Origin: Rhodobacter ferrooxidans
Lineage (GTDB): Bacteria; Pseudomonadota; Alphaproteobacteria; Rhodobacterales; Rhodobacteraceae
Length of the DNA: 64,000 bases
Direction of reading: 5' to 3'
Assembly (NCBI RefSeq): GCF_000176015.1
Contig: NZ_ACYY01000002.1
Coordinates: 186,001 to 250,000, forward strand
Both the position numbers and the translations under genes were made by a program. The notes beneath the pieces are model-generated. The model saw only the letters and a program-made list of their open reading frames with translations, was not told the origin of the DNA and did no database searches. Numbering within the stretch: the first letter of the stretch is position 1; the number at the start of each line of letters is the position of its first letter. Below, piece after piece: positions 1-64,000 of this stretch.

Positions 1-853
1 CGGCCACCGCCTGCCCCTGATAGCTGGCCCAGGCCTCGTCGCCATATCCGGCGTCGGACGCCATCACCATGCCGGGATTGCCGTTGCGCAGCCGGGCGGC
101 ACCTTCGGCGGTGGCGGGCAGTTCGGGCAGGTCGGCAAGGCCGATTTCCAGCGGCAGAAGCCAGGCGTCCAGCGCCTCGGTCTTTGCCAATTCGTCCAGC
201 GTTGTCAAACTGATACCCTGTTCGGCATCGAATGGGCCGGACCAGGTGCGGCGCAGATGCTCCACATGGCCAAGGCAGCCCAGCGCGGCGCCCAGATCGC
301 GGGCGATGGCACGCACGTAACCGCCCTTGCCGCAGACCATTTCCAGATCGACATGGTCGGCATCGGGACGGCCGGTCATCTCCAGGCTTTCCACCCACAG
401 GGCGCGCGCGGCGATATCAAACTCCTCGCCATCGCGGGCCAGCGCATAGGCGCGTTCGCCGTCGATCTTCACCGCCGAAAACTGCGGCGGGATCTGCATG
501 ATCTCGCCGCGAAACTGCGCCAGCGCCGCAATGATCTGCGCATCGGTCGGGCGCAGCGCCGAGGTGGCGATCACCTCGCCCTCGGCGTCATCGGTGTTGG
601 TGGCCGCCCCCAGCGTCACCCGGAAACGGTAGCATTTCAGCGCGTCGGTGATGTAGGGCACGGTCTTGGTGGCCTCGCCCAAAGCCACCGCCAGCACGCC
701 GGTCGCCGCCGGATCAAGGGTGCCCGCATGCCCGGCCTTGGCGGCGTTGAAGGCCCATTTCACCTTGTTGACCACCGTGGTCGAGCCGATGCCTGCGGGT
801 TTATCGACCACCAGCCAACCCGAAATTGCCCGTCCCTTGGGTTTGCGCGCCAT
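1..853 (-). CDS. truB: tRNA pseudouridine(55) synthase TruB, 3' end cut by window
   Basis: TruB converts U55 of the tRNA T-loop to pseudouridine. The N-terminus [19 protein letters not shown] is followed by the family motif [14 protein letters not shown], in which D47 is the catalytic aspartate. The ATG is at 853 on the minus strand. About 284 codons are visible and the C-terminus (PUA-like end) runs off the window; the family is about 300 residues. It is the last gene of the minus-strand series rbfA, phosphodiester glycosidase, truB; rbfA and truB are commonly linked with translation genes in bacteria. Confidence 0.95.
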
Positions 854-904
854 GATCTGCCTTCCGTTGCGAAGCCCGGGTGCTAGCGAAGCCGCGGGGT
901 GCCG

Positions 905-1642
905 TCAACCGGCGGGCACCACGGTGCCGACAATCGGCCCCATCGGCAGGCCCCCGTCATGCCTGCCCAATTCCGGCGCATAAAGCCGCGAGATGTTGCC
1001 GTCGAAGTAAAGCGCGTTGGGCAGGTTCAGCCCGTCGCGGAACAGCCGGGCGAATTCGTGGAAGGTCACCGGCTGGTTCGAGATTGCAAACACCGCCGTG
1101 GCACCATCGGCACTGACGCCCACGCCGTTGCGAATATAGCGCGAATCCGAATCCGGCAGGAACCGCGGGTGCAGCGCGCCGTCGATCACCAGCATCGGGC
1201 CGGATTGGCTGGCCTCGCGGCAGGCGGGCGGGTTTTTGGCAAAGTGGCGCGATTCGATCACCGCAAAATGCTCGGTGATGCACAGCACGCCATTGGGGCG
1301 CATGCCGAAATTGCCCGGCCCGGCGGCGGTGATCAGCCGACCGCGCTGCGTGCCCTCCTCGATCAGCAGGCCCACCGGGCTGCGATCCGAGTGATACATC
1401 CCGGCGTTCATCGCAAAGCCCAACTGCTGACCGGAGGCCGCAAGGGAGTCGTTCACCTTCAGAAAGCTGCCATAGATCGCACCATCGGCTGCGGTGTGGA
1501 ACAGCCGCAGGTCCGCGCCCGCCTGCACCTCGCAAACCGTGTAGCTGGCACCATCCTGCTCCATGTCGCGGCAGGCCGCCTGCGCCACAGCCGGGGCCAG
1601 CGCCAGAGCGGCGGCCAGAAGGGCGCTACGCCAGCGGGTCAT
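905..1642 (-). CDS. Secreted phosphodiester glycosidase family protein (NAGPA/DUF2233)
   Basis: Predicted exported protein of 245 residues. The chosen start [19 protein letters not shown] gives a typical signal peptide ending around AQA, and this start overlaps the 3' end of rbfA by 17 bp, which suggests translational coupling. The body carries features of the NAGPA (phosphodiester glycosidase) family: FAMNAGMYH near residue 80, a GPNGVL-like turn, SGPMLVIDG, RNGVGV and ALYFDGNISRLY. The natural substrate in bacteria is unknown, but a periplasmic phosphodiester sugar-modifying activity is plausible. A longer reading back to 1720 would lie inside rbfA and lose the signal peptide. Confidence 0.8.
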   Translation of the reverse strand: MTRWRSALLAAALALAPAVAQAACRDMEQDGASYTVCEVQAGADLRLFHTAADGAIYGSFLKVNDSLAASGQQLGFAMNAGMYHSDRSPVGLLIEEGTQRGRLITAAGPGNFGMRPNGVLCITEHFAVIESRHFAKNPPACREASQSGPMLVIDGALHPRFLPDSDSRYIRNGVGVSADGATAVFAISNQPVTFHEFARLFRDGLNLPNALYFDGNISRLYAPELGRHDGGLPMGPIVGTVVPAG

Positions 1643-2042
1643 CCGCGTCCGGCTTTGCGGCAATGTCGCGCTGCACCACTTCGTTGGCAAACAGGCGGCG
1701 GGTTTCCTCGATCCGGTCAAAGGTCTCGTCGGGCAGGAACCGCAGATCGGGGGTGTGTTTCAGCGTCATCTGCTGACCGATGCGGTGGCGCAGGTCGTAT
1801 TTGTTGCGCTTCAACGCGGCAATGGCCGCGGCCACATCTCCGCCACCCAGCGGCATCACATAGGCGGTGGCGATCTTCAGATCATTCGACAGCCGCACTT
1901 CGCCGACGGTGATCGACATGCGGTTCAGTTCGGGGTCGTGAATCTCGCCGCGGTTCAGCAGATCGGAAAGCGTGCGGCGGATCAGTTCGCCGACGCGAAG
2001 CTGCCGTTGAGACGGGCCGGAGGAGGAGCGGTTCTGTGCCAT
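1626..2042 (-). CDS. rbfA: 30S ribosome-binding factor RbfA
   Basis: RbfA binds the 30S subunit and assists 16S rRNA 5'-end maturation. The 138-residue product starts [20 protein letters not shown] and contains the KH-like RbfA fold signatures [29 protein letters not shown] and the C-terminal [14 protein letters not shown]. Length fits the family (about 120-140). The ATG at 2042 is preferred to an upstream in-frame start whose extra residues are Arg/Cys/Ala-rich and unlike RbfA. It is divergent from dapB and overlaps the next minus-strand gene by 17 bp. Confidence 0.93.
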
Positions 2043-2140
2043 GCGCCCGTTTAGGCGTTTTTGCCGCCCCCCGCAACGGCAGGCTTTGCAGCATGCGCAG
2101 GAAGCGGCTAAAGCGGGGGAAACACGCAAAGGGGCGCGGG

Positions 2141-2950
2141 ATGGACAATTTGCCGGGGATCGTGGTGGCCGGGGCGTCGGGCCGGATGGGGCAGATGCTG
2201 GTGCGCACGGTGCTGAGTTCGGGCAAGGCGCGGCTGGTTGGTTGTCTTGAACGGCCGGGGCATGGCTGGATTGGCCGGGATATCGGTGAGTGTCTGGGCG
2301 GGGCGGCGGTGGGGGTCTTGGTGACCGATGATCCGCTGGCGGCCTTGGCCAAGGCGCAGGCCTTGCTGGATTTCACCGCCCCGGCGGCGACGGTGGCTTT
2401 TTCTGGGCTGTGCGCGCAGGCCCGCGCCGTGCATGTAATCGGCACCACCGGGTTGGAGGCGGGCGATATCGCGGCGATCAACCGGGCGGCGCATCATGCG
2501 GTGATCGTGCGGGCGGGGAACATGTCCCTCGGCGTGAACCTGCTGGTGCGGCTGACGCAGAAGGTGGCGCAGGCGCTGGATGCCGATTGGGATATCGAGG
2601 TGGTCGAGGCGCATCACCGCCGCAAGGTCGATGCGCCCTCGGGCACCGCGCTGATGCTGGGGCAGGCGGCGGCGGACGGGCGCGGGGTGGATCTGGACGC
2701 GGTGCGCGATGCGGGGCGCGACGGCATCACCGGGGCGCGGCGGCGCGGCGACATCGGTTTTGCATCGATTCGCGGCGGCGATATCGTGGGCGAGCATGAG
2801 GTGATCTTTGCCGCCGATGGCGAGCGCATCGCGCTGCGGCATGTGGCGACCGACCGGGCGATCTTTGCCCGCGGCGCGCTGAAGGCGGCGCTGTGGGGGC
2901 AGGGGCAGAAGCCCGGCGCCTATGACATGATGGATGTGTTGGGGCTGTAG
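2141..2950 (+). CDS. dapB: 4-hydroxy-tetrahydrodipicolinate reductase DapB
   Basis: DapB reduces 4-hydroxy-tetrahydrodipicolinate in the diaminopimelate/lysine pathway using NAD(P)H. The 269-residue protein starts [20 protein letters not shown] with the dinucleotide-binding glycine motif, and carries the diagnostic [15 protein letters not shown] with the catalytic His158 and Lys162. It ends [11 protein letters not shown], typical of the family. The ATG at 2141 is chosen because residues upstream are low-complexity Arg/Lys and because it aligns with the family start. It is divergent from rbfA. Confidence 0.96.
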
Positions 2951-3021
2951 CGCGCGCTCATCGGCCCTGTCAGGCCTCTTCGCTGACGATGCGCGACCGT
3001 GAGGGAACAAAGAGGGACCGG

Positions 3022-3192
3022 TCAGAAGTCGATGGCGATGCCCTTCTTCTCCCAATCGCCATAGCGCACCGGTTCCGGGCCGTTGCGGCCACCAAGCTCG
3101 GGGGGCAGGGCAGTTTGTGCCTTCTTGCGGCGTTCCTCGGCCTCGGCCAGGGCGCGTTGGGCGGCGGGGGGCAGATCGGCGGCGTCAGACAT
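3022..3192 (-). CDS. DUF1674 small protein (SdhF4-like succinate dehydrogenase assembly factor)
   Basis: A 56-residue protein encoded on the minus strand opposite the rsmB leader, starting MSDAADLPPAAQRALAEAEE. The second half is the DUF1674 signature: PPELGGRNGPEPVRYGDWEK followed by KGIAIDF. In mitochondria and alphaproteobacteria this family (SDHAF4/SdhF4) helps assemble the flavoprotein subunit of succinate dehydrogenase; the function here is inferred from the family. The conserved GGR...PEP.RYGDWE.KG...DF block makes the call firm despite the small size. Confidence 0.88.
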   Translation of the reverse strand: MSDAADLPPAAQRALAEAEERRKKAQTALPPELGGRNGPEPVRYGDWEKKGIAIDF

Positions 3193-3264
3193 GGCGGCTT
3201 CCTTGTGGCTTCACCCGGCATGATATACCGGGCTTGGGGCAAGGAACAGGGCGGGGTGCGAGGG

Positions 3265-4548
3265 ATGGCGGGCGACAAGCAAAGCGGCGGTCTGGCGGCG
3301 CGGGCGGCGGCACTGGCGCTGCTGGAGGCAGTGCTGGAGCAGGGCGCGATGCTGGGGCAGGTGCTGGCCGACCCCGCCGGGCCGCTGACCGGGCTTTCGC
3401 CCAGCGACCGGGCGCGGGCGCAGCGGCTGGCTTTGGCGGTTCTTCGGCATATCGAACCCGCCGACCGGGTGCTGAAGCCGCATCTGCGCAAGGAGCCGCC
3501 CGAAGCGGTGCGGATTGCGCTGCGGCTGGCGGTGGTCGAACTGGCGGTGGAGCACGCGGCGGCGCATGGGGTGGTGAATGCCGCGGTCAGCCTGATGCGG
3601 CTGGGCAAGCGCACCACCCATATGGCCGGGCTGGTGAATGCGGTGCTGCGCAAGGTGGCCGAGGTGCCCGAGCCGTTTGCCGGTCTGCCGCCGCAGCGCC
3701 TGCCGTTCTGGCTGCGCAAGCCCTTGGTCGATACCTATGGCCGCGAGCAGGTGGCGGCGATGGAGGCGGTGCAGGCTTTGGCACCGCCGATCGACATATC
3801 GGTGAAGCCGGGGGCCGAAGTGGCCATTCCGGGGGCCGAAGCCTTGCCGACCGGCAGCCTGCGTTTGCCGCCGCAAGTGCAGGTATCGAACCTGCCGGGC
3901 TTTGCCGAAGGCCAATGGTGGGTGCAGGACGCGGCGGCGGCGCTGGCGGTGGGGCTGCTGGCACCACGCCCGGGCGAGCGGGTGCTGGACCTGTGCGCGG
4001 CCCCCGGTGGCAAGACCCTGCAACTGGCCGCGGCGGGGGCTCAGGTGCTGGCGCTGGACATCTCGGCCCCGCGGTTGGTGCGGTTGCGCGACAACCTGGC
4101 CCGCTGCGGGTTGGCTGCAGAAGTGGTGGCGGCGGATGCGCTGGTCTGGCAACCCGCGGCGGCGTTTGACGCCATCCTGCTGGATGCGCCCTGTTCGGCC
4201 ACCGGCACCATACGGCGGCATCCTGACCTGCCCTTTGTCAAGGACGGCTCCGACCTGCCGCAGGTGCTGGCCCTGCAGGCGGCGCTGATCGACCGGGCGC
4301 TGGGCTGGCTGAAGCCCGGCGGGCGGCTGGTGTTCTGCACCTGCTCGTTGCTGCCGGATGAAGGCGAGGCGCAACTGGCGGGCGCGCTGGCGCGGCATCC
4401 GGGGCTGGTGGTAGAGCGGCCTGATCTGCCGGGGGTGGAGCCTGCATGGATCACCGAAACGGGTGGTTTGCGGCTGCGGCCCGACTATTGGGCAGAGCGT
4501 GGCGGCATGGACGGGTTCTTCATGGCGCGGCTGCGGCTTCCCGCGTGA
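3265..4548 (+). CDS. rsmB: 16S rRNA (cytosine-C5)-methyltransferase RsmB-like (NOL1/NOP2/Sun family)
   Basis: Predicted m5C rRNA methyltransferase of 427 residues. The N-terminal third is a NusB-like helical domain (ARAAALALLEAVLEQGAML onwards). The catalytic domain has the SAM motif VLDLCAAPGGKTLQLAAAG, motif IV LLDAPCSATGTIRRHPD and motif VI FCTCSLLPDEGE, so both family cysteines (PC and TC) are present. The ATG at 3265 (MAGDKQSGG) is chosen; an in-frame ATG about 45 bp upstream would add a few non-conserved residues. The downstream heparinase-like gene follows on the same strand. Confidence 0.92.
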   Translation: MAGDKQSGGLAARAAALALLEAVLEQGAMLGQVLADPAGPLTGLSPSDRARAQRLALAVLRHIEPADRVLKPHLRKEPPEAVRIALRLAVVELAVEHAAAHGVVNAAVSLMRLGKRTTHMAGLVNAVLRKVAEVPEPFAGLPPQRLPFWLRKPLVDTYGREQVAAMEAVQALAPPIDISVKPGAEVAIPGAEALPTGSLRLPPQVQVSNLPGFAEGQWWVQDAAAALAVGLLAPRPGERVLDLCAAPGGKTLQLAAAGAQVLALDISAPRLVRLRDNLARCGLAAEVVAADALVWQPAAAFDAILLDAPCSATGTIRRHPDLPFVKDGSDLPQVLALQAALIDRALGWLKPGGRLVFCTCSLLPDEGEAQLAGALARHPGLVVERPDLPGVEPAWITETGGLRLRPDYWAERGGMDGFFMARLRLPA

Positions 4549-4675
4549 GCGCGGACGCACAGGAATATTCCATCCGACGAAAGCGGCGGTGACAGGCGCG
4601 GGGCTTGGCGTTATGCTGGCCAAAGCGACCCGGAAGCGGGCGACGAGCAGCAGTTTGGCAGATAAGGCAGGCAGC

Positions 4676-6397
4676 GTGATCCGGGACATGCGGTTTTCGG
4701 CATGGGGGACGCAGGCGATGAATCGTCTGCACGCCCGGCGTGCGGCCTATGCCCAGCCCGCCACTGGCTTTGTCTATCAGCCCGAACCGCGCAGCATCGG
4801 CCTGTTCGCCCGTGGCAAGCAGTTGATTGCCGGGAATTTTCTGTTCGGCGGCCAGTTGATCGAGGCGCCGGGGCTGCGGCTGTGGGATCTGACGATGCCC
4901 GGTGCCGATTTTACCGCCGAGGTGCAGGGTTTCGGCTGGCTGGACGATCTGGCGGCGGTGGGCGACGGGGCGGCGCGCACCCGGGCGCAAGACTGGACCT
5001 GGGACTGGATCGCCCGCTACGGCAAGGGCCGGGGTCCGGGCTGGACGCCGGATCTGACCGGGCGGCGGCTGATCCGCTGGATCAACCACGCGCTGCTGTT
5101 GCTTAGCGGCAAGGGGCGCGAGCCGTCGTTGGCGTTTTACCACTCGCTGTCGCATCAGACCCTGTTCCTGTCGCGGCGCTGGCAGGCGGCCTCGCCCGGT
5201 CTGCCGCGGATCGAGGCGCTGACCGGGTTGATCTACGCCGGACTGGCGCTGACCGGGATGGAGGCGCATGTCGGCCCGGCAGCGGCGGCGCTGGCCCGCG
5301 ATTGCGACGCCGAGGTGGATGCCGAGGGCGGTATTCCCACCCGCAACCCCGAGGAACTGCTGGAGGTTTTTACCCTGCTGACCTGGGCCGCACAGGCGTT
5401 GACCGAGGCCGGGCAGCAGGTGTTGCCGGCGCATCTGGCGGCGATGGCGCGGATTGCCCCGACCTTGCGCGCCTTGCGCCATGCCGATGGCGGGCTGGCG
5501 CGGTTTCATGGTGGTGGTCGCGGGATGGAGGGGCGGTTGGATCAGGCTTTGGCCAACGCCCCAGGGCGGACCATGCGGCAGGACGGTTTGGCCATGGGCT
5601 TTGCCCGGCTGGCGGGCGGGCGCAGCACGGTGATTGTGGATGCAGCCCCACCTCCGGGCGGACGGGCGGGGGCGCAGGCCCATGCCTCGACCCTGGCGTT
5701 CGAGCTGACCTCGGGGCGCCGCCCGTTGGTGGTTTCCTGCGGGGCCGGTGCGCCGTTCGGGGCGGATTGGCAACGCGCCAGCCGCGCCACGGCCTCACAT
5801 TCCACACTGGCGGTGGAGGGCTATTCCTCGTCGCGGCTGGGGGCGTGGAAAGCCGAGGCGCTGGCCGACCGGGCGGGCGTGGTGATCCTGCGGCACGAGG
5901 CCGGGCCGGAGGGCAGTCTGCTGGAGGCCGAGCAGGATGGCTGGGTCGCCACCCACGGCCTTTGGCACCGGCGAGAACTGGCGCTGGACCCTGCCGGGCG
6001 GCGGCTGGTGGGGGCGGATGCGCTGTTTGCCGACACCCCGGCCGAGCAGAAGCGGTTCGATCTGGCGGCAAAGCTGAAAGGCGTGGGCTATGCCCTGCGG
6101 TTCCATTTGCACCCAGATGCCGATGCCGTGCTGGACATGGGCGGCGCTGCGGTGTCGATGGCGCTGAAATCTGGCGAAATCTGGGTGTTCCGCCATGACG
6201 GGCAGGCGAAACTGACGCTGGAGCCCTCGGTTTACCTGCAAAAGGGCCGTCTGAAGCCGCGTGCGACAAAACAGATTGTCCTGGCGGGCTCGTTGCAGGA
6301 TTTTCAGGTGCGGATCGGCTGGACCTTGGCGAAGGCACAGGATACGCCACTGGCAATCCGCGATCTTGACCGGGATGACACCTCGTCCCGCCCCTGA
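4676..6397 (+). CDS. Heparinase II/III family protein
   Basis: A protein of about 573 residues of the heparinase II/III (alginate-lyase-like) type. The N-terminal part is an (alpha/alpha) toroid rich in tryptophans (WGTQAMNRLHARRAA, FGWLDDLAA, WTWDWIARYG, RRLIRWINHALLLL, YHSLSHQTLFLSRRW), and the C-terminal half is the beta-rich heparinase domain (STVIVDAAPPP, ASHSTLAVEGYSSS, LWHRRELALDP). Such genes often lie between rsmB and purH in Rhodobacteraceae; the real substrate is unknown. The start is uncertain: the GTG at 4676 has a weak AAGGCAG upstream, while an ATG at 4688 (MRFSAWG) or 4613 is also in frame. Confidence 0.85.
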   Translation: MIRDMRFSAWGTQAMNRLHARRAAYAQPATGFVYQPEPRSIGLFARGKQLIAGNFLFGGQLIEAPGLRLWDLTMPGADFTAEVQGFGWLDDLAAVGDGAARTRAQDWTWDWIARYGKGRGPGWTPDLTGRRLIRWINHALLLLSGKGREPSLAFYHSLSHQTLFLSRRWQAASPGLPRIEALTGLIYAGLALTGMEAHVGPAAAALARDCDAEVDAEGGIPTRNPEELLEVFTLLTWAAQALTEAGQQVLPAHLAAMARIAPTLRALRHADGGLARFHGGGRGMEGRLDQALANAPGRTMRQDGLAMGFARLAGGRSTVIVDAAPPPGGRAGAQAHASTLAFELTSGRRPLVVSCGAGAPFGADWQRASRATASHSTLAVEGYSSSRLGAWKAEALADRAGVVILRHEAGPEGSLLEAEQDGWVATHGLWHRRELALDPAGRRLVGADALFADTPAEQKRFDLAAKLKGVGYALRFHLHPDADAVLDMGGAAVSMALKSGEIWVFRHDGQAKLTLEPSVYLQKGRLKPRATKQIVLAGSLQDFQVRIGWTLAKAQDTPLAIRDLDRDDTSSRP

Positions 6398-6418
6398 ATA
6401 TTTAGGAGGGACTGCCGA

Positions 6419-8023
6419 ATGACCCACCCCATACATACCAATCTGGTGCCGGTTGGCCGCGCACTTCTGTCGGTGTCCGACAAGTCGGGGCTGCTGGATC
6501 TGGCGCGGGCGCTGGCGGCAAGCGGGGTCGAGCTGATCTCGACCGGCGGCACGGCGCAAACCCTGCGCACCGCCGGGCTGAAGGTGCGCGATGTGGCCGA
6601 AGTCACCGGTTTCCCCGAGATGATGGATGGGCGGGTGAAAACCCTGCATCCGATGGTGCATGGCGGTTTGCTGGCGCTGCGCGATGATGACGAGCATCTG
6701 CTGGCGATGGCCGCACACGGGATCGAGCCGATTGATCTGCTGGTGGTCAACCTTTACCCGTTCGAAGCGACGGTGGCGCGTGGCGGCAGTTATGCCGATT
6801 GCATCGAGAATATCGACATCGGCGGCCCGGCGATGATCCGGGCGGCGGCGAAGAACCACCGTTTCGTCAACGTCGTCACCGATCCGCAGGATTATGCGGC
6901 GCTGTTGGCCGAACTGGCGCAGAACGATGGCGCCACCTCGCTGGCGTTCCGCCAGAAGCTGGCGCTGACTGCCTATGCCCGCACCGCGGCCTATGATGCG
7001 GCGGTTTCGACCTGGATGGCCGGGGCGTTGAACGAACCGGCACCGCGCCGCCGCGCCTTTGCCGGCAAGCTGGCGCAGACCCTGCGCTATGGCGAAAACC
7101 CGCATCAGGCGGCGGCGTTCTATCTGGATGGTTCCAACCGCCCCGGCGTGGCCACCGCCAAGCAATGGCAGGGCAAGGAGCTTTCCTACAACAACATCAA
7201 CGACACCGATGCGGCCTTCGAACTGGTGGCCGAGTTCGACCCGGCGCAGGGCCCGGCCTGTGCCGTCATCAAGCACGCCAACCCCTGCGGTGTGGCGCGC
7301 GGGGCGACGCTGGCCGAGGCTTACAGCCGAGCCTATGACTGCGACCGCACCTCGGCGTTTGGTGGCATCGTGGCGTTGAACATGCCGCTGGATGGCGCCA
7401 CGGCGGAAAAGATTGCCGAGATATTCACCGAAGTGGTGATCGCCCCCGGTGCCGATGCCGATGCCATGGCGATCTTTGCCAAAAAGAAGAACCTGCGGCT
7501 GCTGACCACGGCGGGTCTGCCCGATCCGCGGGCGGGCGGGTTGACCTTCCGGCAGGTGGCGGGCGGCTTTCTGGTGCAGGACCGTGACAACGGCCATATC
7601 TCTGCTGCCGACCTGAAGGTGGTGACCAAACGCGCGCCGACGCCTGCCGAGATTGCCGACCTGCTGTTTGCCTGGAACGTCGCCAAGCATGTAAAATCCA
7701 ACGCCATCGTCTATGTGAAGGATGGCGCCACGGTCGGCGTCGGTGCCGGGCAGATGAGCCGGGTCGATAGCACCCGCATCGCCGCGCGCAAATCCGAAGA
7801 CATGGCCGAGGCTTTGGGGCTGGCAAAACCGCTGACCTTTGGCGCGGTGGTGGCTTCGGACGCGTTCTTCCCGTTTGCCGATGGCTTGCTGGCGGCGGCG
7901 GCGGCGGGTGCCACGGCGATCATCCAGCCGGGTGGGTCGATGCGCGACGACGAGGTGATTGCCGCAGCGGATGCGGCCGGTCTGGCCATGGTGTTCACCG
8001 GCCAGCGGCATTTCCGGCACTGA
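6419..8023 (+). CDS. purH: Bifunctional AICAR transformylase/IMP cyclohydrolase PurH
   Basis: PurH carries out the last two steps of IMP synthesis. The 534-residue protein has the N-terminal methylglyoxal-synthase-like IMP cyclohydrolase domain ([45 protein letters not shown]) and the transformylase domain with [14 protein letters not shown], the catalytic KHANPCGVA motif, [10 protein letters not shown] and [14 protein letters not shown]. It ends [10 protein letters not shown], the usual C-terminus. A good ribosome binding site (AGGAGGG) sits 6-13 bases before the ATG. lspA begins 1 base after the stop. Confidence 0.98.
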
Positions 8024-8024
8024 C

Positions 8025-8519
8025 ATGCGGCGGGTGGCCCTCATCGCGCTGCTGACGTTTCTGCTGGATCAGGCCAGCAAGATCGCCGTGGTCTGGGGCC
8101 TGAACCTGGCCGAACGCGGCGAGATTGACGTGGTGCCGCCTTACCTTTCGTTTCACATGGCCTGGAACCGCGGTGTGAACTTCGGCCTTGGCTCCAGCAC
8201 CGGCGATCTGATGCGCTGGGTGCTGGTGGCGCTGGCGCTTGGCATCTCGGCCTGGGTCTGGCGCTGGATCGCGCGCGAGGGGCATGGGCCGTGGGCGCGG
8301 GCCTCGGCGGGGCTCTTGATCGGTGGCGCGCTGGGCAATGTGGTCGATCGGCTGGCCTATGGCGCGGTGGCGGATTTTCTGAACATGTCCTGCTGTGGCA
8401 TTGAAAACCCTTATGCTTTCAACGTGGCCGACATCGCGATTTTCCTTGGCGCGGTGGGGCTGGTGCTGTTCACCGCAGAGTCGCCAAAGCCGCGGTCGGG
8501 GCGGCGAAAGACCCCGTGA
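8025..8519 (+). CDS. lspA: Lipoprotein signal peptidase LspA
   Basis: Inner-membrane aspartyl peptidase that cleaves signal peptides of prolipoproteins. The 164-residue protein has four hydrophobic segments and the two catalytic aspartate boxes: [19 protein letters not shown] contains GNxxDR and the second Asp, and [11 protein letters not shown] is the last conserved block. The ATG at 8025 lies 2 bases after the purH stop, so the two are co-transcribed. The next gene encodes a lipoprotein, a substrate type for this enzyme. Confidence 0.95.
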
Positions 8520-8570
8520 CGGCGCGCAAGCTTTGCGCTAAAGACTAGGCATTGGTTCGGGAGACGAAGT

Positions 8571-9095
8571 ATGCGGGCAGCAAGAGGGGCCTTGTTGATC
8601 ACGGCGGCAGCGCTTTTCGTGCTGGCGGGTTGCAGCAAGAAAGAGCCATTGCTGATGAACCTGCGCTCCACCGGCAACGGACCGGACGAGTTCTCGATTC
8701 TGCCGCCCAAGCCGTTGGAAATGCCCGAAGACCTTGCCGCCTTGCCAACACCGGAGGTGGGCGGCGTGTCGCGCACCGACCCAAATCCCTTCGACGACGC
8801 CATTGTGGCACTGGGCGGCAATCCGCAGGTGTCGCGCGGGGTTCCGGCCTCGGATGGGGCGTTGGTCAACCACGCCCGCCGCAACGGTGTCGAGGCCGGG
8901 ATTCGGCAGACGCTGGCCGCCGAAGACCTGGAATGGCGCCGCAGCCATGACGGCCGCCTGCTGGAACGGTTGTTCAATGTGACGGTGTATTTCCGCGCCT
9001 ACGAAAAGATGTCGCTGGATCAGCATGCCGAACTGGCGCGCTGGCGTCGGGCAGGCGTGGGCAACCCCTCGGCCCCGCCCGAGGCGACAAGGTAA
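8571..9095 (+). CDS. DUF3035 lipoprotein (BamF-like outer-membrane assembly subunit)
   Basis: A 174-residue predicted lipoprotein. The N-terminus has a basic start, a hydrophobic stretch and the lipobox LAGC, with acylation predicted at Cys21. The following LMNLRSTGNGPDEFSILPPK and PLEMPEDLAALPTP are typical of DUF3035, a family restricted mainly to Alphaproteobacteria and described as the BamF component of the outer-membrane beta-barrel assembly machine in Caulobacter. The assignment rests on family resemblance and on its usual place after lspA and before two M16 peptidase genes. Confidence 0.85.
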   Translation: MRAARGALLITAAALFVLAGCSKKEPLLMNLRSTGNGPDEFSILPPKPLEMPEDLAALPTPEVGGVSRTDPNPFDDAIVALGGNPQVSRGVPASDGALVNHARRNGVEAGIRQTLAAEDLEWRRSHDGRLLERLFNVTVYFRAYEKMSLDQHAELARWRRAGVGNPSAPPEATR

Positions 9096-9178
9096 GCCTT
9101 CGTTCACTTAAGCGTCACCCGGCTTGACCCCGGCAGCCCTGTGGGTAGCTATGGGATGTGACGCCAGCGGAGTGACAG

Positions 9179-10522
9179 ATGTTTCCGAATGAATTGCGCG
9201 GCCTGTGCCTTGGTGCTGCTTTATCCCTTGGGTTTTCGCTTGCAGCGCAGGCAGATACCGTCACCGACTTCACCCTGAAGAACGGCATGCAGGTGGTGGT
9301 GATCGAGGATCACCGCGCCCCGGTGGTGGTGCATATGGTGTGGTATCGCGTGGGGGCGGCGGATGAACCGGCCGGCCATTCCGGCATCGCGCATTTCTTT
9401 GAACACCTGATGTTCAAGGGCACCGACGATGTGAAGCCGGGCGAGTTTTCCGCCATCATCGAGGCGCAGGGCGGCAGCGACAACGCCTTCACCAGTTGGG
9501 ATTACACCGCCTATTTCCAGCGCGTCGCCGCCGACCGGCTGGACCTGATGATGACGCTGGAGGCTGACCGGATGCGCGATCTGGCGCTGACCGATGATCT
9601 GGTGGCCACCGAACGCGGCGTGATCCTTGAAGAACGCAGCCAGCGCACCGACAGCGATCCCGGCGCGCTGTTGCAGGAACAGGCGCGGGCGGCGCAGTAT
9701 CTGAACCACCCTTACGGCATCCCGGTCATCGGCTGGCGGCACGAGATCGAGGCGTTGAACAAGACCGATGCGCTGGCGTTCTATCAGACCTATTACGCCC
9801 CCAACAACGCCGTGCTGGTGGTGGCGGGTGACGTGGTGCCTGCCGCAGTCAAGGTCTTGGCGGAAAAGCATTATGGCGTGTTGCAGCCGACCCCCGGCCT
9901 TGGCCCGCGCATCCGCCCCGTCGAGCCTGCGCAACTGGCCGAACGCCGCCTGAGCATGGCCGATGCGCGGGTGTCGGAGCCCTACCTTTCCCGCAGCTAT
10001 CTGGCGCCACGGCGGCAAAGCGGCGCGCAGGCGCAGGCGGCGGCGTTGACCTATCTGGCCGAATTGCTGGGCGGGGCGGGCACCACCTCGGTGCTGGCCA
10101 AGGCGCTGCAGTTCGAAGATCCGAAGGCGGTCTATGCCTCGGCCTATTACGATGGCACGGCGCTGGATTCCGGCACTTTCAGCCTGGTGGTGATGCCGCT
10201 GCCCGGCGTGGCGCTGGCCGATGCCGAGGCGGCGATGGATGCGGTGCTGGAAAAGTTCCTGCAAGACGGCATCGACCCCGCCGCCTTTGCCCGGCTGAAG
10301 ACCCAGATGAAGGCGGCCGAAATCTATGCCCGCGACGATGTGCAGGGCCTGGCGCAGCGCTATGGCGAGGCGCTGACCACCGGGCTGAACGTGGCCGATG
10401 TGCAGGAATGGCCTGCGGTGTTGCAGGCGGTGACGCCCGAGGATGTGATGGCCGCTGCGCGCGAGGTGCTGGATCGGCGGCAGGCGGTGACCAGCTGGCT
10501 GTTGCAGGAGGCGGCGCAATGA
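9179..10522 (+). CDS. M16 family zinc metallopeptidase, catalytically intact
   Basis: A 447-residue pitrilysin-family protease, probably exported: residues 1-25 form a signal peptide ending AAQA. The inverted zinc motif HFFEH is at residues 72-76, and the downstream glutamate region TERGVILEERSQR supplies the third ligand. It pairs with the next gene, which lacks the zinc motif, giving the usual active/inactive M16 pair acting on peptides in the periplasm. The stop overlaps the next start by 4 bp (ATGA). Confidence 0.93.
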   Translation: MFPNELRGLCLGAALSLGFSLAAQADTVTDFTLKNGMQVVVIEDHRAPVVVHMVWYRVGAADEPAGHSGIAHFFEHLMFKGTDDVKPGEFSAIIEAQGGSDNAFTSWDYTAYFQRVAADRLDLMMTLEADRMRDLALTDDLVATERGVILEERSQRTDSDPGALLQEQARAAQYLNHPYGIPVIGWRHEIEALNKTDALAFYQTYYAPNNAVLVVAGDVVPAAVKVLAEKHYGVLQPTPGLGPRIRPVEPAQLAERRLSMADARVSEPYLSRSYLAPRRQSGAQAQAAALTYLAELLGGAGTTSVLAKALQFEDPKAVYASAYYDGTALDSGTFSLVVMPLPGVALADAEAAMDAVLEKFLQDGIDPAAFARLKTQMKAAEIYARDDVQGLAQRYGEALTTGLNVADVQEWPAVLQAVTPEDVMAAAREVLDRRQAVTSWLLQEAAQ

Positions 10523-11829
10523 ACATGCTGAAACTGGCGCTGGCCTTCGTGCTGTTCGCCCTGCCGCTGCGGGCCGAGATCGCGATACAGGACGTGGTTT
10601 CCCCCGGCGGCATCCATGCCTGGCTGGTGCAGGAGCCCGGCATCCCCTTCACCGCGCTGGAAATTCGCTTTCGCGGCGGCACTGCTCTGGATGCCCCCGG
10701 CAAGCGCGGGGCGGTCAACCTGATGACGGCGTTGATCGAGGAAGGCACCGGCGAGATGGACTCGCAAGCCTTCGCCGCCGCCCGCGACGCGCTGGCCGCC
10801 GAGATGAGCTTTCGCGCCGGGCCAGAGCAGGTCTCGGTCTCGGCGCGTTTCCTGACCGAAAACCGCGATGCGGCGGTCGATCTGTTGCGGCAGGCGCTAG
10901 TTTCGCCGCGCTTCGACCAGCCGTCGTTGGACCGGGTGCGCGGGCAGGTGCTGTCGAACATCCGCGCCGATGCCAAGGATCCGGGGGCGATGGCCGGGCG
11001 CATTTTCAACGCCGCGGCTTTCGGTGCCCATCCCTACGGCAGTTCCGGCGATGGCACTGAAGACTCGGTAACCGCGCTGACCCGCGACGACATTCTGGCG
11101 GCGCACAAGGGCGCGCTGGCCCGCGACCGCATCTATGTGGCGGCGGTGGGTGACATTGATGCCGCCCAACTGGGCGCGCTGCTGGATCATCTGCTGGGCG
11201 ATCTGCCGACCACCGGGGCACCATTGCCCACCCGCGCCGATTATGCACTGGCCGGTGGCGTCACCGTGCAGGATTTCCCGGTGCCGCAATCGGTGGTTCT
11301 GTTCGGCCATCAGGGCATCAAGCGCGACGACCCGGATTTCTTTGCCGCCTTCATCGCCAATGAAATCCTGGGCGGTGACCGCTTCTCGTCGCGGCTGATG
11401 AGCGAATTGCGCGAAAAGCGCGGGCTGACCTATGGCGTCGGCACCTACCTTGCGCCGATGGATCAGGCCGAACTGGTGCTGGGGCAGTTTTCGTCGGACA
11501 ACAGCACCGTGGCACAGGCGATTGATCTGGTGCGCCAGCAATGGGCCGATGTCGCCGCCAATGGCGTGACCGAGGCGGAACTGGCCGATGCCAAGACCTA
11601 TCTGACCGGCGCCTATCCGTTGCGGTTTGACGGCAACGGCCCGATTGCCAACATCCTGGTCGGCATGCAGATGCAGGGCCTGCCGATCGACTATTCCGCC
11701 ACCCGCAACGACAAGATCAACGCCGTGACGCTGGCCGAGGTGAAGCGGGTTGTGGCGGGGTTGTTCAAGCCCGAGGCGCTGCATTTCGTGGTGGTTGGGC
11801 AGCCGGTCGGGGTGGCTACCGGAAACTAG
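10519..11829 (+). CDS. M16 family peptidase-like protein, inactive partner
   Basis: A 436-residue protein, starting MNMLKLALAFVLFALPLRAE, with a signal peptide. It shares the M16 fold (RFRGGTALDAPGKRGAVNLM, AAVGDIDAAQLGALLDHLL, LREKRGLTYGVGTYLAP) but the HxxEH position reads MTALIEEGTGEMD, so zinc binding is lost. This is normal for the second member of M16 pairs, which contributes to substrate binding in a heterodimer. The start at 10519 overlaps the stop of the first M16 gene by 4 bp; a longer frame back to 10408 lies inside that gene. Confidence 0.92.
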   Translation: MNMLKLALAFVLFALPLRAEIAIQDVVSPGGIHAWLVQEPGIPFTALEIRFRGGTALDAPGKRGAVNLMTALIEEGTGEMDSQAFAAARDALAAEMSFRAGPEQVSVSARFLTENRDAAVDLLRQALVSPRFDQPSLDRVRGQVLSNIRADAKDPGAMAGRIFNAAAFGAHPYGSSGDGTEDSVTALTRDDILAAHKGALARDRIYVAAVGDIDAAQLGALLDHLLGDLPTTGAPLPTRADYALAGGVTVQDFPVPQSVVLFGHQGIKRDDPDFFAAFIANEILGGDRFSSRLMSELREKRGLTYGVGTYLAPMDQAELVLGQFSSDNSTVAQAIDLVRQQWADVAANGVTEAELADAKTYLTGAYPLRFDGNGPIANILVGMQMQGLPIDYSATRNDKINAVTLAEVKRVVAGLFKPEALHFVVVGQPVGVATGN

Positions 11830-11873
11830 CCTAGCTGTGGCCGAATCTCTGCGGCCATGCTAAAACTGGTGGC

Positions 11874-13694
11874 ATGATGCTGGATGCCCACAACATAGGC
11901 CGCTCGCGCCCTGCCAACCCGCCGGTGATCCGGCAGTTGGACGAAGCCGCAATCAACCGCATTGCGGCGGGCGAGGTGGTCGAACGTCCGGCCTCGGCGG
12001 TAAAGGAACTGGTGGAAAACGCGCTGGATGCCGGGGCCTTGCGCATCGGCATCGACGTGGCGGATGGCGGCAAGACCCTGATCCGGGTCAGCGACGATGG
12101 CTGTGGCATGACGGCGGCCGACCTGCCGCTGGCGCTGTCGCGGCACGCCACGTCGAAGATCGACGGCTCTGACCTTCTGAACATCCACTCCTTCGGTTTT
12201 CGCGGCGAGGCTTTGCCCAGCCTTGGCGCCGTGGGCCGCCTGACCCTGACCTCGCGTGCGGCGGGGGCAGAGGCTGCCACGCTGTCGGTCGAAGGCGGGC
12301 GGATGGCGGCGGTGCGTCCGGCGGCGCTGACCCGCGGCACGGTGGTCGAATTGCGCGATCTGTTCTTTGCCACCCCGGCGCGGCTGAAGTTCATGCGCAC
12401 CGACCGGGCCGAGATGCAGGCGATTGCCGATGTGGTGAAACGGCTGGCGCTGGCACAGCCGCAGGTCGGCTTTACCCTGCGCGATGTGTCGGGCGGCGAG
12501 GGGCGGCTGTTGTTCCGCGCCGACCCCGAGCCGGGCGATTTCTTCGATGCCTTGCATGGCCGGGTGGCCCGGGTGCTGGGCGCCGATTTTGCCGAAAACG
12601 CCCTGCGGATCGACGTGGCACATGATGGGTTGCGGCTGTTGGGCTATGCCGCCCTGCCGACCTATTCGCGCGGCTCGTCGGTGGCGCAGTTCCTGTTCGT
12701 CAACAGCCGCCCGGTGCTGGACCGGCAGTTGTTCGGCGCGCTGCGGGCGGGTTACATGGATGTCCTTAGCCGCGACCGGCACCCTGCGGCGGTGCTGAAC
12801 CTGCAATGCGACCCGCAGCAGGTGGATGTGAACGTCCACCCCGCCAAGGCCGAGGTGCGGTTTCGGGAACCGGCCTTGGTGCGCGGGCTGGTGGTGTCGG
12901 GCCTGCGGCAGGCCTTGGCGGCGGCGGGGCATCGCGCCTCGACCACCGTGGCGGGCGAAACCCTGACCGCCTTCCGCCCGGAACCCCGCATCTACCAGAT
13001 GGACCGCCCGTCGCAGCCGACGCTGGCGCAGGCGTTGCACTGGCAGGCGCCCGGGTTTGCCGAAGCCCCGCAGGCCCGCTTCGAAGAGCAAGCGCCCGCG
13101 AGCGATGAGCCCCCTCGCCCGCTGGGGGCCGCCAAGGCGCAACTGCACGAGAATTACATCATCGCCCAGACCGCCAGCGGCATGGTGATCGTCGATCAGC
13201 ATGCGGCGCACGAACGGCTGGTCTATCAGCGGCTGAAAGCGCAGCGCGACAGCAGCGGCATTGCCGCGCAAGCCCTGCTGATCCCGGAAATCGTCTCCCT
13301 TTCCCCTGCCGATGCCAGCCGCCTGCTGGATGCCGCCGCCGATCTGGCCGCCCTCGGGCTGGTGATCGAACCCTTCGGCGGCAATGCCGTGGCGGTGCGC
13401 GAAACCCCCGCCATTCTGGGCCGGGTCGATGCGCAGGCGCTGCTGCGCGACATTCTGGACGATCTGGCAGACCTTGGCGACAGCACGCGGGTGCAGGCGC
13501 GGATGGATGCGGTGCTGTCGCGCATGGCCTGTCACGGCTCGGTCCGCTCGGGCCGCCAGATGCGCGCCGAAGAGATGAACGCGCTGCTGCGCGAGATGGA
13601 GGCGACGCCGCTTTCCGGCCAGTGCAACCATGGTCGCCCGACCTATGTCGAGCTCAAGCTGGCCGATATCGAGCGATTGTTTGGCCGCCGATGA
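11874..13694 (+). CDS. mutL: DNA mismatch repair protein MutL
   Basis: MutL couples mismatch recognition by MutS to strand incision. The 606-residue protein has the GHKL ATPase motifs ([26 protein letters not shown]), the transducer domain with [11 protein letters not shown], and a C-terminal dimerisation/endonuclease domain with [23 protein letters not shown] and the last FGRR. In the DQHAx2Ex4E endonuclease motif the final Glu is replaced by Gln (codon CAG near 13227). The stop overlaps rmuC by 4 bp. The first two codons are both ATG, so the start may be 11877. Confidence 0.96.
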
Positions 13695-14848
13695 TCCGTA
13701 TTCAGGGCCAGGATTATGCGTGGAACGACCCCTGGGTGCTGGGCATCGCGGGGGCAGTGGTGGTGCTGGTGCTGCTGGGGCTGATCTTACGGGCAGCGGC
13801 GCGCTCGGGGCAGATGGCGGCGCCAATGCTGCGCGAACTGGGCTGGCTGGGCCAGCGGGTGCAGATGCTGTCGGATGGGCAGGAACGGCTGGCGGGCGGC
13901 TTGCAGCATGTGTCGGAAACCCAGGCGGTCAGCCAAAGCGCCATGTTGCAGGTGATGGAACAGCGGCTGGCCGAGGTGCAGCGGGCGATGGGCGAAAGCC
14001 TGACCGGCACCAGCATGCGCACGGCGCGCAGCTTGGGTGATCTGCAACAGCGGCTGGAGACCATTGACAAGGCTCAGGCCAATATCGAAAAACTGTCCGG
14101 CAACGTCTTGTCGTTGCAGGATATTCTTTCCAACAAGCAGACCCGCGGTGCCTTTGGCGAAATCCAGTTGCACGACATTGTGCTGAAGGCCTTGCCCGCC
14201 GACGCCTACACCATGCAGGCCACGCTTTCGAACGGCCGGCGGGCCGACTGTCTGGTGCATCTGCCCAACCCGCCCGGGCCGATCGTGATCGACGCCAAAT
14301 TCCCGCTGGAGGCTTACGAGGCCCTGCGCCGCGCCACCACCCCGCAGGCCTTGCAGGAGGCCGCGCGGGCCTTCCGCACCTCGGTTCGCGCCCATATCAA
14401 GGCGATTGCCGAGCGCTATATTCTGGACGGCGAAACCGCGGATGGCGCGCTGATGTTCCTGCCCTCGGAATCGGTCTATGCCGAATTGCACAGCAATTTC
14501 CCCGATCTGGTGCGCGAGGGTTTTGCGGTGAAGGTCTGGATCGTGTCGCCCACCACCTGCATGGCGACGCTGAACACCATGCGCGCGGTGCTGAAGGATG
14601 CGCGGATGCGCGAGCAGGCCGGGGCGATCCGGCGCGAGCTGGGCGAGCTTTACAAGGATGTCGAACGGCTGGGGCTGCGGGTGGAAAATCTGGATCGCCA
14701 CTTCGGGCTGGCGGTGAAGGATATCGAGGAAATCAAGGTGTCGTCCGACAAGGCCGCAAGGCGGGCGCGGCGGCTGGACAACTTCGATTTCGAGGAACTC
14801 GCGCCGGATGTCGCGGTGCCCTTGGTCGGCGGGCAGGCGGCGGAATGA
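13691..14848 (+). CDS. rmuC: DNA recombination protein RmuC
   Basis: A 385-residue protein with an N-terminal membrane segment (residues about 16-35, [18 protein letters not shown]), a coiled-coil stretch (residues about 45-145) and the RmuC nuclease-like domain: [46 protein letters not shown] and [14 protein letters not shown]. RmuC limits inversions and rearrangements at short repeats; its biochemical activity is not well established. ATG at 13691 overlaps the mutL stop (ATGA), and its own stop overlaps the next gene by 4 bp, so mutL, rmuC and the HutD-like gene form one operon. Confidence 0.93.
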
Positions 14849-15369
14849 GGCATCTGACCGTTTCGGATTACCGCGAGATGCCTTGGGCCAATGGCCGTGG
14901 CAAGACCGTGGAACTGCTGCGGGTCGAGGATGCGCAGGGCTTGCTTTACCGGCTGTCGATGGCCGCGGTGGTCGAGGACGGGCCGTTTTCCATCTTCCCC
15001 GGCATCGAGCGCAATCTGACCGTGATCATGGGGCCGGGGTTTGATCTGGTTGGCGAGGGCATTGCGCTACGGGCGCTGGCCTTGGTGCCGGTGGCGTTTC
15101 CCGGCGATGTGGCGGTGCGGGCGGTGGGCACCGCTGGCGCGCAATCGGACGATTTCAACGTGATGACCGCACGCCGCCTGCCCAAGCCGCAGGTCACGGT
15201 GGAACATGACGGCTCAAAGCTGGCGGCGGGCGGCACCTTGTGCCTGTTCGCGCTGGGGCCGGTGGCGGTGAACGGCGTGGCGATGGCGCGGCATGATCTG
15301 ATCCTCACCGAAGGCCCCGCCACCGTCACGGGCCGCTGGCCGGTGATCGCGGTGCGGCTGGCGGTTTAA
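14845..15369 (+). CDS. HutD/Ves family cupin-like protein
   Basis: A 174-residue protein starting [20 protein letters not shown], the diagnostic N-terminus of the HutD/Ves family (small double-cupin proteins). FSIFPGIERNLTVIMG and DDFNVMTARRLPKP are further family blocks. In other bacteria HutD is linked with histidine utilisation, but no hut genes are visible here and the function stays open. It is the last gene of the mutL operon and its end overlaps chrR, read from the other strand, by 4 bp. Confidence 0.85.
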   Translation: MRHLTVSDYREMPWANGRGKTVELLRVEDAQGLLYRLSMAAVVEDGPFSIFPGIERNLTVIMGPGFDLVGEGIALRALALVPVAFPGDVAVRAVGTAGAQSDDFNVMTARRLPKPQVTVEHDGSKLAAGGTLCLFALGPVAVNGVAMARHDLILTEGPATVTGRWPVIAVRLAV

Positions 15370-16001
15370 ATCCGCAGGAACGGCTGCGCCAGCCGCGGGA
15401 TCAGCCCGGAAAAGCGCAACGGCGCGTCGGTGGCGGCAAGGCAGATGCAATCCATCCCGGCCTCGGCCACCGGCGTATGATCCAGATCCTCGTTGGCAAT
15501 CTCCAGATCGCCCGGACCAAAGCGCGAGGTGCTGTCGGAAAACGCGCCTTGCAGCACCAGCGTCAGTTCGATGCCGCGGTGGCCGTGGTCGGGCACGCCA
15601 TGGCCTGCGGGGATATAGAGCAGCCGCGCGGTGGCCAGCTTGTCGGTGGTCAGGATCGCCTGCCGCACGCCCATGCCCAAGGGCTTCCACTGCACCGCCG
15701 ACAGATCGCCGCCGACATAATCGCGCAAGGGCGCCGGGAACAACCCCTTGGCCGCCAAGCGCGGCGCGGGCGTGGGCCGGGCCAGCCGGGCAAGGCAGGC
15801 TTCGAAACTGCCAGCGTCCATCGCCACCGACCCGGCATCCTGCAACAGCGCGCCCCCCACCGCCTCGCAGGCGGCCAGTTGGGCGCGGCAGTCGTCGCAC
15901 AAGGAAAGATGCGTCGCCAGCACCAGGTTGAACGCCTCCGGCAGGGTTCCGGCGGCATAGGCCATCAGCATCGGTTCGGAGATATGGTGGTTCATCGTCA
16001 T
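15366..16001 (-). CDS. chrR: ChrR-type zinc-binding anti-sigma factor
   Basis: A 211-residue anti-sigma factor of the ChrR family. The N-terminal zinc-binding ASD has His residues near the start (MNHHISEP) and HLSLCDDC, matching the His/His/Cys/Cys ligand set of R. sphaeroides ChrR. The C-terminal half is the cupin domain (GHGVPDHGHRGIELTLVLQG, RFGPGDLEIANEDLDHTPV) needed to sense singlet oxygen. It lies 10 bp downstream of rpoE on the same strand. An alternative ATG at 15995 would remove two residues. Confidence 0.93.
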   Translation of the reverse strand: MTMNHHISEPMLMAYAAGTLPEAFNLVLATHLSLCDDCRAQLAACEAVGGALLQDAGSVAMDAGSFEACLARLARPTPAPRLAAKGLFPAPLRDYVGGDLSAVQWKPLGMGVRQAILTTDKLATARLLYIPAGHGVPDHGHRGIELTLVLQGAFSDSTSRFGPGDLEIANEDLDHTPVAEAGMDCICLAATDAPLRFSGLIPRLAQPFLRI

Positions 16002-16011
16002 GGCAATGCTC

Positions 16012-16557
16012 TCAGCTCATGTGGTGGCGCAAGCGGTCCAGCGCCAGACGGATACGGGATTTGATGGTGCCCAAGGGCAGGCCGGTTTCCTGCGCAATCT
16101 CGGAGTGCGACAGATCCCCGAAATAGGCCCGCTCGATCAGGGCGCGCTGCTTTTCCGGCAGTTGCGCCAAGGCGGCGCCCAGCCGGGCGGTTTCCTGCGC
16201 CATTTCAAGCGCGTCCTGCTGGTCGGGCTCGGCCTCCGGGCCCCAGGGCAGGTCTTCGGGCTCGGGGCGGCGCGATTTGCGAAGCGCGTCGATCCGGCGG
16301 TTGCGGGCGATGGTGAACACCCAGGTCGCCACCGAGGCGCGCGCGGGGTCAAACAGATGCGCCTTCTGCCAGACCGTCGCCATCACGTCCTGCGCACATT
16401 CCTCGGCCAGCGCCGCCGAGGCGCCGGATTTCATCAGAAAGCCCTTGATGCGCGGCGCGAAATGCCGGAACAGCAGCGCAAAGGCGGCGCGGTCTTGCGT
16501 GTCGCGCACCTGGCCCAGCAGGGCCGTCCAGTCGGTTTCGGCTTGTGGTTCGCTCAC
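16012..16557 (-). CDS. rpoE: RpoE-type ECF (group IV) sigma factor
   Basis: An ECF sigma factor of 181 residues partnered by ChrR. Region 2 is FALLFRHFAPRIKGFLMKSG to VATWVFTIARNRRIDALRKS; region 4 is LPEKQRALIERAYFGDLSHS followed by EIAQETGLPLGTIKSRIRLA. The GTG at 16557 is chosen because AAGGAAG lies about 8 bases upstream and the usual family length is obtained. In-frame ATGs at 16662-16665 are at or upstream of the expected transcription start of the minus-strand promoter, so they are unlikely to be used. It probably activates its own promoter and the divergent operon when ChrR is released by singlet oxygen. Confidence 0.93.
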   Translation of the reverse strand: MSEPQAETDWTALLGQVRDTQDRAAFALLFRHFAPRIKGFLMKSGASAALAEECAQDVMATVWQKAHLFDPARASVATWVFTIARNRRIDALRKSRRPEPEDLPWGPEAEPDQQDALEMAQETARLGAALAQLPEKQRALIERAYFGDLSHSEIAQETGLPLGTIKSRIRLALDRLRHHMS

Positions 16558-16666
16558 CCGGCCTGCTTCCTTCCGATGCTGCACCAATACCGGCACCCCA
16601 GCATAGACTGCCGGGGACCGGGGTGCATCCTGAAACGTGGGGGACAGAGTGTTTTGCATCATGGCA

Positions 16667-16696
16667 TTTCTACGCGGGCCAAGTCGGGTTGGATCA
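16667..16696 (-). promoter_or_regulatory. Putative RpoE-dependent promoter of rpoE-chrR
   Basis: On the minus strand TGATCC (16696-16691) is followed after exactly 18 bases by TAGAAA (16672-16667). This resembles the R. sphaeroides RpoE consensus (TGATCC, 18 bases, TAAGA-like). Transcription would start near 16660, leaving a leader of about 100 bases before the GTG of rpoE. Autoregulation is inferred. Confidence 0.7.
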
Positions 16697-16728
16697 CCCC
16701 GCTTTGCATTTTCCCGGCAGCGCAAGAC

Positions 16729-16758
16729 TGATCCATCCCGCTGCACCCGTCGTAAAAC
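16729..16758 (+). promoter_or_regulatory. Putative RpoE-dependent promoter of the flavin amine oxidase operon
   Basis: TGATCC (16729-16734) is followed after exactly 18 bases by TAAAAC (16753-16758), a good match to the RpoE consensus. The ATG of the first gene is 26 bases further on, with AAGGAA at 16769-16774 as ribosome binding site. The -35 elements of the two divergent promoters are 32 bases apart. Confidence 0.78.
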
Positions 16759-16783
16759 CTGCAAACCCAAGGAAAGCCGTGCC

Positions 16784-18076
16784 ATGTCCTTTCAGACGTC
16801 CCATCCCGCCCGCCGCCGTATTGCCGTGATCGGGGGCGGCATTTCCGGCATGGCCGCGGCGCATCTGCTGGCCGATGACCATGCGGTGACGCTGTTCGAA
16901 TCCGAGAAGCGCCTGGGCGGCCATGCCCGCACCGTGATCGCGGGCAAGCGCGGCGATCAGCCGGTGGATACCGGCTTCATCGTGTTCAACCGGGTGAACT
17001 ATCCGAACCTGGTGGCGCTGTTCGACCGTCTGGGCGTGCCGACCACCAAAAGCGACATGAGCTTTGGCGCCTCGATCAACGGCGGTTCCCTGGAATATGC
17101 GCTGAAAAGCCTGAACGCGGTGTTCGCGCAGCGCCGCAACATCGTGAACCCGCGGTTTCTGCGGATGCTGCGCGACATCGCGCATTTCAATGCCCATGCG
17201 GTGCAGGTGGCCAACAATCCCGGCCTTACCATCGGCGAGTTGCTGCGCGAACTGGGCACCGGCAGTTATTTCCGCGACTACTATATCCTGCCCCTGTCCG
17301 GTGCGATCTGGTCCACCCCGGTGCAGGGCATCATGGATTTCCCGGCGCAGGCGATGGTGCAGTTCTTCCAGAACCACGCGCTGCTGCAAGCCTCGGGGCA
17401 GCATCAGTGGTATACCGTGCAGGGCGGCTCGGTCGAATATGTGCGGCGGTTGCAGGCCGAATTGCTGCGGCAGGGCGTGGGGCTGCGGCTGGGGGCCAAA
17501 GTTGGCGGGGTGCGGCGGGATGCCGGCGGCGTGCAGGTGCGCGGTGAGGGCGGCGAATGGGAAAGCTTTGACGAGGTGGTGTTCGCCTGCCACTCCGACG
17601 ACGCGCTGCACCTGTTGTCCGATGCCTCGCCGGCCGAGGTCGCGGCGCTGAAGCCCTTGCGCTATCAGGACAATCAGGCGGTGCTGCATGCCGACACCAG
17701 CCTGATGCCCAAGCGCAAGCAGGTCTGGTCAAGCTGGGTCTATACCGAACCGAAAGGGCCGCGGCCCGACCGGATCGACCTGACCTACTGGATGAACTCG
17801 CTGCAGCCGATCCCGCAGGATGACCCGCTGTTCGTGACGCTGAATTCGAACCGGCCGATTCGGCAAGATCTGATCCACGACACCGTGACCTTCCGCCACC
17901 CGGTTTACGATCTGGCGGCACAGGCCGGGCGTGATGCGGTGCGGGCGATGAACGGCACCCGCGGCACCTGGTTCTGCGGCGCCTGGATGCGCAACGGTTT
18001 CCACGAGGACGGCTTTGCCAGTGCAGTTGATGTGGTGGGCAGCCTGCGCGCCGCAAGGCTGGCGGTGGCGGCATGA
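16784..18076 (+). CDS. FAD-dependent amine oxidase/desaturase-like oxidoreductase (RpoE regulon)
   Basis: A 430-residue flavoprotein. The N-terminal RRIAVIGGGISGMAAAHLL is the FAD-binding Rossmann motif, and FESEKRLGGHARTV, DTGFIVFNRVNYPNL and the C-terminal GTWFCGAWMRNGFHEDG follow, all typical of the flavin-containing amine oxidase family that accompanies cyclopropane-fatty-acid synthases. In R. sphaeroides the orthologous gene next to rpoE is a RpoE target implicated in furan fatty acid formation (UfaD-like; recalled, not checked). First gene of a five-gene operon; its stop overlaps the next start by 4 bp. Confidence 0.88.
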   Translation: MSFQTSHPARRRIAVIGGGISGMAAAHLLADDHAVTLFESEKRLGGHARTVIAGKRGDQPVDTGFIVFNRVNYPNLVALFDRLGVPTTKSDMSFGASINGGSLEYALKSLNAVFAQRRNIVNPRFLRMLRDIAHFNAHAVQVANNPGLTIGELLRELGTGSYFRDYYILPLSGAIWSTPVQGIMDFPAQAMVQFFQNHALLQASGQHQWYTVQGGSVEYVRRLQAELLRQGVGLRLGAKVGGVRRDAGGVQVRGEGGEWESFDEVVFACHSDDALHLLSDASPAEVAALKPLRYQDNQAVLHADTSLMPKRKQVWSSWVYTEPKGPRPDRIDLTYWMNSLQPIPQDDPLFVTLNSNRPIRQDLIHDTVTFRHPVYDLAAQAGRDAVRAMNGTRGTWFCGAWMRNGFHEDGFASAVDVVGSLRAARLAVAA

Positions 18077-18825
18077 CCGGGGTCGAACATATCGCGGGAA
18101 AAACCTTTCATGGTCGCAAGGGGGCGGTGACCAACCGCTTCAGCTATGGCGTGGATTATGTGCTGCTGGACCCCGAAACCGCCGAAGGGCCAAGCCTGTT
18201 TTCGCGCAACCGCGGCAACCTGACCTCGCTTTGGGACGTGGATCATGGCGGCGCGCCGGGGCAAGGCCGTGGCGTCGCATGGGTGCGCGAAGTGCTGGCG
18301 GCGCAAGGCCTGCCGGGGGGCGAGCGGGTGCTGCTGCTGGCGCAACCCCGGGTGCTGGGGCATGTGTTCAACCCGGTTTCCTTCTGGCTGTGCCATGACG
18401 CCGCGGGCGATATGCGGGTGGTGATTGCCGAGGTGTCCAACACCTTCGGTGACCGCCATTCCTATCTGTGCCTGCGCGAGGATCAGGGCGTGATCGGCCC
18501 GCAGGACGTGGTGCAGGCGCAGAAAATCCTGCATGTCTCGCCGTTCCAGCCGGTGGCGGGCGGCTATGAATTCCGCTTCGACATCGCGCCCGATCACATC
18601 AACATCCGCATTGATTATTCCAACGGCGACGGCGGCTTGATCGCCACGCTGGTCGGGCCGCGCCAGCCGCTGACCAATGCGGCGATCCTGCGGGCGGCGC
18701 TGCGGCGGCCGTTCGGGTCGCGCCGGGTGCTGGCGCTGATCCACTGGCAGGCGGTGATCCTGGCGCTGAAGCGCGCGCCGTTCCGCCGCCGCCCGAAACC
18801 GCCGGTGGACGAGGTTTCCCGGTGA
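18073..18825 (+). CDS. DUF1365 domain protein (RpoE operon)
   Basis: A 250-residue protein of the DUF1365 family, with the characteristic RNRGNLTSLWDVDHG, LLAQPRVLGHVFNPVSFWLC, VIAEVSNTFGDRHSYLC and KILHVSPFQPV blocks. DUF1365 genes are almost always adjacent to a flavin amine oxidase and often to cyclopropane fatty acid synthase genes; the R. sphaeroides orthologue is implicated in furan fatty acid synthesis (UfaO-like; recalled, not checked). The start ATG at 18073 overlaps the previous stop (ATGA) and its end overlaps the MFS start (GTGA). Confidence 0.87.
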   Translation: MTGVEHIAGKTFHGRKGAVTNRFSYGVDYVLLDPETAEGPSLFSRNRGNLTSLWDVDHGGAPGQGRGVAWVREVLAAQGLPGGERVLLLAQPRVLGHVFNPVSFWLCHDAAGDMRVVIAEVSNTFGDRHSYLCLREDQGVIGPQDVVQAQKILHVSPFQPVAGGYEFRFDIAPDHINIRIDYSNGDGGLIATLVGPRQPLTNAAILRAALRRPFGSRRVLALIHWQAVILALKRAPFRRRPKPPVDEVSR

Positions 18826-20069
18826 CTGCCGCCCTGGCCCGGCCTGCCAGTTTCGGGCTGGCGCCCTGGTCGCTGTTTGCGGCGCTGATCGCGGCGGCGG
18901 GGTTGCCGATCTATATCCACGCGCCGAAGGTTTACGTTGACGAGTATGGCGTCGGGCTGGCGGCGCTGGGGGCGGTGCTGTTCGGGCTGAGGCTGTTCGA
19001 CGTGGTGCAAGACCCCGCCTTGGGCTGGCTGGCCGAGATCGGGCGGCGGCAACGTGGTGCCATGGTGGCAGGTGCCGCGGCGCTGATGGCGCTGGCGATG
19101 CTGGGGCTGTTTGCGGTGACGCCGCCGGTGGCGCCGCTGCTGTGGTTCGCGCTGACGCTGGCGGTTCTCTTCACCGCGTTTTCCTTCCTGACCATCGCGT
19201 TTTATGCCGAGGGTGTGGCCAAGGCCGCCACGCTTGGCCCCTCCGGCCACCTGCGGCTGGCAGGCTGGCGCGAGGCGGGCGGGCTGATTGGCGTGTCGGT
19301 TGCCGCCGTGGCACCGGTGGCTTTGGCGTCGGTGACCGACCAACCTTTTGCCGCCTTCGCGCTTGGGTTTGCCCTGCTGGCGGTCGTCGCGGTCTGGGCG
19401 ATGCGGCGGCAATGGGCTGGGGCTTCGGCGCCACACCCGAATTTCGCCGTGGTGCTGCGCGATTCCACCGCGCGCCGCCTGTTGCTGCTGGCGCTGGTCA
19501 ATGCGGCCCCGGTAGCGGTGACCTCGACGCTGTTCCTGTTCTACGTCGAAAGCCGCCTGGATGCGCCAAACGCTGCTGGCCCGCTGCTTTTGCTGTTCTT
19601 TCTTTCCGCCGCCGCCTCGGCCCCGATCTGGAGCCGACTGGCCACCCGCTTTGGGACCAAGCGCATCCTGCTGGCGGGGATGGGTCTGGCTGTCCTCACC
19701 TTCGGCTTTGCCATCCCGCTGGGCGCAGGGGATACCGCCGCCTTCGCGCTGGTCTGCGTCGCCTCGGGGGCGGCTTTGGGTGCCGACATGACCCTGCTGC
19801 CCGCGATCTTCGCCCGGCATCTGGCGCAACAGGTGCCATTGGCCGGACCCGCCACCGCCTTCGGCCTGTGGTCGTTCGTCTCGAAGCTGTCGCTGGCGCT
19901 GGCCGCCGCCACCCTGCTGCCGATCCTGCAAGCGCAGGGTTTCACTCCCGGCGCCACCAATGCCGCCGAGGCCCTTTCGACCCTCAGCCTGCTTTACGCA
20001 GCCTTGCCCTGCGCCCTGAAACTTCTGGCCATCGCGTTGCTGGCCACCACCCCGGTTCCCGAGGTCTGA
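18822..20069 (+). CDS. MFS transporter, GPH (sugar/cation symporter)-like
   Basis: A 415-residue membrane protein with about 12 hydrophobic segments. The pattern GLRLFDVVQDPALGWLAEIG (helix 2 loop, DxxxDPxxG-like) is typical of the GPH/MelB-type MFS group. GTG start at 18822 overlaps the DUF1365 stop by 4 bp. The same gene type occupies this position in the R. sphaeroides RpoE operon; the transported substrate is unknown, and a lipid or precursor role is only inferred from the neighbours. Confidence 0.85.
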   Translation: MTAALARPASFGLAPWSLFAALIAAAGLPIYIHAPKVYVDEYGVGLAALGAVLFGLRLFDVVQDPALGWLAEIGRRQRGAMVAGAAALMALAMLGLFAVTPPVAPLLWFALTLAVLFTAFSFLTIAFYAEGVAKAATLGPSGHLRLAGWREAGGLIGVSVAAVAPVALASVTDQPFAAFALGFALLAVVAVWAMRRQWAGASAPHPNFAVVLRDSTARRLLLLALVNAAPVAVTSTLFLFYVESRLDAPNAAGPLLLLFFLSAAASAPIWSRLATRFGTKRILLAGMGLAVLTFGFAIPLGAGDTAAFALVCVASGAALGADMTLLPAIFARHLAQQVPLAGPATAFGLWSFVSKLSLALAAATLLPILQAQGFTPGATNAAEALSTLSLLYAALPCALKLLAIALLATTPVPEV

Positions 20070-20072
20070 CCC

Positions 20073-20633
20073 ATGACACCATTCGTTTCCCTGCTGCTGG
20101 GCGCCGCCCTGACCCTGCTTGCGTTGGCCCTTGCCGCCCGCACCACAGGCTTTCGTGCCCAGAAACCCGCCGACTATGCGGACACCACGCCGCAGCTTGA
20201 TCTGCGCAAACATCTGTCCGGCCCGATCCTGTGCGAAGGGGTGATCTATGGCCCGACGGGGCGGGTTTCCTCGCGCTTTGTCGCCGACATGCAGGGCGAC
20301 TGGCAGGGCAACTCCGGCACCCTGACCGAGCATTTCCGCTATGATTCGGGCCGCACGCAAGCCCGGCAATGGCAGTTGCGGCTGGGCAATGACGGCGCGG
20401 TTGCCGCCGATGCCGCCGATCTTGAAGGCACCGGCGCAGGCCGGGTGGAAGGCTCGGCGCTGCGGCTTTGCTACCGGATCAGGCTGGAGAAAGACGCGGG
20501 CGGGCATGTACTGGACGTGGTGGACTGGATGTATCTGATGGAGAATGGAACGATCATGAACCGCAGCCAGTTTTCCAAATTCGGCATCAAGGTGGCCGAA
20601 CTGGTGGCCACCATGCGCCCGGTAGCAGCATGA
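20073..20633 (+). CDS. DUF3833 family membrane-anchored protein
   Basis: A 186-residue protein with an N-terminal hydrophobic anchor or uncleaved signal (VSLLLGAALTLLALALAA), followed by the DUF3833 domain: FVADMQGDWQGNSGTLTEHF, YDSGRTQARQWQL, VDWMYLMENGTIMNRSQFSK and FGIKVAELVATM. DUF3833 proteins are generally exported and found with fatty-acid-modification genes. It begins 4 bases after the MFS stop and overlaps the SDR start, so it is operonic. Its function is unknown. Confidence 0.85.
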   Translation: MTPFVSLLLGAALTLLALALAARTTGFRAQKPADYADTTPQLDLRKHLSGPILCEGVIYGPTGRVSSRFVADMQGDWQGNSGTLTEHFRYDSGRTQARQWQLRLGNDGAVAADAADLEGTGAGRVEGSALRLCYRIRLEKDAGGHVLDVVDWMYLMENGTIMNRSQFSKFGIKVAELVATMRPVAA

Positions 20634-21367
20634 GAGAGTTTCGCGGCAAGCGCTACTGGCTGGTGGGTGCCAGCGACGGGCTGGGGCTGGCCCTGGCGCA
20701 GCAACTCAGCGCGCTGGGGGCGGAGCTGATCCTGTCGGCCCGCTCGCCCGAACCCCTCGCCCGCGCGGTGGCGTCATTGCCCGGCCCCGCCCGCGCCCTG
20801 CCGCTGGATGTGGCCGACAGTGCGGCGGTGACGGCGGCGGGCCACGAACTTGGCGACATCGACGGCGTGGTGTTCCTGGCCGGGGTCTATTGGCCGACCA
20901 AGGCCCAGGCGTGGGACGTCGAAAAGGTCACCGCGATGTGCGACGTGAACTTCACTGGCTGCGCCCGGGTGGTCGGCGCCGTGCTGCCCGGCATGGTGGC
21001 GCGCGGAAGCGGCCATGTGGTGATCACCGGCAGCCTTGCCGGGTTTCGCGGCCTGCCTGGCGCCATCGGCTATGGCGCCAGCAAGGCCGGCTGCATGGCG
21101 CTGGCGGAATCGCTTTACGCCGACCTGCGCGGCAGCGGCATTGACGTGCAACTGGCCAACCCCGGCTTCATCCGCACCCGCCTGACCGACAAGAACGATT
21201 TCCCCATGCCCTTCCTGATGACCCCCGAAGAAGCCGCCGCCCACATGCTGAGGCTGATGCGAACCAACCGCTTCAAATCCAGCTTCCCGACGGTGTTTTC
21301 CTGGCTGTTCCGCGGCGCGCAATTGTTGCCAGACTGGGCCTACTACCGGATATTCGCCCCGAAATAA
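20630..21367 (+). CDS. SDR family NAD(P)-dependent oxidoreductase (RpoE operon)
   Basis: A 245-residue short-chain dehydrogenase. The cofactor motif is VGASDGLGLALAQQL, NNAG is replaced by FLAGVYWP, VITGSLAGFRGLPG supplies the catalytic Ser region, and YGASKAG contains the YxxxK pair. The ATG at 20630 overlaps the DUF3833 stop by 4 bp. It is the last gene of the operon and is followed by a GC-rich hairpin at 21407. Substrate unknown; lipid or stress-related reduction is inferred from the operon. Confidence 0.9.
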   Translation: MREFRGKRYWLVGASDGLGLALAQQLSALGAELILSARSPEPLARAVASLPGPARALPLDVADSAAVTAAGHELGDIDGVVFLAGVYWPTKAQAWDVEKVTAMCDVNFTGCARVVGAVLPGMVARGSGHVVITGSLAGFRGLPGAIGYGASKAGCMALAESLYADLRGSGIDVQLANPGFIRTRLTDKNDFPMPFLMTPEEAAAHMLRLMRTNRFKSSFPTVFSWLFRGAQLLPDWAYYRIFAPK

Positions 21368-21406
21368 CGATTTCCATTCTCCTTTGCACAAATATCCTCG
21401 GGGGGT

Positions 21407-21434
21407 CCGGGGGGCAGACAGCCCCCCGGCCTTT
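21407..21434 (+). terminator. GC-rich hairpin after the RpoE operon
   Basis: A 9-bp perfect stem (CCGGGGGGC, loop AGACA, GCCCCCCGG) is preceded by CAAATATCCTCGGGG and followed by only three T residues. The context AAATATCCTCGG plus G-rich palindrome is frequent downstream of genes in Rhodobacteraceae. It may terminate or stabilise the 3' end; termination strength is uncertain. Confidence 0.6.
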
Positions 21435-21506
21435 CCGCCAAACCCGATCTCCCCAGTGGCTCCCAGCCGCGCAAGCCGCTAGGATCGCCGCCAGAGGGAA
21501 TCCCCG

Positions 21507-23801
21507 ATGTCGATCCTGACGCTTCTGACCAAGATACTGTTCGTCGGCCAGTCGCTGGTCGGCCCCGACCTGCCGCCGCTGGTGCAGGCCGGGCTGGCGG
21601 CGATGGCGGTGCAGGCCGAAGTGCGCAGCAGCGACAGCGATGCCGCGTCAGAACTGGCGCGCGGCGGCACCGATGTGCTGGTGCTGATGGGGCAATCCGA
21701 CGCCGATACCAGCTTGGCCGCGATGGCCTGGGCGGCCAATCCGCAGGCGCAGGTGTTCGTTACGGAAAGCTGGCCCAGCCTGACCACCAGTTCGGTACTG
21801 CCCTGGCGCGAGCAACTGACTGCCGACCTGCCCGGCTGGCAAGCAGCGGTTGCCACCACCAGTGCCGCCCGCCCGCCCGATGCGGAACCTGTCCGGCTGA
21901 TCCCCGCCGGTCAGGCGCTGGGGCTGGCCGCCGATGCCATTGCCACCCAGCAGGTGCCCGGTCTGAAGACCCTGCGCGATCTGTTCGCGGATGACATCCA
22001 CCCCAACGGCAAGGGCCGCTATCTGCTGGCGATGCTGCATCTGGCGGCGATCACCGGCCAAAGCCCGGAAGGCCTGCCGCCGAAACTGACCCGCGCCTGG
22101 CAAAGCCGCGATTCGGTGATCGGTGATGCCACGGCGCTGGCCCTGCAACGCATTGCCTGGGCGGCGGTGCAGGCGCAGGATGCCCGGCAGGTCACGGCCC
22201 CCGCACCGAAACCGGTGGCGCTTGCGGGCGTCAGCAATCCGGCGCTGGCGCTGGGGCTGGCGGGCATCAACGACTGGTCGGTGCAGCAGCCGTTTCTGGA
22301 CGTGATGAAAACCGCGCGGCCCTGGGTCGGGCATCTGCCGGGGCAATGGGGCGGCATGGAGAACCCAAGCCTGGTTGCAGGCGGCTGGCTGGATGCCGCG
22401 GGCTGGCCCAAGGCCGTGCCGCCAAAGGTGACCGGCCTTGCCACGCTGATCCTGACCGATCTGCCCGAAGATGCCGGGGGCGTCGCGGGCCGCTATCTGC
22501 TGCGCTATCAGGGCAAGGGCACGCTGAAACTGGAAGGCCGCGCCGCCGATCAGCAGGCGGCATCGGGGGAAATCCGCTTCACCTACACCCCCGGCGAGGG
22601 TGCCGTGATCCTGACCCTGACCGCCACCGACGCCGCCGACCCGCTGCGCGGCATCACCGTGGTGCGCGAGGACCGGCAGGCCGCCTTCGATGCCGGGGCG
22701 ATCTTCAATCCCGACTGGTTGGACCGCATCCGTGGCGCCCGGGGCCTGCGCTTCATGGACTGGATGGCCACCAACGATTCCACCCTGGCCAAGCTGGCAG
22801 ACCGCCCCAAACCCGACGATTTCACCTATGCCCGCAACGGCGTGCCGGTCGAGGTGATGCTGGCGCTGGCCAACGAGCTGCAAGCCGACCCCTGGTTCAC
22901 CCTGCCGCATCTGGCCGAGGATGCGCTGGTGCGCTTTTATGCCGAAGCCGCCCGCGACAGCCTTGCCCCCGGCCTGCGCGCCTGGGTGGAATACTCCAAC
23001 GAGGTCTGGAACGGCCAGTTTGCCCAATCCCGCTGGGCCGCAGCGCAGGCCAAGGCGCGCTGGGGCAATGATCAGGCCGGGGTGCAGTTCTACGGGCTGC
23101 GGGCGGCGCAAGTGGCCGAGATCTGGGCGCAGGTGTTCGGCGCGCAGGCCAAGGACAGGCTGGTGCGGGTGATCGCCACCCAAACCGGCTGGCTGGGGCT
23201 GGAGGATCAGATCCTCGATGCGCCCCTGCTGGTGGCCGAAGGCGGCAAGCCACCGGTGCAAAGCTTTGATGCCTATGCCGTCACCGGCTATTTCAGCGCG
23301 CTGCTGGGGTCGGATTTCAAGACCCCGCAGGTGCGGCAATGGCTGGCGGAATCGCAGGGTGCGGCCAAGGACGCCAAGCACCGCTACGACCGCGCCATCG
23401 CCCGCGCCGCCGCCGAGTTGCGCGATGGGTCAGAGACTGGCGATGCCTCGGACAGTCTGGCACAGGTGCTGGGCGAGGTGTTGCCGCATCATGCCGCCGT
23501 GGCATCGGCCCGCGGCTTGCGGCTGGTGATGTATGAGGGCGGCAGCCATGTGGTGGGTTACGGTGCCGAGGTCGAGGATGCCGATCTGACCGCCTTCTTT
23601 CAGGCGCTGAACTACAGCCCGGAGATGGGGGCGCTTTATGACGAACTGCTGGCCGGTTGGGCCAGGTTGACCGACGCGCCGTTCAACGGCTTTGTCGATG
23701 TCTATCGCCCGACCAAATGGGGCAGTTGGGGGGCGCTGCGGCATCTGGGCGACGACAACCCGCGCTGGCGGGCGCTGGCGCTGGGCTGCAGCACATGCTG
23801 A
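21507..23801 (+). CDS. Two-domain protein: SGNH-hydrolase-like N-terminus and glycosidase-like C-terminus
   Basis: A 764-residue protein. The N-terminal 210 residues look SGNH-like: ILFVGQSLV (block I with Ser16) and LFADDIHPNGKGRYLLAM (the block V Asp-His pair). After a linker with beta-rich content (YLLRYQGKGTLKLEG), the C-terminal half resembles clan-A glycoside hydrolases: AWVEYSNEVWNGQF has the Asn-Glu pair expected for the acid/base, and VMYEGGSHVVGYG supplies a candidate nucleophile Glu. No clear signal peptide is visible. Its place at the head of the polysaccharide locus suggests deacetylation and trimming of the polymer, but this is inference. Confidence 0.6.
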   Translation: MSILTLLTKILFVGQSLVGPDLPPLVQAGLAAMAVQAEVRSSDSDAASELARGGTDVLVLMGQSDADTSLAAMAWAANPQAQVFVTESWPSLTTSSVLPWREQLTADLPGWQAAVATTSAARPPDAEPVRLIPAGQALGLAADAIATQQVPGLKTLRDLFADDIHPNGKGRYLLAMLHLAAITGQSPEGLPPKLTRAWQSRDSVIGDATALALQRIAWAAVQAQDARQVTAPAPKPVALAGVSNPALALGLAGINDWSVQQPFLDVMKTARPWVGHLPGQWGGMENPSLVAGGWLDAAGWPKAVPPKVTGLATLILTDLPEDAGGVAGRYLLRYQGKGTLKLEGRAADQQAASGEIRFTYTPGEGAVILTLTATDAADPLRGITVVREDRQAAFDAGAIFNPDWLDRIRGARGLRFMDWMATNDSTLAKLADRPKPDDFTYARNGVPVEVMLALANELQADPWFTLPHLAEDALVRFYAEAARDSLAPGLRAWVEYSNEVWNGQFAQSRWAAAQAKARWGNDQAGVQFYGLRAAQVAEIWAQVFGAQAKDRLVRVIATQTGWLGLEDQILDAPLLVAEGGKPPVQSFDAYAVTGYFSALLGSDFKTPQVRQWLAESQGAAKDAKHRYDRAIARAAAELRDGSETGDASDSLAQVLGEVLPHHAAVASARGLRLVMYEGGSHVVGYGAEVEDADLTAFFQALNYSPEMGALYDELLAGWARLTDAPFNGFVDVYRPTKWGSWGALRHLGDDNPRWRALALGCSTC

Positions 23802-24616
23802 GCGTGATCATCCCGGCCAACAACGAGGCGGGCTACATCGGGGCCTGCCTGCAGGCCTTGCTGGCCTCGGACCCGGTGCCGGGCGGTGCCGAGGCGCTGG
23901 TGGTGGCCAATGGTTGCCGCGATGCCACCGCCGATCTGGCGCGCGGTTTTGGCGACAGGGCAGCGCAGGCGGGCTGGGGCCTGACGGTGCTGAACCTGAC
24001 CGAAGGCAGCAAGCCCGCCGCCCTGAACGCCGGTGACGCGGTGGCCCGGGGCGAGATGCGGGCCTATCTCGACGCCGATGTGCAGGTCTCGACCGCCCTG
24101 ATGGCGCAACTTGCGGCGGCGCTGGCCACTCCATCCCCCGGCTACGCCAGCGGCACACCGCAAATCCCGCCCGCCCGCAGCCCCATCACCCGCGCCTACG
24201 CAAGGTTCTGGCAACGCCTGCCCTTCGCCCAAAGCCCCGCCCCCGGCTACGGCCTATACGCTGTCAACGCCGCTGGTCGCGCCCGCTGGGGTGCCTTCCC
24301 CGACATCATCTCGGATGACACCTTCGTGCGCCTGCACTTCGATGCATCCGAACGCATCGCCTGCCCCGCCCCCTACCTCTGGCCGATGATCGAGGGCTTC
24401 GGCCCGCTGGTCCGCGTCCGCCGCCGTCAGGATGCGGGCGTGGCCGAGATTGCCCGGCTCTACCCCGACCTGCCGCCCCGCGAAGCCAAACCGCCGCTGA
24501 CGACCCAACACCTCGCCCGGCTGGCCCTCACCGACCCCGCAGGCTTCGCCACCTACGCCGCCGTTGCGCTGACCGTGCGGCTAAAACGCAACGGCGCATG
24601 GACCCGGGGCCGCTGA
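23795..24616 (+). CDS. Family 2 glycosyltransferase
   Basis: A 273-residue GT-A enzyme starting MLSVIIPANNEAGYIGACLQ. KPAALNAGDAVARGEMRAYL and DADVQVS supply the donor-binding and DxD-like region, and SDDTFVRLHF is a typical acceptor-side motif. The start overlaps the preceding gene by 7 bp, so they are probably co-translated. The sugar is not predictable. It ends just before the 69-bp palindromic repeat. Confidence 0.85.
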   Translation: MLSVIIPANNEAGYIGACLQALLASDPVPGGAEALVVANGCRDATADLARGFGDRAAQAGWGLTVLNLTEGSKPAALNAGDAVARGEMRAYLDADVQVSTALMAQLAAALATPSPGYASGTPQIPPARSPITRAYARFWQRLPFAQSPAPGYGLYAVNAAGRARWGAFPDIISDDTFVRLHFDASERIACPAPYLWPMIEGFGPLVRVRRRQDAGVAEIARLYPDLPPREAKPPLTTQHLARLALTDPAGFATYAAVALTVRLKRNGAWTRGR

Positions 24617-24633
24617 CCCCATTTCAACTTTGC

Positions 24634-24702
24634 CCGGCGCTCCGCGCGTTCACGCCTGAAACGGTCCACTGGACCGTTTCCGAGACGGCGCTCACCCCCG
24701 CC
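24634..24702. repeat. 69-bp dispersed palindromic repeat, copy 1
   Basis: In reverse orientation this matches 62131-62199 at 64 of 69 positions. Its centre (24658-24680) is a perfect palindrome with 11-bp arms GAAACGGTCCA around one base. In the other copy the pair at arm position 7 is swapped (G/C to C/G), preserving pairing. It lies between two convergent glycosyltransferase genes and touches the stop codon of the minus-strand gene, so it may act as a bidirectional terminator. Confidence 0.85.
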
Positions 24703-25487
24703 TATCCGCAAGCACTCAAGTCAGCCCAGCCACAGCGCCCAGCCAACACCGCCGGATCGGTATCCGTCCCGACCGCCATCCCCAGCCGGAACCCGGCGGA
24801 TTGGCGGTTCTGCCACTGGTCGCGCAGCAGATGCAGCCCGTGCCCGCTGATCTTGGTGATCGGCGTGCGCAGCGGCAGCGCGGCCTGCCATTTGCGCTGC
24901 ATGAAGCGGTAACATTCGGTGAAATCCGGCCCCAGCGCGCCATGATAGCGGTCGTTGTGCACCGTCGGCAGCGCACCGGCCCAGGCGCCCATCCCCGCCG
25001 CCCGCGCAGTCTGCGCGATATCGGTGCCATACATGTGCCAGCCCGGCAGCCCCTCGTCGAACCGCAAGCCCGAGGCCCGGCGCAGCACGATCAGCATCTC
25101 GTCATAGCTTTGCACCGCCACCGGCACCAGCGGCACCCGGCCGACGATCATCCCCAGCGACGACGACCACACCGGCCCGATATGCGCGCCATCCAGCCCG
25201 ACGCCAAACGCCCCCAGCAAGGCCCAGTTCGGGTCCAGCGCCGCCACCTCGGCAATCCGCGCCCGCAACACGGCGTCCCAGCCTTTGGGCAGGAACACAT
25301 CCTGATGCGCGAAGACCACGAAGGGTTCGTCAGTGGCATCCAGCATCCGGTTATAGGCGACCGAGGCGGATGGCGCGCCAAATTCGCTGACCAGCCGCAC
25401 GCCTTGCCCCAGCAGTGGCGAGCGGGCCAGATTGGCGTCCAGAATGGCCTGCGCATTGCAGGCGGCTGCTATGACGATCCCGGTCAT
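24702..25487 (-). CDS. StrF-like glycosyltransferase (Glyco_tranf_2_5 type)
   Basis: A 261-residue protein starting MTGIVIAAACNAQAILDANL. The central FVVFAHQDVFLPKGWDAVL carries the HQDV motif, typical of the StrF/Glyco_tranf_2_5 family, in place of a DxD motif. WHMYGTDIAQTARAAG and VHNDRYHG complete the domain. The ATG at 25487 overlaps the end of the upstream GT4 gene by 4 bp, so they form a two-gene minus-strand unit. Donor and acceptor are unknown. Confidence 0.75.
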   Translation of the reverse strand: MTGIVIAAACNAQAILDANLARSPLLGQGVRLVSEFGAPSASVAYNRMLDATDEPFVVFAHQDVFLPKGWDAVLRARIAEVAALDPNWALLGAFGVGLDGAHIGPVWSSSLGMIVGRVPLVPVAVQSYDEMLIVLRRASGLRFDEGLPGWHMYGTDIAQTARAAGMGAWAGALPTVHNDRYHGALGPDFTECYRFMQRKWQAALPLRTPITKISGHGLHLLRDQWQNRQSAGFRLGMAVGTDTDPAVLAGRCGWADLSACG

Positions 25488-26680
25488 GGCACCTCGGCAA
25501 ACAGGGTGGCAAGGCGCGCGGCCTCGGTGTCGATGTCGTGGCGGGCGAACACCCGGGCGCGGCTGGCCAGGCCCATCTCGGTCAGCCGGTCGGCAGGCAT
25601 CGCGGCCAGTGCGTCGATCGCCTCGGCCAGGGCGGTCGCGTCGCCCGCTGGCACCAGCCAGCCGGTTTCGCGCACCACCAGTTCCGGCACCCCGGCGATG
25701 GCGGTGGCGATCACCGGGCGACCGGCCGCCATCGCTTCCATCACCACCATCGGCAGGCCTTCGGCAAAGCTGGGCAGGATCAGCGCCTGCGCCGCGGCGA
25801 GGGCTGACCGCACGCCAACTTCGTCCAGCCAACCGGTCAGGGTAATGCGATCACCAAGGCCAAGGGCGGCAATCGACGCCGCGATATGGTCGCGCAATTC
25901 ACCATCGCCCACCAGCGTCAGGTGCAGACCGGGGTGGCGGGGGGCGGCCAGTGCCATAGCCTCGATCAGCAGCGCAAAGCCCTTCTGCCCGGCCAGCCGC
26001 CCGATGGCCACCAGATGCGGGCCACCGGTCGGCAACGGCGCCGGGTCGCCATAGTGCCACGGCTCGATGCCGCAATGCACCACCCGCAGTTTCGGCCAGT
26101 CGGCATGGTCGGCCCAGCGGCAAAGCTGGCTGCGACCATAGGAGCTGATCGCCACCACAAAGGCGGCATGGTGGATCTTGTCGCGCAGGCAAAGCGCCTC
26201 GGGGCTGTCGAACTCCTCTGGCCCATGCACGGTGAAACTGTAGTGCGGGCCGCCAAGGGCTTGGGCCAGCATCGCGACGGTGGCAGAGTTGGTGCCGAAA
26301 TGCGCGTGCAGATGGGGGATGCCAAGGGTCTGGCAACGGTTGGCGACATAGGCGGCCTCGGCCAGATAGATCAGATGCCGCAACCGCCCGCCACCCCGCG
26401 CCCCGCAACGCCACGCCAGCCGCAGCGCCGCCAGCGCCTTGGCCGGATGCCGCAGCATCCAAAGCTTGGCCCGCAGCGCGATCTGCCAAGCACCCGCCGC
26501 CAGCACATGTTCGGTCTTGCCATCCTCGGCCAGATCGGCGGGATCGACCAAAGCGGCACGGTCCGAGCGCATGGCAAAGCGGTGGACCGGATGCCCCGCC
26601 CGCTCCAACGCCGCAATCTCGCGGCGGATGAAGCTGTGCGAGGCGCGCGGGTAGGTGTTCACAAGATAGGCAATCTTCAC
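25484..26680 (-). CDS. Family 4 glycosyltransferase
   Basis: A 398-residue GT-B enzyme. The N-terminal VKIAYLVNTYPRASHSFIRR is the usual acceptor-domain start of colanic-acid-type GT4 enzymes; LHAHFGTNSATVAML is the second N-terminal block. The donor domain has LVAIGRLAGQKGFALLIEAM, LTLVGDGELRD and the EX7E segment PSFAEGLPMVVMEAMAAGRP. GTG at 26680 is chosen because the aligned start Lys-Ile-Ala-Tyr follows directly; residues upstream are non-conserved. It is divergent from the flippase gene. Confidence 0.9.
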   Translation of the reverse strand: MKIAYLVNTYPRASHSFIRREIAALERAGHPVHRFAMRSDRAALVDPADLAEDGKTEHVLAAGAWQIALRAKLWMLRHPAKALAALRLAWRCGARGGGRLRHLIYLAEAAYVANRCQTLGIPHLHAHFGTNSATVAMLAQALGGPHYSFTVHGPEEFDSPEALCLRDKIHHAAFVVAISSYGRSQLCRWADHADWPKLRVVHCGIEPWHYGDPAPLPTGGPHLVAIGRLAGQKGFALLIEAMALAAPRHPGLHLTLVGDGELRDHIAASIAALGLGDRITLTGWLDEVGVRSALAAAQALILPSFAEGLPMVVMEAMAAGRPVIATAIAGVPELVVRETGWLVPAGDATALAEAIDALAAMPADRLTEMGLASRARVFARHDIDTEAARLATLFAEVP

Positions 26681-26787
26681 GCGAAACGCCCCGATGGTTT
26701 GGCGCCAGCTTACGGCGCGGGGGGCGGGATGCAAAGCCCTGTGACGGCGGATTGACCCCTGCCGCCGCCCCCCCTAGGGTCGCCGCC

Positions 26788-28122
26788 ATGACCACCGCCG
26801 CCCCCAACCTGTTCGCCCGTGTGCTGCGCGGCTCTGCCATCACGGCGGGGTCTTATGCCGTGGCGCAAGTGCTGCGGCTGGCCTCGAACCTGATCCTGAC
26901 GCGGCTGCTGTTCCCCGAGGCCTTCGGGATGATGGCGCTGGTGTCGGTGTTTCTGGTCGGGCTGGCGATGTTTTCCGATGTCGGCATCGGCCCGGCGATA
27001 GCGCAGAACCGGCGCGGCGATGACCCGGATTTCCTGGACACCGCCTGGACCATTCAGGTGGCCCGCGGGGCGGCGCTGTGGCTGGGCACCTGTGCCATCG
27101 CCTGGCCGGTAGCGCAGCTTTACTCCGCCCCGATGCTGCTGCAACTTTTGCCCGCCGCCGGGCTGACGCTGCTGATCGCCGGGTTCAACCCCACCAGCAT
27201 CGACACCGCCAACCGGCATCTGCGCTTGGGCCGGGTGACGGCGCTGGACCTTGCCAGCCAGATCATCGGCATCGTGGCGATGGTGGCGCTGGCCTTTGCG
27301 CTGCGCTCGGTCTGGGCGCTGGTGCTGGGGGCGATAGCCGGGTCGTTGGCCAAGCTGGTGCTGATGCGGCTTTATCTGCCGGGGCAGCGCAACCGGCTGC
27401 GCTGGGACGCCAGTGCCGGGCAAGAGCTGATCCGGTTCGGCAAATGGATCTTCCTGTCCACCGCCTGCGGCTTTCTGCTGGCGCAGGGCGACAAGGCGAT
27501 TCTGGGGGCCTATCTGCCGCTGGACCAGCTTGGGGTCTATAACATCGGCTGGTTCCTGGCGTCGTTCCCGGTGCTGCTGGGCGGGGCGGTGACCAGCCGG
27601 GTGCTGATCCCGCTGTATCGCGACCATCCGCCGGGTGCCTCGCCCGAAAACTTCGCCCGACTGCGGCGGCTGCGCTTCGGGCTGACGGGTGGGTTGCTGG
27701 CCTTGCTGGCGGTGATGGCCTTTGCCGGGGTGCCGCTGGTGGGGGTGCTGTATGACGACCGCTATGCCCGCGCCGGGGCGATCGTGGTGGCGATTGCCTG
27801 CGTGCAGATGCCCGCGGTGATCGGCATGAGCTATGACCAGTCGGCGCTGGCGGCGGGGGATTCGCGCAACTACTTCCTGCTGATCGCCGCCAAGGCCACA
27901 GTGCAGACCCTGGCGTTTCTGGCCGGGGCGCAGGCGGGCGGTCTGGCGGGGGCGCTGGCCGCGCAGGGGCTGGCGCTGGCGGCGGTGCATCCCGGCATCA
28001 TCTGGCTGGCGCGGCGGCATGGCGCCTGGGACGGGCTGCATGATGCGCTGTTCGGGGCGCTGGCGGCGGCGCTGATCGGGCTGGCGCTGTGGGTGAACTG
28101 GGCGGTGCTGGTGCTGATTTAA
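26788..28122 (+). CDS. Wzx-type polysaccharide flippase (MOP superfamily)
   Basis: A 444-residue integral membrane protein with 12 or more hydrophobic segments, beginning after a short N-terminus with GSAITAGSYAVAQVLRLASN and LILTRLLFPEAFGMMALVSV, typical of MOP-superfamily lipopolysaccharide/exopolysaccharide flippases. GDKAILGAYLPLDQLGVYNI and VLYDDRYARAG are further family blocks. Its role is to flip undecaprenyl-linked repeat units across the inner membrane, which fits the initiating transferase and polymerase-like genes downstream. ATG at 26788 is chosen over an upstream start at 26752 that adds a Pro/Ala-rich tail. Confidence 0.88.
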   Translation: MTTAAPNLFARVLRGSAITAGSYAVAQVLRLASNLILTRLLFPEAFGMMALVSVFLVGLAMFSDVGIGPAIAQNRRGDDPDFLDTAWTIQVARGAALWLGTCAIAWPVAQLYSAPMLLQLLPAAGLTLLIAGFNPTSIDTANRHLRLGRVTALDLASQIIGIVAMVALAFALRSVWALVLGAIAGSLAKLVLMRLYLPGQRNRLRWDASAGQELIRFGKWIFLSTACGFLLAQGDKAILGAYLPLDQLGVYNIGWFLASFPVLLGGAVTSRVLIPLYRDHPPGASPENFARLRRLRFGLTGGLLALLAVMAFAGVPLVGVLYDDRYARAGAIVVAIACVQMPAVIGMSYDQSALAAGDSRNYFLLIAAKATVQTLAFLAGAQAGGLAGALAAQGLALAAVHPGIIWLARRHGAWDGLHDALFGALAAALIGLALWVNWAVLVLI

Positions 28123-28275
28123 GCCGGTACTCCACGCGAGATTGGGAAATCAGCGGAAGATTGCGCTCAATTCGCCGCAGCCAGCACGTTTCTGCCCATT
28201 TTTAGACCAATTCAAAAAATACAATGCATTTTGCGCTGGCTTTGTTTCCAGATCCTGCAAGGATTCTGGTCAGAC

Positions 28276-28482
28276 ATGTCGAAAAGGATAGCAAAGGTCG
28301 TGCTGATCGGACTGGTGGTCTCGGGGATAGTGGCGGGCATGACGGGGGTCGCTTGGGGCATCGCCGCGGGGGTGCCGCTGCTGGGGCTTGCCATGCTATA
28401 CCCGCTGTCCGGGCTTTGCGGCGTCGGGTTGTTCCTTGGCTTTGCGATGCGGCGCTGTCCGTCGGGCCGGACCACGCCCTGA
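28276..28482 (+). CDS. Small hydrophobic protein with two predicted membrane segments
   Basis: A 68-residue open frame starting MSKRIAKVVLIGLVVSGIVA, with a second hydrophobic stretch (VPLLGLAMLYPLSGLCGVGL) and a positively charged tail. No family is recognised. It lies between the flippase and the AT-rich region before the sugar transferase. The AT-rich upstream sequence and in-frame hydrophobic content support it moderately; it could also be chance. Confidence 0.45.
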   Translation: MSKRIAKVVLIGLVVSGIVAGMTGVAWGIAAGVPLLGLAMLYPLSGLCGVGLFLGFAMRRCPSGRTTP

Positions 28483-28953
28483 TTGCGCAAGACTGCGGCA
28501 CTGGCCTTTTTGGGGCCGATTTTTGACAGTTTGGAAACAATGCCGCCATCGGTGCGAGAATGGTATTCTTGCAGAAAATACACGCCCTGGTGGCAATTCG
28601 TAGCTGCTGACCCAAACGAAAAAACCTCAGGATTCGAATCAGTTGCTGCCAGAGTGCAGGCGTCGATTTGTTGTCTCAATCCTGAGTTGAAGCGCTTGAC
28701 AATGTGGCAAGATTAAGGCGAGTTTACGTCAGAATTGTTTGGTTAATCGGGCATGAATATGGTCAGCCCGACAGGTTAGGTGTCGCCATCCGTCTTGAAC
28801 AAACGGTAAAATGGCGGGTGTGGGCGTAACAGCCGGGTAAGAGTAATGTTCTGCAATCCAAGCCGTATCATCACAGACTTCAGGACATCAGTCGGCGCTG
28901 ACTTTGGCGGCCTTCCCGGCATCTTGATCATTATTGTTTCGGATTGACCGGAA
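28483..28953. other. Gene-free AT-richer region upstream of the initiating sugar transferase
   Basis: About 470 bases with no convincing coding potential and visibly lower GC than the neighbours, holding stretches such as CAGAATTGTTTGGTTAATCG. This is likely the control region of the exopolysaccharide operon beginning at 28954. A TTGACA at 28696 has no good -10 at the right distance. No riboswitch or RNA gene was recognised. Confidence 0.5.
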
Positions 28954-29646
28954 ATGACCATCAGGTATTCAGAGTTCGTTACCGGTGCGTCGGTCAGGCT
29001 TGATCGGGAGGCGGTTGTTGCGGCTTCGCCAAGGCGCAAGGGGCTGTATCGCAACGGTTTCAAACGGATTTTCGATGTGACGGCGGTGGTGCTGGCCGCA
29101 CCGGTGATCGTGCCGCTGGTGTTGGGGCTGGCCCTGGCGGTGGCGCGTGATGGCGGCGCGCCATTCTATGCGCAAAGCCGGGTTGGCAGGGGCGGGCGGG
29201 CCTTCCGCATGTGGAAGCTGCGCAGCATGGTCAGCGATGCCGATGCACGGATGGAGGGTCATCTGGCCGCCAACCCCGAGGCGCGGCTGGAATGGGACGA
29301 GACCCAGAAGCTGAAGGATGACCCGCGCATCACGCCTTTGGGCCGGTTTCTGCGCAAGGCCTCGATCGACGAGCTGCCGCAGTTGTGGAACGTGCTGACC
29401 GGCGACATGAGCCTGGTCGGGCCGCGTCCGATGATGCTGAACCAGCAAGAGATGTATCCCGGCACCGCCTATTACGCGCTGCGGCCGGGCATCACCGGCT
29501 ATTGGCAGACCGCCGGGCGCAACCGCACCACCTTTGAGGCGCGGGCGGGCTATGACACCGCCTATGAGGCCGAGCTGTCGCTGACCACTGATCTGAAGGT
29601 GCTGGCGCGGACGATTGGTGTGGTGGTGGCCTGCACCGGCTTCTGA
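28954..29646 (+). CDS. Polyprenyl-phosphate sugar-1-phosphate transferase (ExoY-like)
   Basis: A 230-residue bacterial sugar transferase that starts a repeat unit by transferring hexose-1-phosphate to undecaprenyl phosphate. It has one N-terminal membrane helix (VTAVVLAAPVIVPLVLGLAL), then FYAQSRVGRGGRAFRMWKLR, LRKASIDELPQLWNVLTGDM followed by SLVGPRP, and YALRPGITGYWQTAGRN, the full signature of the catalytic domain. It is the short, ExoY-type form without an N-terminal multi-helix domain. A strong terminator follows at 29665. Confidence 0.93.
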   Translation: MTIRYSEFVTGASVRLDREAVVAASPRRKGLYRNGFKRIFDVTAVVLAAPVIVPLVLGLALAVARDGGAPFYAQSRVGRGGRAFRMWKLRSMVSDADARMEGHLAANPEARLEWDETQKLKDDPRITPLGRFLRKASIDELPQLWNVLTGDMSLVGPRPMMLNQQEMYPGTAYYALRPGITGYWQTAGRNRTTFEARAGYDTAYEAELSLTTDLKVLARTIGVVVACTGF

Positions 29647-29664
29647 TCGGCTGGAATCGCGAAA

Positions 29665-29696
29665 CCGCCCCGGGCCATGCCGCGGGCGGTTTTTTC
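29665..29696 (+). terminator. Rho-independent terminator after the sugar transferase
   Basis: A GC-rich stem (CCGCCC...GGGCGG with inner GGC/GCC pairing across CAT) is followed directly by six T residues at 29690-29695. It lies 18 bases after the sugar transferase stop and before the convergent chain-length gene. Confidence 0.85.
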
Positions 29697-29702
29697 TGCG
29701 CC

Positions 29703-31022
29703 TCAGGTCAGGTTCGCCGCCACCAGCACCAACAACACCACCGCACCGGCAAGGGCGGCATAGCGGGGCAGGCTTTGCAACGGTTTCACCCGCTCGGCCG
29801 GGTTTGGCCCATGGCGCACCGGCTTCACCTCGGGGATCGAGATCACCGGCCGCAGGTCAAGCTCGCGCTGCATCTGGCCGGGGGTGCGCAGCACCGGGTT
29901 CAACAAGTCCAGCAGGAACGCCAGCCCCACAGCGGCCAGCAGACTGGCCAGGCTGCCCAGCACCGCCAGTTTCTTGCCGCCCCCCCCCACCGGAGTTTCC
30001 GGCACCGTGGCGCGCTCCAGCAGGCTGAAATGTTCGGAATGTTGCGCCTCTTCCAGCCGCAGGCCGGTTTCGGCCTCGGCCTGCCGGGCGGTGATCACCT
30101 CATACTGGCTTTGCAACTGCTGCAAGCGGCGGTCATAGCTGCCCAGTTCGCGCTCGATATCCGGGGTCTGCGCCATCGCGGCCTCCAGCGCCGCCCGCTG
30201 CGCCGCGAGTGCCGATTTCTGCGCCGTCAGCACGCCGATCTGCACCAGCAGGTCCTCCAGCCGCCGCCGGTCGGTTTCGCGCAACTGGCCCTTGGCCTCG
30301 ATCGCCAGCCGCTCGCCGCTGACGGCGACAAGGCTCTGGTCCAGCCGCCGCAGATCACTTTCCAGCGCTACCAGCTCGTCGCGCCTGGTGTCGCGGCTGC
30401 CGGGCAGGGCGGCGGCGTTGCGGTTCTTGAAGGCGGCAAGATCGGCTTCCAGCGCCACAATCTCCTGGCCCACCCGCTGTTCCTCGGCCTGATAGAAGGC
30501 CAGGGTTTCGCGCGCCCGCCCGGTCTGCCCGGCGCTGCTTTGGTCAAGGATGCTTTGGGCGAAATCATTGGCCACCCGCGCCGCCTGATCGGCATCGGCC
30601 AACTGTGCCGTGATGATCAGCGCCGAAACACTGGCCGGAGCGCCGTAGGCCTGCTGGGAAACCGAGGCCACGCTTTCAAAGGTCACGGCCTTGCGCAGCA
30701 CTGCGATCTTCTGGTCGATGGTCAGGCCGGGTGCGTCGGCAAACAGTCCGTGCCGTTCGATCATCGCGGTCAGGCTTTCGCGGGTGGTCAGGCGCTGCTC
30801 GATCACTTGCAACAGCCGGGCTGACTGGCCGCCCACCGTGGCGCTGCCATCGGCCACCGCCGGGCTTTCCACCTGGATCACCGCGCCGGTCTGATAGGTC
30901 TTGCCCTGCGACAGGCCGAACACCAACGACAGCAGAACGCCCGCGCCGCATACCAGCCCGATCAGCCAGCGCCTGCGGATCAGCAGGCCGACGAATTCTT
31001 CAAGCGTCTGTATCTGGCCCAT
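29703..31022 (-). CDS. Chain-length determinant / GumC-like polysaccharide co-polymerase
   Basis: A 439-residue protein with the Wzz-domain layout: N-terminal membrane segment (RRRWLIGLVCGAGVLLSLVF), a long coiled-coil periplasmic part (residues about 150-330, LAFYQAEEQRVGQEIVALEA and QLQSQYEVITARQAEAETGL), and a second membrane segment (VLGSLASLLAAVGLAFLLDL). A third hydrophobic stretch ends the protein (AALAGAVVLLVLVAANL), which is slightly unusual. The kinase domain is on the separate upstream gene (31044-31922), 21 bp away, so this is a split Wzc arrangement controlling polymer length and export. Confidence 0.88.
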   Translation of the reverse strand: MGQIQTLEEFVGLLIRRRWLIGLVCGAGVLLSLVFGLSQGKTYQTGAVIQVESPAVADGSATVGGQSARLLQVIEQRLTTRESLTAMIERHGLFADAPGLTIDQKIAVLRKAVTFESVASVSQQAYGAPASVSALIITAQLADADQAARVANDFAQSILDQSSAGQTGRARETLAFYQAEEQRVGQEIVALEADLAAFKNRNAAALPGSRDTRRDELVALESDLRRLDQSLVAVSGERLAIEAKGQLRETDRRRLEDLLVQIGVLTAQKSALAAQRAALEAAMAQTPDIERELGSYDRRLQQLQSQYEVITARQAEAETGLRLEEAQHSEHFSLLERATVPETPVGGGGKKLAVLGSLASLLAAVGLAFLLDLLNPVLRTPGQMQRELDLRPVISIPEVKPVRHGPNPAERVKPLQSLPRYAALAGAVVLLVLVAANLT

Positions 31023-31043
31023 GCCGGTTTCCCTGTCTTGCCG

Positions 31044-31922
31044 TCACTTCCGGCCATAGCGATAGCGGTCTTCGCTGCGGTCCTGGCTGCGGTTCAGCAC
31101 CACGCCCATCAAGGGCACCCGGCCTTCGAACAGCCGCTCGCAGGCGCGTACGTCTTCGGCGGTGGTGCGGGTGCCGTCGGCCACCAGCAGCACTGCATCG
31201 ACCTGCGGCAACATGGTGATCACATCATCGCTGCCCAGTGCCGGTGGCAGGTCATAGATCGCCACTGCCGGGTCAAGCTGCTCCAGCATCGCCTCCAGCG
31301 CCGCGGCGGTATCGGGTTCGTGCAGCAATTCGGCGGCGTCGGCCACTGCCGTGCCGTTCAGTGCCAGCGCCAGATTGCGCCCGACCCGTTGCAGATGCGA
31401 TTCCAGCGGCTGATCGCCGGTCAGCAGATCGCGGATCGGCCCGGTGCCCTTGATGCCCAGCAGCGCCGCCATGCCGGGCTTGCGCAGTTCCAGATCGACC
31501 AGCACGGTGCGGGTGCCGGGCATCCGCGCCAGGCTGAGCGCCAGATTGGCCGCCACGAAAGACTTGCCGCAGCCATGGGTCGGAGAGGTGACGGCGATGC
31601 GTTTCCAGCCACGCTGCGCCATCGCCTGCAACAGCCGGGTGCGCAGGATGTCGAAGGCCGAAGCCGCGGGCTGCTCGGGTTGCGAATTCACGAACAATCC
31701 GTTTCCAGCCAGTGCAGTAGCGTCCAGCGCCACGGCGGTCAGCGAGTCCCAGACCCGGTCGGGATTGCTTTGCCGCAGCAGATTCGGCGCCGCAAAAATC
31801 TCGCGCCCGGTGGCCTGATCCAGCGTCACCGGCTCGCGCCGGATCGGCTGGCCGGGGCGGAACAGGCTGACCCCTTCGGTGCGGGAGTCGCCGGGTTTCT
31901 TGCCGGAACTGTCACCATTCAT
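31044..31922 (-). CDS. CpsD/Wzc-type tyrosine-kinase-like ATPase for polysaccharide export
   Basis: A 292-residue cytoplasmic P-loop protein. Walker A is SPTHGCGKSFVAANLAL, Walker A' is TVLVDLELRKPGMAALLG, and IYDLPPALGSDDVITML is the Walker B region. The C-terminus DRSEDRYRYGRK has two tyrosines, a minimal tyrosine cluster. The ATG at 31922 is preferred because GGAG lies about 9 bases upstream; earlier in-frame starts exist up to 32018. It is first in a two-gene unit with the GumC-like gene and diverges from the family 2 glycosyltransferase. Confidence 0.88.
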   Translation of the reverse strand: MNGDSSGKKPGDSRTEGVSLFRPGQPIRREPVTLDQATGREIFAAPNLLRQSNPDRVWDSLTAVALDATALAGNGLFVNSQPEQPAASAFDILRTRLLQAMAQRGWKRIAVTSPTHGCGKSFVAANLALSLARMPGTRTVLVDLELRKPGMAALLGIKGTGPIRDLLTGDQPLESHLQRVGRNLALALNGTAVADAAELLHEPDTAAALEAMLEQLDPAVAIYDLPPALGSDDVITMLPQVDAVLLVADGTRTTAEDVRACERLFEGRVPLMGVVLNRSQDRSEDRYRYGRK

Positions 31923-32280
31923 CGCAGAACGCTCCATATCGGCCATGGATTCTGGTCGCGCTGTCAACATGTTGTGCTTGACCATCCGAAAACTTGGGCT
32001 CCTGCTGCGGCACGACACCGATGTGCCGCGAACGGAAAAACGACGCCCCGCCTTGCAGCAGGCATGAAGACCGGCTTAGCCAGAACCCCGCGATGCCCCT
32101 GCGGACAAGCGGAAAAGGAATCGCCCGGGCCCCCGCCTAGCAGCTTGGTGAATAGCAGATTAGCGTTGAAATTGAAAGCAGATAGCCCCCGGCGACCGCC
32201 TGCCGACCGCCGCTGCGGGGCGTGGTCAATCGCCGGGACGCGGCTTAGAATGGCGGTCAATTCATGGCAGGTCAGGTGTG
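31923..32280. other. Divergent intergenic region of about 360 bp
   Basis: Separates the minus-strand kinase/chain-length pair from the plus-strand glycosyltransferase, so it should hold two promoters. No convincing sigma-70 pair, dyad or RNA gene was recognised. In-frame extensions of the kinase gene enter it, but they lack ribosome binding sites. Confidence 0.4.
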
Positions 32281-33267
32281 ATGCAAGGTTCCAGCGTGAA
32301 ACCCCAGACCGTCGATGCAGTGGTGATCGGCCGCAACGAGGGGGCGCGGTTGCGCGATTGTCTGGCCTCCTTGGCCGGGCAGGTGCGGCGGCTGGTCTAT
32401 GTCGATAGCGGCTCGACCGATGGCAGCGCCGATCTGGCGCGCGGCTTTAGTGCGCAGGTGGTGGTGCTGGATCGGCGGCAACCGTTCACCGCCGCCCGCG
32501 CCCGCAATGCCGGGTTGGCGCAGCTTGCCGCCGACCCGCCGCAGTTCGTGCAATTCGTCGATGGCGATTGCACGCTGGACGCGGGCTGGCTGGCCAAGGC
32601 GGTGGCATTTCTGGCCGATCAGCCGAAGGTCGTGGTGGTTTGCGGGCGGCGGCGCGAGCGGTTTCCGCAGGTGTCGGTGTATAACCGGCTGATCGACGCT
32701 GAGTGGGATACGCCCGTGGGCGAGGCCCGCGCCTGTGGCGGCGACGCGCTGATGCGGTTTGACGCGGTGCAGGCGGCGGGAGGGTATCGTGCCGGTCTGA
32801 TTGCCGGGGAAGAGCCGGAGATGTGTCTGCGGCTGCGGCGCGCCGGGGGTGTGATCTGGCGGCTGGAGGCCGAGATGACACTGCATGACGCCGGGATCAC
32901 CTCGGTCCGGCAATGGTGGCAGCGCAGCCGCCGCGCCGGGCATGCCTTTGCCGAAGGGGCGGCGCTGCACGGGGCCGGGCCAGAGGCGCATTGGGTCCGG
33001 GAAACCCGCCGCGCGCTGCTGTGGGGGGCGGTGTTGCCGCTGGGGGTGGCGACAGTGGCGGTGCTGGCCGATCCGGGGGCGCTGTGGTTGCTGGTGGCCT
33101 GGCCGATGCAGGTGGTGCGGTTGGCCTTCCGCGACGGGGCGGGTTTGCACGCCTGGCAGGCCGCGTTCTTCAGCGTGCTGGGCAAGCTGCCCGAGGCGCA
33201 GGGCGTGCTGGGCTATCACGCCGGGCAGGTTTTCCGGCGGCGGGCAAAGCTGATTGAATACAAGTAG
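32281..33267 (+). CDS. Family 2 glycosyltransferase
   Basis: A 328-residue GT-A protein. VDAVVIGRNEGARLRDCLAS opens the nucleotide-sugar fold, YVDSGSTDGSADLARGF and FVQFVDGDCTLDAGWLAKA give the DGD metal site, and GEEPEMCLRLRRAGGVIWRL is the ED-like acceptor motif. Two or three hydrophobic stretches near the C-terminus (LWGAVLPLGVATVAVLAD) suggest membrane association. The ATG follows an in-frame GTG directly. It is oriented toward the minus-strand WecG-type gene. Confidence 0.88.
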   Translation: MQGSSVKPQTVDAVVIGRNEGARLRDCLASLAGQVRRLVYVDSGSTDGSADLARGFSAQVVVLDRRQPFTAARARNAGLAQLAADPPQFVQFVDGDCTLDAGWLAKAVAFLADQPKVVVVCGRRRERFPQVSVYNRLIDAEWDTPVGEARACGGDALMRFDAVQAAGGYRAGLIAGEEPEMCLRLRRAGGVIWRLEAEMTLHDAGITSVRQWWQRSRRAGHAFAEGAALHGAGPEAHWVRETRRALLWGAVLPLGVATVAVLADPGALWLLVAWPMQVVRLAFRDGAGLHAWQAAFFSVLGKLPEAQGVLGYHAGQVFRRRAKLIEYK

Positions 33268-34020
33268 TCAGCGCCAGCGTTGCCGCAGGGCCGCCAAGGC
33301 CTGCCCCGGCAGGATTGCGGCACAGGCGGCATAGCGCGGGATCAGCCGCCGCGGGCTGGACAGCATCCGCCAGACCCATTCCAGCGCCAGTTTGCGCAGC
33401 CACAGCGGCGCGCGGCTCTGGTTGCCTGCCAGAAAATCCACCCCCGCGCCGATCGAGGCAAAGCCCACCTGCGGCGCCAGCCTGCGGCCAAGGGCGGCAA
33501 ACACTTCCTGTTTCGGGGCGCCCAGCGCAATCAGGCACAGGCCGACATCGGCGGCGTTGAGATCGGTCAAGATCTGCACAGCCTCTGCACCCTCGGGGTC
33601 AAAGCCAAAGCGCGGCGAAACACAAGCGGTGATCCGCAGCCCCGGCACCTCGGCGCAAAGCCGCTCTGCCGCAGCCGCCAGCGCCGCATCGGTGCTGCCG
33701 ACCAGCGCCACGCCCACCTCAGCCGCAGCCGCCGCCTGCACCAGCGGCAGCACCATGTCCGACCCCGGCACCAGCGCCACCGGATCGCCAGCCAGCCGCG
33801 ACAGCCAGACAATCGGGTTGCCATCGGCCACCACCAGATCCTGCGCGGCATAGGCGCGGCGGAAACTGTCTGACCGCGCCAGTTTCACCAGATGATCCAG
33901 ATTGAGCGTGGCCAGCGCAAAGCCCTGCTTCGCCGCCAGCCGCGCCGAAACCGCCGCCAGCAACGCCGCCCTGTCGGGCAGGTTGACGGCAATCACCGTA
34001 TCGGCAAAGCGGAACTGCAC
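33268..34020 (-). CDS. WecG/TagA/CpsF family glycosyltransferase
   Basis: A 250-residue GT26 enzyme, typically transferring N-acetylmannosamine(uronic acid) or glucose to lipid-linked sugars. TLNLDHLVKLARSDSFRRAY and VVADGNPIVWLSRLAGDP are the hallmark N-terminal blocks, followed by GVALVGSTDAAL, GLCLIALGAPKQEVF and GVGAxxDFLAG (here SIGAGVDFLAGNQSRAPLWL). GTG at 34020 is chosen because AAGGA lies 7 bases upstream; ATG at 34056 is an in-frame alternative. It is divergent from the acyltransferase. Confidence 0.9.
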   Translation of the reverse strand: MQFRFADTVIAVNLPDRAALLAAVSARLAAKQGFALATLNLDHLVKLARSDSFRRAYAAQDLVVADGNPIVWLSRLAGDPVALVPGSDMVLPLVQAAAAAEVGVALVGSTDAALAAAAERLCAEVPGLRITACVSPRFGFDPEGAEAVQILTDLNAADVGLCLIALGAPKQEVFAALGRRLAPQVGFASIGAGVDFLAGNQSRAPLWLRKLALEWVWRMLSSPRRLIPRYAACAAILPGQALAALRQRWR

Positions 34021-34189
34021 GGCAACATCCTTACGCGACCTGCGCCTTGTTAGCATGGCACTTGCGGGCTTGCGACAGTTGCTGCGGGCCGGGATCTTGA
34101 AAAAGCGGCGAACACTCTGTTTCCGCTGCGGCACCGAGGCGGCGGGGATGCGGGTTGCCTGCCCGCGGGCCATGCTCTACCCAAACGCC

Positions 34190-35083
34190 ATGAGCAGCAG
34201 CGCCGTGCAGCACCGGGCCTCTATCGACCTTGCGCGCTTTGGTGCGGCGTTCGGGGTGGTCTGGGCCCATGCTTTCGTCAGCCCGCAGGATTGGGTGGGG
34301 CATCTGGCGCTGGCGCTGTTCCTGATCCTGACGGCGTTTCTGGCGATCGGGTCGATGCAGCGGGCGGGGGGGCGGTTTTCCTGGGTCAAACGGGCGCAGC
34401 GCATTGCCCTGCCCTGGCTGTTCTGGTCGCTGATGTATCGGCTGCTGGACATGGCGATCTCGGACGATCCGGCGCGGTTCGTGCCGCTGCGCGATCCGTG
34501 GTCGCTGCTGATCGGGTCAACCATCCATCTGTGGTTTCTGCCCTTCGTGATGCTGGCCTCGGCTTTGGTGCCGCTGATCGGCAACCGCGTGGCAGGCCCG
34601 CGCGATCTGTGGCTGGCCAGCGGCGTGCTGGTGGCGGTGTCGCTGCCGATTCTGTGGCTGCATGGGGCGGTGGCGATGCCGGGGCCGCTGCCGCAATGGG
34701 CCTTTGCGCTGCCGGCCTTTGCCTACGGGATTCTGGCGGCGTTCGGTCACCGCTTTGGCCTGGTCTGGCTGCCGCTGGCGGCGATGGCGCTGATCTCGGG
34801 TCTGACCTACGCCTGGGCGGGGCAGTTGTGGGCGCTGCAACTGGGCTTCGCCGCCCTGCTGTTCGAGGCGGCCTGGCGGCTGGATTTGCGGGCGCGCTGG
34901 TTGCCGGCACTGGGGCAGGCGGCGTTCGGGATTTATCTGCTGCATCCGTTTTTCATGCTGGTGTGCTACAAGATTTTCGGGCCGCAGGTCAGCCCGGCCT
35001 TGGCGGCGCTGGTGTGTTTCGCGCTGTCCTGGGCGGCCACGGTGCTGCTGCTGCGGCTGCCGGGGTTGCGGCGCATGGTGTAG
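34190..35083 (+). CDS. Acyltransferase 3 (OafA/NodX-like) membrane protein
   Basis: A 297-residue multi-spanning protein of the acyltransferase-3 family, which decorates surface sugars with acetyl or similar groups. ASIDLARFGAAFGVVWAHAF holds the R...H pair of the first helix, and SLLIGSTIHLWFLPFVMLAS is the second conserved block. AFGIYLLHPFFMLVCYKIFG closes the domain. The start at 34190 follows the aligned family start; an ATG 18 bases upstream is also possible. It is followed closely by the polymerase-like gene. Confidence 0.82.
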   Translation: MSSSAVQHRASIDLARFGAAFGVVWAHAFVSPQDWVGHLALALFLILTAFLAIGSMQRAGGRFSWVKRAQRIALPWLFWSLMYRLLDMAISDDPARFVPLRDPWSLLIGSTIHLWFLPFVMLASALVPLIGNRVAGPRDLWLASGVLVAVSLPILWLHGAVAMPGPLPQWAFALPAFAYGILAAFGHRFGLVWLPLAAMALISGLTYAWAGQLWALQLGFAALLFEAAWRLDLRARWLPALGQAAFGIYLLHPFFMLVCYKIFGPQVSPALAALVCFALSWAATVLLLRLPGLRRMV

Positions 35084-35110
35084 GGTCGGGGTGTTCGGCC
35101 CCAAAGTGGA

Positions 35111-36538
35111 GTGACGCGCGGCGTGCAGATTTCGCCCAACGCCTTTGCCTGGTTGATGCTGCTGGCCTGGCCGCTGGTGGCGCTGCTGCTGTATCGGCGC
35201 TTGACACCGGATCGCGCGCTGATCTGGACAGTGCTGGGCGGCTATCTGCTGCTGCCGCCGCTGGCTGCGCTGGACCTGCCGGTGGTGCCCGATCTGGACA
35301 AGGCGTCGATCCCCAATCTGGCGGCGCTGGTGATGGTGCTGTTCGTGCTGCGCGACCGCCTGGCGCTGCTGCCGCAATCGAGCGTCGGCAAGGTGTTGAT
35401 CGCGCTGTTCATCCTTAGCCCGTTTGCCACGGTGCTGACCAATACCGACCCGGTGCCGCGGGTGGGAGACGATCTGCAGGGGATGCGGATTTACGACAGC
35501 ATCGCCGCGGTGGCCAATCAGGCGATTGCGCTGCTGCCGTTCTTTCTGGCCCGGCGCTATCTGGCGACCCCAGTGGCGATGCGCGCCCTGCTGGTGGCGC
35601 TGATGGCGGCGGGGCTGGCCTATTCGCTGCCGATGCTGGTGGAGATGCGGTTGTCGCCGCAGATGAACGTCTGGGTTTACGGCTATTTCCAGCATGATTT
35701 CTTTCAGACCATCCGCTTTGGCGGTTATCGGCCGGTGGTGTTCCTGCCGCACGGGCTTTGGGTGGCGTTTCTGGCTCTGATGGCGGTGCTGGCAGCACTG
35801 GTGCTGTTCCGCGCCAGCCCGCCCGAGCGGCGGCCAAGGCTGCTGGCGGCGGCGCTTTACCTGATGGCAGTGCTGATCCTGTGCAAAAGCGCCGGGCCGC
35901 TGGTTTATGCGCTGGGGCTGGCGCCGCTGTTGCTGCTGGCGCCGCGGCGGTTGCAGGTGTTGGCGGCGGCGGTGCTGGCGGTGCTGGTGGTCAGCTATCC
36001 CTTGCTGCGCGGCGCACATCTGGTGCCGCTGGATGCCATTCTGGGGCTGGCCGACCATCTGGACGCCAACCGCGCCTATTCGCTGCGCTTTCGCATCGGC
36101 AACGAGGAGCAACTGCTGGCCCGCGCCGCCGAGCGGCCGCTGTTCGGCTGGGGCGGTTACGGGCGCAACCTGCTTTACGATCCGTTCACCGGCGCGGGGC
36201 TGTCGATTGCCGACGGCGCCTGGATCATCACCTTGGGGATCTATGGCTGGCTGGGCTATATCGCGTTGTTCGGGCTGCTGGCGCTGCCGCTGCTGGCGCT
36301 GGGGCGCGAGGCTTTTTCGGCACGGGCGGCGTTCTCGCCCTATGTCAGTGCGGTGGCGCTGATCCTGGCGGCCAACATGGTGGACATGCTGCCCAATGCG
36401 ACGCTGATCCCCTTCACCTGGCTGATGGCCGGGGCGTTGCTGGGCCATGCCGAGGCTTTGGCTGTGGCACGGCGCGCGGCAGCCGAGGCCGAGCGGCGGC
36501 GGCGGATGCACCCCGGCCCGCAGCGCACGGTGCTGTGA
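35111..36538 (+). CDS. O-antigen ligase/Wzy-like polymerase membrane protein
   Basis: A 475-residue protein with about 11-12 hydrophobic segments. A large periplasmic loop with FRIGNEEQLLARAAERPLFG and WGGYGRNLLYDP matches the O-antigen ligase/polymerase (Wzy_C) signature; the next helix starts WIITLGIYGWLGYIALFGLL. It likely polymerises or ligates the repeat unit made by the nearby transferases. GTG start at 35111. The stop overlaps the next glycosyltransferase start by one base. Confidence 0.8.
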   Translation: MTRGVQISPNAFAWLMLLAWPLVALLLYRRLTPDRALIWTVLGGYLLLPPLAALDLPVVPDLDKASIPNLAALVMVLFVLRDRLALLPQSSVGKVLIALFILSPFATVLTNTDPVPRVGDDLQGMRIYDSIAAVANQAIALLPFFLARRYLATPVAMRALLVALMAAGLAYSLPMLVEMRLSPQMNVWVYGYFQHDFFQTIRFGGYRPVVFLPHGLWVAFLALMAVLAALVLFRASPPERRPRLLAAALYLMAVLILCKSAGPLVYALGLAPLLLLAPRRLQVLAAAVLAVLVVSYPLLRGAHLVPLDAILGLADHLDANRAYSLRFRIGNEEQLLARAAERPLFGWGGYGRNLLYDPFTGAGLSIADGAWIITLGIYGWLGYIALFGLLALPLLALGREAFSARAAFSPYVSAVALILAANMVDMLPNATLIPFTWLMAGALLGHAEALAVARRAAAEAERRRRMHPGPQRTVL

Positions 36539-37539
36539 TGGCGGTTTGCGTCGATATCGGGGTGTTTGCCCATGACGAGGCCGCAGGCATCGCCGCGATG
36601 CTGGCCGGGGTGCTGGCGCAGGATATCTGGGCGGATGCGGGCTATGACCTGCGGCTGTTGGTGCTGGCCAATGGCTGCACCGACGACACCGTGGCGCGGG
36701 CCTCGGGTTTGGCCGAGGTGGTGGACCTGCCGCAGGGTGGCAAGTCGCGAACCTGGAACGCTTTTGTGCATGAGCTTTCGCGGCGCGAGGCCGAGGTGCT
36801 GATCTGCTGCGATGCCGATATCGCCCTGCCCGACCCCGCCACGCTGCGGCTTCTGGTGCAGGGATTGCTGGAGCGGCCAGCGGTGAAAGTGTTCACCTCG
36901 CGCCCGGTGAAGGATATCGCCCAACCAGGGGCGGCACTGGGCGCGCAGGATCGGTTGATCGCGGCAGCGGGCGGCACTTTGGAGGAATGGCGGCGCGCAC
37001 TGTGCGGCCAGCTTTATGCGCTGCGGACCGGGGCGGCGCGGGGCTTGCATCTGCCGGTCGGCCTGCCGGTCGAGGACGGCTTTCTGCGCGCCATGCTACT
37101 GACCGACGCGCTGACCGTGCCGGAAGACCTGACGCGGATCGACGGGGGCGATGCCTATCACGTCTATGCCTCGGAACGTCGGATCGGGGCTCTGATCCGG
37201 CATCAGACGCGGATCGTCATCGGCTCGGCGATCAATGCCGCCTGCTTTGCGCATCTGCGGGCGCTGCCGCAAGCCGCCCGGCACGCCGAACTGGCGCGGG
37301 CGGCGGGGGATGACGGCTGGCTGGCGCGGGTGCTGGCAGAGCAACTGCCGCGCGCGCCTTTCGGCTATGTGCCGCTGCATTTCCTGACCAAGCGCAGCAT
37401 CCACCTGCTGCGGCAGCAGGGCACCCTTGCAAGCCCCAAACGGCTGGCGGTACTGGTCGCCGGTTTCGGCTTTGATCTGATTGTTTACCTGAACGCCCAA
37501 ATCCGCATGGCGCGTGGCACCGGACCGGGGCATTGGTAG
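36538..37539 (+). CDS. Family 2-like glycosyltransferase
   Basis: A 333-residue GT-A protein. VDIGVFAHDEAAGIAAMLAG is the N-terminal fold, LANGCTDDTVARA and EVLICCDADIALPDPATLRL give the CDAD metal-binding site, and LPVGLPVEDGFLRAMLLTDA is the acceptor-side ED motif. It is translationally coupled to the polymerase-like gene. The C-terminal 80 residues contain a hydrophobic stretch (LAVLVAGFGFDLIVYL) that may anchor it. The sugar is not predictable. Confidence 0.82.
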   Translation: MAVCVDIGVFAHDEAAGIAAMLAGVLAQDIWADAGYDLRLLVLANGCTDDTVARASGLAEVVDLPQGGKSRTWNAFVHELSRREAEVLICCDADIALPDPATLRLLVQGLLERPAVKVFTSRPVKDIAQPGAALGAQDRLIAAAGGTLEEWRRALCGQLYALRTGAARGLHLPVGLPVEDGFLRAMLLTDALTVPEDLTRIDGGDAYHVYASERRIGALIRHQTRIVIGSAINAACFAHLRALPQAARHAELARAAGDDGWLARVLAEQLPRAPFGYVPLHFLTKRSIHLLRQQGTLASPKRLAVLVAGFGFDLIVYLNAQIRMARGTGPGHW

Positions 37540-37568
37540 CGGGATTTGCCTTGATCGCCGGGAAATTG

Positions 37569-37584
37569 TGGCAGGATTGTGGCA
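37569..37584 (+). promoter_or_regulatory. Sigma-54-like promoter element upstream of the PKS gene
   Basis: TGGCAGGATTGTGGCA has GG and GC separated by exactly ten bases, as in the -24/-12 sigma-54 promoter (TGGCACG, four bases, TTGCA), with two mismatches. It lies about 165 bases before the polyketide synthase start. No enhancer-binding site was recognised, so support is weak. Confidence 0.3.
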
Positions 37585-37748
37585 ATCTCAAGGCATTGTC
37601 ACCCGCTGGGATATGATGGCACAGCCCGGCCAGCGCGGGTATCGCCTGCCCGGCATTTGCGGTATTTTAACGAAAAAGCGGATCAGGCTTGGGTGCGGCT
37701 TGCCGATGCGGCACGCAACCCGAAGGAAGTGGCAAGGCAGTTTTCGGC

Positions 37749-40700
37749 ATGACGGCATCACCAGTGCGGCCTGAGGCTATTTCCGATACCGACATTGCCA
37801 TCGTCGGCATGGCGGCGCATCTGCCCGGTGCGCCTTCGATTGCCGCGTTCTGGGACAACCTGCGGGACGGGGTGGAATCGATCCGGGTGCTGTCTGATGC
37901 CGAATTGCTGGCGGCGGGCGAGGCGCCGGACCGGCTGCGCCACCGCAACTATGTGCGCGCCGCGGCGCCCTTGGATCAGTTCGACCATTTTGACGCCGAC
38001 TTTTTCGGATTTTCCCCGAAAGAGGCCGCGATCCTTGACCCGCAGCACCGCCAGTTCATGGAAGTGGCCTGGGAGGCGCTGGAAAACGCCGGTCATCCGC
38101 CCGAGAATTTCCCCGGCGCCATCGGGGTTTATGCCGGTTGCGGCATGGGCAGCTATTTCTATTTCAACATCTGCTCGAACCCGGATCTGGTGGAAAACAC
38201 CGGCATGTTCCTGCTGCGCCATACCGGCAACGACAAGGATTTTCTGGCCACCCGCGTCAGCCATATCTTCGATCTGAAAGGTCCGTCGATTTCCGTGCAG
38301 ACCGCCTGTTCCACCTCGCTGGTGGCGGTGCATTTCGGGGTGCAGGCGTTGCTGAACGGCGAATGTGACATGGTGCTGGCGGGCGGCGTCACCATCGAAC
38401 TGCCGCAGGGTCGCGGCTACATCTTCAACGACGGCGAGATATTGTCGCCCGACGGCCATTGCCACGCCTTCGACCACCGCGCACAGGGCACGGTGTTCGG
38501 CTCGGGCGCCGGGGTGGTGGTGCTGCGGCGCCTGAAGGATGCGCTGGCCGATGGCGATCATGTCTGGGCGGTGATCAAGGGCTCGGCGGTCAACAACGAT
38601 GGCGCGGCCAAGGCGGGGTATCTGGCGCCCTCGGTCGATGGTCAGGCCAAGGCGATTGCCGAGGCGCAGGCGGTGGCGGGCGTTTCGGCCGGGACCGTCG
38701 CATACGTTGAATGTCACGGCACCGGCACCTTTCTGGGCGACCCGATCGAGGTGGCGGCGCTGTCTGCGGCCTTTGCCGAGACCACCGATGCCGTGGGCTT
38801 CTGCCGCCTTGGCTCGGTTAAAACCAACATCGGCCATCTGGATACCGCCGCCGGGGTGGCGGGGTTGATCAAGACCGCGCTGGCGCTGCACCATCGGCAG
38901 ATCCCGCCCAGCCTGGGCTACGAGGCGCCGAACCCGGCGATTGATTTCGAAACCAGCCCGTTCAAGGTGGCGGATCGGCTGCTGGACTGGCCCTCGGCCG
39001 GCCCGCGCCGTGCCGGGGTGAATGCGCTGGGGGTCGGCGGCACCAACGCGCATGTGGTGCTGGAAGAGGCGCCTCTGCGGGCGAGTTCCGAGGCCAGCGA
39101 CTGGCCGTTTCAGCTTCTGGTGCTGTCGGCCAAATCGCGCGGCGCGTTGGAGGATGGGGCGCGGGCCTTGGCGGCGCATCTGCGCGCCCATCCCGAACAG
39201 CCGCTGGCCGATGTGGCCTGGACTTTGAAGGAAGGCCGCCGCGCCTTCGACCGTCGCCGGGTGATCGTGGCGCACAGTCATGCCGAGGCCGCCGACCTGC
39301 TGGAAGGCACCGATCCGCGCCGGGTGTTCGCGCATGACCACCTTGGCGACGACCCCGAGGTGGTGTTCATGTTCCCCGGTGGCGGTGCGCAATACGCTGG
39401 CATGGCGCGCGATCTTTACGACACCGAACCCGAGTTCCGCGACTGGATGGACAAGGGTCTGGCGATCCTGCAACCGAAGCTGGATTACGACATCAGGGCG
39501 CTGTGGTTGCCCGAACCGGGGGCTGAAGTTGCCGCCAACGCCCGGCTTAAGCGCCCTTCGGTGCAACTGCCGCTGATCATGATCGTGGAATATGCGCTGG
39601 CGAAGCTTTTCATCAGTTGGGGGGTGACGCCCACCGCGCTGGTCGGTCATTCGATGGGCGAGAATACCGCCGCCTGTCTGGCCGGGGTGATCAGTTTCGA
39701 GGATTGCATCGGCCTGGTGCATCTGCGCGGCAGCCTGTTCGACACCGTGCCGCCCGGTGGAATGCTGTCGGTGCCGCTGGACGAGGCCGCCCTTGCGCCA
39801 CATCTGACCGGTGATCTTGACCTCGCGTCGGTCAACGCGCCCGGCCTTTGCGTCGTCTCCGGCCCCGATGCGGCGCTGGGGGCTTTGGCGGCAAGGCTGG
39901 CGGGCGAGGAGGTCGAGACCCAGCGCATCCCGATCGACATCGCGGCGCACTCGCGGATGCTGGAACCGATCCTGCAGCGGTTTGGCGACTACCTGCGCAG
40001 TATCAAACTGAGCCCGCCGCAAATCCCGATCATCTCCAACCGCTCGGGTGTGGAACTGACCGCGGCGCAGGCCACCGACCCCGACTACTGGGTGGCGCAT
40101 CTGCGCAACACCGTGCGGTTTCAGGACTGCATGCAGACCCTTGCCGCCCCGAACCGCGTGTTCATCGAGATCGGACCCGGAAGGTCGATGTCATCCCTTG
40201 CGCAGGCCAACGGCGTGGCGGCCGGCCAGATCGTGCCCGCCCTGCGCCACCCCGAGCAGAAGCTGGCGGATGACGCCTGGCATCTGGCCAGCATCGGCCG
40301 GCTTTGGGCCTGCGGCGTGCCGGTCGATTGGGCGCCGATCTGGGGCGAGGCTCGCCGCTGTCGCGTGCCGTTGCCCGGCTATGCCTTTCAGCGCAAACAG
40401 TATTTCATCGAACCCGGCAAGGCCGTTGCCGCCACCAGCACCCTGCCGATGCGCCAGGACGATCTGGCCACCTGGGGCTGGCAGCCGCACTGGCGCCCCC
40501 GCGCCGCCGATTGCGAGATTGATATCGAGGCCGGGTTGGAAGGCTCCACCCCGCAGACCTGGTTGATGTTCATGGACGAGGCGGGCCTTGCCGCCGCCTG
40601 TGCCGCGCGGCTGGTGGCTGCCGGGCACCGTGTGGTGACGGTGCGCCCCGGCGATGCCTTCAGGCGCGACGGTCAGGACTATGTGCTGGCCCCCGAGCAG

Positions 40701-43700
40701 GGCCGCGACGGTTACGACGCGCTGATCCGCGATCTGGTGGCGACCGGCCAGACCCCGACCCGCATCGCGCATTTCTGGCTGGTGACGGCGGGCGAAAGCT
40801 GCCGCCCCGGATCGAGCTTCTTTCACCGCAATATCGAGCAGGGTTTCTACAGCCTGCTGAATCTGGCCCAAGCGATTGCTGGCGAGGGCTTGCCCGGCCC
40901 GATCCACCTGACCGCCGTCAGCACCGGGGCTGTGCAGGTGCGCAGCGAGGGCCTGCCTTACCCCGAGAAAGCCATCCTCGCCGGACCGATCAAGGTGATC
41001 CCGCGCGAGGTGCCGGGGCTGACTTGTGCCGCGCTGGACGTGGTGCTGCCGCAGGCTGCGAAATCGCGCTGGGGCAAGGCCGGGGCCGGGCTGGAGCCGC
41101 TGGCTTCGCAGGTGCTGGAAGACCTGCTGGCCACGCCCGGCAACGCCATCGCCGCCCTGCGTGGCGCGCGGCGGCTGGAGCGGGGGGTGAAGCCGGTTCC
41201 TTTGCCGGAGACCGAGGCGATCACCCTGCCGCAAGGCGCGCCGGTGCTGATCACCGGTGGCTTTGGTGGCATCGGCCTGACGCTGGCCGAAGACCTGATC
41301 CGCCGCAACGGTGCGAAAATCGTGCTGATCGCCCGCCGCCCCTTGCCGGATGCGGCGGATTGGGCGGCCTATCTGGCGGGCCATGCGCCCGATGACCCCG
41401 TTTCACGCCGCATTCTGGCATTGCAGCGGTTGCAGGCGCTGGGTGGCGAGGTGCTGGTGGCCTGCGCTGACGTCTGCAACCTGCACGACATGCGCGAGGC
41501 CGTGGCCAAGGGCGTGGCGCGGTTTGGCCCCTTCCGCGCGGTGATCCATGCGGCGGGGGTGGTGAACGATGGGCCGCTGCTGACCAAATCGCCCTCTGCG
41601 GTGGAGGAGGTTTTCGCGCCGAAACTGCACGGCACCAGGGTGCTGGAGGCGCTGTTCCCCGATGGCAGCCTTGACCTTCTGGTGCTGTTTGCCTCGACAT
41701 CCACCGTCACCGGGCCTGCCGGGCAGATCGACTATGTGGCGGCGAATGAATTCCTGAACGCCTGTTCACAATCGCGCAAGGGTGGCAAGACCCGCGTGCT
41801 GGCGCTGAACTGGGGCATCTGGCAAGGCGTCGGCATGGCGGCGGAAGCCTTGGCCGACCGCCACGGCGCCCGCTTGCCCGCGCCGCGCCTGCCGATTTCT
41901 GCGCCGATGCTGGACGAGGCGACGTTCGATGCCGCGGGCAACCGGATGTTCTGCGCCCGGCTTGGCACCGACCGATGGATTCTGGATGGCCACCGCACAA
42001 AGGAGGGGCAGGCGCTGATCCCCGGCACCGGGGTTCTGGAGCTGGCCGCCGAGGCAATGGCCGCCGAGGGTATCGCGCAATTCGAACTGCGCGATTTGAC
42101 CTTTTTCCGGCCGCTGGACGTGGCGGAGGGCACCGCCCGCGACATCCGCGCCCGGCTGATCCGCAGCGACGAGGGCTTTGGGTTCGATCTGCAAAGCGCC
42201 GTTGCCCTGGCCGGGCGCACCGGTTTCCAGACCAACGCGCAAGCCCGGCTGATGCCGATTACCGCCACCCCGGGGCGGCTGGAAACCGTGCCGATTGCCG
42301 CCCGTTGCACCGCCGTCACCACCGATGCGCAAGGCATCCGCTCGCCGCAGGAAGCGCATCTGCGCTTTGGTCCGCGCTGGCGGGTGTTGACCCGCGCGGC
42401 GCTGGGAAAGGGCGAGGGGATTGCCGAATTGGCGCTGCCAGAGGCGTTCCACGGCGATCTGGCGCAGGGCTGGCTGCTGCATCCGGCGCTGCTGGACCTC
42501 GCGACCGGCTGGGCGATGGGGCTGATCGAGGGCTATGCGCCAACGCATCTGTGGGTGCCGGTTTCTTATGCCAGGGCGAGGGTTTATGCGGCGCTGCCCG
42601 CGCAGATCACCAGTTGGGTGCGCAATGCCGGGCCGAACCGGGCCGCGTCGGCGGTGGCCACGTTTGATATCACTTTGGCCGATGCCAGCGGCACGATCTG
42701 CATGGAGATCGAGGGCTTTACCCTGCACAAGCTGGACGGCGCGCTGACCTTGCGCCCGCCGGAAGCGCGCGATCTGGTGTTCGACGATGCTGCCAGTGCC
42801 AAGCCCGCCTCGCCCGCCGAGGAACGGCTGCTGCACAACCTTTCGCAGGGCATCCATGCTGCCGAGGGGGCCGAGGCTTTCCGCCGCGCGCTGGCCACGG
42901 GCCTGCCGCAGGTGATCGTCTCGTCGCTGGACCTGCCCGCGCTGATTGCGCAGGCTGACGTGGTGGACACCCGCCCCGAAGGCCAAAGCTTTGCCCGCCC
43001 CGATCTGGACACCGCCTATCTGGCACCGCGCAACGATATCGAGCGCACGTTGACCGGCTTCTGGCAAGACCTGCTGGGCGTCGGGCAGGTGGGGGTGGAG
43101 GATGATTTCTTTGCCCTTGGCGGCCACAGCCTGATCGCGGTGCGGCTGTTTGCCATGGTGAAAAAGGCGTATCGGGTGGATTTCCCGATCTCGGTGCTGT
43201 TCGAGGCGCCGACCATCGCCCGCTGTGCTGCCTTGATCGAGGCGCGCATCGGGCCGCAGGATACCGCGCCGCAAACCGCAACACCGACCCGCCGCTTTAC
43301 CCATCTGGTGGCGATGCACGAACGCGAAGGCGGGCCGAAGCAACCGTTCTTCCTGGTGGCCGGAATGTTCGGCAACGTGCTGAACCTGCGGCATCTGGCG
43401 CAGCTTCTGGGCACCGACCGGCCGTTCTACGGCTTGCAGGCGCGCGGGCTTTACGGCGACGCGGCCCCGCATGCCACGTTGCCCGAAGCGGCGGCGGATT
43501 ACATTGCCGAACTGCGGCAGGTGCAGCCGCATGGCCCCTACCTGCTGGGCGGCTTTTCCGGCGGTGGGCTGACCGCCTGGGAAATGGCGCAGCAACTGGA
43601 AGCGGCAGGCGAGGAGGTGGCGCTGCTGGTGCTGCTGGACACGCCGCTGCCGATGCGCCCCAGCTTGACCCGCCGCGACAAGGCGCTGATCAAGCTGGCG

Positions 43701-44129
43701 GAATTGCGCGCCAAAGGGCCGGGCTACCTGCTGGACTGGGCGCGTGCCCGCTGGGCCTGGGCGCGGTGTGACCAAAGCCTGCCTGCGCAGGCCGAAGGGG
43801 CGTTTCACAATGCCGCCATCGAGGCGGCCTTCCGCGCCGCATTGCCGATCTACCAGATTCAGCCCCGGTCAGGTGCCACGCTGCTGTTGCGCCCGAAGCT
43901 GGACCGGTGCTGGCAGGTCTCGGGCGGGCAATGGGTCAGCGCGGCGAAGGAATATGTGTTCCCCGATAATGACTTGACGCAGTTCGCCCCGGCCCTGCAG
44001 GTGATCGAGGTGCCGGGCGACCATGACGGCATGGTGCTGGAACCGAATGTGCGGGTGCTGGCGCAGCGGCTGGCGGCGGTGATCGCAGCAACCGAGGCGC
44101 AGCAGTCCTTGCCACAGGCGGCAGAATAG
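37749..44129 (+). CDS. Type I polyketide synthase, KS-AT-KR-DH-ACP-TE
   Basis: A 2126-residue modular synthase. The ketosynthase has TACSTSL (Cys187), HGTGT (His323) and KTNIGH (His363). The acyltransferase has GHSMGE (Ser635). A KR structural part near 920-1130 is followed by the catalytic Rossmann part (ITGGFGGIGL, Gly1170). A hot-dog DH-like domain follows (WILDGHRTKEGQALIPG, His1415, one residue more than the usual HxxxGxxxxP spacing). An ACP carries GGHSL (Ser1794), and a C-terminal thioesterase carries GFSGGG (Ser1937). It would add one malonyl-type unit, reduce, perhaps dehydrate, and release the chain. It is the final module of the locus; the NRPS-like protein encoded downstream is a likely upstream partner. 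Confidence 0.93.
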   Translation: MTASPVRPEAISDTDIAIVGMAAHLPGAPSIAAFWDNLRDGVESIRVLSDAELLAAGEAPDRLRHRNYVRAAAPLDQFDHFDADFFGFSPKEAAILDPQHRQFMEVAWEALENAGHPPENFPGAIGVYAGCGMGSYFYFNICSNPDLVENTGMFLLRHTGNDKDFLATRVSHIFDLKGPSISVQTACSTSLVAVHFGVQALLNGECDMVLAGGVTIELPQGRGYIFNDGEILSPDGHCHAFDHRAQGTVFGSGAGVVVLRRLKDALADGDHVWAVIKGSAVNNDGAAKAGYLAPSVDGQAKAIAEAQAVAGVSAGTVAYVECHGTGTFLGDPIEVAALSAAFAETTDAVGFCRLGSVKTNIGHLDTAAGVAGLIKTALALHHRQIPPSLGYEAPNPAIDFETSPFKVADRLLDWPSAGPRRAGVNALGVGGTNAHVVLEEAPLRASSEASDWPFQLLVLSAKSRGALEDGARALAAHLRAHPEQPLADVAWTLKEGRRAFDRRRVIVAHSHAEAADLLEGTDPRRVFAHDHLGDDPEVVFMFPGGGAQYAGMARDLYDTEPEFRDWMDKGLAILQPKLDYDIRALWLPEPGAEVAANARLKRPSVQLPLIMIVEYALAKLFISWGVTPTALVGHSMGENTAACLAGVISFEDCIGLVHLRGSLFDTVPPGGMLSVPLDEAALAPHLTGDLDLASVNAPGLCVVSGPDAALGALAARLAGEEVETQRIPIDIAAHSRMLEPILQRFGDYLRSIKLSPPQIPIISNRSGVELTAAQATDPDYWVAHLRNTVRFQDCMQTLAAPNRVFIEIGPGRSMSSLAQANGVAAGQIVPALRHPEQKLADDAWHLASIGRLWACGVPVDWAPIWGEARRCRVPLPGYAFQRKQYFIEPGKAVAATSTLPMRQDDLATWGWQPHWRPRAADCEIDIEAGLEGSTPQTWLMFMDEAGLAAACAARLVAAGHRVVTVRPGDAFRRDGQDYVLAPEQGRDGYDALIRDLVATGQTPTRIAHFWLVTAGESCRPGSSFFHRNIEQGFYSLLNLAQAIAGEGLPGPIHLTAVSTGAVQVRSEGLPYPEKAILAGPIKVIPREVPGLTCAALDVVLPQAAKSRWGKAGAGLEPLASQVLEDLLATPGNAIAALRGARRLERGVKPVPLPETEAITLPQGAPVLITGGFGGIGLTLAEDLIRRNGAKIVLIARRPLPDAADWAAYLAGHAPDDPVSRRILALQRLQALGGEVLVACADVCNLHDMREAVAKGVARFGPFRAVIHAAGVVNDGPLLTKSPSAVEEVFAPKLHGTRVLEALFPDGSLDLLVLFASTSTVTGPAGQIDYVAANEFLNACSQSRKGGKTRVLALNWGIWQGVGMAAEALADRHGARLPAPRLPISAPMLDEATFDAAGNRMFCARLGTDRWILDGHRTKEGQALIPGTGVLELAAEAMAAEGIAQFELRDLTFFRPLDVAEGTARDIRARLIRSDEGFGFDLQSAVALAGRTGFQTNAQARLMPITATPGRLETVPIAARCTAVTTDAQGIRSPQEAHLRFGPRWRVLTRAALGKGEGIAELALPEAFHGDLAQGWLLHPALLDLATGWAMGLIEGYAPTHLWVPVSYARARVYAALPAQITSWVRNAGPNRAASAVATFDITLADASGTICMEIEGFTLHKLDGALTLRPPEARDLVFDDAASAKPASPAEERLLHNLSQGIHAAEGAEAFRRALATGLPQVIVSSLDLPALIAQADVVDTRPEGQSFARPDLDTAYLAPRNDIERTLTGFWQDLLGVGQVGVEDDFFALGGHSLIAVRLFAMVKKAYRVDFPISVLFEAPTIARCAALIEARIGPQDTAPQTATPTRRFTHLVAMHEREGGPKQPFFLVAGMFGNVLNLRHLAQLLGTDRPFYGLQARGLYGDAAPHATLPEAAADYIAELRQVQPHGPYLLGGFSGGGLTAWEMAQQLEAAGEEVALLVLLDTPLPMRPSLTRRDKALIKLAELRAKGPGYLLDWARARWAWARCDQSLPAQAEGAFHNAAIEAAFRAALPIYQIQPRSGATLLLRPKLDRCWQVSGGQWVSAAKEYVFPDNDLTQFAPALQVIEVPGDHDGMVLEPNVRVLAQRLAAVIAATEAQQSLPQAAE

Positions 44130-44131
44130 CC

Positions 44132-45121
44132 ATGGCCCCGACCTTGCTGACCGTGATCCTGAACTGGCGCAGCGCCGAGATGACGCTGGACGCCTGCGCC
44201 GCAGCCCTGCAAGCGGTGGCAACCATCGACGGCGCGATTACCATTGTTGACAACGACTCGGGCGATGGCTCGTTCGAAGTGATGACCGCCGAAGTGCAGC
44301 GCCGTGGCTGGGACAAGGGCGCGCATCCGGTGCGGGTGCTGCAATCAGGCCATAACGGCGGCTTTGGTGCCGGCAACAATTTCGCCATCCGTCAGGGTCT
44401 GCCCGGCGGCGCGCGGCCCGATTTCGTCTATATCCTGAACTCCGATGCCTTCCCCGACCAAGGCGCCGTGACCGCCCTGCTGGACCATCTGCAAGCCCAC
44501 CCCCAGACCGGTTTCGCCGGCAGCTTCCTGCGCGGACCGGAGGGCGACCCGCATCGCACCGCCTTCCGCTTCCCCTCGATCGCCAGCGAGTTGGAGGGGG
44601 CGGCGCGGTTTGGCCCGATCAGCCGCCTGTTGCGCGATCATATCGTGGCGCAGCCGATCCCGGCGGCAACCGGGCGGGTGGATTGGCTGGCCGGTGCCAG
44701 CCTGATGATGCGGCAATCGGTTCTGGATCAGATCGGGTTGTTCGACGAGACGTTCTTTCTTTATTTCGAGGAAACCGATCTGTGCCTGCGGGCGGCACGC
44801 GCCGGGTGGCCCACCGATTTCGTGGTGGAAAGCCGGGTGACGCATATCGGTTCGGCCTCTACGGGGATGAAAAGCTGGACCCGTATCCCTGGCTTCTGGC
44901 TGGATTCCCGGCGTCATTATTTCACCAAGAACCACGGCTACCTTTACGCGGCCGGGGCGACGGCGGCGCATGTGGTGGGTGGCCTGCTGTGGCGCGCGCG
45001 GCTTCTGGCGCAGCGCAAGGACCGGGGCGATCCGCCACATTTTCTGAAAGACCTGATCGGCCATGCTGTGCGTCGCAAACCGCAAGCGCCGCCAATGCCA
45101 CCCCGGACCGGGGCCGAATGA
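44132..45121 (+). CDS. Family 2 glycosyltransferase, rhamnosyltransferase-like
   Basis: A 329-residue GT-A enzyme with TLLTVILNWRSAEMTLDACA, TIVDNDSGDGSFEVM, SGHNGGFGAGNNFAIRQ and FVYILNSDAFPDQGAVTALL (NSD metal motif), then VDWLAGASLMMRQSVLDQIG followed by FDETFFLYFEETDLCLRAA. This set is typical of rhamnosyltransferase-like GT2 enzymes of cell-surface loci. It starts 2 bases after the PKS stop and is followed closely by the NRPS gene, so a sugar may be attached to the PKS/NRPS product or its lipid carrier. That link is inference. Confidence 0.88.
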   Translation: MAPTLLTVILNWRSAEMTLDACAAALQAVATIDGAITIVDNDSGDGSFEVMTAEVQRRGWDKGAHPVRVLQSGHNGGFGAGNNFAIRQGLPGGARPDFVYILNSDAFPDQGAVTALLDHLQAHPQTGFAGSFLRGPEGDPHRTAFRFPSIASELEGAARFGPISRLLRDHIVAQPIPAATGRVDWLAGASLMMRQSVLDQIGLFDETFFLYFEETDLCLRAARAGWPTDFVVESRVTHIGSASTGMKSWTRIPGFWLDSRRHYFTKNHGYLYAAGATAAHVVGGLLWRARLLAQRKDRGDPPHFLKDLIGHAVRRKPQAPPMPPRTGAE

Positions 45122-45152
45122 TTTCCCGCCCACGGGCGGCAAGGAGTGCAAG

Positions 45153-48100
45153 ATGAAGCCGTTTTCCAGTATCGTCATCGGCAATGAATCCCTGACCATC
45201 CAGTGCGCCGAGGTGCTGCTGGCGCGTGGCCACAGCATCGCGGCGCTGGTCAGCCGCAACCCCGAGGTGCAGGCCTGGGCGCAAGCGCGCGGTCTGCGGC
45301 AAGAGGCTCCGGGGCAGGGGCTGGCGGATCGGCTGGCCGGGCTGCGGGTGGATTGGCTGCTGTCGATTGCCAACCTGTCGCTGATCCCCGAGGCGGTGCT
45401 GGCGCTGGCCAAGGGGGCGGTGAACTTTCACGACGGGCCTTTGCCGCGCTATGCCGGGCTGAACGCGCCGGTCTGGGCCATTCTGAACGGCGAGGTGCGG
45501 CATGGCATCACCTGGCACTTGATCGCGGGTGGCGTGGACGAGGGCGACATTCTGGAGCAGCGGCTGTTCGATATCGCGCCCACCGATACCGCGCTGACCC
45601 TGAACACCAAATGCTTTGCGGCCGCGATTGAAAGCTTTCCGGCGCTGCTGACGGCGCTGGAAACCGGCGCGCCGAAACGGCAGGTGCAGGATCTGTCGCA
45701 GCGGCATCTTTATGCCCGCGCCGACCGGCCAGCTGCGGCGGGGTTGATCGACTTTTCCGTGCCCGCCGCCAAGGTGGTGGCGCTGGTGCGGGCGCTGGAT
45801 CATGGCAGTTATTTCAATCCCTTGAGCACGGCCAAGATCAGGATCGGCGCATCGGTTCTGCATGTCGGCTCTGCCGAGGCGGCGGCAGGCACGGCCAGCC
45901 CCGGCACGGTGCTGGAGGCGACCGAGGCCGGGCTGGTGGTGGCCTGTGGCTCCGGTGCGGTGCGGCTGGCGGGCTTGCGTGATGCCGCCGGGGAAAAGAT
46001 CTGCCCGACGACACTGGCGGTGTCGCATCTGGCCTCGCCTTCGGTGGCCGAGGCCGCGGCGCTGACGGCGGCCTTGGCGGCGGTGGTGCCCGGCGAGGCG
46101 GCGCTGCGGCGGGTGCTATTGGCGCTGGACCCGGCGGAATTGCCGGTCTCGGCACGGTCTGGCCCGGCGGTCCATGCCCGTCTGCCGCTGGCGTTGCCGC
46201 GGGCGATGGCGGATGACCGGCGTCTGGCGCTGCTGGCGCTGCTGGCGCTGGGGCTGGCGCGGCTGGTCGGCAAGACCGCCTGCGATGTGGCTTATGGTGT
46301 GGGGTCGCCGGCCGCGGGGATTCTGAGCACCTGGGTGCCGCTGCGGGTATGCACCGAAGGCACGCTGGCCGAGGCCGAGGCGGCTTTTGCCAAGGCGCGG
46401 GCGGTGGCGCAGCAAACCCCGGCTTTCGCGCTGGATCTGTTGCTGCGCGATTCCCGTCTGCACGGGCTGACCCAGCCACCACTGGCTTTTGGCGAGGATG
46501 TGCATCCTGGCTCGGTGCTGACGCTGACGGCTTCGGCGCTGCATTACGACAGCACCCGCATTTCGGATGACGAAGCCCGCGCTATTGCCGCCCGTCTGGG
46601 GCAATTCGTGGCCGCTGCGGCCAGCACGGGGCCAGCGACTCTGGTGGCCAATCTGCCGATCTTGCCCGATAGTGAACGAGAGTTAGTATTGGAGCAATGG
46701 AACCGTACGGCAAAACCGTATGAACGTTCACTTTGCGTGCATCAGGCTTTTGAATCTCAGGTCTCCCGCACCCCCGACGCAATTGCCGTGGTGTTCGAGG
46801 CCGAAAGCCTGAGCTATGCCGCGCTGAACGCCCGTGCCAATCGTGCCGCGCATGTGCTGATGCAGATGGGCGTGAAACCCGGCACGCTGGTCGCGCTGTG
46901 CGTGCCGCGCGGGCTTGATCTGCTGGTGGGCGCGCTGGCGATCCAGAAGGCGGGCGGCGCCTATGTGCCGATCGACCCGGCCTATCCGTCTGATCGCATT
47001 GCGCTTTACCTGCAAGACAGCGCCGCCCCGGTGGTGGTGACCCATGCGGCGATGGCGGAAACCTTGCCGCCGCATGACGCGCAACTGCTGACGCTGGATG
47101 CCGATCCGCGGCTGGCCGAGGCGCTGGAAACCAATCCGGCAAGCGGCGTCACCTCGGCCGATCTGGCCTATGTGATCTATACTTCCGGCTCCACCGGTCG
47201 CCCGAAAGGCGTGATGATCGAGCATCGCAACGTCATCAACTTCTTCGCCGGCATGGACGACCGCATCGACCATGCACAGGGCGGGGTCTGGCTGGCGGTC
47301 ACCAGCCTGTCGTTCGACATTTCGGTGCTGGAACTGTTCTGGACGCTGGCACGCGGCTTCAAGCTGGTGCTGACCTCGGACGAGGATCGCGCCCTGGTGT
47401 CGGCGGGGCGGATTTCTTCCGCCAAGAAGATGGATTTCTCGATCTATTTCTGGGGCAACGACGATGGCGCCGGGCCGAAGAAATACGAACTGCTGCTGGA
47501 AGGCGCGCGCTTTGCCGACAACCACGGCTTCTGTGCGGTCTGGACGCCGGAACGCCACTTCCACGCCTTTGGCGGGCCCTATCCGAACCCGTCGGTGACC
47601 GGGGCTGCGGTGGCGGCGGTCACGAAAAATATCGGCGTGCGCGCGGGGTCGGTGGTGCTGCCGCTGCACCATCCCGCGCGGGTGGCCGAGGAATGGGCGG
47701 TGATCGACAACCTGACCAATGGTCGCGCCGGGCTTGGCGTGGCGGCGGGCTGGCATCCCAACGATTTTGTGCTGCGTCCCGAAAACTCGCCACCCGACAA
47801 CCGGTCGGCCATGTTTGCGGCGATTGACCAACTGCGGCGGTTGTGGCGCGGTGAAACCGTTGATTTCCCAACGAAAACCGGAACCTTCGGGGTGCAGACC
47901 CAGCCGCGGCCGGTGTCAAAGGAACTGGCGGTCTGGGTCACCATCGCAGGCAACCCCGCCACCTGGCGCGAGGCGGGCGAGATTGGCGCGCATGTGCTGA
48001 CGCACCTTCTGGGCCAGTCGATCGACGAGGTGGCGGACAAGATCAAGATCTACCATTCTGCGCTGCGCGAGGCCGGGCATGACCCGGCAAACTTCACCGT

Positions 48101-49712
48101 GACGCTGATGCTGCACACCTATGTCACGCGCGACCGCGAGCAGGCCCGCGCCACCGCCATCGGCCCGATGAAGGCCTATCTGGGCGCCGCCGCCGGGCTG
48201 GTCAAGCAATACGCCTGGGCCTTCCCGGCGTTCAAGAAGCCGCAGGGCATCAGCGATCCGGCGGATATCGACCTGCGCACCCTGACGGGTGACGAGGTGA
48301 CGGGGATTCTCGATTTCGCCTTCAACCGCTACTTCGAGGATTCGGGGCTGTTCGGCACGGTGGAAGACGCGCTGGATCGGGTCGAGCAATTGAAACGCAT
48401 CGGCGTGACCGAGGTGGCCTGCCTGATCGACTATGGCATTGCACCGGAGCTGGTGCTGGAGGGGCTTTTCCCGCTGGCCGAAGTGCTGCGCCGCGCCAAT
48501 GCCGGCGAAGCGGTGGAAGCGGGCGATTATTCCATCGCCGCCCAGATCATCCGCCACGGCGTGACGCATCTGCAATGCACCCCGTCGATGGCGCGGATGC
48601 TGAACATGAACGAAGAGTCACGCATGGCGTTGGGGCATGTGAAGCACCTGCTGCTGGGCGGCGAGGCGCTGCCGGGCGGGCTGGTGGCGGACTTGCAAAA
48701 GGCCACGCGCGCCAGCATCACCAACATGTATGGGCCGACGGAAACCACGATCTGGTCCACCTGCGAGGCGGTGAAAGAGGCGGATGGCCCGGTCAGCATC
48801 GGTCGCGCCATCGCCAACACACGGCTGTATGTGCTGGACGCCGCCCGCCAGCCGGTGCCGGTGGGCAGCCCGGGCGAATTGTGGATCGGCGGCGACGGTG
48901 TGGCGCGCGGCTACTGGCGGCGCGACGATCTGACGGCGGATGCCTTCCGGCCCGATCCCTTCGTGCCCGCCGACCATGCGACGCCCTGGGGTGCCCGGAT
49001 GTACAAGACCGGCGATCTGGTGCGGCTGCGCGCCGATGGCAAGCTGGAGTTCCTTGGCCGCAGCGACCATCAGGTGAAACTGCGCGGCTACCGGATCGAG
49101 TTGGGCGAGATCGAAGCGGCTTTGGAGGCGCAGCCGGGGGTCACTCAGGCTGCGGTGCTGGCGCGCGAGGATACGCCCGGCGATCTGCGGTTGGTGGCCT
49201 ATCTGGTGGGCACGGCGACGGAGGCCTCGCTACGCTCGGGTCTGGGCGCTGCGCTTCCGGCGCATATGGTCCCGGCCCACTTCGTGGTCCTGCCCGCGAT
49301 GCCGCTGACCCCCAACCGCAAGCTGGACCGCAAGGCCTTGCCCGCCCCGCAGGCGGCGATGGTGACCGAGGCCTATCAGGCGCCGGACCTGGGGATCGAG
49401 GCGCAGATTGCCGCGATCTGGTCGCGGGTGCTGAACGTGCCGAAGGTCGGTGCACGCGACAATTTCTTTGCGCTGGGTGGCCATTCGCTGCTGGCGGTGC
49501 AGGTGCATCGCGAGATCAGCCAGACGCTTGGCTTGCCAAAACACTCGATCACCGACATCTTCCGCTATCCGGTGTTGTCGGCGCTGGCGGCGCATCTGGG
49601 GGGGGGCAGCAAACCCGCCGAAACGCCGCAAGCGATGGCCGATCGCGCCGACGCCCGCGCCGATGCCATGGCGCGGCGGCGGGCGCTGCGGTCGGGAAAG
49701 GTGGAGGCCTGA
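45153..49712 (+). CDS. NRPS-like protein: formyltransferase, A domain with inserted luciferase-like monooxygenase, PCP
   Basis: A 1519-residue protein starting MKPFSSIVIGNESLT after a strong site (AAGGAG). Residues 1-200 are a formyltransferase with NFHDGPLPRYAGLNAP (Asn91, His93) and GGVDEGDIL; residues 200-300 are its C-terminal subdomain. Residues 300-510 resemble a decayed condensation region without HHxxxDG. The adenylation domain (530-755 and 1120-1400) has YTSGSTGRPKG at 676 and NMYGPTETT, YKTGDL and PNRKLDRKAL after the insertion. Residues 757-1115 form the insertion, a MupA/Atu3671-type FMN-dependent monooxygenase (KMDFSIYFWGNDD, FCAVWTPERHFHAFGGPYPN). A PCP follows with GGHSLL (Ser1445). 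There is no thioesterase. It probably loads a formylated, hydroxylated amino acid. Confidence 0.92.
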   Translation: MKPFSSIVIGNESLTIQCAEVLLARGHSIAALVSRNPEVQAWAQARGLRQEAPGQGLADRLAGLRVDWLLSIANLSLIPEAVLALAKGAVNFHDGPLPRYAGLNAPVWAILNGEVRHGITWHLIAGGVDEGDILEQRLFDIAPTDTALTLNTKCFAAAIESFPALLTALETGAPKRQVQDLSQRHLYARADRPAAAGLIDFSVPAAKVVALVRALDHGSYFNPLSTAKIRIGASVLHVGSAEAAAGTASPGTVLEATEAGLVVACGSGAVRLAGLRDAAGEKICPTTLAVSHLASPSVAEAAALTAALAAVVPGEAALRRVLLALDPAELPVSARSGPAVHARLPLALPRAMADDRRLALLALLALGLARLVGKTACDVAYGVGSPAAGILSTWVPLRVCTEGTLAEAEAAFAKARAVAQQTPAFALDLLLRDSRLHGLTQPPLAFGEDVHPGSVLTLTASALHYDSTRISDDEARAIAARLGQFVAAAASTGPATLVANLPILPDSERELVLEQWNRTAKPYERSLCVHQAFESQVSRTPDAIAVVFEAESLSYAALNARANRAAHVLMQMGVKPGTLVALCVPRGLDLLVGALAIQKAGGAYVPIDPAYPSDRIALYLQDSAAPVVVTHAAMAETLPPHDAQLLTLDADPRLAEALETNPASGVTSADLAYVIYTSGSTGRPKGVMIEHRNVINFFAGMDDRIDHAQGGVWLAVTSLSFDISVLELFWTLARGFKLVLTSDEDRALVSAGRISSAKKMDFSIYFWGNDDGAGPKKYELLLEGARFADNHGFCAVWTPERHFHAFGGPYPNPSVTGAAVAAVTKNIGVRAGSVVLPLHHPARVAEEWAVIDNLTNGRAGLGVAAGWHPNDFVLRPENSPPDNRSAMFAAIDQLRRLWRGETVDFPTKTGTFGVQTQPRPVSKELAVWVTIAGNPATWREAGEIGAHVLTHLLGQSIDEVADKIKIYHSALREAGHDPANFTVTLMLHTYVTRDREQARATAIGPMKAYLGAAAGLVKQYAWAFPAFKKPQGISDPADIDLRTLTGDEVTGILDFAFNRYFEDSGLFGTVEDALDRVEQLKRIGVTEVACLIDYGIAPELVLEGLFPLAEVLRRANAGEAVEAGDYSIAAQIIRHGVTHLQCTPSMARMLNMNEESRMALGHVKHLLLGGEALPGGLVADLQKATRASITNMYGPTETTIWSTCEAVKEADGPVSIGRAIANTRLYVLDAARQPVPVGSPGELWIGGDGVARGYWRRDDLTADAFRPDPFVPADHATPWGARMYKTGDLVRLRADGKLEFLGRSDHQVKLRGYRIELGEIEAALEAQPGVTQAAVLAREDTPGDLRLVAYLVGTATEASLRSGLGAALPAHMVPAHFVVLPAMPLTPNRKLDRKALPAPQAAMVTEAYQAPDLGIEAQIAAIWSRVLNVPKVGARDNFFALGGHSLLAVQVHREISQTLGLPKHSITDIFRYPVLSALAAHLGGGSKPAETPQAMADRADARADAMARRRALRSGKVEA

Positions 49713-49760
49713 TCAGGCTCAGCAGTCGGCGGCAACCGCAGTTGCCGGCTGCAGTGTCAG

Positions 49761-50528
49761 TCAATTCCGGCCAAGCATCTTCAGGACGCGGGCGACGTCT
49801 TTCTTGCTGGCTTTGCGGCGGGTCACCACGTTGCCGTTGGGGTCGGTCAGCACATAACGGTCCTTGTCGAGCATTTCCCGCCAACCGGCAACGTCCACGA
49901 TCTCGACGCGCTGGCGCGAGGCGTTGACCGTAACCACGCTGGTCACACCGTCACTGGCGGCAGCCCGGACATTCGAACTGATCGCGCGCAGGCGATTGCG
50001 CTCGGTGCGGGTGGCAGGCCGACTTTCCAGTATCCGGCCCCGGCGGTCGATCCGTTGATAGGTGCCGGCCAGAATACGTTCCATGCTGCCGTTGTTGAAA
50101 AACAGGCGGATGCCATCAGCGCCATTGAGGTTCAGCGTGACCGCATCACCTCCAGACCCACCGCGGGACGCGTCGCTGCCGTCTGATCCGCCGTCATCGG
50201 AACCGCCGTCATCGGAGCCCCCGTCGTCGGAGCCCCCGTCGTCGGAGCCACCGTCATCGGAACCGCCGTCGTCGGAGCCGCCATCATCCGATCCGCCGTC
50301 GTTACCCGAACTGTCGTTCTGGTCAGACTGATCGTCATTTCCGTCACGATCGCTGTCGTGGTCATCGCCGGAAGAACCGCCGCTATCATGGTCGCTGTGA
50401 TCTGACCCGTCGTCGCTGCCACCGGCAAAGACCGCGCCGGTTCCGGGCTTCCAACCGCTGCAAACGAGATCTCCCGCCGAAGCGAGAACAGCCGAAAGCA
50501 GAAGAAGATGGATCAGCCGGCGATTCAT
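49761..50528 (-). CDS. Secreted Asp/Gly/Ser-repeat protein with two C-terminal modules (paralogue 1)
   Basis: A 255-residue predicted exported protein. Signal peptide MNRRLIHLLLLSAVLASAG, then an acidic low-complexity region (residues about 30-130) ending in seven DDGGS units, then two copies of a module of about 50 residues: copy 1 GIRLFFNNGSMERILAGTYQ with ESRPATRTERNRLRAI, copy 2 VEIVDVAGWREMLDKDRYVL with RRKASKKDVARVLKML. The same module ends the two upstream paralogues. The gene converges on the NRPS gene, whose stop is 48 bp away. The family is not recognised; calcium or matrix binding is a guess from the acidic repeats. Confidence 0.75.
   Translation of the reverse strand: MNRRLIHLLLLSAVLASAGDLVCSGWKPGTGAVFAGGSDDGSDHSDHDSGGSSGDDHDSDRDGNDDQSDQNDSSGNDGGSDDGGSDDGGSDDGGSDDGGSDDGGSDDGGSDDGGSDGSDASRGGSGGDAVTLNLNGADGIRLFFNNGSMERILAGTYQRIDRRGRILESRPATRTERNRLRAISSNVRAAASDGVTSVVTVNASRQRVEIVDVAGWREMLDKDRYVLTDPNGNVVTRRKASKKDVARVLKMLGRN
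50185..50299 (-). repeat. 15-bp coding tandem repeats (DDGGS) in paralogue 1
   Basis: Seven nearly identical 15-base units, encoding Asp-Asp-Gly-Gly-Ser in series, with silent differences (GTCATC versus GTCGTC) between units. The repeats stay in frame and are part of the coding sequence, so copy-number changes would lengthen or shorten the acidic tract without shifting frame. Confidence 0.85.
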
Positions 50529-50542
50529 TTCAATTCCAGGCA

Positions 50543-50577
50543 GAAAAACCCTGCCCCGGACCACATCGGTCCGGGGC
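50543..50577 (-). terminator. Rho-independent terminator between paralogues 2 and 1
   Basis: A perfect 10-bp stem GCCCCGGACC / GGTCCGGGGC with a 5-base loop (50553-50577). On the minus strand it is followed shortly by a T-run (AAAAA at 50544-50548 on the plus strand). It lies just after the paralogue 2 stop and before the paralogue 1 start, so paralogue 1 would be expressed by read-through or from a promoter not seen. Confidence 0.85.
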
Positions 50578-50596
50578 ACCTTGTTTTGCCAGTCTA

Positions 50597-51163
50597 TCAG
50601 AGACCGGACAGACGGTCGATGTTAGCGCGCGTGGCGGCATGGTTTTCGACAACTGCGCCCGATGCGCTCCGGCGGGTGTAGGTGCCATCAATGATCGATT
50701 CCACCGAACCATCGCTCAATTCGACTTCAATGCCATTGGCAAAGCGGCGCAGGTTGATCACCGAAACCGCAGTCGCGCCAGAGCCCGAGGTGCTGCCAGA
50801 AACCGAAGTGCCCGTCGAATCGTCCAGACCGTCCATATTGTCGTCGGTGCCGTTGTCGTCGGAACCGTTGTCGTCCGATCCGTGGTCGTCCGAACCGTTG
50901 TCGTCCGAACCGTTGTCGTCCGAACCGTTGTCGTCCGAACCGTGGCCGGCCGAGCCATGGTCGTCCGAACCATTGTCGTCCGAACCGTGGTCGTCCGAGC
51001 CGCTGTCGTTCCCGCCGTCATTGTCGGCGAATGCCACCGACGACACGACATCAAGGGCACCGGTCTTGACGTTGACATGAAGGCTGAGCGGCATGATGGC
51101 CACGAAGGCGGTGGTGCAGAACAGGGTGATCAGGCGCGACGGGGATTTCAGGGTCTTGGTCAT
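50597..51163 (-). CDS. Secreted Asp/Ser/Gly/Asn-repeat protein with C-terminal module (paralogue 2)
   Basis: A 188-residue predicted exported protein. Start MTKTLKSPSRLITLFCTTAF, cleavage expected after VAFA; then about 11 pentapeptide units of the form SDD[HN]G (residues about 50-105), and a C-terminal module FANGIEVELSDGSVESIIDG followed by TYTRRSASGAVVENHAATRA. The module aligns with those of the neighbouring paralogues (G.EV...DGS.E.I..G.Y...D..G.V.E.RAAT...R). Upstream dyads of CAGACC/GGTCTG occur about 130-160 bp before the start. No known family recognised; export to the surface is likely. Confidence 0.78.
   Translation of the reverse strand: MTKTLKSPSRLITLFCTTAFVAIMPLSLHVNVKTGALDVVSSVAFADNDGGNDSGSDDHGSDDNGSDDHGSAGHGSDDNGSDDNGSDDNGSDDHGSDDNGSDDNGTDDNMDGLDDSTGTSVSGSTSGSGATAVSVINLRRFANGIEVELSDGSVESIIDGTYTRRSASGAVVENHAATRANIDRLSGL
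50838..51010 (-). repeat. 15-bp coding tandem repeats (SDD-H/N-G) in paralogue 2
   Basis: About eleven units of 15 bases encode Ser-Asp-Asp-(His/Asn)-Gly with one degenerate unit (SAGHG). The phase is the same as in paralogue 1, suggesting a shared origin by repeat expansion. Confidence 0.85.
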
Positions 51164-51294
51164 GGTGTTCTCCGGTTGGTTATCCGGCGTTGTGCCGGGG
51201 ATGAGTCTTGATGGCACAACGAGTTTTGCGAAAATACCGGCACACGACCTTTGCGGAAGCTGATCAGACTTCCACCCAAAATGCCCGGGTCGTT

Positions 51295-51324
51295 GGTCTG
51301 GTGATTGACTCAGACCAAGGTCTG
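51295..51324. promoter_or_regulatory. CAGACC/GGTCTG dyad cluster upstream of paralogue 2
   Basis: GGTCTG (51295-51300), ten bases, then the perfect palindrome CAGACCAAGGTCTG (51311-51324). Similar elements stand upstream of paralogue 3 and of the small-RNA-like unit. This is a candidate operator; the binding protein is unknown. Confidence 0.5.
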
Positions 51325-51419
51325 AAGCCGGCCAAAAAGCGGGGTGACAAGGTCGTCAGGTGGTCGCTGAGGCGTTGCGGCGCGACTCGCGGCCAGCACG
51401 CACTGTGACGCGCAGCCAT

Positions 51420-51461
51420 GAAAAAACTGCACCCCGGACCATTCCTGATCCGGGGCGCAGT
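51420..51461 (-). terminator. Rho-independent terminator after paralogue 3
   Basis: On the minus strand CTGC plus CCCCGGA pairs with TCCGGGG plus GCAG around a 10-base loop, followed by six T residues (A-run at 51421-51426 on the plus strand). It lies about 20 bases after the stop of the 51483-51788 gene. Confidence 0.85.
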
Positions 51462-51482
51462 TCTTCAGATTCTGGTGTCAGA

Positions 51483-51788
51483 TTACATCGCCAGCAAACG
51501 GGTGATGTCCGTCGATGTGGCGGCGCGGATTTCCAGCACCGTTCCGGCAGCGTCGATGTGCTGATAGAAGCCATTCTTGATCTGTTCATAGCTGCCATCG
51601 GTCATGGTCACTTCGATCCAGTTCTTGAAATGCAGCACCCGCATCACCGAAGGGGATGGCGCTGCGGTGGCAGCGTCGGCTTCGGCGGCAGCCTGCGCCA
51701 AAGTCGGTGCGCCCAGCAGCCCGAAGGCTGCGATGGACGCGAGGCTGGTTGCGAACAGGCGGGAAGCGAGGCTCTGGGTCACACGCAT
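51483..51788 (-). CDS. Small secreted protein with C-terminal module, no repeat tract (paralogue 3)
   Basis: A 101-residue predicted exported protein starting MRVTQSLASRLFATSLASIA and processed near AQAAA. The C-terminal module is FKNWIEVTMTDGSYEQIKNG followed by FYQHIDAAGTVLEIRAATST and DITRLL, aligned with the modules of paralogues 1 and 2. It lacks the acidic repeats and so represents the minimal form. The ATG at 51788 is chosen because AGGAG lies 7 bases upstream; an ATG at 51794 would sit directly against that site. It has its own terminator and its own upstream dyads. Confidence 0.8.
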   Translation of the reverse strand: MRVTQSLASRLFATSLASIAAFGLLGAPTLAQAAAEADAATAAPSPSVMRVLHFKNWIEVTMTDGSYEQIKNGFYQHIDAAGTVLEIRAATSTDITRLLAM

Positions 51789-51892
51789 TGTCATCTCCTT
51801 TTTGGCGGACCGGAACGCGATGCCGGATATCTTCGTGATGTGACACCCAATGCTGCGGGTGCAAAGTCGCTGCGGACCATTGCCGGGTTTGC

Positions 51893-51953
51893 TCAGACCA
51901 ATACTCAACCCAAAGCAGACCTTGGTCCGCGGAACCCGACGGGCCAAGGTCTG
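51893..51953. promoter_or_regulatory. CAGACC/GGTCTG dyad cluster upstream of paralogue 3
   Basis: CAGACCAA (51893), CAGACCTTGGTC (51916-51927) and CCAAGGTCTG (51944-51953) occur within 61 bases, about 105-165 bases upstream of the start. The segment GGTCTGAAGCC is shared word for word with the paralogue 2 upstream region (51319). Confidence 0.5.
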
Positions 51954-52099
51954 AAGCCAAGCCATTGGCGGGCAGGATACTGACACTCATCAAGATGATT
52001 GCGAAACAGGAAACCATTCCAAAACAGTATGTTAAGGAAATCAGTTGTGCGGTTGGCTGCGGAATTCGGCCCTAAGTCTGAACAATATGCACTCTATGC

Positions 52100-52113
52100 C
52101 AGACCTTGGTCAG
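52100..52113. promoter_or_regulatory. CAGACC dyad upstream of the small-RNA-like unit
   Basis: CAGACCTTGGTCAG (52100-52113) is a near-perfect member of the same dyad family. It lies about 85 bases before the first hairpin of the candidate RNA at 52198. Confidence 0.4.
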
Positions 52114-52197
52114 TTGCCTTGATCATCGCTTCGATGTTTGCTCGGCTCACGCTAAAGGGGATGGCGCAAAGCCTGTGCGGCCAGTCCCGCAAGACGT

Positions 52198-52270
52198 GTA
52201 GGTGGCTAGGGGGCTGGTCGCCTACCCGAAACGGCCATGGCAGATATTCACTGCCATGGCCGTTTTTTTT
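52198..52270 (+). ncRNA. Candidate small RNA 3' end: two hairpins and a T-run
   Basis: A 12-bp hairpin (52198-52225, GTAGGTGGCTAG, GGGG loop, pairing CTGGTCGCCTAC with some G-U) is followed at once by a strong terminator hairpin and eight T residues. No plus-strand gene lies upstream that would need this terminator. The 5' end is not determined; transcription from near 52115 is possible. No known RNA family was recognised. Confidence 0.35.
52229..52270 (+). terminator. Strong Rho-independent terminator
   Basis: Arms of about 14-15 bp (AACGGCCATGGCAG and its complement) around ATATTCA, followed by eight T residues on the plus strand. On the minus strand only three T residues follow, so it is directed rightward. 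Confidence 0.85.
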
Positions 52271-52434
52271 GGCCCACAGCGCGGAAAAAAGTCTTGCCGC
52301 CGCAAAATCATCCCGGGTGAACCGCTGCGCACTGACCCCGGCGCGGCCATTCCAGCGCGCGAAATGGCCCCTGCGACCGACCTGACATTCGGGCCGTATG
52401 GAAAACCCGTTTCCAGCCAACTCGGGTGGCGCGC

Positions 52435-52484
52435 TGTGGCTCGCCACCCGAGTTGGCACACTTTGACAACCGAGTTGGCAGCAA
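52435..52484 (+). repeat. Left 50-bp terminal inverted repeat
   Basis: TGTGGCTCGCCACCCGAGTT and the next 30 bases are an exact reverse complement of 59232-59281. The repeat begins with TGT and contains two copies of a CCGAGTTGGCA core spaced 20-25 bases apart, like transposase-binding repeats in Tn7/Tn5053-type ends. An outward copy of the first unit lies just outside (52417-52431), forming a 15-bp-arm palindrome across the boundary. Confidence 0.85.
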
Positions 52485-52591
52485 ACGAATTTTCGATCAT
52501 CGGGTAGGTGTTGGACGGCAAGTCTGAACGCACCATGAAGGCGTTGCCTGCGCAGGCCAGCAGGGATGGATTGAGGCCACGGCAGCCGATT

Positions 52592-53488
52592 TCAAAAGCG
52601 ACGCTTCTTCGCGAGCTTCTCTCCGTATCCCAAAATATACTCGGCACCCTGTTTCCCTTTGGCGTGAGGGCCAGCCCAAAGCAAATAGTAAAGCGGCTTC
52701 TTCTGAGTGTCGCGGATCAACCGAGGGGTTGCCACGCATGGGAAGATGTCCCTGAGACGTTCGACATAGAGCGCGAGCAGCATGCGGGGGACACCCTCTG
52801 CCTTCGGGGTCTCGATCTCCCCGAACAGGGTTAGGTGCTCAGGGTAGACAATGCGCCGCCAGTCTGGTGTGCCAAAGCAGCGATCAATCATCTCCTCCCA
52901 TTCGGGGTTCCGATCGACGTTCTTGGCGAGCAGCCTGTTTATTGCCATGTGGATGGGCAGGTTGACGATCACTTCGAACTTCCGGGTGGCGGCCAGCGCT
53001 TCGAGCGTTGCCCATTCAAGGTGTGGCCCGTAAGGGTCGAGAAAGGCAACGCCTTTGACATCGCCAAACCCGCCGATCTTCTGCATCAACGCCCGAATTC
53101 GCTCGTTGGCATCGCCCACCTGGACATAGATCCACTTCTTTGGCCACACCGGCTTGAGTTCTTCAAGCTCGGCGACGCGCCGGTCATCAAGGTCGAAGAA
53201 GTAATGCCGATCAAATCCCTTCTCGATATCCAGCGCACGGATGGGCGAGCCCATTACGAACTCAGCCTGATCCTCAGGCTGGTCATCGTCGAGGAAGCCC
53301 TTGCTCTTTGTGGCTGAAATCCCCCGAAGCGTTGTAACCGGAGCGCCCGCAAATCCATCAATATAGACAAGCTTCAGGCGCGGATTCTGAAGGACTGAAC
53401 AGTAAAATCTGAGGTACTTTTCGAGGGCCTCGAGTTTCTCTCTTGCCCACGGGCCAACGGTGTTTTCTAAATGCGACTTCTTGACCAT
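52592..53488 (-). CDS. tcmP: Three-Cys-motif partner protein TcmP
   Basis: A 298-residue protein with a methyltransferase-like fold: KLVYIDGFAGAPVT (SAM-like motif), HYFFDLDDRRVAELEEL and GVAFLDPYGPHLEWATLEAL (DPYG), LPIHMAINRLL and the C-terminal LYYLLWAGPHAKGKQGAEYI. These are hallmarks of TcmP, always found next to a phage Gp37/Gp68 (three-Cys-motif) protein. Here the partner gene is immediately upstream but has lost its three-Cys part. The biochemical role is not established; the pair is common on phages and mobile elements. Confidence 0.88.
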   Translation of the reverse strand: MVKKSHLENTVGPWAREKLEALEKYLRFYCSVLQNPRLKLVYIDGFAGAPVTTLRGISATKSKGFLDDDQPEDQAEFVMGSPIRALDIEKGFDRHYFFDLDDRRVAELEELKPVWPKKWIYVQVGDANERIRALMQKIGGFGDVKGVAFLDPYGPHLEWATLEALAATRKFEVIVNLPIHMAINRLLAKNVDRNPEWEEMIDRCFGTPDWRRIVYPEHLTLFGEIETPKAEGVPRMLLALYVERLRDIFPCVATPRLIRDTQKKPLYYLLWAGPHAKGKQGAEYILGYGEKLAKKRRF

Positions 53489-53540
53489 GCACCATTCCCG
53501 ATTCCAATTGTCCGATCAGACAACTGGCAAGGGTATCGGG

Positions 53541-54173
53541 TCAACCCGTGATCGCGTCACGGATTGCCTGCGGGACGATGTCGGTCGGGAAGCCATTCCA
53601 CTCTTCGCCGTCAAGCAGACGACCACCCGATTTCGGTCGCGCCCCACCCCATTGCTTGAAGAAAAAGGCTACCCCGTCTCGATCGCAAATCAAGCGCAGT
53701 TCGGTTGCCCACTCTCCCTCCATGACTCGTGCACCTGGGCCGCTCTCGCCGCCCACGATCGCCCAGGCAATGCCCTTCAAGTCAACGTCACCAATCTGAC
53801 CCAGCAAGCGCTCGAATGAGACAAACCTGGCTTCTGAATTTGTTTCCTTCAGGTGATCGATCCGGCTCTTGTGCGCCGCGTTCTCGACCGACACCCCAAG
53901 CCAGATATGGCGCGGGACGCGCCCGCCATAATAGCGACTGCGGATGTAATTGCGCATCAGCGAGCTGCGCTTGGTCAGCACCTGGTAGACATGCCAGTCC
54001 GCCAGCCGAAGCTTCGAGGCCTCGGTGATCTGGTCCGCCAGATCCACGATGGCCCCGGCCCGCTTCACCTCGGTGGCGATCTGCTCGGGCGTCAGGGTTT
54101 CGTCGCGCAGCCGCTCCAGCTGCGCGAACAGGTGGTCGTTGAGGTCGGCCAGCTTGTTCGTCATGGCCGTCAC
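53541..54173 (-). CDS. Chimera: small phage protein fused to the C-terminal half of Gp37/Gp68
   Basis: A 210-residue product. Residues about 1-57 (MTNKLADLNDHLFAQLERLR and the following EQIATEVKRAG) match a type of small phage protein usually about 80 residues long. From YQVLTKRSSLMRNYI onwards it is the C-terminal half of the phage Gp37/Gp68 family (HIWLGVSVENAAHKSRIDHL, GIAWAIVGGESGPGARVM, FFFKQWGGARPKSGGRLLDG). The N-terminal half with the CxxxxxPGCxxCYA motif is missing. It looks like a recombination product. GTG start at 54173 overlaps the upstream stop (GTGA); ATG at 54164 is also possible. Confidence 0.7.
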   Translation of the reverse strand: MTAMTNKLADLNDHLFAQLERLRDETLTPEQIATEVKRAGAIVDLADQITEASKLRLADWHVYQVLTKRSSLMRNYIRSRYYGGRVPRHIWLGVSVENAAHKSRIDHLKETNSEARFVSFERLLGQIGDVDLKGIAWAIVGGESGPGARVMEGEWATELRLICDRDGVAFFFKQWGGARPKSGGRLLDGEEWNGFPTDIVPQAIRDAITG

Positions 54174-54613
54174 GCCTTCGACTCGTCAGGCATATCGTCA
54201 ACTTCTTCCGCCGCCCGCTTCGCCAACGCGGCGCGAAAATCATCCGTTCTTTCCTGATCGACGACCCAGACCGGCACCGGGTTCATCAGCCGCAAGTACA
54301 AATGCCGGTCAACGCTGCTCTCACCCAGAAAGAATTCCGGATGATTCGCATGAACCTCGGCGACCTGGTCCCGCATGCGGCTTTCGACGACATCTGCAAA
54401 TTGCCGCAGAAAATGCGGGATGCACAGGCAGCCGTGCGAAAGGTTGGCCGCGGTGGCGACACGCGAAAGGAAATTGTCGAAACTGCTGAGGTTCACTTCC
54501 TCGTCACCAACGGGGTCTTCATGGGCCGTCGCGATGACGCCCAGAATTTGCAGAAGTGCGCCAGGCTCTTGGGCGATGGCGTCGGCAATCGTGTCAGTAC
54601 TGATGATTTTCAT
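54170..54613 (-). CDS. Hypothetical phage-type protein
   Basis: A 147-residue protein with no recognised family, starting MKIISTDTIADAIAQEPGAL with AAGGAG well placed upstream. It is acidic and has no membrane segments; the C-terminus is EVDDMPDESKA. It overlaps the chimera start by 4 bp, so both are one transcription unit with tcmP. Phage origin is inferred from its neighbours and small size. Confidence 0.65.
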   Translation of the reverse strand: MKIISTDTIADAIAQEPGALLQILGVIATAHEDPVGDEEVNLSSFDNFLSRVATAANLSHGCLCIPHFLRQFADVVESRMRDQVAEVHANHPEFFLGESSVDRHLYLRLMNPVPVWVVDQERTDDFRAALAKRAAEEVDDMPDESKA

Positions 54614-54652
54614 GGTTGTCTCCTTTTCGGGTTGGGGTTCAAGTATTAGCCG

Positions 54653-54796
54653 TCACGCCTTCGCCAGATCGATGCTGACCGGCTGCCATGGCGCATCCAC
54701 TGCGTCGCGGCGGTGGCAGCGCACATAGGTCTTCGAGCCTTCGACCCGCATGGCATCGCGGATCAGGGCACCGGCACATTCGGCAACCACGCGCTT
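54653..54796 (-). pseudogene. 3' remnant of a small phage gene
   Basis: A frame ending RVVAECAGALIRDAMRVEGS followed by KTYVRCHRRDAVDAPWQPVS and IDLAKA, reading like the C-terminal part of a small phage protein. Its 5' part is missing: the sequence to the right reads instead as a plus-strand tail-protein fragment. The junction lies between about 54720 and 54800. Identity is unknown. Confidence 0.4.
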
Positions 54797-54937
54797 TACA
54801 TCGGGCGGCGCGGCGGCACGTCTTTGCCGTTCAACGGGCGGCTGTATGGGCTGGCCCTGCGGGGTGCGTCTTCTACCACGTCGGAAATCGTCAAAACGGA
54901 ACGGTATCTGGCGCGCAAGAGCGGGGTGGCGGCATGA
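54761..54937 (+). pseudogene. 3' remnant of a phage tail protein (LamG-like C-terminus)
   Basis: The plus frame DQGTGTFGNHALYIGRRGGT followed by SLPFNGRLYGLALRGASSTT and EIVKTERYLARKSGV is the usual C-terminal end of concanavalin-A-like phage tail/host-specificity proteins. No start and no upstream domain are present, so this is a truncated relic. Its stop overlaps the next ATG (ATGA), keeping the original phage gene order. Confidence 0.55.
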
Positions 54938-55250
54938 GCGGGTTCGAGTTTTCTGCCGTGCTGATCCTGCCTGCCGCCCAACGTGCGGCCGGGATGCGCT
55001 GGGGCTGGCGATGGGCTGGGGGCCGGGCAACTATTCAGTGGCGCTGTCGCCGACTGGTGCGGCCCCGGCCACGCATTTCGGCTGCCGCGCGCAGGTGGAT
55101 CAGGTGTTTACCCAGATGCTGACAGCCCCCCCGGCCGAGGCGCAGCCGCTGCTGGCAGTGCTGGTGGTCGATGTCCGCCCCGGGGCCGATGGGGCGGCGC
55201 ATTTCGCCGATGTGCTGGCCCGACTCGGGTTGGTGCAACTGACCGAGTGA
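54934..55250 (+). pseudogene. Frameshifted phage gene downstream of the tail relic
   Basis: The product begins MSGFEFSAVLILPAAQRAAG in one frame and continues ALGLAMGWGPGNYSVALSPT and GAAPATHFGCRAQVDQVFTQ in another, ending LARLGLVQLTE. A one-base loss near 54994 (GGGATGCG where GGGAAYGCG is expected) explains the switch. Both halves read well, so it was recently a gene of about 106 residues. No function is known. Confidence 0.6.
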
Positions 55251-55279
55251 TCGATCAGGCCTTCCCTGCAAGGGAGGCC

Positions 55280-55301
55280 GGGGGGTGGTGGAACACCCCC
55301 C
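55280..55301 (+). terminator. GC hairpin after the phage relics
   Basis: GGGGGGTG / CACCCCCC form an 8-bp stem with a 6-base loop. A second, bulged hairpin (GGCCTTCCCT / AGGGAGGCC) lies just before it. No T-run follows, so termination is uncertain. Confidence 0.4.
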
Positions 55302-55396
55302 AGACACGGGGTTAACGAGCAAAGAACCCCCCGCCGACCAGTATCACCTTATGGCCGCACCGCCCTTGCGGGCCGCCCATTGAGGCACTGATTCCC

Positions 55397-56227
55397 ATGA
55401 AGACCGAGTTAACATCCGTCGCCCCCGTGCGCCCCATCGCCCCCTGGCTGGGCGGCAAGCGCAACCTGGCGAAACGCATCTGCGCCATCATCGATGCCGA
55501 CGACCGGCACCGCACCTATGCCGAGCCTTTCGTGGGCATGGGCGGCATCTTCCTGCGCCGCTCGATGCGGCCCCAGGCCGAGTTCATCAACGATGCCGGG
55601 CGCGACATCTACAACCTGTTCCGGGTGCTGCAGGAGCACTACGTGCCCTTTCTGGACATGCTGCGATTCCAGATCACCACGCAGGCGAACTTCAACCGGC
55701 TGGTGGGGGTTGACCCCGACACCCTGACCGACATGCAGCGGGCAGCGCGGTTCCTGTATCTGCAGCGCTGCGCGTTCGGCGGCAAGGTTTCGGGGCGCAA
55801 TTTCGGGCTGGCGGTGGATAGGCCCGCGCGGTTCAACCTGACCACGCTGCAGTCCGACCTGGAGGCGCTGCACACCCGGCTTTCGGGGGTGACGGTGACC
55901 TGCCTCGACTTCGCCGAATTCATCCGCAGGGTCGATCGGCCGGAGGTGCTGTTCTACCTCGATCCGCCCTACTGGGGCTGCGAGGCCGACTACGGCAAGG
56001 CGCTGTTCAGCCGCGAGCGGTTCGAGGGCCTGGCGGCGGTTCTGGGGGCTTTGAAGGGGCGTTTCATCCTGTCTTTAAACGACGTTAAAGGGGTGCGTGA
56101 AACCTTCGCCGGATTCGAGTTCCGCGAGGTGAAAACCACCTACACGATCGGCGCAGGCGGGGCGTCGCCAGACCGGGCCGAGGTGCTGATCTCGAACTGG
56201 CCGCTGGGGCTGGACGGGCCGAGCTGA
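55397..56227 (+). CDS. D12-class N6-adenine DNA methyltransferase, phage-type, solitary
   Basis: A 276-residue Dam-family enzyme. APWLGGKRNLAKRI is the FxGxK-type motif X, TYAEPFVGMGGIFLRR the SAM motif I, and FYLDPPYWGC (residues 187-196) the catalytic DPPY motif IV. It would methylate adenine in a short sequence. No restriction gene is next to it, so it is a solitary methylase, likely carried by a former prophage for protection or regulation. ATG at 55397; the gene appears intact. Confidence 0.88.
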   Translation: MKTELTSVAPVRPIAPWLGGKRNLAKRICAIIDADDRHRTYAEPFVGMGGIFLRRSMRPQAEFINDAGRDIYNLFRVLQEHYVPFLDMLRFQITTQANFNRLVGVDPDTLTDMQRAARFLYLQRCAFGGKVSGRNFGLAVDRPARFNLTTLQSDLEALHTRLSGVTVTCLDFAEFIRRVDRPEVLFYLDPPYWGCEADYGKALFSRERFEGLAAVLGALKGRFILSLNDVKGVRETFAGFEFREVKTTYTIGAGGASPDRAEVLISNWPLGLDGPS

Positions 56228-56468
56228 AGAAGCCGCTTGGCATCGGCGGAGGTGCGCAGCGCGAGAAGCGGTTTTCAGCACGGCTTCAAGATATCTGGGA
56301 CGGCTCGCCTTCCCCGGCCCCGCTGCGCATCTTTGGAAGTAGCGCGTGAACCCATGGTCTGCAAGCTGAACCCCTGGCGGGTGCCGAAGGATAGGGCGGG
56401 CGATGGGCGGGTGGATCAGTAGCTTGGACCTGCGACAGTTTGCACTCGATCGTCAGATGCCCGACGGT

Positions 56469-57857
56469 TCAGGGTGCCGCGCTGGTGCCAGTCACTGGCA
56501 AATCTGTCATTGCTTCACCCCTTAGGGCGGCGCTGAAAGCGTCGGAAAATGCAACGACGGACAACCCAAGAAGCAAGAATACTGCAATGGCGATCGCAAA
56601 CCGAGCGGCCCAAGTATATGCGCGCTCCGCAGATTCCGCCGGTGAGGTGACCAGAAGGTCATATTCTTCTTTTTGGAGGTAGCGATATAGTCTCTGACGC
56701 CAGTCCAACCTGAGCTGCTTTTGGATGGCCATAAAGCGATAGCCATTCCAAATCACCGCCCAAACGTAAAGCAACAATACAACACCAACAACGAAGACAG
56801 CGACGCTGAAGGCGGTCCCTTCCACCGGAAGGGAGAGGCGAGCAGCCATCACCCCTATCCCGGTGAACACTGCACCAGCAACGCTGGTAGAAAGTTGCCG
56901 TGTGGCCTCCGAAAACCGAGCAGTTTCGTCCGAAACAGTCTTCCGCAGATCAGCCAGCGCTCTCAGTGTGTCTAAGCTGACCTTGTTGAGGCCGACTTGG
57001 TGAGCAATTCTGGCGCCCTCGAGGAAGTTTGGGGCAAGCGCGGCAATTCTCGCCGGTTCTTCGTCCGGAAAGGCAGATCTTGCGATCTCCGCTGCAACGA
57101 GCGATCGCCGCGTCTCGGCGTCAGAGTTGTTGTCGTAAACCCACATGGCCAGTGTCTGAAGGGACCGGAAATCGACCGGCTCCAACCGCTTCATTCCGGT
57201 CGCCTGGCCAAACCGGACAACAGGCGGACCCCTGAAGCTGAACCGCCCATCGTGATCGACTTCATCAGCGAGACAATGTGTCAAGCGAACTGCTGACAGG
57301 TCACACCAAGCCTGAACGTGCGGACTCGGTGCATTAAGGACCAAATCTTGATCTCGAAGGAGCCATGGGCTCAGGTCACTCACCACCATGCGGGAATCGC
57401 CTGTCTCACGAACCAGTTTTCTCGGATTGGCATCAATACGAGTGGGGATGAATTCGGACTCGTCCCCCCAGGGAGCGAGGCGCATTGAAAGAGTATCGAC
57501 AGGAACGTCGATACCGGGAATGGCGAGGACGCTCTGGCCATCTCGCCGATCATTTCTCAGCCAGTCCCTGAGCGCGGTAGCAGTCAAGATATGTGTGTAC
57601 CCACCCGTCGGCTTGGATATCCGCATCTCAAAAGGGGCGAATGCCTCTACAAGCCCGTCGATTCCGGTCTCCTCCCCACCCGTATCTACAGCAACAGTGT
57701 GCAGGGATGCCTCGTCCGAGAACTGGAAAAGCTCCTGAGCTTGAGAGAGCGTCAGATTCTTTACCAGTACCTCCGCCCCAGTCTCAATGACCGCAGCACG
57801 GCCCGCACCCGCCCATGAGTCCAGAAGGTCAGCGAGCTTTGCTGGAGATGGTCTCAT
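56469..57857 (-). CDS. Putative membrane-tethered effector of the NA37 operon
   Basis: A 462-residue protein starting MRPSPAKLADLLDSWAGAGR, of no recognised family. About 320 N-terminal residues are soluble and without clear motif. The C-terminal 140 contain three hydrophobic segments (about 325-345 weaker, 350-372 VAVFVVGVVLLLYVWAVIW, 420-440 AIAIAVFLLLGLSVVAF) with a basic cytoplasmic-looking loop between the last two. The start lies inside the 3' end of the NA37-type gene (29-bp overlap), indicating tight coupling. The GC content is lower than the core genome. A toxin or membrane-disrupting role is inferred only from context. Confidence 0.72.
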   Translation of the reverse strand: MRPSPAKLADLLDSWAGAGRAAVIETGAEVLVKNLTLSQAQELFQFSDEASLHTVAVDTGGEETGIDGLVEAFAPFEMRISKPTGGYTHILTATALRDWLRNDRRDGQSVLAIPGIDVPVDTLSMRLAPWGDESEFIPTRIDANPRKLVRETGDSRMVVSDLSPWLLRDQDLVLNAPSPHVQAWCDLSAVRLTHCLADEVDHDGRFSFRGPPVVRFGQATGMKRLEPVDFRSLQTLAMWVYDNNSDAETRRSLVAAEIARSAFPDEEPARIAALAPNFLEGARIAHQVGLNKVSLDTLRALADLRKTVSDETARFSEATRQLSTSVAGAVFTGIGVMAARLSLPVEGTAFSVAVFVVGVVLLLYVWAVIWNGYRFMAIQKQLRLDWRQRLYRYLQKEEYDLLVTSPAESAERAYTWAARFAIAIAVFLLLGLSVVAFSDAFSAALRGEAMTDLPVTGTSAAP

Positions 57858-58881
57858 CCTTCGCCAATTCCCCGTCCGTGATGATGGTGAACGTCCATCC
57901 CCCCTCCGCTCTATGTTCCTTGAACACGGCCTTGCCTTCAAGTTCGCCGGGATAGTCGATCGTCACATCTTCCTGTGTCTTCAATTTCCTTCGGGGGCGA
58001 GTACGAAAGAATTTATCATCCGGTCGGAAGGTCAACCCCTCCAAGTTAGCCGTGCGTAGCGCGCGCGTGGCCTTCTTGTCTATCTCAGAACGCACCGATT
58101 CGTCCTCAGGGTTCCCGACGGCGATCCGAACTGCCTCGAGGACCGCGTCCTCATCCACTTGCTCTCGTCTCTGGAGGATGCCCTTTGCAATCCCTACTGC
58201 ATCTCCCAGGTTGAGGTTTGGGACGTCATTCGAACACGCAATGAACGTCTTGCGGAGAGCTTCGCTGAGTTTGGTGCTCAACTCCTCCTGATCTCGGTGT
58301 CTTGTCACATCCAAGTAGACCGCGAAGTACCTAGTGAGATCCGGCGCGTTGCCCATGCGATCGACGGCCGAAACGGCGGCTTCTGCATCGCCGTTCGTGA
58401 CGCGAACTGTGCAACATTTCTGGATCGCTCGCTTTTCCCGCACGAATGCTTGGACTATCTCGCGCAGGATGTTGCGTTCGCCGTCATGCGCCAGCTCAAC
58501 GACCGAGCGGTAGTCATACTTGATGAGGCAGAAGAACGCCGTCGCTGGATCCCCGCAACCAAGTTCCACAACGAAGAATGCACCATCGCTGCTAGAGCCG
58601 TCATGAGCTTCTGAAAAGCGCCTTGCCAGTTCGAACGCCCCTGCCGCGAAGTCGACCTCGTTTCTTGCGATCTTTTCGATCAGAGCTTTAGTTGGTGATA
58701 GGTCGGCAAACTCATGGACGGGGCTAGATGAAACTTCGCGTATTCGAGCCAAGAAGAACTCCAAATGCTCGACACCATCGATCTCCGGCTGCAACGCTAT
58801 GGGGCGTTCTCGGCCGACGACGTGCAACACCATCCGGCGAATGGCCAACGCACCGATTTCCTCGTCACGAAAAAAACTCAA
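57829..58881 (-). CDS. Nucleoid-associated protein, NA37/NdpA-like (YejK family)
   Basis: A 350-residue protein starting MSFFRDEEIGALAIRRMVLH, the usual N-terminus of NA37-type proteins; FFLARIREVSSSPVHEF and AAGAFELARRFSEAHDG, then GAFFVVELGCGDPATAFFCL follow the family pattern. These proteins bind DNA without strong sequence demand. The start is TTG at 58881, supported by alignment with the family N-terminus. It overlaps the membrane-protein gene by 29 bp and sits just inside the right end of the element. A sensor role for foreign DNA is inferred. Confidence 0.78.
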   Translation of the reverse strand: MSFFRDEEIGALAIRRMVLHVVGRERPIALQPEIDGVEHLEFFLARIREVSSSPVHEFADLSPTKALIEKIARNEVDFAAGAFELARRFSEAHDGSSSDGAFFVVELGCGDPATAFFCLIKYDYRSVVELAHDGERNILREIVQAFVREKRAIQKCCTVRVTNGDAEAAVSAVDRMGNAPDLTRYFAVYLDVTRHRDQEELSTKLSEALRKTFIACSNDVPNLNLGDAVGIAKGILQRREQVDEDAVLEAVRIAVGNPEDESVRSEIDKKATRALRTANLEGLTFRPDDKFFRTRPRRKLKTQEDVTIDYPGELEGKAVFKEHRAEGGWTFTIITDGELAKDETISSKAR

Positions 58882-59231
58882 CGTCTACCCCCGAATCCCT
58901 AGGCCAATTAGGGAGAGGATGCAGGCGGAGTCTACGACCAGCAAGAATAACCTGAATGGCCCATGCGCAGTTTGGGTGTCGTATCGTCGCACCGTCGAGA
59001 GCGTCTGACACCAGTGATCGACCTTCCGATCATGGGTGTCGGCCAGTAGGCATGACATTCTGCAGCCGAGCTCACGCCCTTGGTGGCGATGGCACAACTC
59101 CGCAGCAGGTTCTTTTGCCAATTCTGGTGGCGAGCCACACTGGCGGCCTTGATGCCCCGTTGAACACCCCGTTCAACCCCTCTACAAGCTCGGCCGTGGC
59201 CGAAAAGTAGTTCAACGACGATACATTTCGC
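58882..59231. other. Gene-free segment before the right end, with a diverged end-repeat copy
   Basis: About 350 bases with no credible gene. It contains GCCAATTCTGGTGGCGAGCC followed by ACAC at about 59119-59142, a diverged copy of the right end (GCCAACTCGGGTGGCGAGCC, then ACAC) in the same orientation. It also holds GTTGAAC-ACCCC-GTTCAAC, a 7-bp-arm palindrome at about 59160. This suggests an older, nested end of a related element. Confidence 0.5.
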
Positions 59232-59281
59232 TTGCTGCCAACTCGGTTGTCAAAGTGTGCCAACTCGGGTGGCGAGCCACA
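59232..59281 (-). repeat. Right 50-bp terminal inverted repeat
   Basis: Exact reverse complement of 52435-52484. On the plus strand it reads TTGCTGCCAACTCGGTTGTC up to GGCGAGCCACA, so the element end is 5'-TGT on the minus strand. It contains two copies of the CCAACTCGG core. Confidence 0.85.
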
Positions 59282-59450
59282 CACGCGCCAAACTTACCCA
59301 CAGAAGATTTCTGCAGAAATCACTTTACAGGGTTCCGCTTTGGTCACACCATATCTAGTATAGGTGCAGTTCGGCAAACGCTGTGCCTTGCCAGACACCC
59401 AGCTTCTAGTGGGTCGTTTCCCGCCAGAGGCTTAATAGTGAGGCCGGGCG

Positions 59451-59954
59451 ATGTCGCTTTCCGAAGAATACCTGTCAGGCGATGACCTGCACCCGATCGA
59501 CATGGTGGAATCGCTGGCCGCCGACCATGATTGGGAGTTTGACCGCGTCACCCCCGACCAGATCGCCATGGCGGTGGAAGGCCAGTGGCGCACCTATGCG
59601 CTGACGCTCGCGTGGTCGGCGCAGGACGAAACCCTGCGGCTGATCTGCACCTTCGAGATGGAGCCGCCGCTGCACCGCATGGGCGAGCTTTACGATGTGC
59701 TGAACCGCTGCAACGACATGGTCTGGACCGGCTGCTTCACCTATTGGACCGAGCAAAAGCTGATGGTCTGGCGCTATGGGCTGACGCTGGCGGGCGGGCA
59801 GATGGCCAATATCGAACAGATCGACACGCTGATCTCCGATGCTGTGCTGGCGTCGGAGCGGTTCTATCCGGCGTTCCAACTGGTGTCCTGGGCCGAGAAA
59901 ACCCCCGCCGACGCAATGAAGGTGGCGATTGCCGAGGCTTACGGCCGGGCCTGA
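59451..59954 (+). CDS. YbjN domain-containing protein
   Basis: A 167-residue protein with the YbjN fold: DMVESLAADHDWEFDRVTPD, TYALTLAWSAQDETLRLICT, EMEPPLHRMGELYDVLNRCN and the C-terminal AFQLVSWAEKTPADAMKVAI. YbjN proteins are small, chaperone-like and linked with stress responses; the exact role is unknown. Start at 59451. It is the first core gene after the mobile element and lies 60 bp before proC. Confidence 0.88.
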   Translation: MSLSEEYLSGDDLHPIDMVESLAADHDWEFDRVTPDQIAMAVEGQWRTYALTLAWSAQDETLRLICTFEMEPPLHRMGELYDVLNRCNDMVWTGCFTYWTEQKLMVWRYGLTLAGGQMANIEQIDTLISDAVLASERFYPAFQLVSWAEKTPADAMKVAIAEAYGRA

Positions 59955-60017
59955 CGCGCCCTTGCGGCAGATGCGGCACCCGCCTAACCTTGTCGCGAAC
60001 AAGCGCGGGGATTGCGG

Positions 60018-60830
60018 ATGAATTTCGACAAGGTGGGCCGTCAGGGGCTGGTGCTGCTGGGTTGCGGCAAGATGGGTTCTGCGATGCTGGCGGGCTGGTT
60101 GCGGCAGGGGTTGCCCGCAGCCTCGGTCTGGGTGCAGGAGCCGCATCCGAGCGCGTGGTTGCGCGGCACCGGCGTGCATCTGAACGCAGGCCTCCCCGAA
60201 GCGCCGGCCATCGTGCTGGTGGCGGTGAAGCCGCAGATGATGGCCGAGGCTTTGCCCTCGCTGGCGGCCTTGGGCGGTGGGGCGACGCTGTTCCTGTCGG
60301 TCGCGGCGGGCACCACAATTGCCTATTATGAAAAGGTGCTTGGGGTGGGGACACCGATCATCCGCGCCATGCCCAACACCCCGGCGGCAGTAACGCGTGG
60401 CATCACCGCGATCTGCGGCAATGCGGTGGCGACCGAAGGCGACATGGCACTGGCCGAGGCGTTGCTTTCGGCGGTGGGCAAGGTGGTGCGGCTGGACGGC
60501 GAGCATCAGATGGATGCGGTGACGGCGGTATCCGGCTCTGGCCCCGCCTATGTGTTCCACCTGATCGAGGCGATGGCGGCCGCGGGCGAGGCGCAGGGCC
60601 TGCCTGCAGCGCTGGCGGCGCAACTGGCGCTGGAAACCGTGGCGGGGGCAGGCGAGCTGGCGCGGCTGGGGCCGGAAGACCCGACGCAGTTGCGCATCAA
60701 CGTCACCTCGCCCGGCGGCACCACGGCGGCGGCCTTGGCGGTGCTGATGGACGCCGAGACCGGCTTTCCGCCCTTGCTGCGGCGGGCAGTGAAGGCGGCG
60801 GCGGATCGCGGGCGGGAGCTGGGCAAGTGA
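60018..60830 (+). CDS. proC: Pyrroline-5-carboxylate reductase ProC
   Basis: Catalyses the final step of proline synthesis with NAD(P)H. The 270-residue protein starts MNFDKVGRQGLVLLGCGKMG with the dinucleotide-binding motif; VLVAVKPQMMAEALPSL, PIIRAMPNTPAAVTRGITAI and AVTAVSGSGPAYVFHLIEAM and NVTSPGGTTAAALAVL are diagnostic. The ATG at 60018 is chosen over a TTG two codons earlier. The stop overlaps the next gene by 4 bp (GTGA). Confidence 0.94.
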   Translation: MNFDKVGRQGLVLLGCGKMGSAMLAGWLRQGLPAASVWVQEPHPSAWLRGTGVHLNAGLPEAPAIVLVAVKPQMMAEALPSLAALGGGATLFLSVAAGTTIAYYEKVLGVGTPIIRAMPNTPAAVTRGITAICGNAVATEGDMALAEALLSAVGKVVRLDGEHQMDAVTAVSGSGPAYVFHLIEAMAAAGEAQGLPAALAAQLALETVAGAGELARLGPEDPTQLRINVTSPGGTTAAALAVLMDAETGFPPLLRRAVKAAADRGRELGK

Positions 60831-61159
60831 TCACTTACGCCGATTTCGAGAAGGTCGATATTCGCGTGGGCCGGATCACCAGGGCCGAGCCCTACCCGGA
60901 GGCGCGCAAGCCCGCCTACAAGCTGTGGCTCGATTTCGGGCCGGAGATCGGCGAGAAACGTTCGTCGGCGCAGATCACCGTGCACTATGCGCCCGAGGAA
61001 TTGATCGGGCGGCAGGTGCTGGCGGTGGTGAACTTTCCGCCCCGGCAGATCGGCAAGGTCATGTCGGAAGTGCTGGTGCTGGGCCTGCCGGATGCAGCGG
61101 GCGAGGTGGTGCTGATCGGCCCCGGCCATGACGTGCCCTTGGGGGGGAAACTGTTTTGA
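60827..61159 (+). CDS. CsaA-like tRNA-binding (OB-fold) protein
   Basis: A 110-residue OB-fold protein: ITYADFEKVDIRVGRITRAE, KPAYKLWLDFGPEIGEKRSS, AQITVHYAPEELIGRQVLAV, VNFPPRQIGKVMSEVLVLG and a C-terminal LGGKLF. These are the features of the tRNA-binding domain family exemplified by CsaA, a secretion-related chaperone in Bacillus. It uses a GTG start overlapping proC, and its stop overlaps a TTG start of the next gene (TTGA). Confidence 0.9.
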   Translation: MITYADFEKVDIRVGRITRAEPYPEARKPAYKLWLDFGPEIGEKRSSAQITVHYAPEELIGRQVLAVVNFPPRQIGKVMSEVLVLGLPDAAGEVVLIGPGHDVPLGGKLF

Positions 61160-62109
61160 AACCGGCGCTTCTGATCACCCGGCGCTTGCCGGACGAGGTG
61201 ATGGAGGCGGCAGAGGCGGCCTTTGAGGTCACCCTGCGCGACGAAACAGCACCGCTGGATGCCGAGGAGTTGCGCGACGCTTTGCGCGATTTCGATGCGG
61301 TGCTGCCGACGCTTGGCGATCGCTTTGATGCCGCGGTTTTTGCCGATGTGCCGCAGCCCCGCGCCCGGATTCTGGCGAATTTCGGGGTGGGCTACAACCA
61401 TATCGACGCCGAAGCCGCGCGGGCGGCCGGCGTGGTGGTATCGAACACGCCCGGTGCCGTCACCGACGCCACCGCCGATATCGCGCTGACGCTGATCCTG
61501 ATGACGGCGCGGCGGGCGGGCGAGGGCGAGCGGTTGCTGCGTGCGGGCAGGTGGCAAGGCTGGGGGCCGGTGCAGATGCTGGGCGCCCATGTCACCGGCA
61601 AGACGGTGGGCATCATCGGCATGGGCCGGATTGGCAAGGCAATCGCCCGGCGCTGTCATTTCGGCTTTGGCATGACGGTGGTGTTCCACAACCGCTCGGC
61701 GCTGGCCGATGTGGGGGTTCCGGCGACGCAGGTCGGCCTGGCGCAGGCGATGGCGGCGGATTTCGTGGTGGTGGCGGTGCCCGGGGGGGCGGCCACGCAT
61801 CATCTGATCGGCATCAATGAATTCGCGGCGATGCAGTCCTCGGGGATTTTCATCAACATCTCGCGCGGCGATGTGGTGGATGAAGGCGCCTTGGTGGCGA
61901 CCTTGCAGGCCGGATTGATCGCCGGGGCGGGGCTGGATGTCTATGAGTTCGAGCCGAAGGTGCCTGCGGCCCTGATTGCGCTGGAAAACGTGACGCTGCT
62001 GCCGCATCTGGGCACCGCGGCGCTGGAGGTGCGCACGGCCATGGGGCTGATGGCGGTGGCCAATCTGGTGGCTTTGTTTGACGGCGCCGAGGTGCCGAAC
62101 CGGGTTTGA
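61156..62109 (+). CDS. D-2-hydroxyacid dehydrogenase (glyoxylate/hydroxypyruvate reductase-like)
   Basis: A 317-residue NAD(P)-dependent dehydrogenase. ILANFGVGYNHIDAEAARAA, then VGIIGMGRIGKAIARRCHFG (Rossmann GxGxxG), FINISRGDVVDEGALVATLQ (catalytic Arg), and AGAGLDVYEFEP with LLPHLGTAA (catalytic Glu/His). It reduces glyoxylate, hydroxypyruvate or related 2-keto acids. TTG start at 61156, overlapping the CsaA-like gene by 4 bp; this start gives MKPALLITRRLPD, in good agreement with the family. It ends just before the second 69-bp repeat. Confidence 0.92.
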   Translation: MKPALLITRRLPDEVMEAAEAAFEVTLRDETAPLDAEELRDALRDFDAVLPTLGDRFDAAVFADVPQPRARILANFGVGYNHIDAEAARAAGVVVSNTPGAVTDATADIALTLILMTARRAGEGERLLRAGRWQGWGPVQMLGAHVTGKTVGIIGMGRIGKAIARRCHFGFGMTVVFHNRSALADVGVPATQVGLAQAMAADFVVVAVPGGAATHHLIGINEFAAMQSSGIFINISRGDVVDEGALVATLQAGLIAGAGLDVYEFEPKVPAALIALENVTLLPHLGTAALEVRTAMGLMAVANLVALFDGAEVPNRV

Positions 62110-62130
62110 GGCTGAACGGTCGGAGCCTGC

Positions 62131-62199
62131 GGCGGGGGTGAAGGCCGTCTCGGAAACGCTCCAGTGGAGCGTTTCAGGCCTGAACGCGCGGAGCGCCGG
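62131..62199. repeat. 69-bp dispersed palindromic repeat, copy 2
   Basis: Matches 24634-24702 in the opposite orientation, with a central palindrome at 62153-62175 (arms GAAACGCTCCA around one base). It lies 21 bases after the dehydrogenase stop, as copy 1 lies 17 bases after a glycosyltransferase stop, fitting a 3'-end or terminator role. Further copies elsewhere in the genome are likely. Confidence 0.85.
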
Positions 62200-62352
62200 T
62201 TTCCAGAGAAGAAGCCGAAAGTTTGAATCAAATTAACCCGAAGTGTCCAAAGCGCGCCTGAATCCGGCCGCTTGGGTGGCTCGGTTTCCCGGCTTTCTGA
62301 CGCGTGGGCGCGGCTAAATCTGCTGTGGGGCAGGGGTTGCGAAGTGGGACAG

Positions 62353-62922
62353 ATGATGGGTGGAATATTGGCGGGCACCTATGTGGCCACGCCGAACGGC
62401 TGGCGGGCGGTGGAAACGCTACTGCCGGGCGATGTGGTTCTGACTTTTGAATCCGGGCCGCAGGCATTGGTGCGGGTGGAACGGTTGGCGCTGCCGGAGG
62501 TGGCCGAGATCGGGTTGCGGCTGGTCTGGCCGTTGAAGGTGCCGGTCGGGGCGATGGAGAACCGTCAGGGCATCGTGCTGTTACCCGAACAGCGGGTGCT
62601 GATCGAAAGCGATGCCGCCGAAGAGCTTTATGGCCAGCCCTTTGTGCTGGTGCCAGCGGCGGCGCTGATGGGGTTTCGCGGCATTGATCTGTGCCCGGTG
62701 GGCGCGCGCCCGGCCTTTTCGCTGCAGTTTGCAGCCGATCAGATCATCTACGGCGGGCGCGGCATGCTGCTGCATTGCCCGTCGCCCGCCAGCAAGGTGA
62801 CGGAATACCCGCTGCTGACAGCGGCGCAGGCGCGGACGCTGGTCGCTGGCATGATGGCCGAAGACCTGGGCCGCAGCCTGTATCAGACCGGTTACGGCGG
62901 CGGTCAGGCGGCGTTTACCTGA
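62353..62922 (+). CDS. Hint-domain (hedgehog/intein-type) protein
   Basis: A 189-residue protein that looks like a stand-alone Hint domain: GGILAGTYVATPNGWRAVET, LLPGDVVLTFESGPQALVRV (block A-like, with Gly/Ala at the nucleophile rather than Cys), QGIVLLPEQRVLIESDAAEE and LQFAADQIIYGGRGMLLHCP. Such rhodobacterial proteins usually carry Hint without a catalytic Cys. A GTG at 62344 is an alternative start. The 3' end overlaps the fadB-type gene by 19 bp on the opposite strand. Confidence 0.75.
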   Translation: MMGGILAGTYVATPNGWRAVETLLPGDVVLTFESGPQALVRVERLALPEVAEIGLRLVWPLKVPVGAMENRQGIVLLPEQRVLIESDAAEELYGQPFVLVPAAALMGFRGIDLCPVGARPAFSLQFAADQIIYGGRGMLLHCPSPASKVTEYPLLTAAQARTLVAGMMAEDLGRSLYQTGYGGGQAAFT

Positions 62923-64000
62923 GGCGCGAAGCGGCTGTAGAACTGCTGGTTGCCGGCCGCCATCTCGCGCAGCAGGGTGGGGGCGGCGAAGCGCGGGCCG
63001 TGGGCGGCGGCAAGGGCGTCGCAAATCTCCACCGCACGCGGCGTGCCGATCATGTCGAGCCAGGAGAACGGCCCGCCTGACCACGGCGCAAAGCCCCAGC
63101 CGAGGATAGCCCCCACGTCGCCTTCACGGATGTCGGTCAGCACGCCGTCTTCCAGCGCCCGCACCGCCTCCAGCACCTGCGCGAACAGCAGGCGGTGTTG
63201 CACCTCGGTCAGGTCGGGTTGGCTGGCAGCGACGGGATGGGCGGTGGCAAGCCCCGGCCACAGCCCCTCGCGCTTGCCCTGCGCGTCATAGGCGTAGAAC
63301 CCGGCATTGGCCTTCTTGCCCAGCCGCCCGGCGTCGGCCATGGCGAACAGCACCGTATCCACCGCGCCATCGGGATAGGCATCGCCCATCGCGGCCCTGG
63401 TGGCCTTGGCGATCTTGACCCCCAGATCAATCGAGGTTTCATCGACCAGTTGCAGTGGCCCCAGCGGCATGCCCACCAGCTTGGCCGCGTTTTCCACCAG
63501 CGCCGGTTCCACCCCTTCGGCCACCATGCGGATGCCCTCGTTGATGTAGGGGATGATGCAGCGGTTGGCGAAGAAGAACCGCGCGTCGTTGACCACGATC
63601 GGGGTCTTGCGGATTTGCCGGACGAAATCCAGCGCCTTGGCGACGGCGGTCGGGCCGGTCTGCTTGCCACGGATGATCTCGACCAGGTTCATCTTGTCCA
63701 CGGGCGAGAAGAAATGGATGCCGATGAAGGCCTCGGGGCGGGTGCTGGCGCGGGCCAGGCCAGTGATCGGCAGGGTCGAGGTGTTGGTGGCAAGGATGCA
63801 ACCGGGGCCAGTGGCGGCTTCGACTTTCGCCGTGACCTCGGCCTTCACTTTCGGGTCTTCGAACACCGCCTCGACGACCAGATCGCACCCGGCAAGGGCG
63901 GCATAATCGGTGGTGGCACTGATGCGGGCCAGCACTTCGGCCTTCTTTTCCGGCGTCACCTTGCGCCGCGCGATGCCCTTGTCCAGCAGGCTTTCGGCAT
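62904..64000 (-). CDS. 3-hydroxyacyl-CoA dehydrogenase (FadB/FadJ-type), 5' end beyond window
   Basis: The visible 365 codons cover the NAD-binding and C-terminal dehydrogenase domains of the fatty acid oxidation multifunctional enzyme: DLVVEAVFEDPKVKAEVTAK, ILATNTSTLPITGLA, FIGIHFFSPVDKMNLVEIIR, FANRCIIPYINEGIRMVAEG and the second 3HCDH repeat ending GWGFAPWSGGPFSWLDMIGT. It catalyses L-3-hydroxyacyl-CoA oxidation in beta-oxidation. The N-terminal enoyl-CoA hydratase domain, if present, lies outside. The frame is open to the window edge (AESLLDKGIARRKV at the margin). Confidence 0.92.
   Translation of the reverse strand, partial: AESLLDKGIARRKVTPEKKAEVLARISATTDYAALAGCDLVVEAVFEDPKVKAEVTAKVEAATGPGCILATNTSTLPITGLARASTRPEAFIGIHFFSPVDKMNLVEIIRGKQTGPTAVAKALDFVRQIRKTPIVVNDARFFFANRCIIPYINEGIRMVAEGVEPALVENAAKLVGMPLGPLQLVDETSIDLGVKIAKATRAAMGDAYPDGAVDTVLFAMADAGRLGKKANAGFYAYDAQGKREGLWPGLATAHPVAASQPDLTEVQHRLLFAQVLEAVRALEDGVLTDIREGDVGAILGWGFAPWSGGPFSWLDMIGTPRAVEICDALAAAHGPRFAAPTLLREMAAGNQQFYSRFAPQVNAA

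Follow-up and report, generated by a model that had tools for sequence, protein, structure and literature searches.

N-formylated glycine is a known starter unit: in OzmO/CongA-type systems, a protein composed of a formyltransferase (FT), a glycine adenylation (A) domain and a carrier domain (PCP) loads formyl-glycine and feeds a polyketide synthase (PKS), and oxazoles are made with a cyclodehydratase. We know of no monooxygenase inserted in these proteins. LgrA of linear gramicidin also starts with FT, A and PCP, and hands over to a condensation (C) domain. Glycine modules carrying a flavin monooxygenase have been found in other lines. In the modules MtaG (myxothiazol) and MelG (melithiazol), a monooxygenase inserted into the glycine A domain, after motif a4 and before a5, hydroxylates the alpha carbon, and the carbinolamide then breaks up to give an amide and a glyoxylyl thioester (PMC10204066). 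These modules have a complete C domain before the A domain, and they form the end of the line, followed by a thioesterase (TE). The glycine module of SolF, which sits mid-line, has its monooxygenase between a8 and a9, and alpha-hydroxyglycine is retained in solanimycin B (PMC10204066). According to a survey, all four glycine A domains with such an oxygenase (MOX) share the code DILQLGMIWK, and MOX was described as cleaving the carbon backbone of glycine (PMC12283262). The monooxygenase of PuwE (puwainaphycin), located between PKS and NRPS modules, is predicted to take part in forming a 3-amino-2-hydroxy acyl group, which amounts to alpha-hydroxylation (PMC4219810). Finally, type I PKSs such as RkpA and WcbR are found among polysaccharide genes, in a description that includes no glycine loading partner for them (PMC3908369).

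In the locus reported here, known parts are arranged in a new way: a glycine-MOX loading module that starts with an FT feeds one PKS module, and the arrangement is fixed in polysaccharide loci. Searches of the openly licensed literature on an FT with an A domain interrupted by a luciferase-like monooxygenase (LLM), on Atu3671 and on the joint presence of PKS and NRPS in polysaccharide loci brought up no earlier description. The stretch of DNA that was analysed (the window) is 64 kb long and comes from a 3.5 Mb genome that is split into 59 contigs. Within it, the PKS comes first, then a GT2 glycosyltransferase (44132..45121, Pfam) and last the NRPS-like loading protein, all on the + strand, and both large open reading frames are uninterrupted. 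That GT2 gene is the only one between the two proteins, as had been noticed in an earlier reading of the sequence alone.

The loading protein (45063..49712, the latter being the stop; probable start ATG 45153) was read at that stage as an FT, an A domain with an inserted MupA/Atu3671-type LLM and a PCP, lacking condensation domain and TE, and the Pfam/NCBIfam profiles, including TIGR04020, agree with this. The FT domain (45159..46001; Formyl_trans_N/C) has an ArnA/Fmt fold with the triad N121, H123 and D159, which is kept in 77/77, 76/77 and 76/77 homologues, respectively. Its AlphaFold model (pLDDT 92.8) matches the ArnA fold with a Z score of 26.9 over 282 residues (rmsd 2.4). Although LgrA is the top PDB sequence match of the loading protein, the FT sequence is nearer to ArnA and Fmt than to the FT of LgrA, and the LLM in the A domain and the C-domain-like spacer after the FT are further differences. 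An FT that acts on a nucleotide sugar, as the ArnA-like similarity could imply, was set aside as less likely because the FT is fused to the glycine module in every full-length homologue. The spacer (46050..46712) is fast-evolving and without HHxxxDG. Its end may weakly resemble the last part of a condensation domain: a match to the C-terminal lobe is weak (E 0.0076), and a second match has a probability of 1.3, yet is in register at the C-domain end. The fold search was dominated by the FT domain. Unlike MtaG and MelG, the loading protein gave no match to the Pfam Condensation domain, even at E 10, and Pfam/NCBIfam recognised no TE in it.

The first part of the A domain (46749..47390; Pfam and motifs) runs through motif a4 (SFDISVLELF, residues 750-759), and the second part (48531..49322; Pfam AMP-binding and motifs) continues from a5 (NMYGPTETT, residues 1221-1229). 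Between them lies the FMN-type LLM (47436..48485, residues 792-1141), which scores 464.1 bits against TIGR04020 (MupA/Atu3671), for which the curated cut-off is 244.45. The PCP (49404..49598; PP-binding) carries LGGHSL. The AlphaFold model of the non-FT remainder (pLDDT 82.4) matches A domains and PuwE, and the nearest solved LLM structure is the PuwE monooxygenase domain (6ket, 332 bits), which differs in not being placed inside an A domain. The catalytic motifs of the loading protein are kept across 77 NRPS homologues, and the LLM is the most conserved domain, with a mean identity of 74% to the window. Read across both A-domain parts, the code is DILQLGMIWK (D752, I753, L756, Q1171, L1197, G1199, M1222, I1230, W1231 and K1420), the ten residues being placed by a motif alignment with GrsA. 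It is near-invariant in the 77 homologues, with only residue 1197 varying (L, M or F), and it equals the published Gly-MOX code. The substrate is thus most likely glycine and, by analogy, the LLM is most likely of the glycine alpha-hydroxylase (MOX) kind. Given this code match and the position of the LLM between a4 and a5, as in MtaG and MelG and not between a8 and a9 as in SolF, the starter is most likely an alpha-hydroxylated N-formyl-glycine, and since the oxygenase would be of this kind, the formylglycine unit may even be cleaved. The formylated, oxygenated aminoacyl starter of the sequence-only reading is therefore supported, and can be refined to glycine, a MOX-type oxygenase and possible cleavage. 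N-hydroxylation as in hadacidin, giving N-formyl-N-hydroxyglycine, was set aside as less likely, since the LLM position, the code and the PuwE and MtaG precedents point to the alpha carbon.

The PKS is a type I enzyme with the domain order KS-AT-KR-DH-ACP-TE (37689..44129; Pfam/NCBIfam; 2146 aa from TTG), for which the first ATG, at 37749, is the probable start. A terminal module with TE had been anticipated and its KS, AT, KR, ACP and TE were found by Pfam, together with a DH that had gone unlisted. The KS (37788..39089) has intact TACSTS, HGTGT and NIGH motifs. The AT (39363..40184) has GHSMGE, and its extender is probably malonyl, although IAAHS in the specificity region is no textbook malonyl motif. 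The KR (41244..41825) has the nucleotide-binding GG.GG.G motif and conserved S, Y and N; the ACP (43047..43238) has LGGHSL, and the TE (43350..44048) has GFSGG and a conserved D and H. In the DH (41904..42737; PF21089, PF14765), HPxLxD is conserved and the HRTxxGxxxxPG motif has one residue extra (H-x4-G). Pfam/NCBIfam and motif reading found no ER domain in the PKS. The catalytic motifs are kept across 69 PKS homologues. The DH is located 3' of the KR, not 5' (window 41244-42737); the PKS of locus L110 likewise has its DH after the KR, there without the extra residue in the DH motif.

Two divergent relatives are informative on the direction of the line. In G087 (locus L110), which belongs to another family of the same class, the PKS/NRPS pair is 42-43% identical to that of the window, with the loading protein followed by the PKS on one strand. 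Around it are genes for a Wzz/ATPase chain-length protein, Wzy_C, a UDP-sugar dehydrogenase, epimerases, a DegT aminotransferase and a GT, so that this is a polysaccharide locus otherwise unlike that of the window. In G400 (L118/L119), of the same family as the window, the loading protein is 44% identical; it follows a second large NRPS/PKS and immediately precedes a KS-AT-KR-DH-ACP-C-A-PCP-TE protein, the loading protein again coming before the PKS on one strand; no polysaccharide-family matches were found near it. The longer NRPS/PKS line of this genome, with aminotransferase, condensation and TE domains, spans L118 3518-13999 and L119 557-14248. Because the TE is present only on the PKS, and because of the same-strand order in both relatives, the loading protein would act first, handing over to the PKS and not, like LgrA, to a C domain. 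The direction from loading protein to PKS is thereby supported; the single PKS extension and the TE release of the scheme proposed at the outset are supported as well. Judged from the G087 and G400 architectures, the loading protein together with the KS-AT-KR-DH-ACP unit resembles a starter cassette for natural products, and the line in the polysaccharide loci would end in a TE straight after this unit. Additional modules elsewhere had been considered as something that might change this order; extra modules do occur, in L073 and L118/L119, but the order is unchanged wherever it can be read.

The polysaccharide genes that had been reported around the pair were recovered by Pfam as Wzx, PHPT, Wzz-like, ParA/kinase-like, GT2, GT4, GT26 and acyltransferase-3 families. 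Upstream of the PKS, these are a GT2 (23657..24616, +) and a GT4 (25484..26734, -) glycosyltransferase, the Wzx flippase (26752..28122, +), the polyprenyl-phosphate sugar transferase PHPT (Bac_transf; 28954..29646, +), the Wzz-like chain-length protein (29703..31022, -), the ParA/tyrosine-kinase-like ATPase of polymer export (31044..32018, -), another GT2 (32278..33267, +), the GT26 WecG/TagA/CpsF glycosyltransferase (33268..34173, -), which is widely conserved next to the PKS/NRPS pair, and an acyltransferase-3 family membrane protein (33902..35083, +), which is found in few relatives and is a candidate for acyl transfer. A multi-span membrane protein conserved beside the PKS (35111..36538, +) has no Pfam match and, judged from the membrane-protein sequence alone, is likely a Wzy-like polymerase. 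The set is thus of the Wzx/Wzy type, with Wzx, Wzz-like, Bac_transf and GTs assigned by Pfam and the polymerase by inference. At 21507..23801 (+), a protein with an SGNH-like N-terminal part (GQSLVG...DDIH; by motifs, Pfam weak) and a larger C-terminal part, possibly a hydrolase, is co-conserved with the locus. Open reading frames 31038-32408 (+) and 35758-37539 (+) had no Pfam matches and were dropped as frame artefacts. Among the neighbouring genes, Pfam families recognised no cyclodehydratase; this and the LLM may set the locus apart from the otherwise similar FT-A(Gly)-PCP to PKS arrangement of OzmO and CongA.

A scan of named genomes gave 80 loci, 67 of which are longer than 18 kb. In the comparison for conserved protein pairs suggested beforehand, the PKS is present in 66 of these 67, and the same number (66/67) carry one or more polysaccharide families in the flanks that were fetched, at least three such families being found in 60/67. 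An Sfp-type PPTase is present in 53/67; the window has no adjacent one, but its contig has a PPTase-family match ~57 kb upstream of the PKS. The loading protein occurs in about a third of Rhodobacteraceae genomes sampled one per genus (71/199) and in 10/249 sampled genomes of the phylum, all from the same class, and at least two alphaproteobacterial orders retain the PKS/NRPS pair. Over 69 loci, the pairwise identities of the PKS correlate with those of the NRPS (r=0.95). The loading protein has its closest named relatives in Gemmobacter and Pseudorhodobacter (Rhodobacteraceae). In the Rhodobacteraceae, PKS and NRPS are either separated by a GT2 or adjacent, as in Tabrizicola/Rhodobacter relatives, where the GT2 is elsewhere in the locus; in Hyphomicrobium, the two genes are convergent, and in Rhizobium divergent. 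In none of the 80 loci was an extra KS found, no single acyltransferase is conserved across all loci, and, of the genes conserved with the locus, none was recognised as a dedicated exporter, regulator or resistance gene. SGNH-like proteins with apparent export signals were found in 37/67 loci, an assignment that depends on motifs read by eye (GHSLVG/GQSLVG...DxxH), Pfam giving only sub-threshold DUF4886. They are possibly polymer esterases, acyltransferases or hydrolases. Locus L054 has such proteins at 17525-18469 and 18466-21060, and one of the SGNH-like set is fused to a large second part.

Taken at even chances, our working model is that the two proteins form a minimal NRPS-to-PKS line that serves the polysaccharide. 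The loading protein would activate glycine, as its code predicts, and load it onto the PCP; the FT domain would formylate the amine, and the inserted flavin monooxygenase would hydroxylate the alpha carbon, as is known from Gly-MOX modules in the myxothiazol, melithiazol and solanimycin lines. The starter would then be transferred to the KS of the PKS, which would carry out one malonyl-type extension and ketone reduction, possibly with dehydration by the DH, before the TE releases or transfers a C4-C5 acyl unit, for which 4-formamido-3,4-dihydroxybutanoyl or its dehydrated form is a candidate. This unit may become attached to a sugar in the exopolysaccharide that the surrounding Wzx/Wzy system produces, the final bond possibly being formed by the TE itself, the acyltransferase-3 or another enzyme. 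The least certain steps are the survival of the formylglycine nitrogen and the attachment of the product to the polymer. The earlier suggestion that the product is possibly glycosylated afterwards has to be turned round: since the conserved partners form a polymer assembly system, attachment of the product to a sugar or polymer is more likely than its conversion into a free glycoside.

Polymer decoration is in our view the best explanation, with a roughly equal chance of being right or wrong. The polysaccharide context is kept despite shuffled gene order and is also found in the unlike locus of G087, which counts for a polymer role, and the SGNH-like proteins in many loci would fit an acylated polymer. 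Against it stand the lack of a conserved acyltransferase, the G400 line without polysaccharide genes, the IAAHS motif and the extra DH residue. The G400 loading protein, which starts a longer NRPS/PKS line, and the additional C-A-PCP-TE gene in L073 would instead agree with a free secondary metabolite (an antibiotic, metallophore or signal, perhaps glycosylated) whose genes are merely housed in a polysaccharide locus. We consider this unlikely, because the polysaccharide context is retained in 66/67 loci and two orders irrespective of gene order, the divergent pair of G087 has another kind of polysaccharide locus around it, and the conserved genes include no recognised exporter, regulator or resistance gene of its own. 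Far more doubtful is a PKS product that forms part of a lipid-like carrier or polymer anchor, in the way proposed for RkpA and WcbR: type I PKS genes do have precedents in rhizobial and Burkholderia capsule loci (PMC3908369), but the NRPS loading partner, the C-terminal TE and the missing ER speak for a single short, polar extension more than for a long chain.

The polymer could also receive a different unit. If the hydroxylated formylglycine were split into formamide and a glyoxylyl thioester, the PKS would extend the latter to 3-hydroxy-4-oxobutanoyl or 4-oxocrotonyl. The code and insertion point are those of the chain-cleaving Gly-MOX modules, in line with the backbone cleavage ascribed to MOX (PMC12283262), but known cleavage ends a line, with the TE hydrolysing the glyoxylyl product, whereas the module here starts one, with an FT and without a TE. 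Moreover, alpha-hydroxyglycine survives in solanimycin (PMC10204066), and N-formylation would be pointless should the nitrogen be lost, so that cleavage seems improbable. A MOX known from chain-cutting modules at the end of a line is here placed at the start, which makes this a small two-protein system for asking whether alpha-hydroxy-formylglycine survives or collapses. The fuller version of the decoration model, in which the whole NRPS-to-PKS line makes an unusual nitrogen-containing acyl group that decorates the exopolysaccharide of many Rhodobacteraceae and some Hyphomicrobiales, with a starter cassette that was taken over, we hold tentatively, at just under an even chance. If true, this large and mostly aquatic family would routinely draw polymer substituents from PKS/NRPS chemistry, and an assembly line of the natural-product kind would serve some bacteria in decorating their slime or capsule.

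Several minor observations were made along the way. The extra C-A-PCP-TE NRPS gene of L073 (17148-21281), from a Rhodobacter MAG, lies just 3' of the loading protein, inside the polysaccharide locus. Locus L027, in a record labelled as an Exiguobacterium profundum MAG, is of the Rhodobacteraceae type, and the label is probably wrong. The strongest KS match in the genome of the window (L001, G000:C54:101270) lies in an open frame of 3237 aa on a different contig, which is a large PKS of its own. Directly 3' of the NRPS, window 50000-59500 has a lower G+C content (~57-65% versus 66-70%) and carries DUF5131 and a D12 adenine DNA methyltransferase; this stretch occupies the place of the PPTase gene in relatives and looks like an inserted island.
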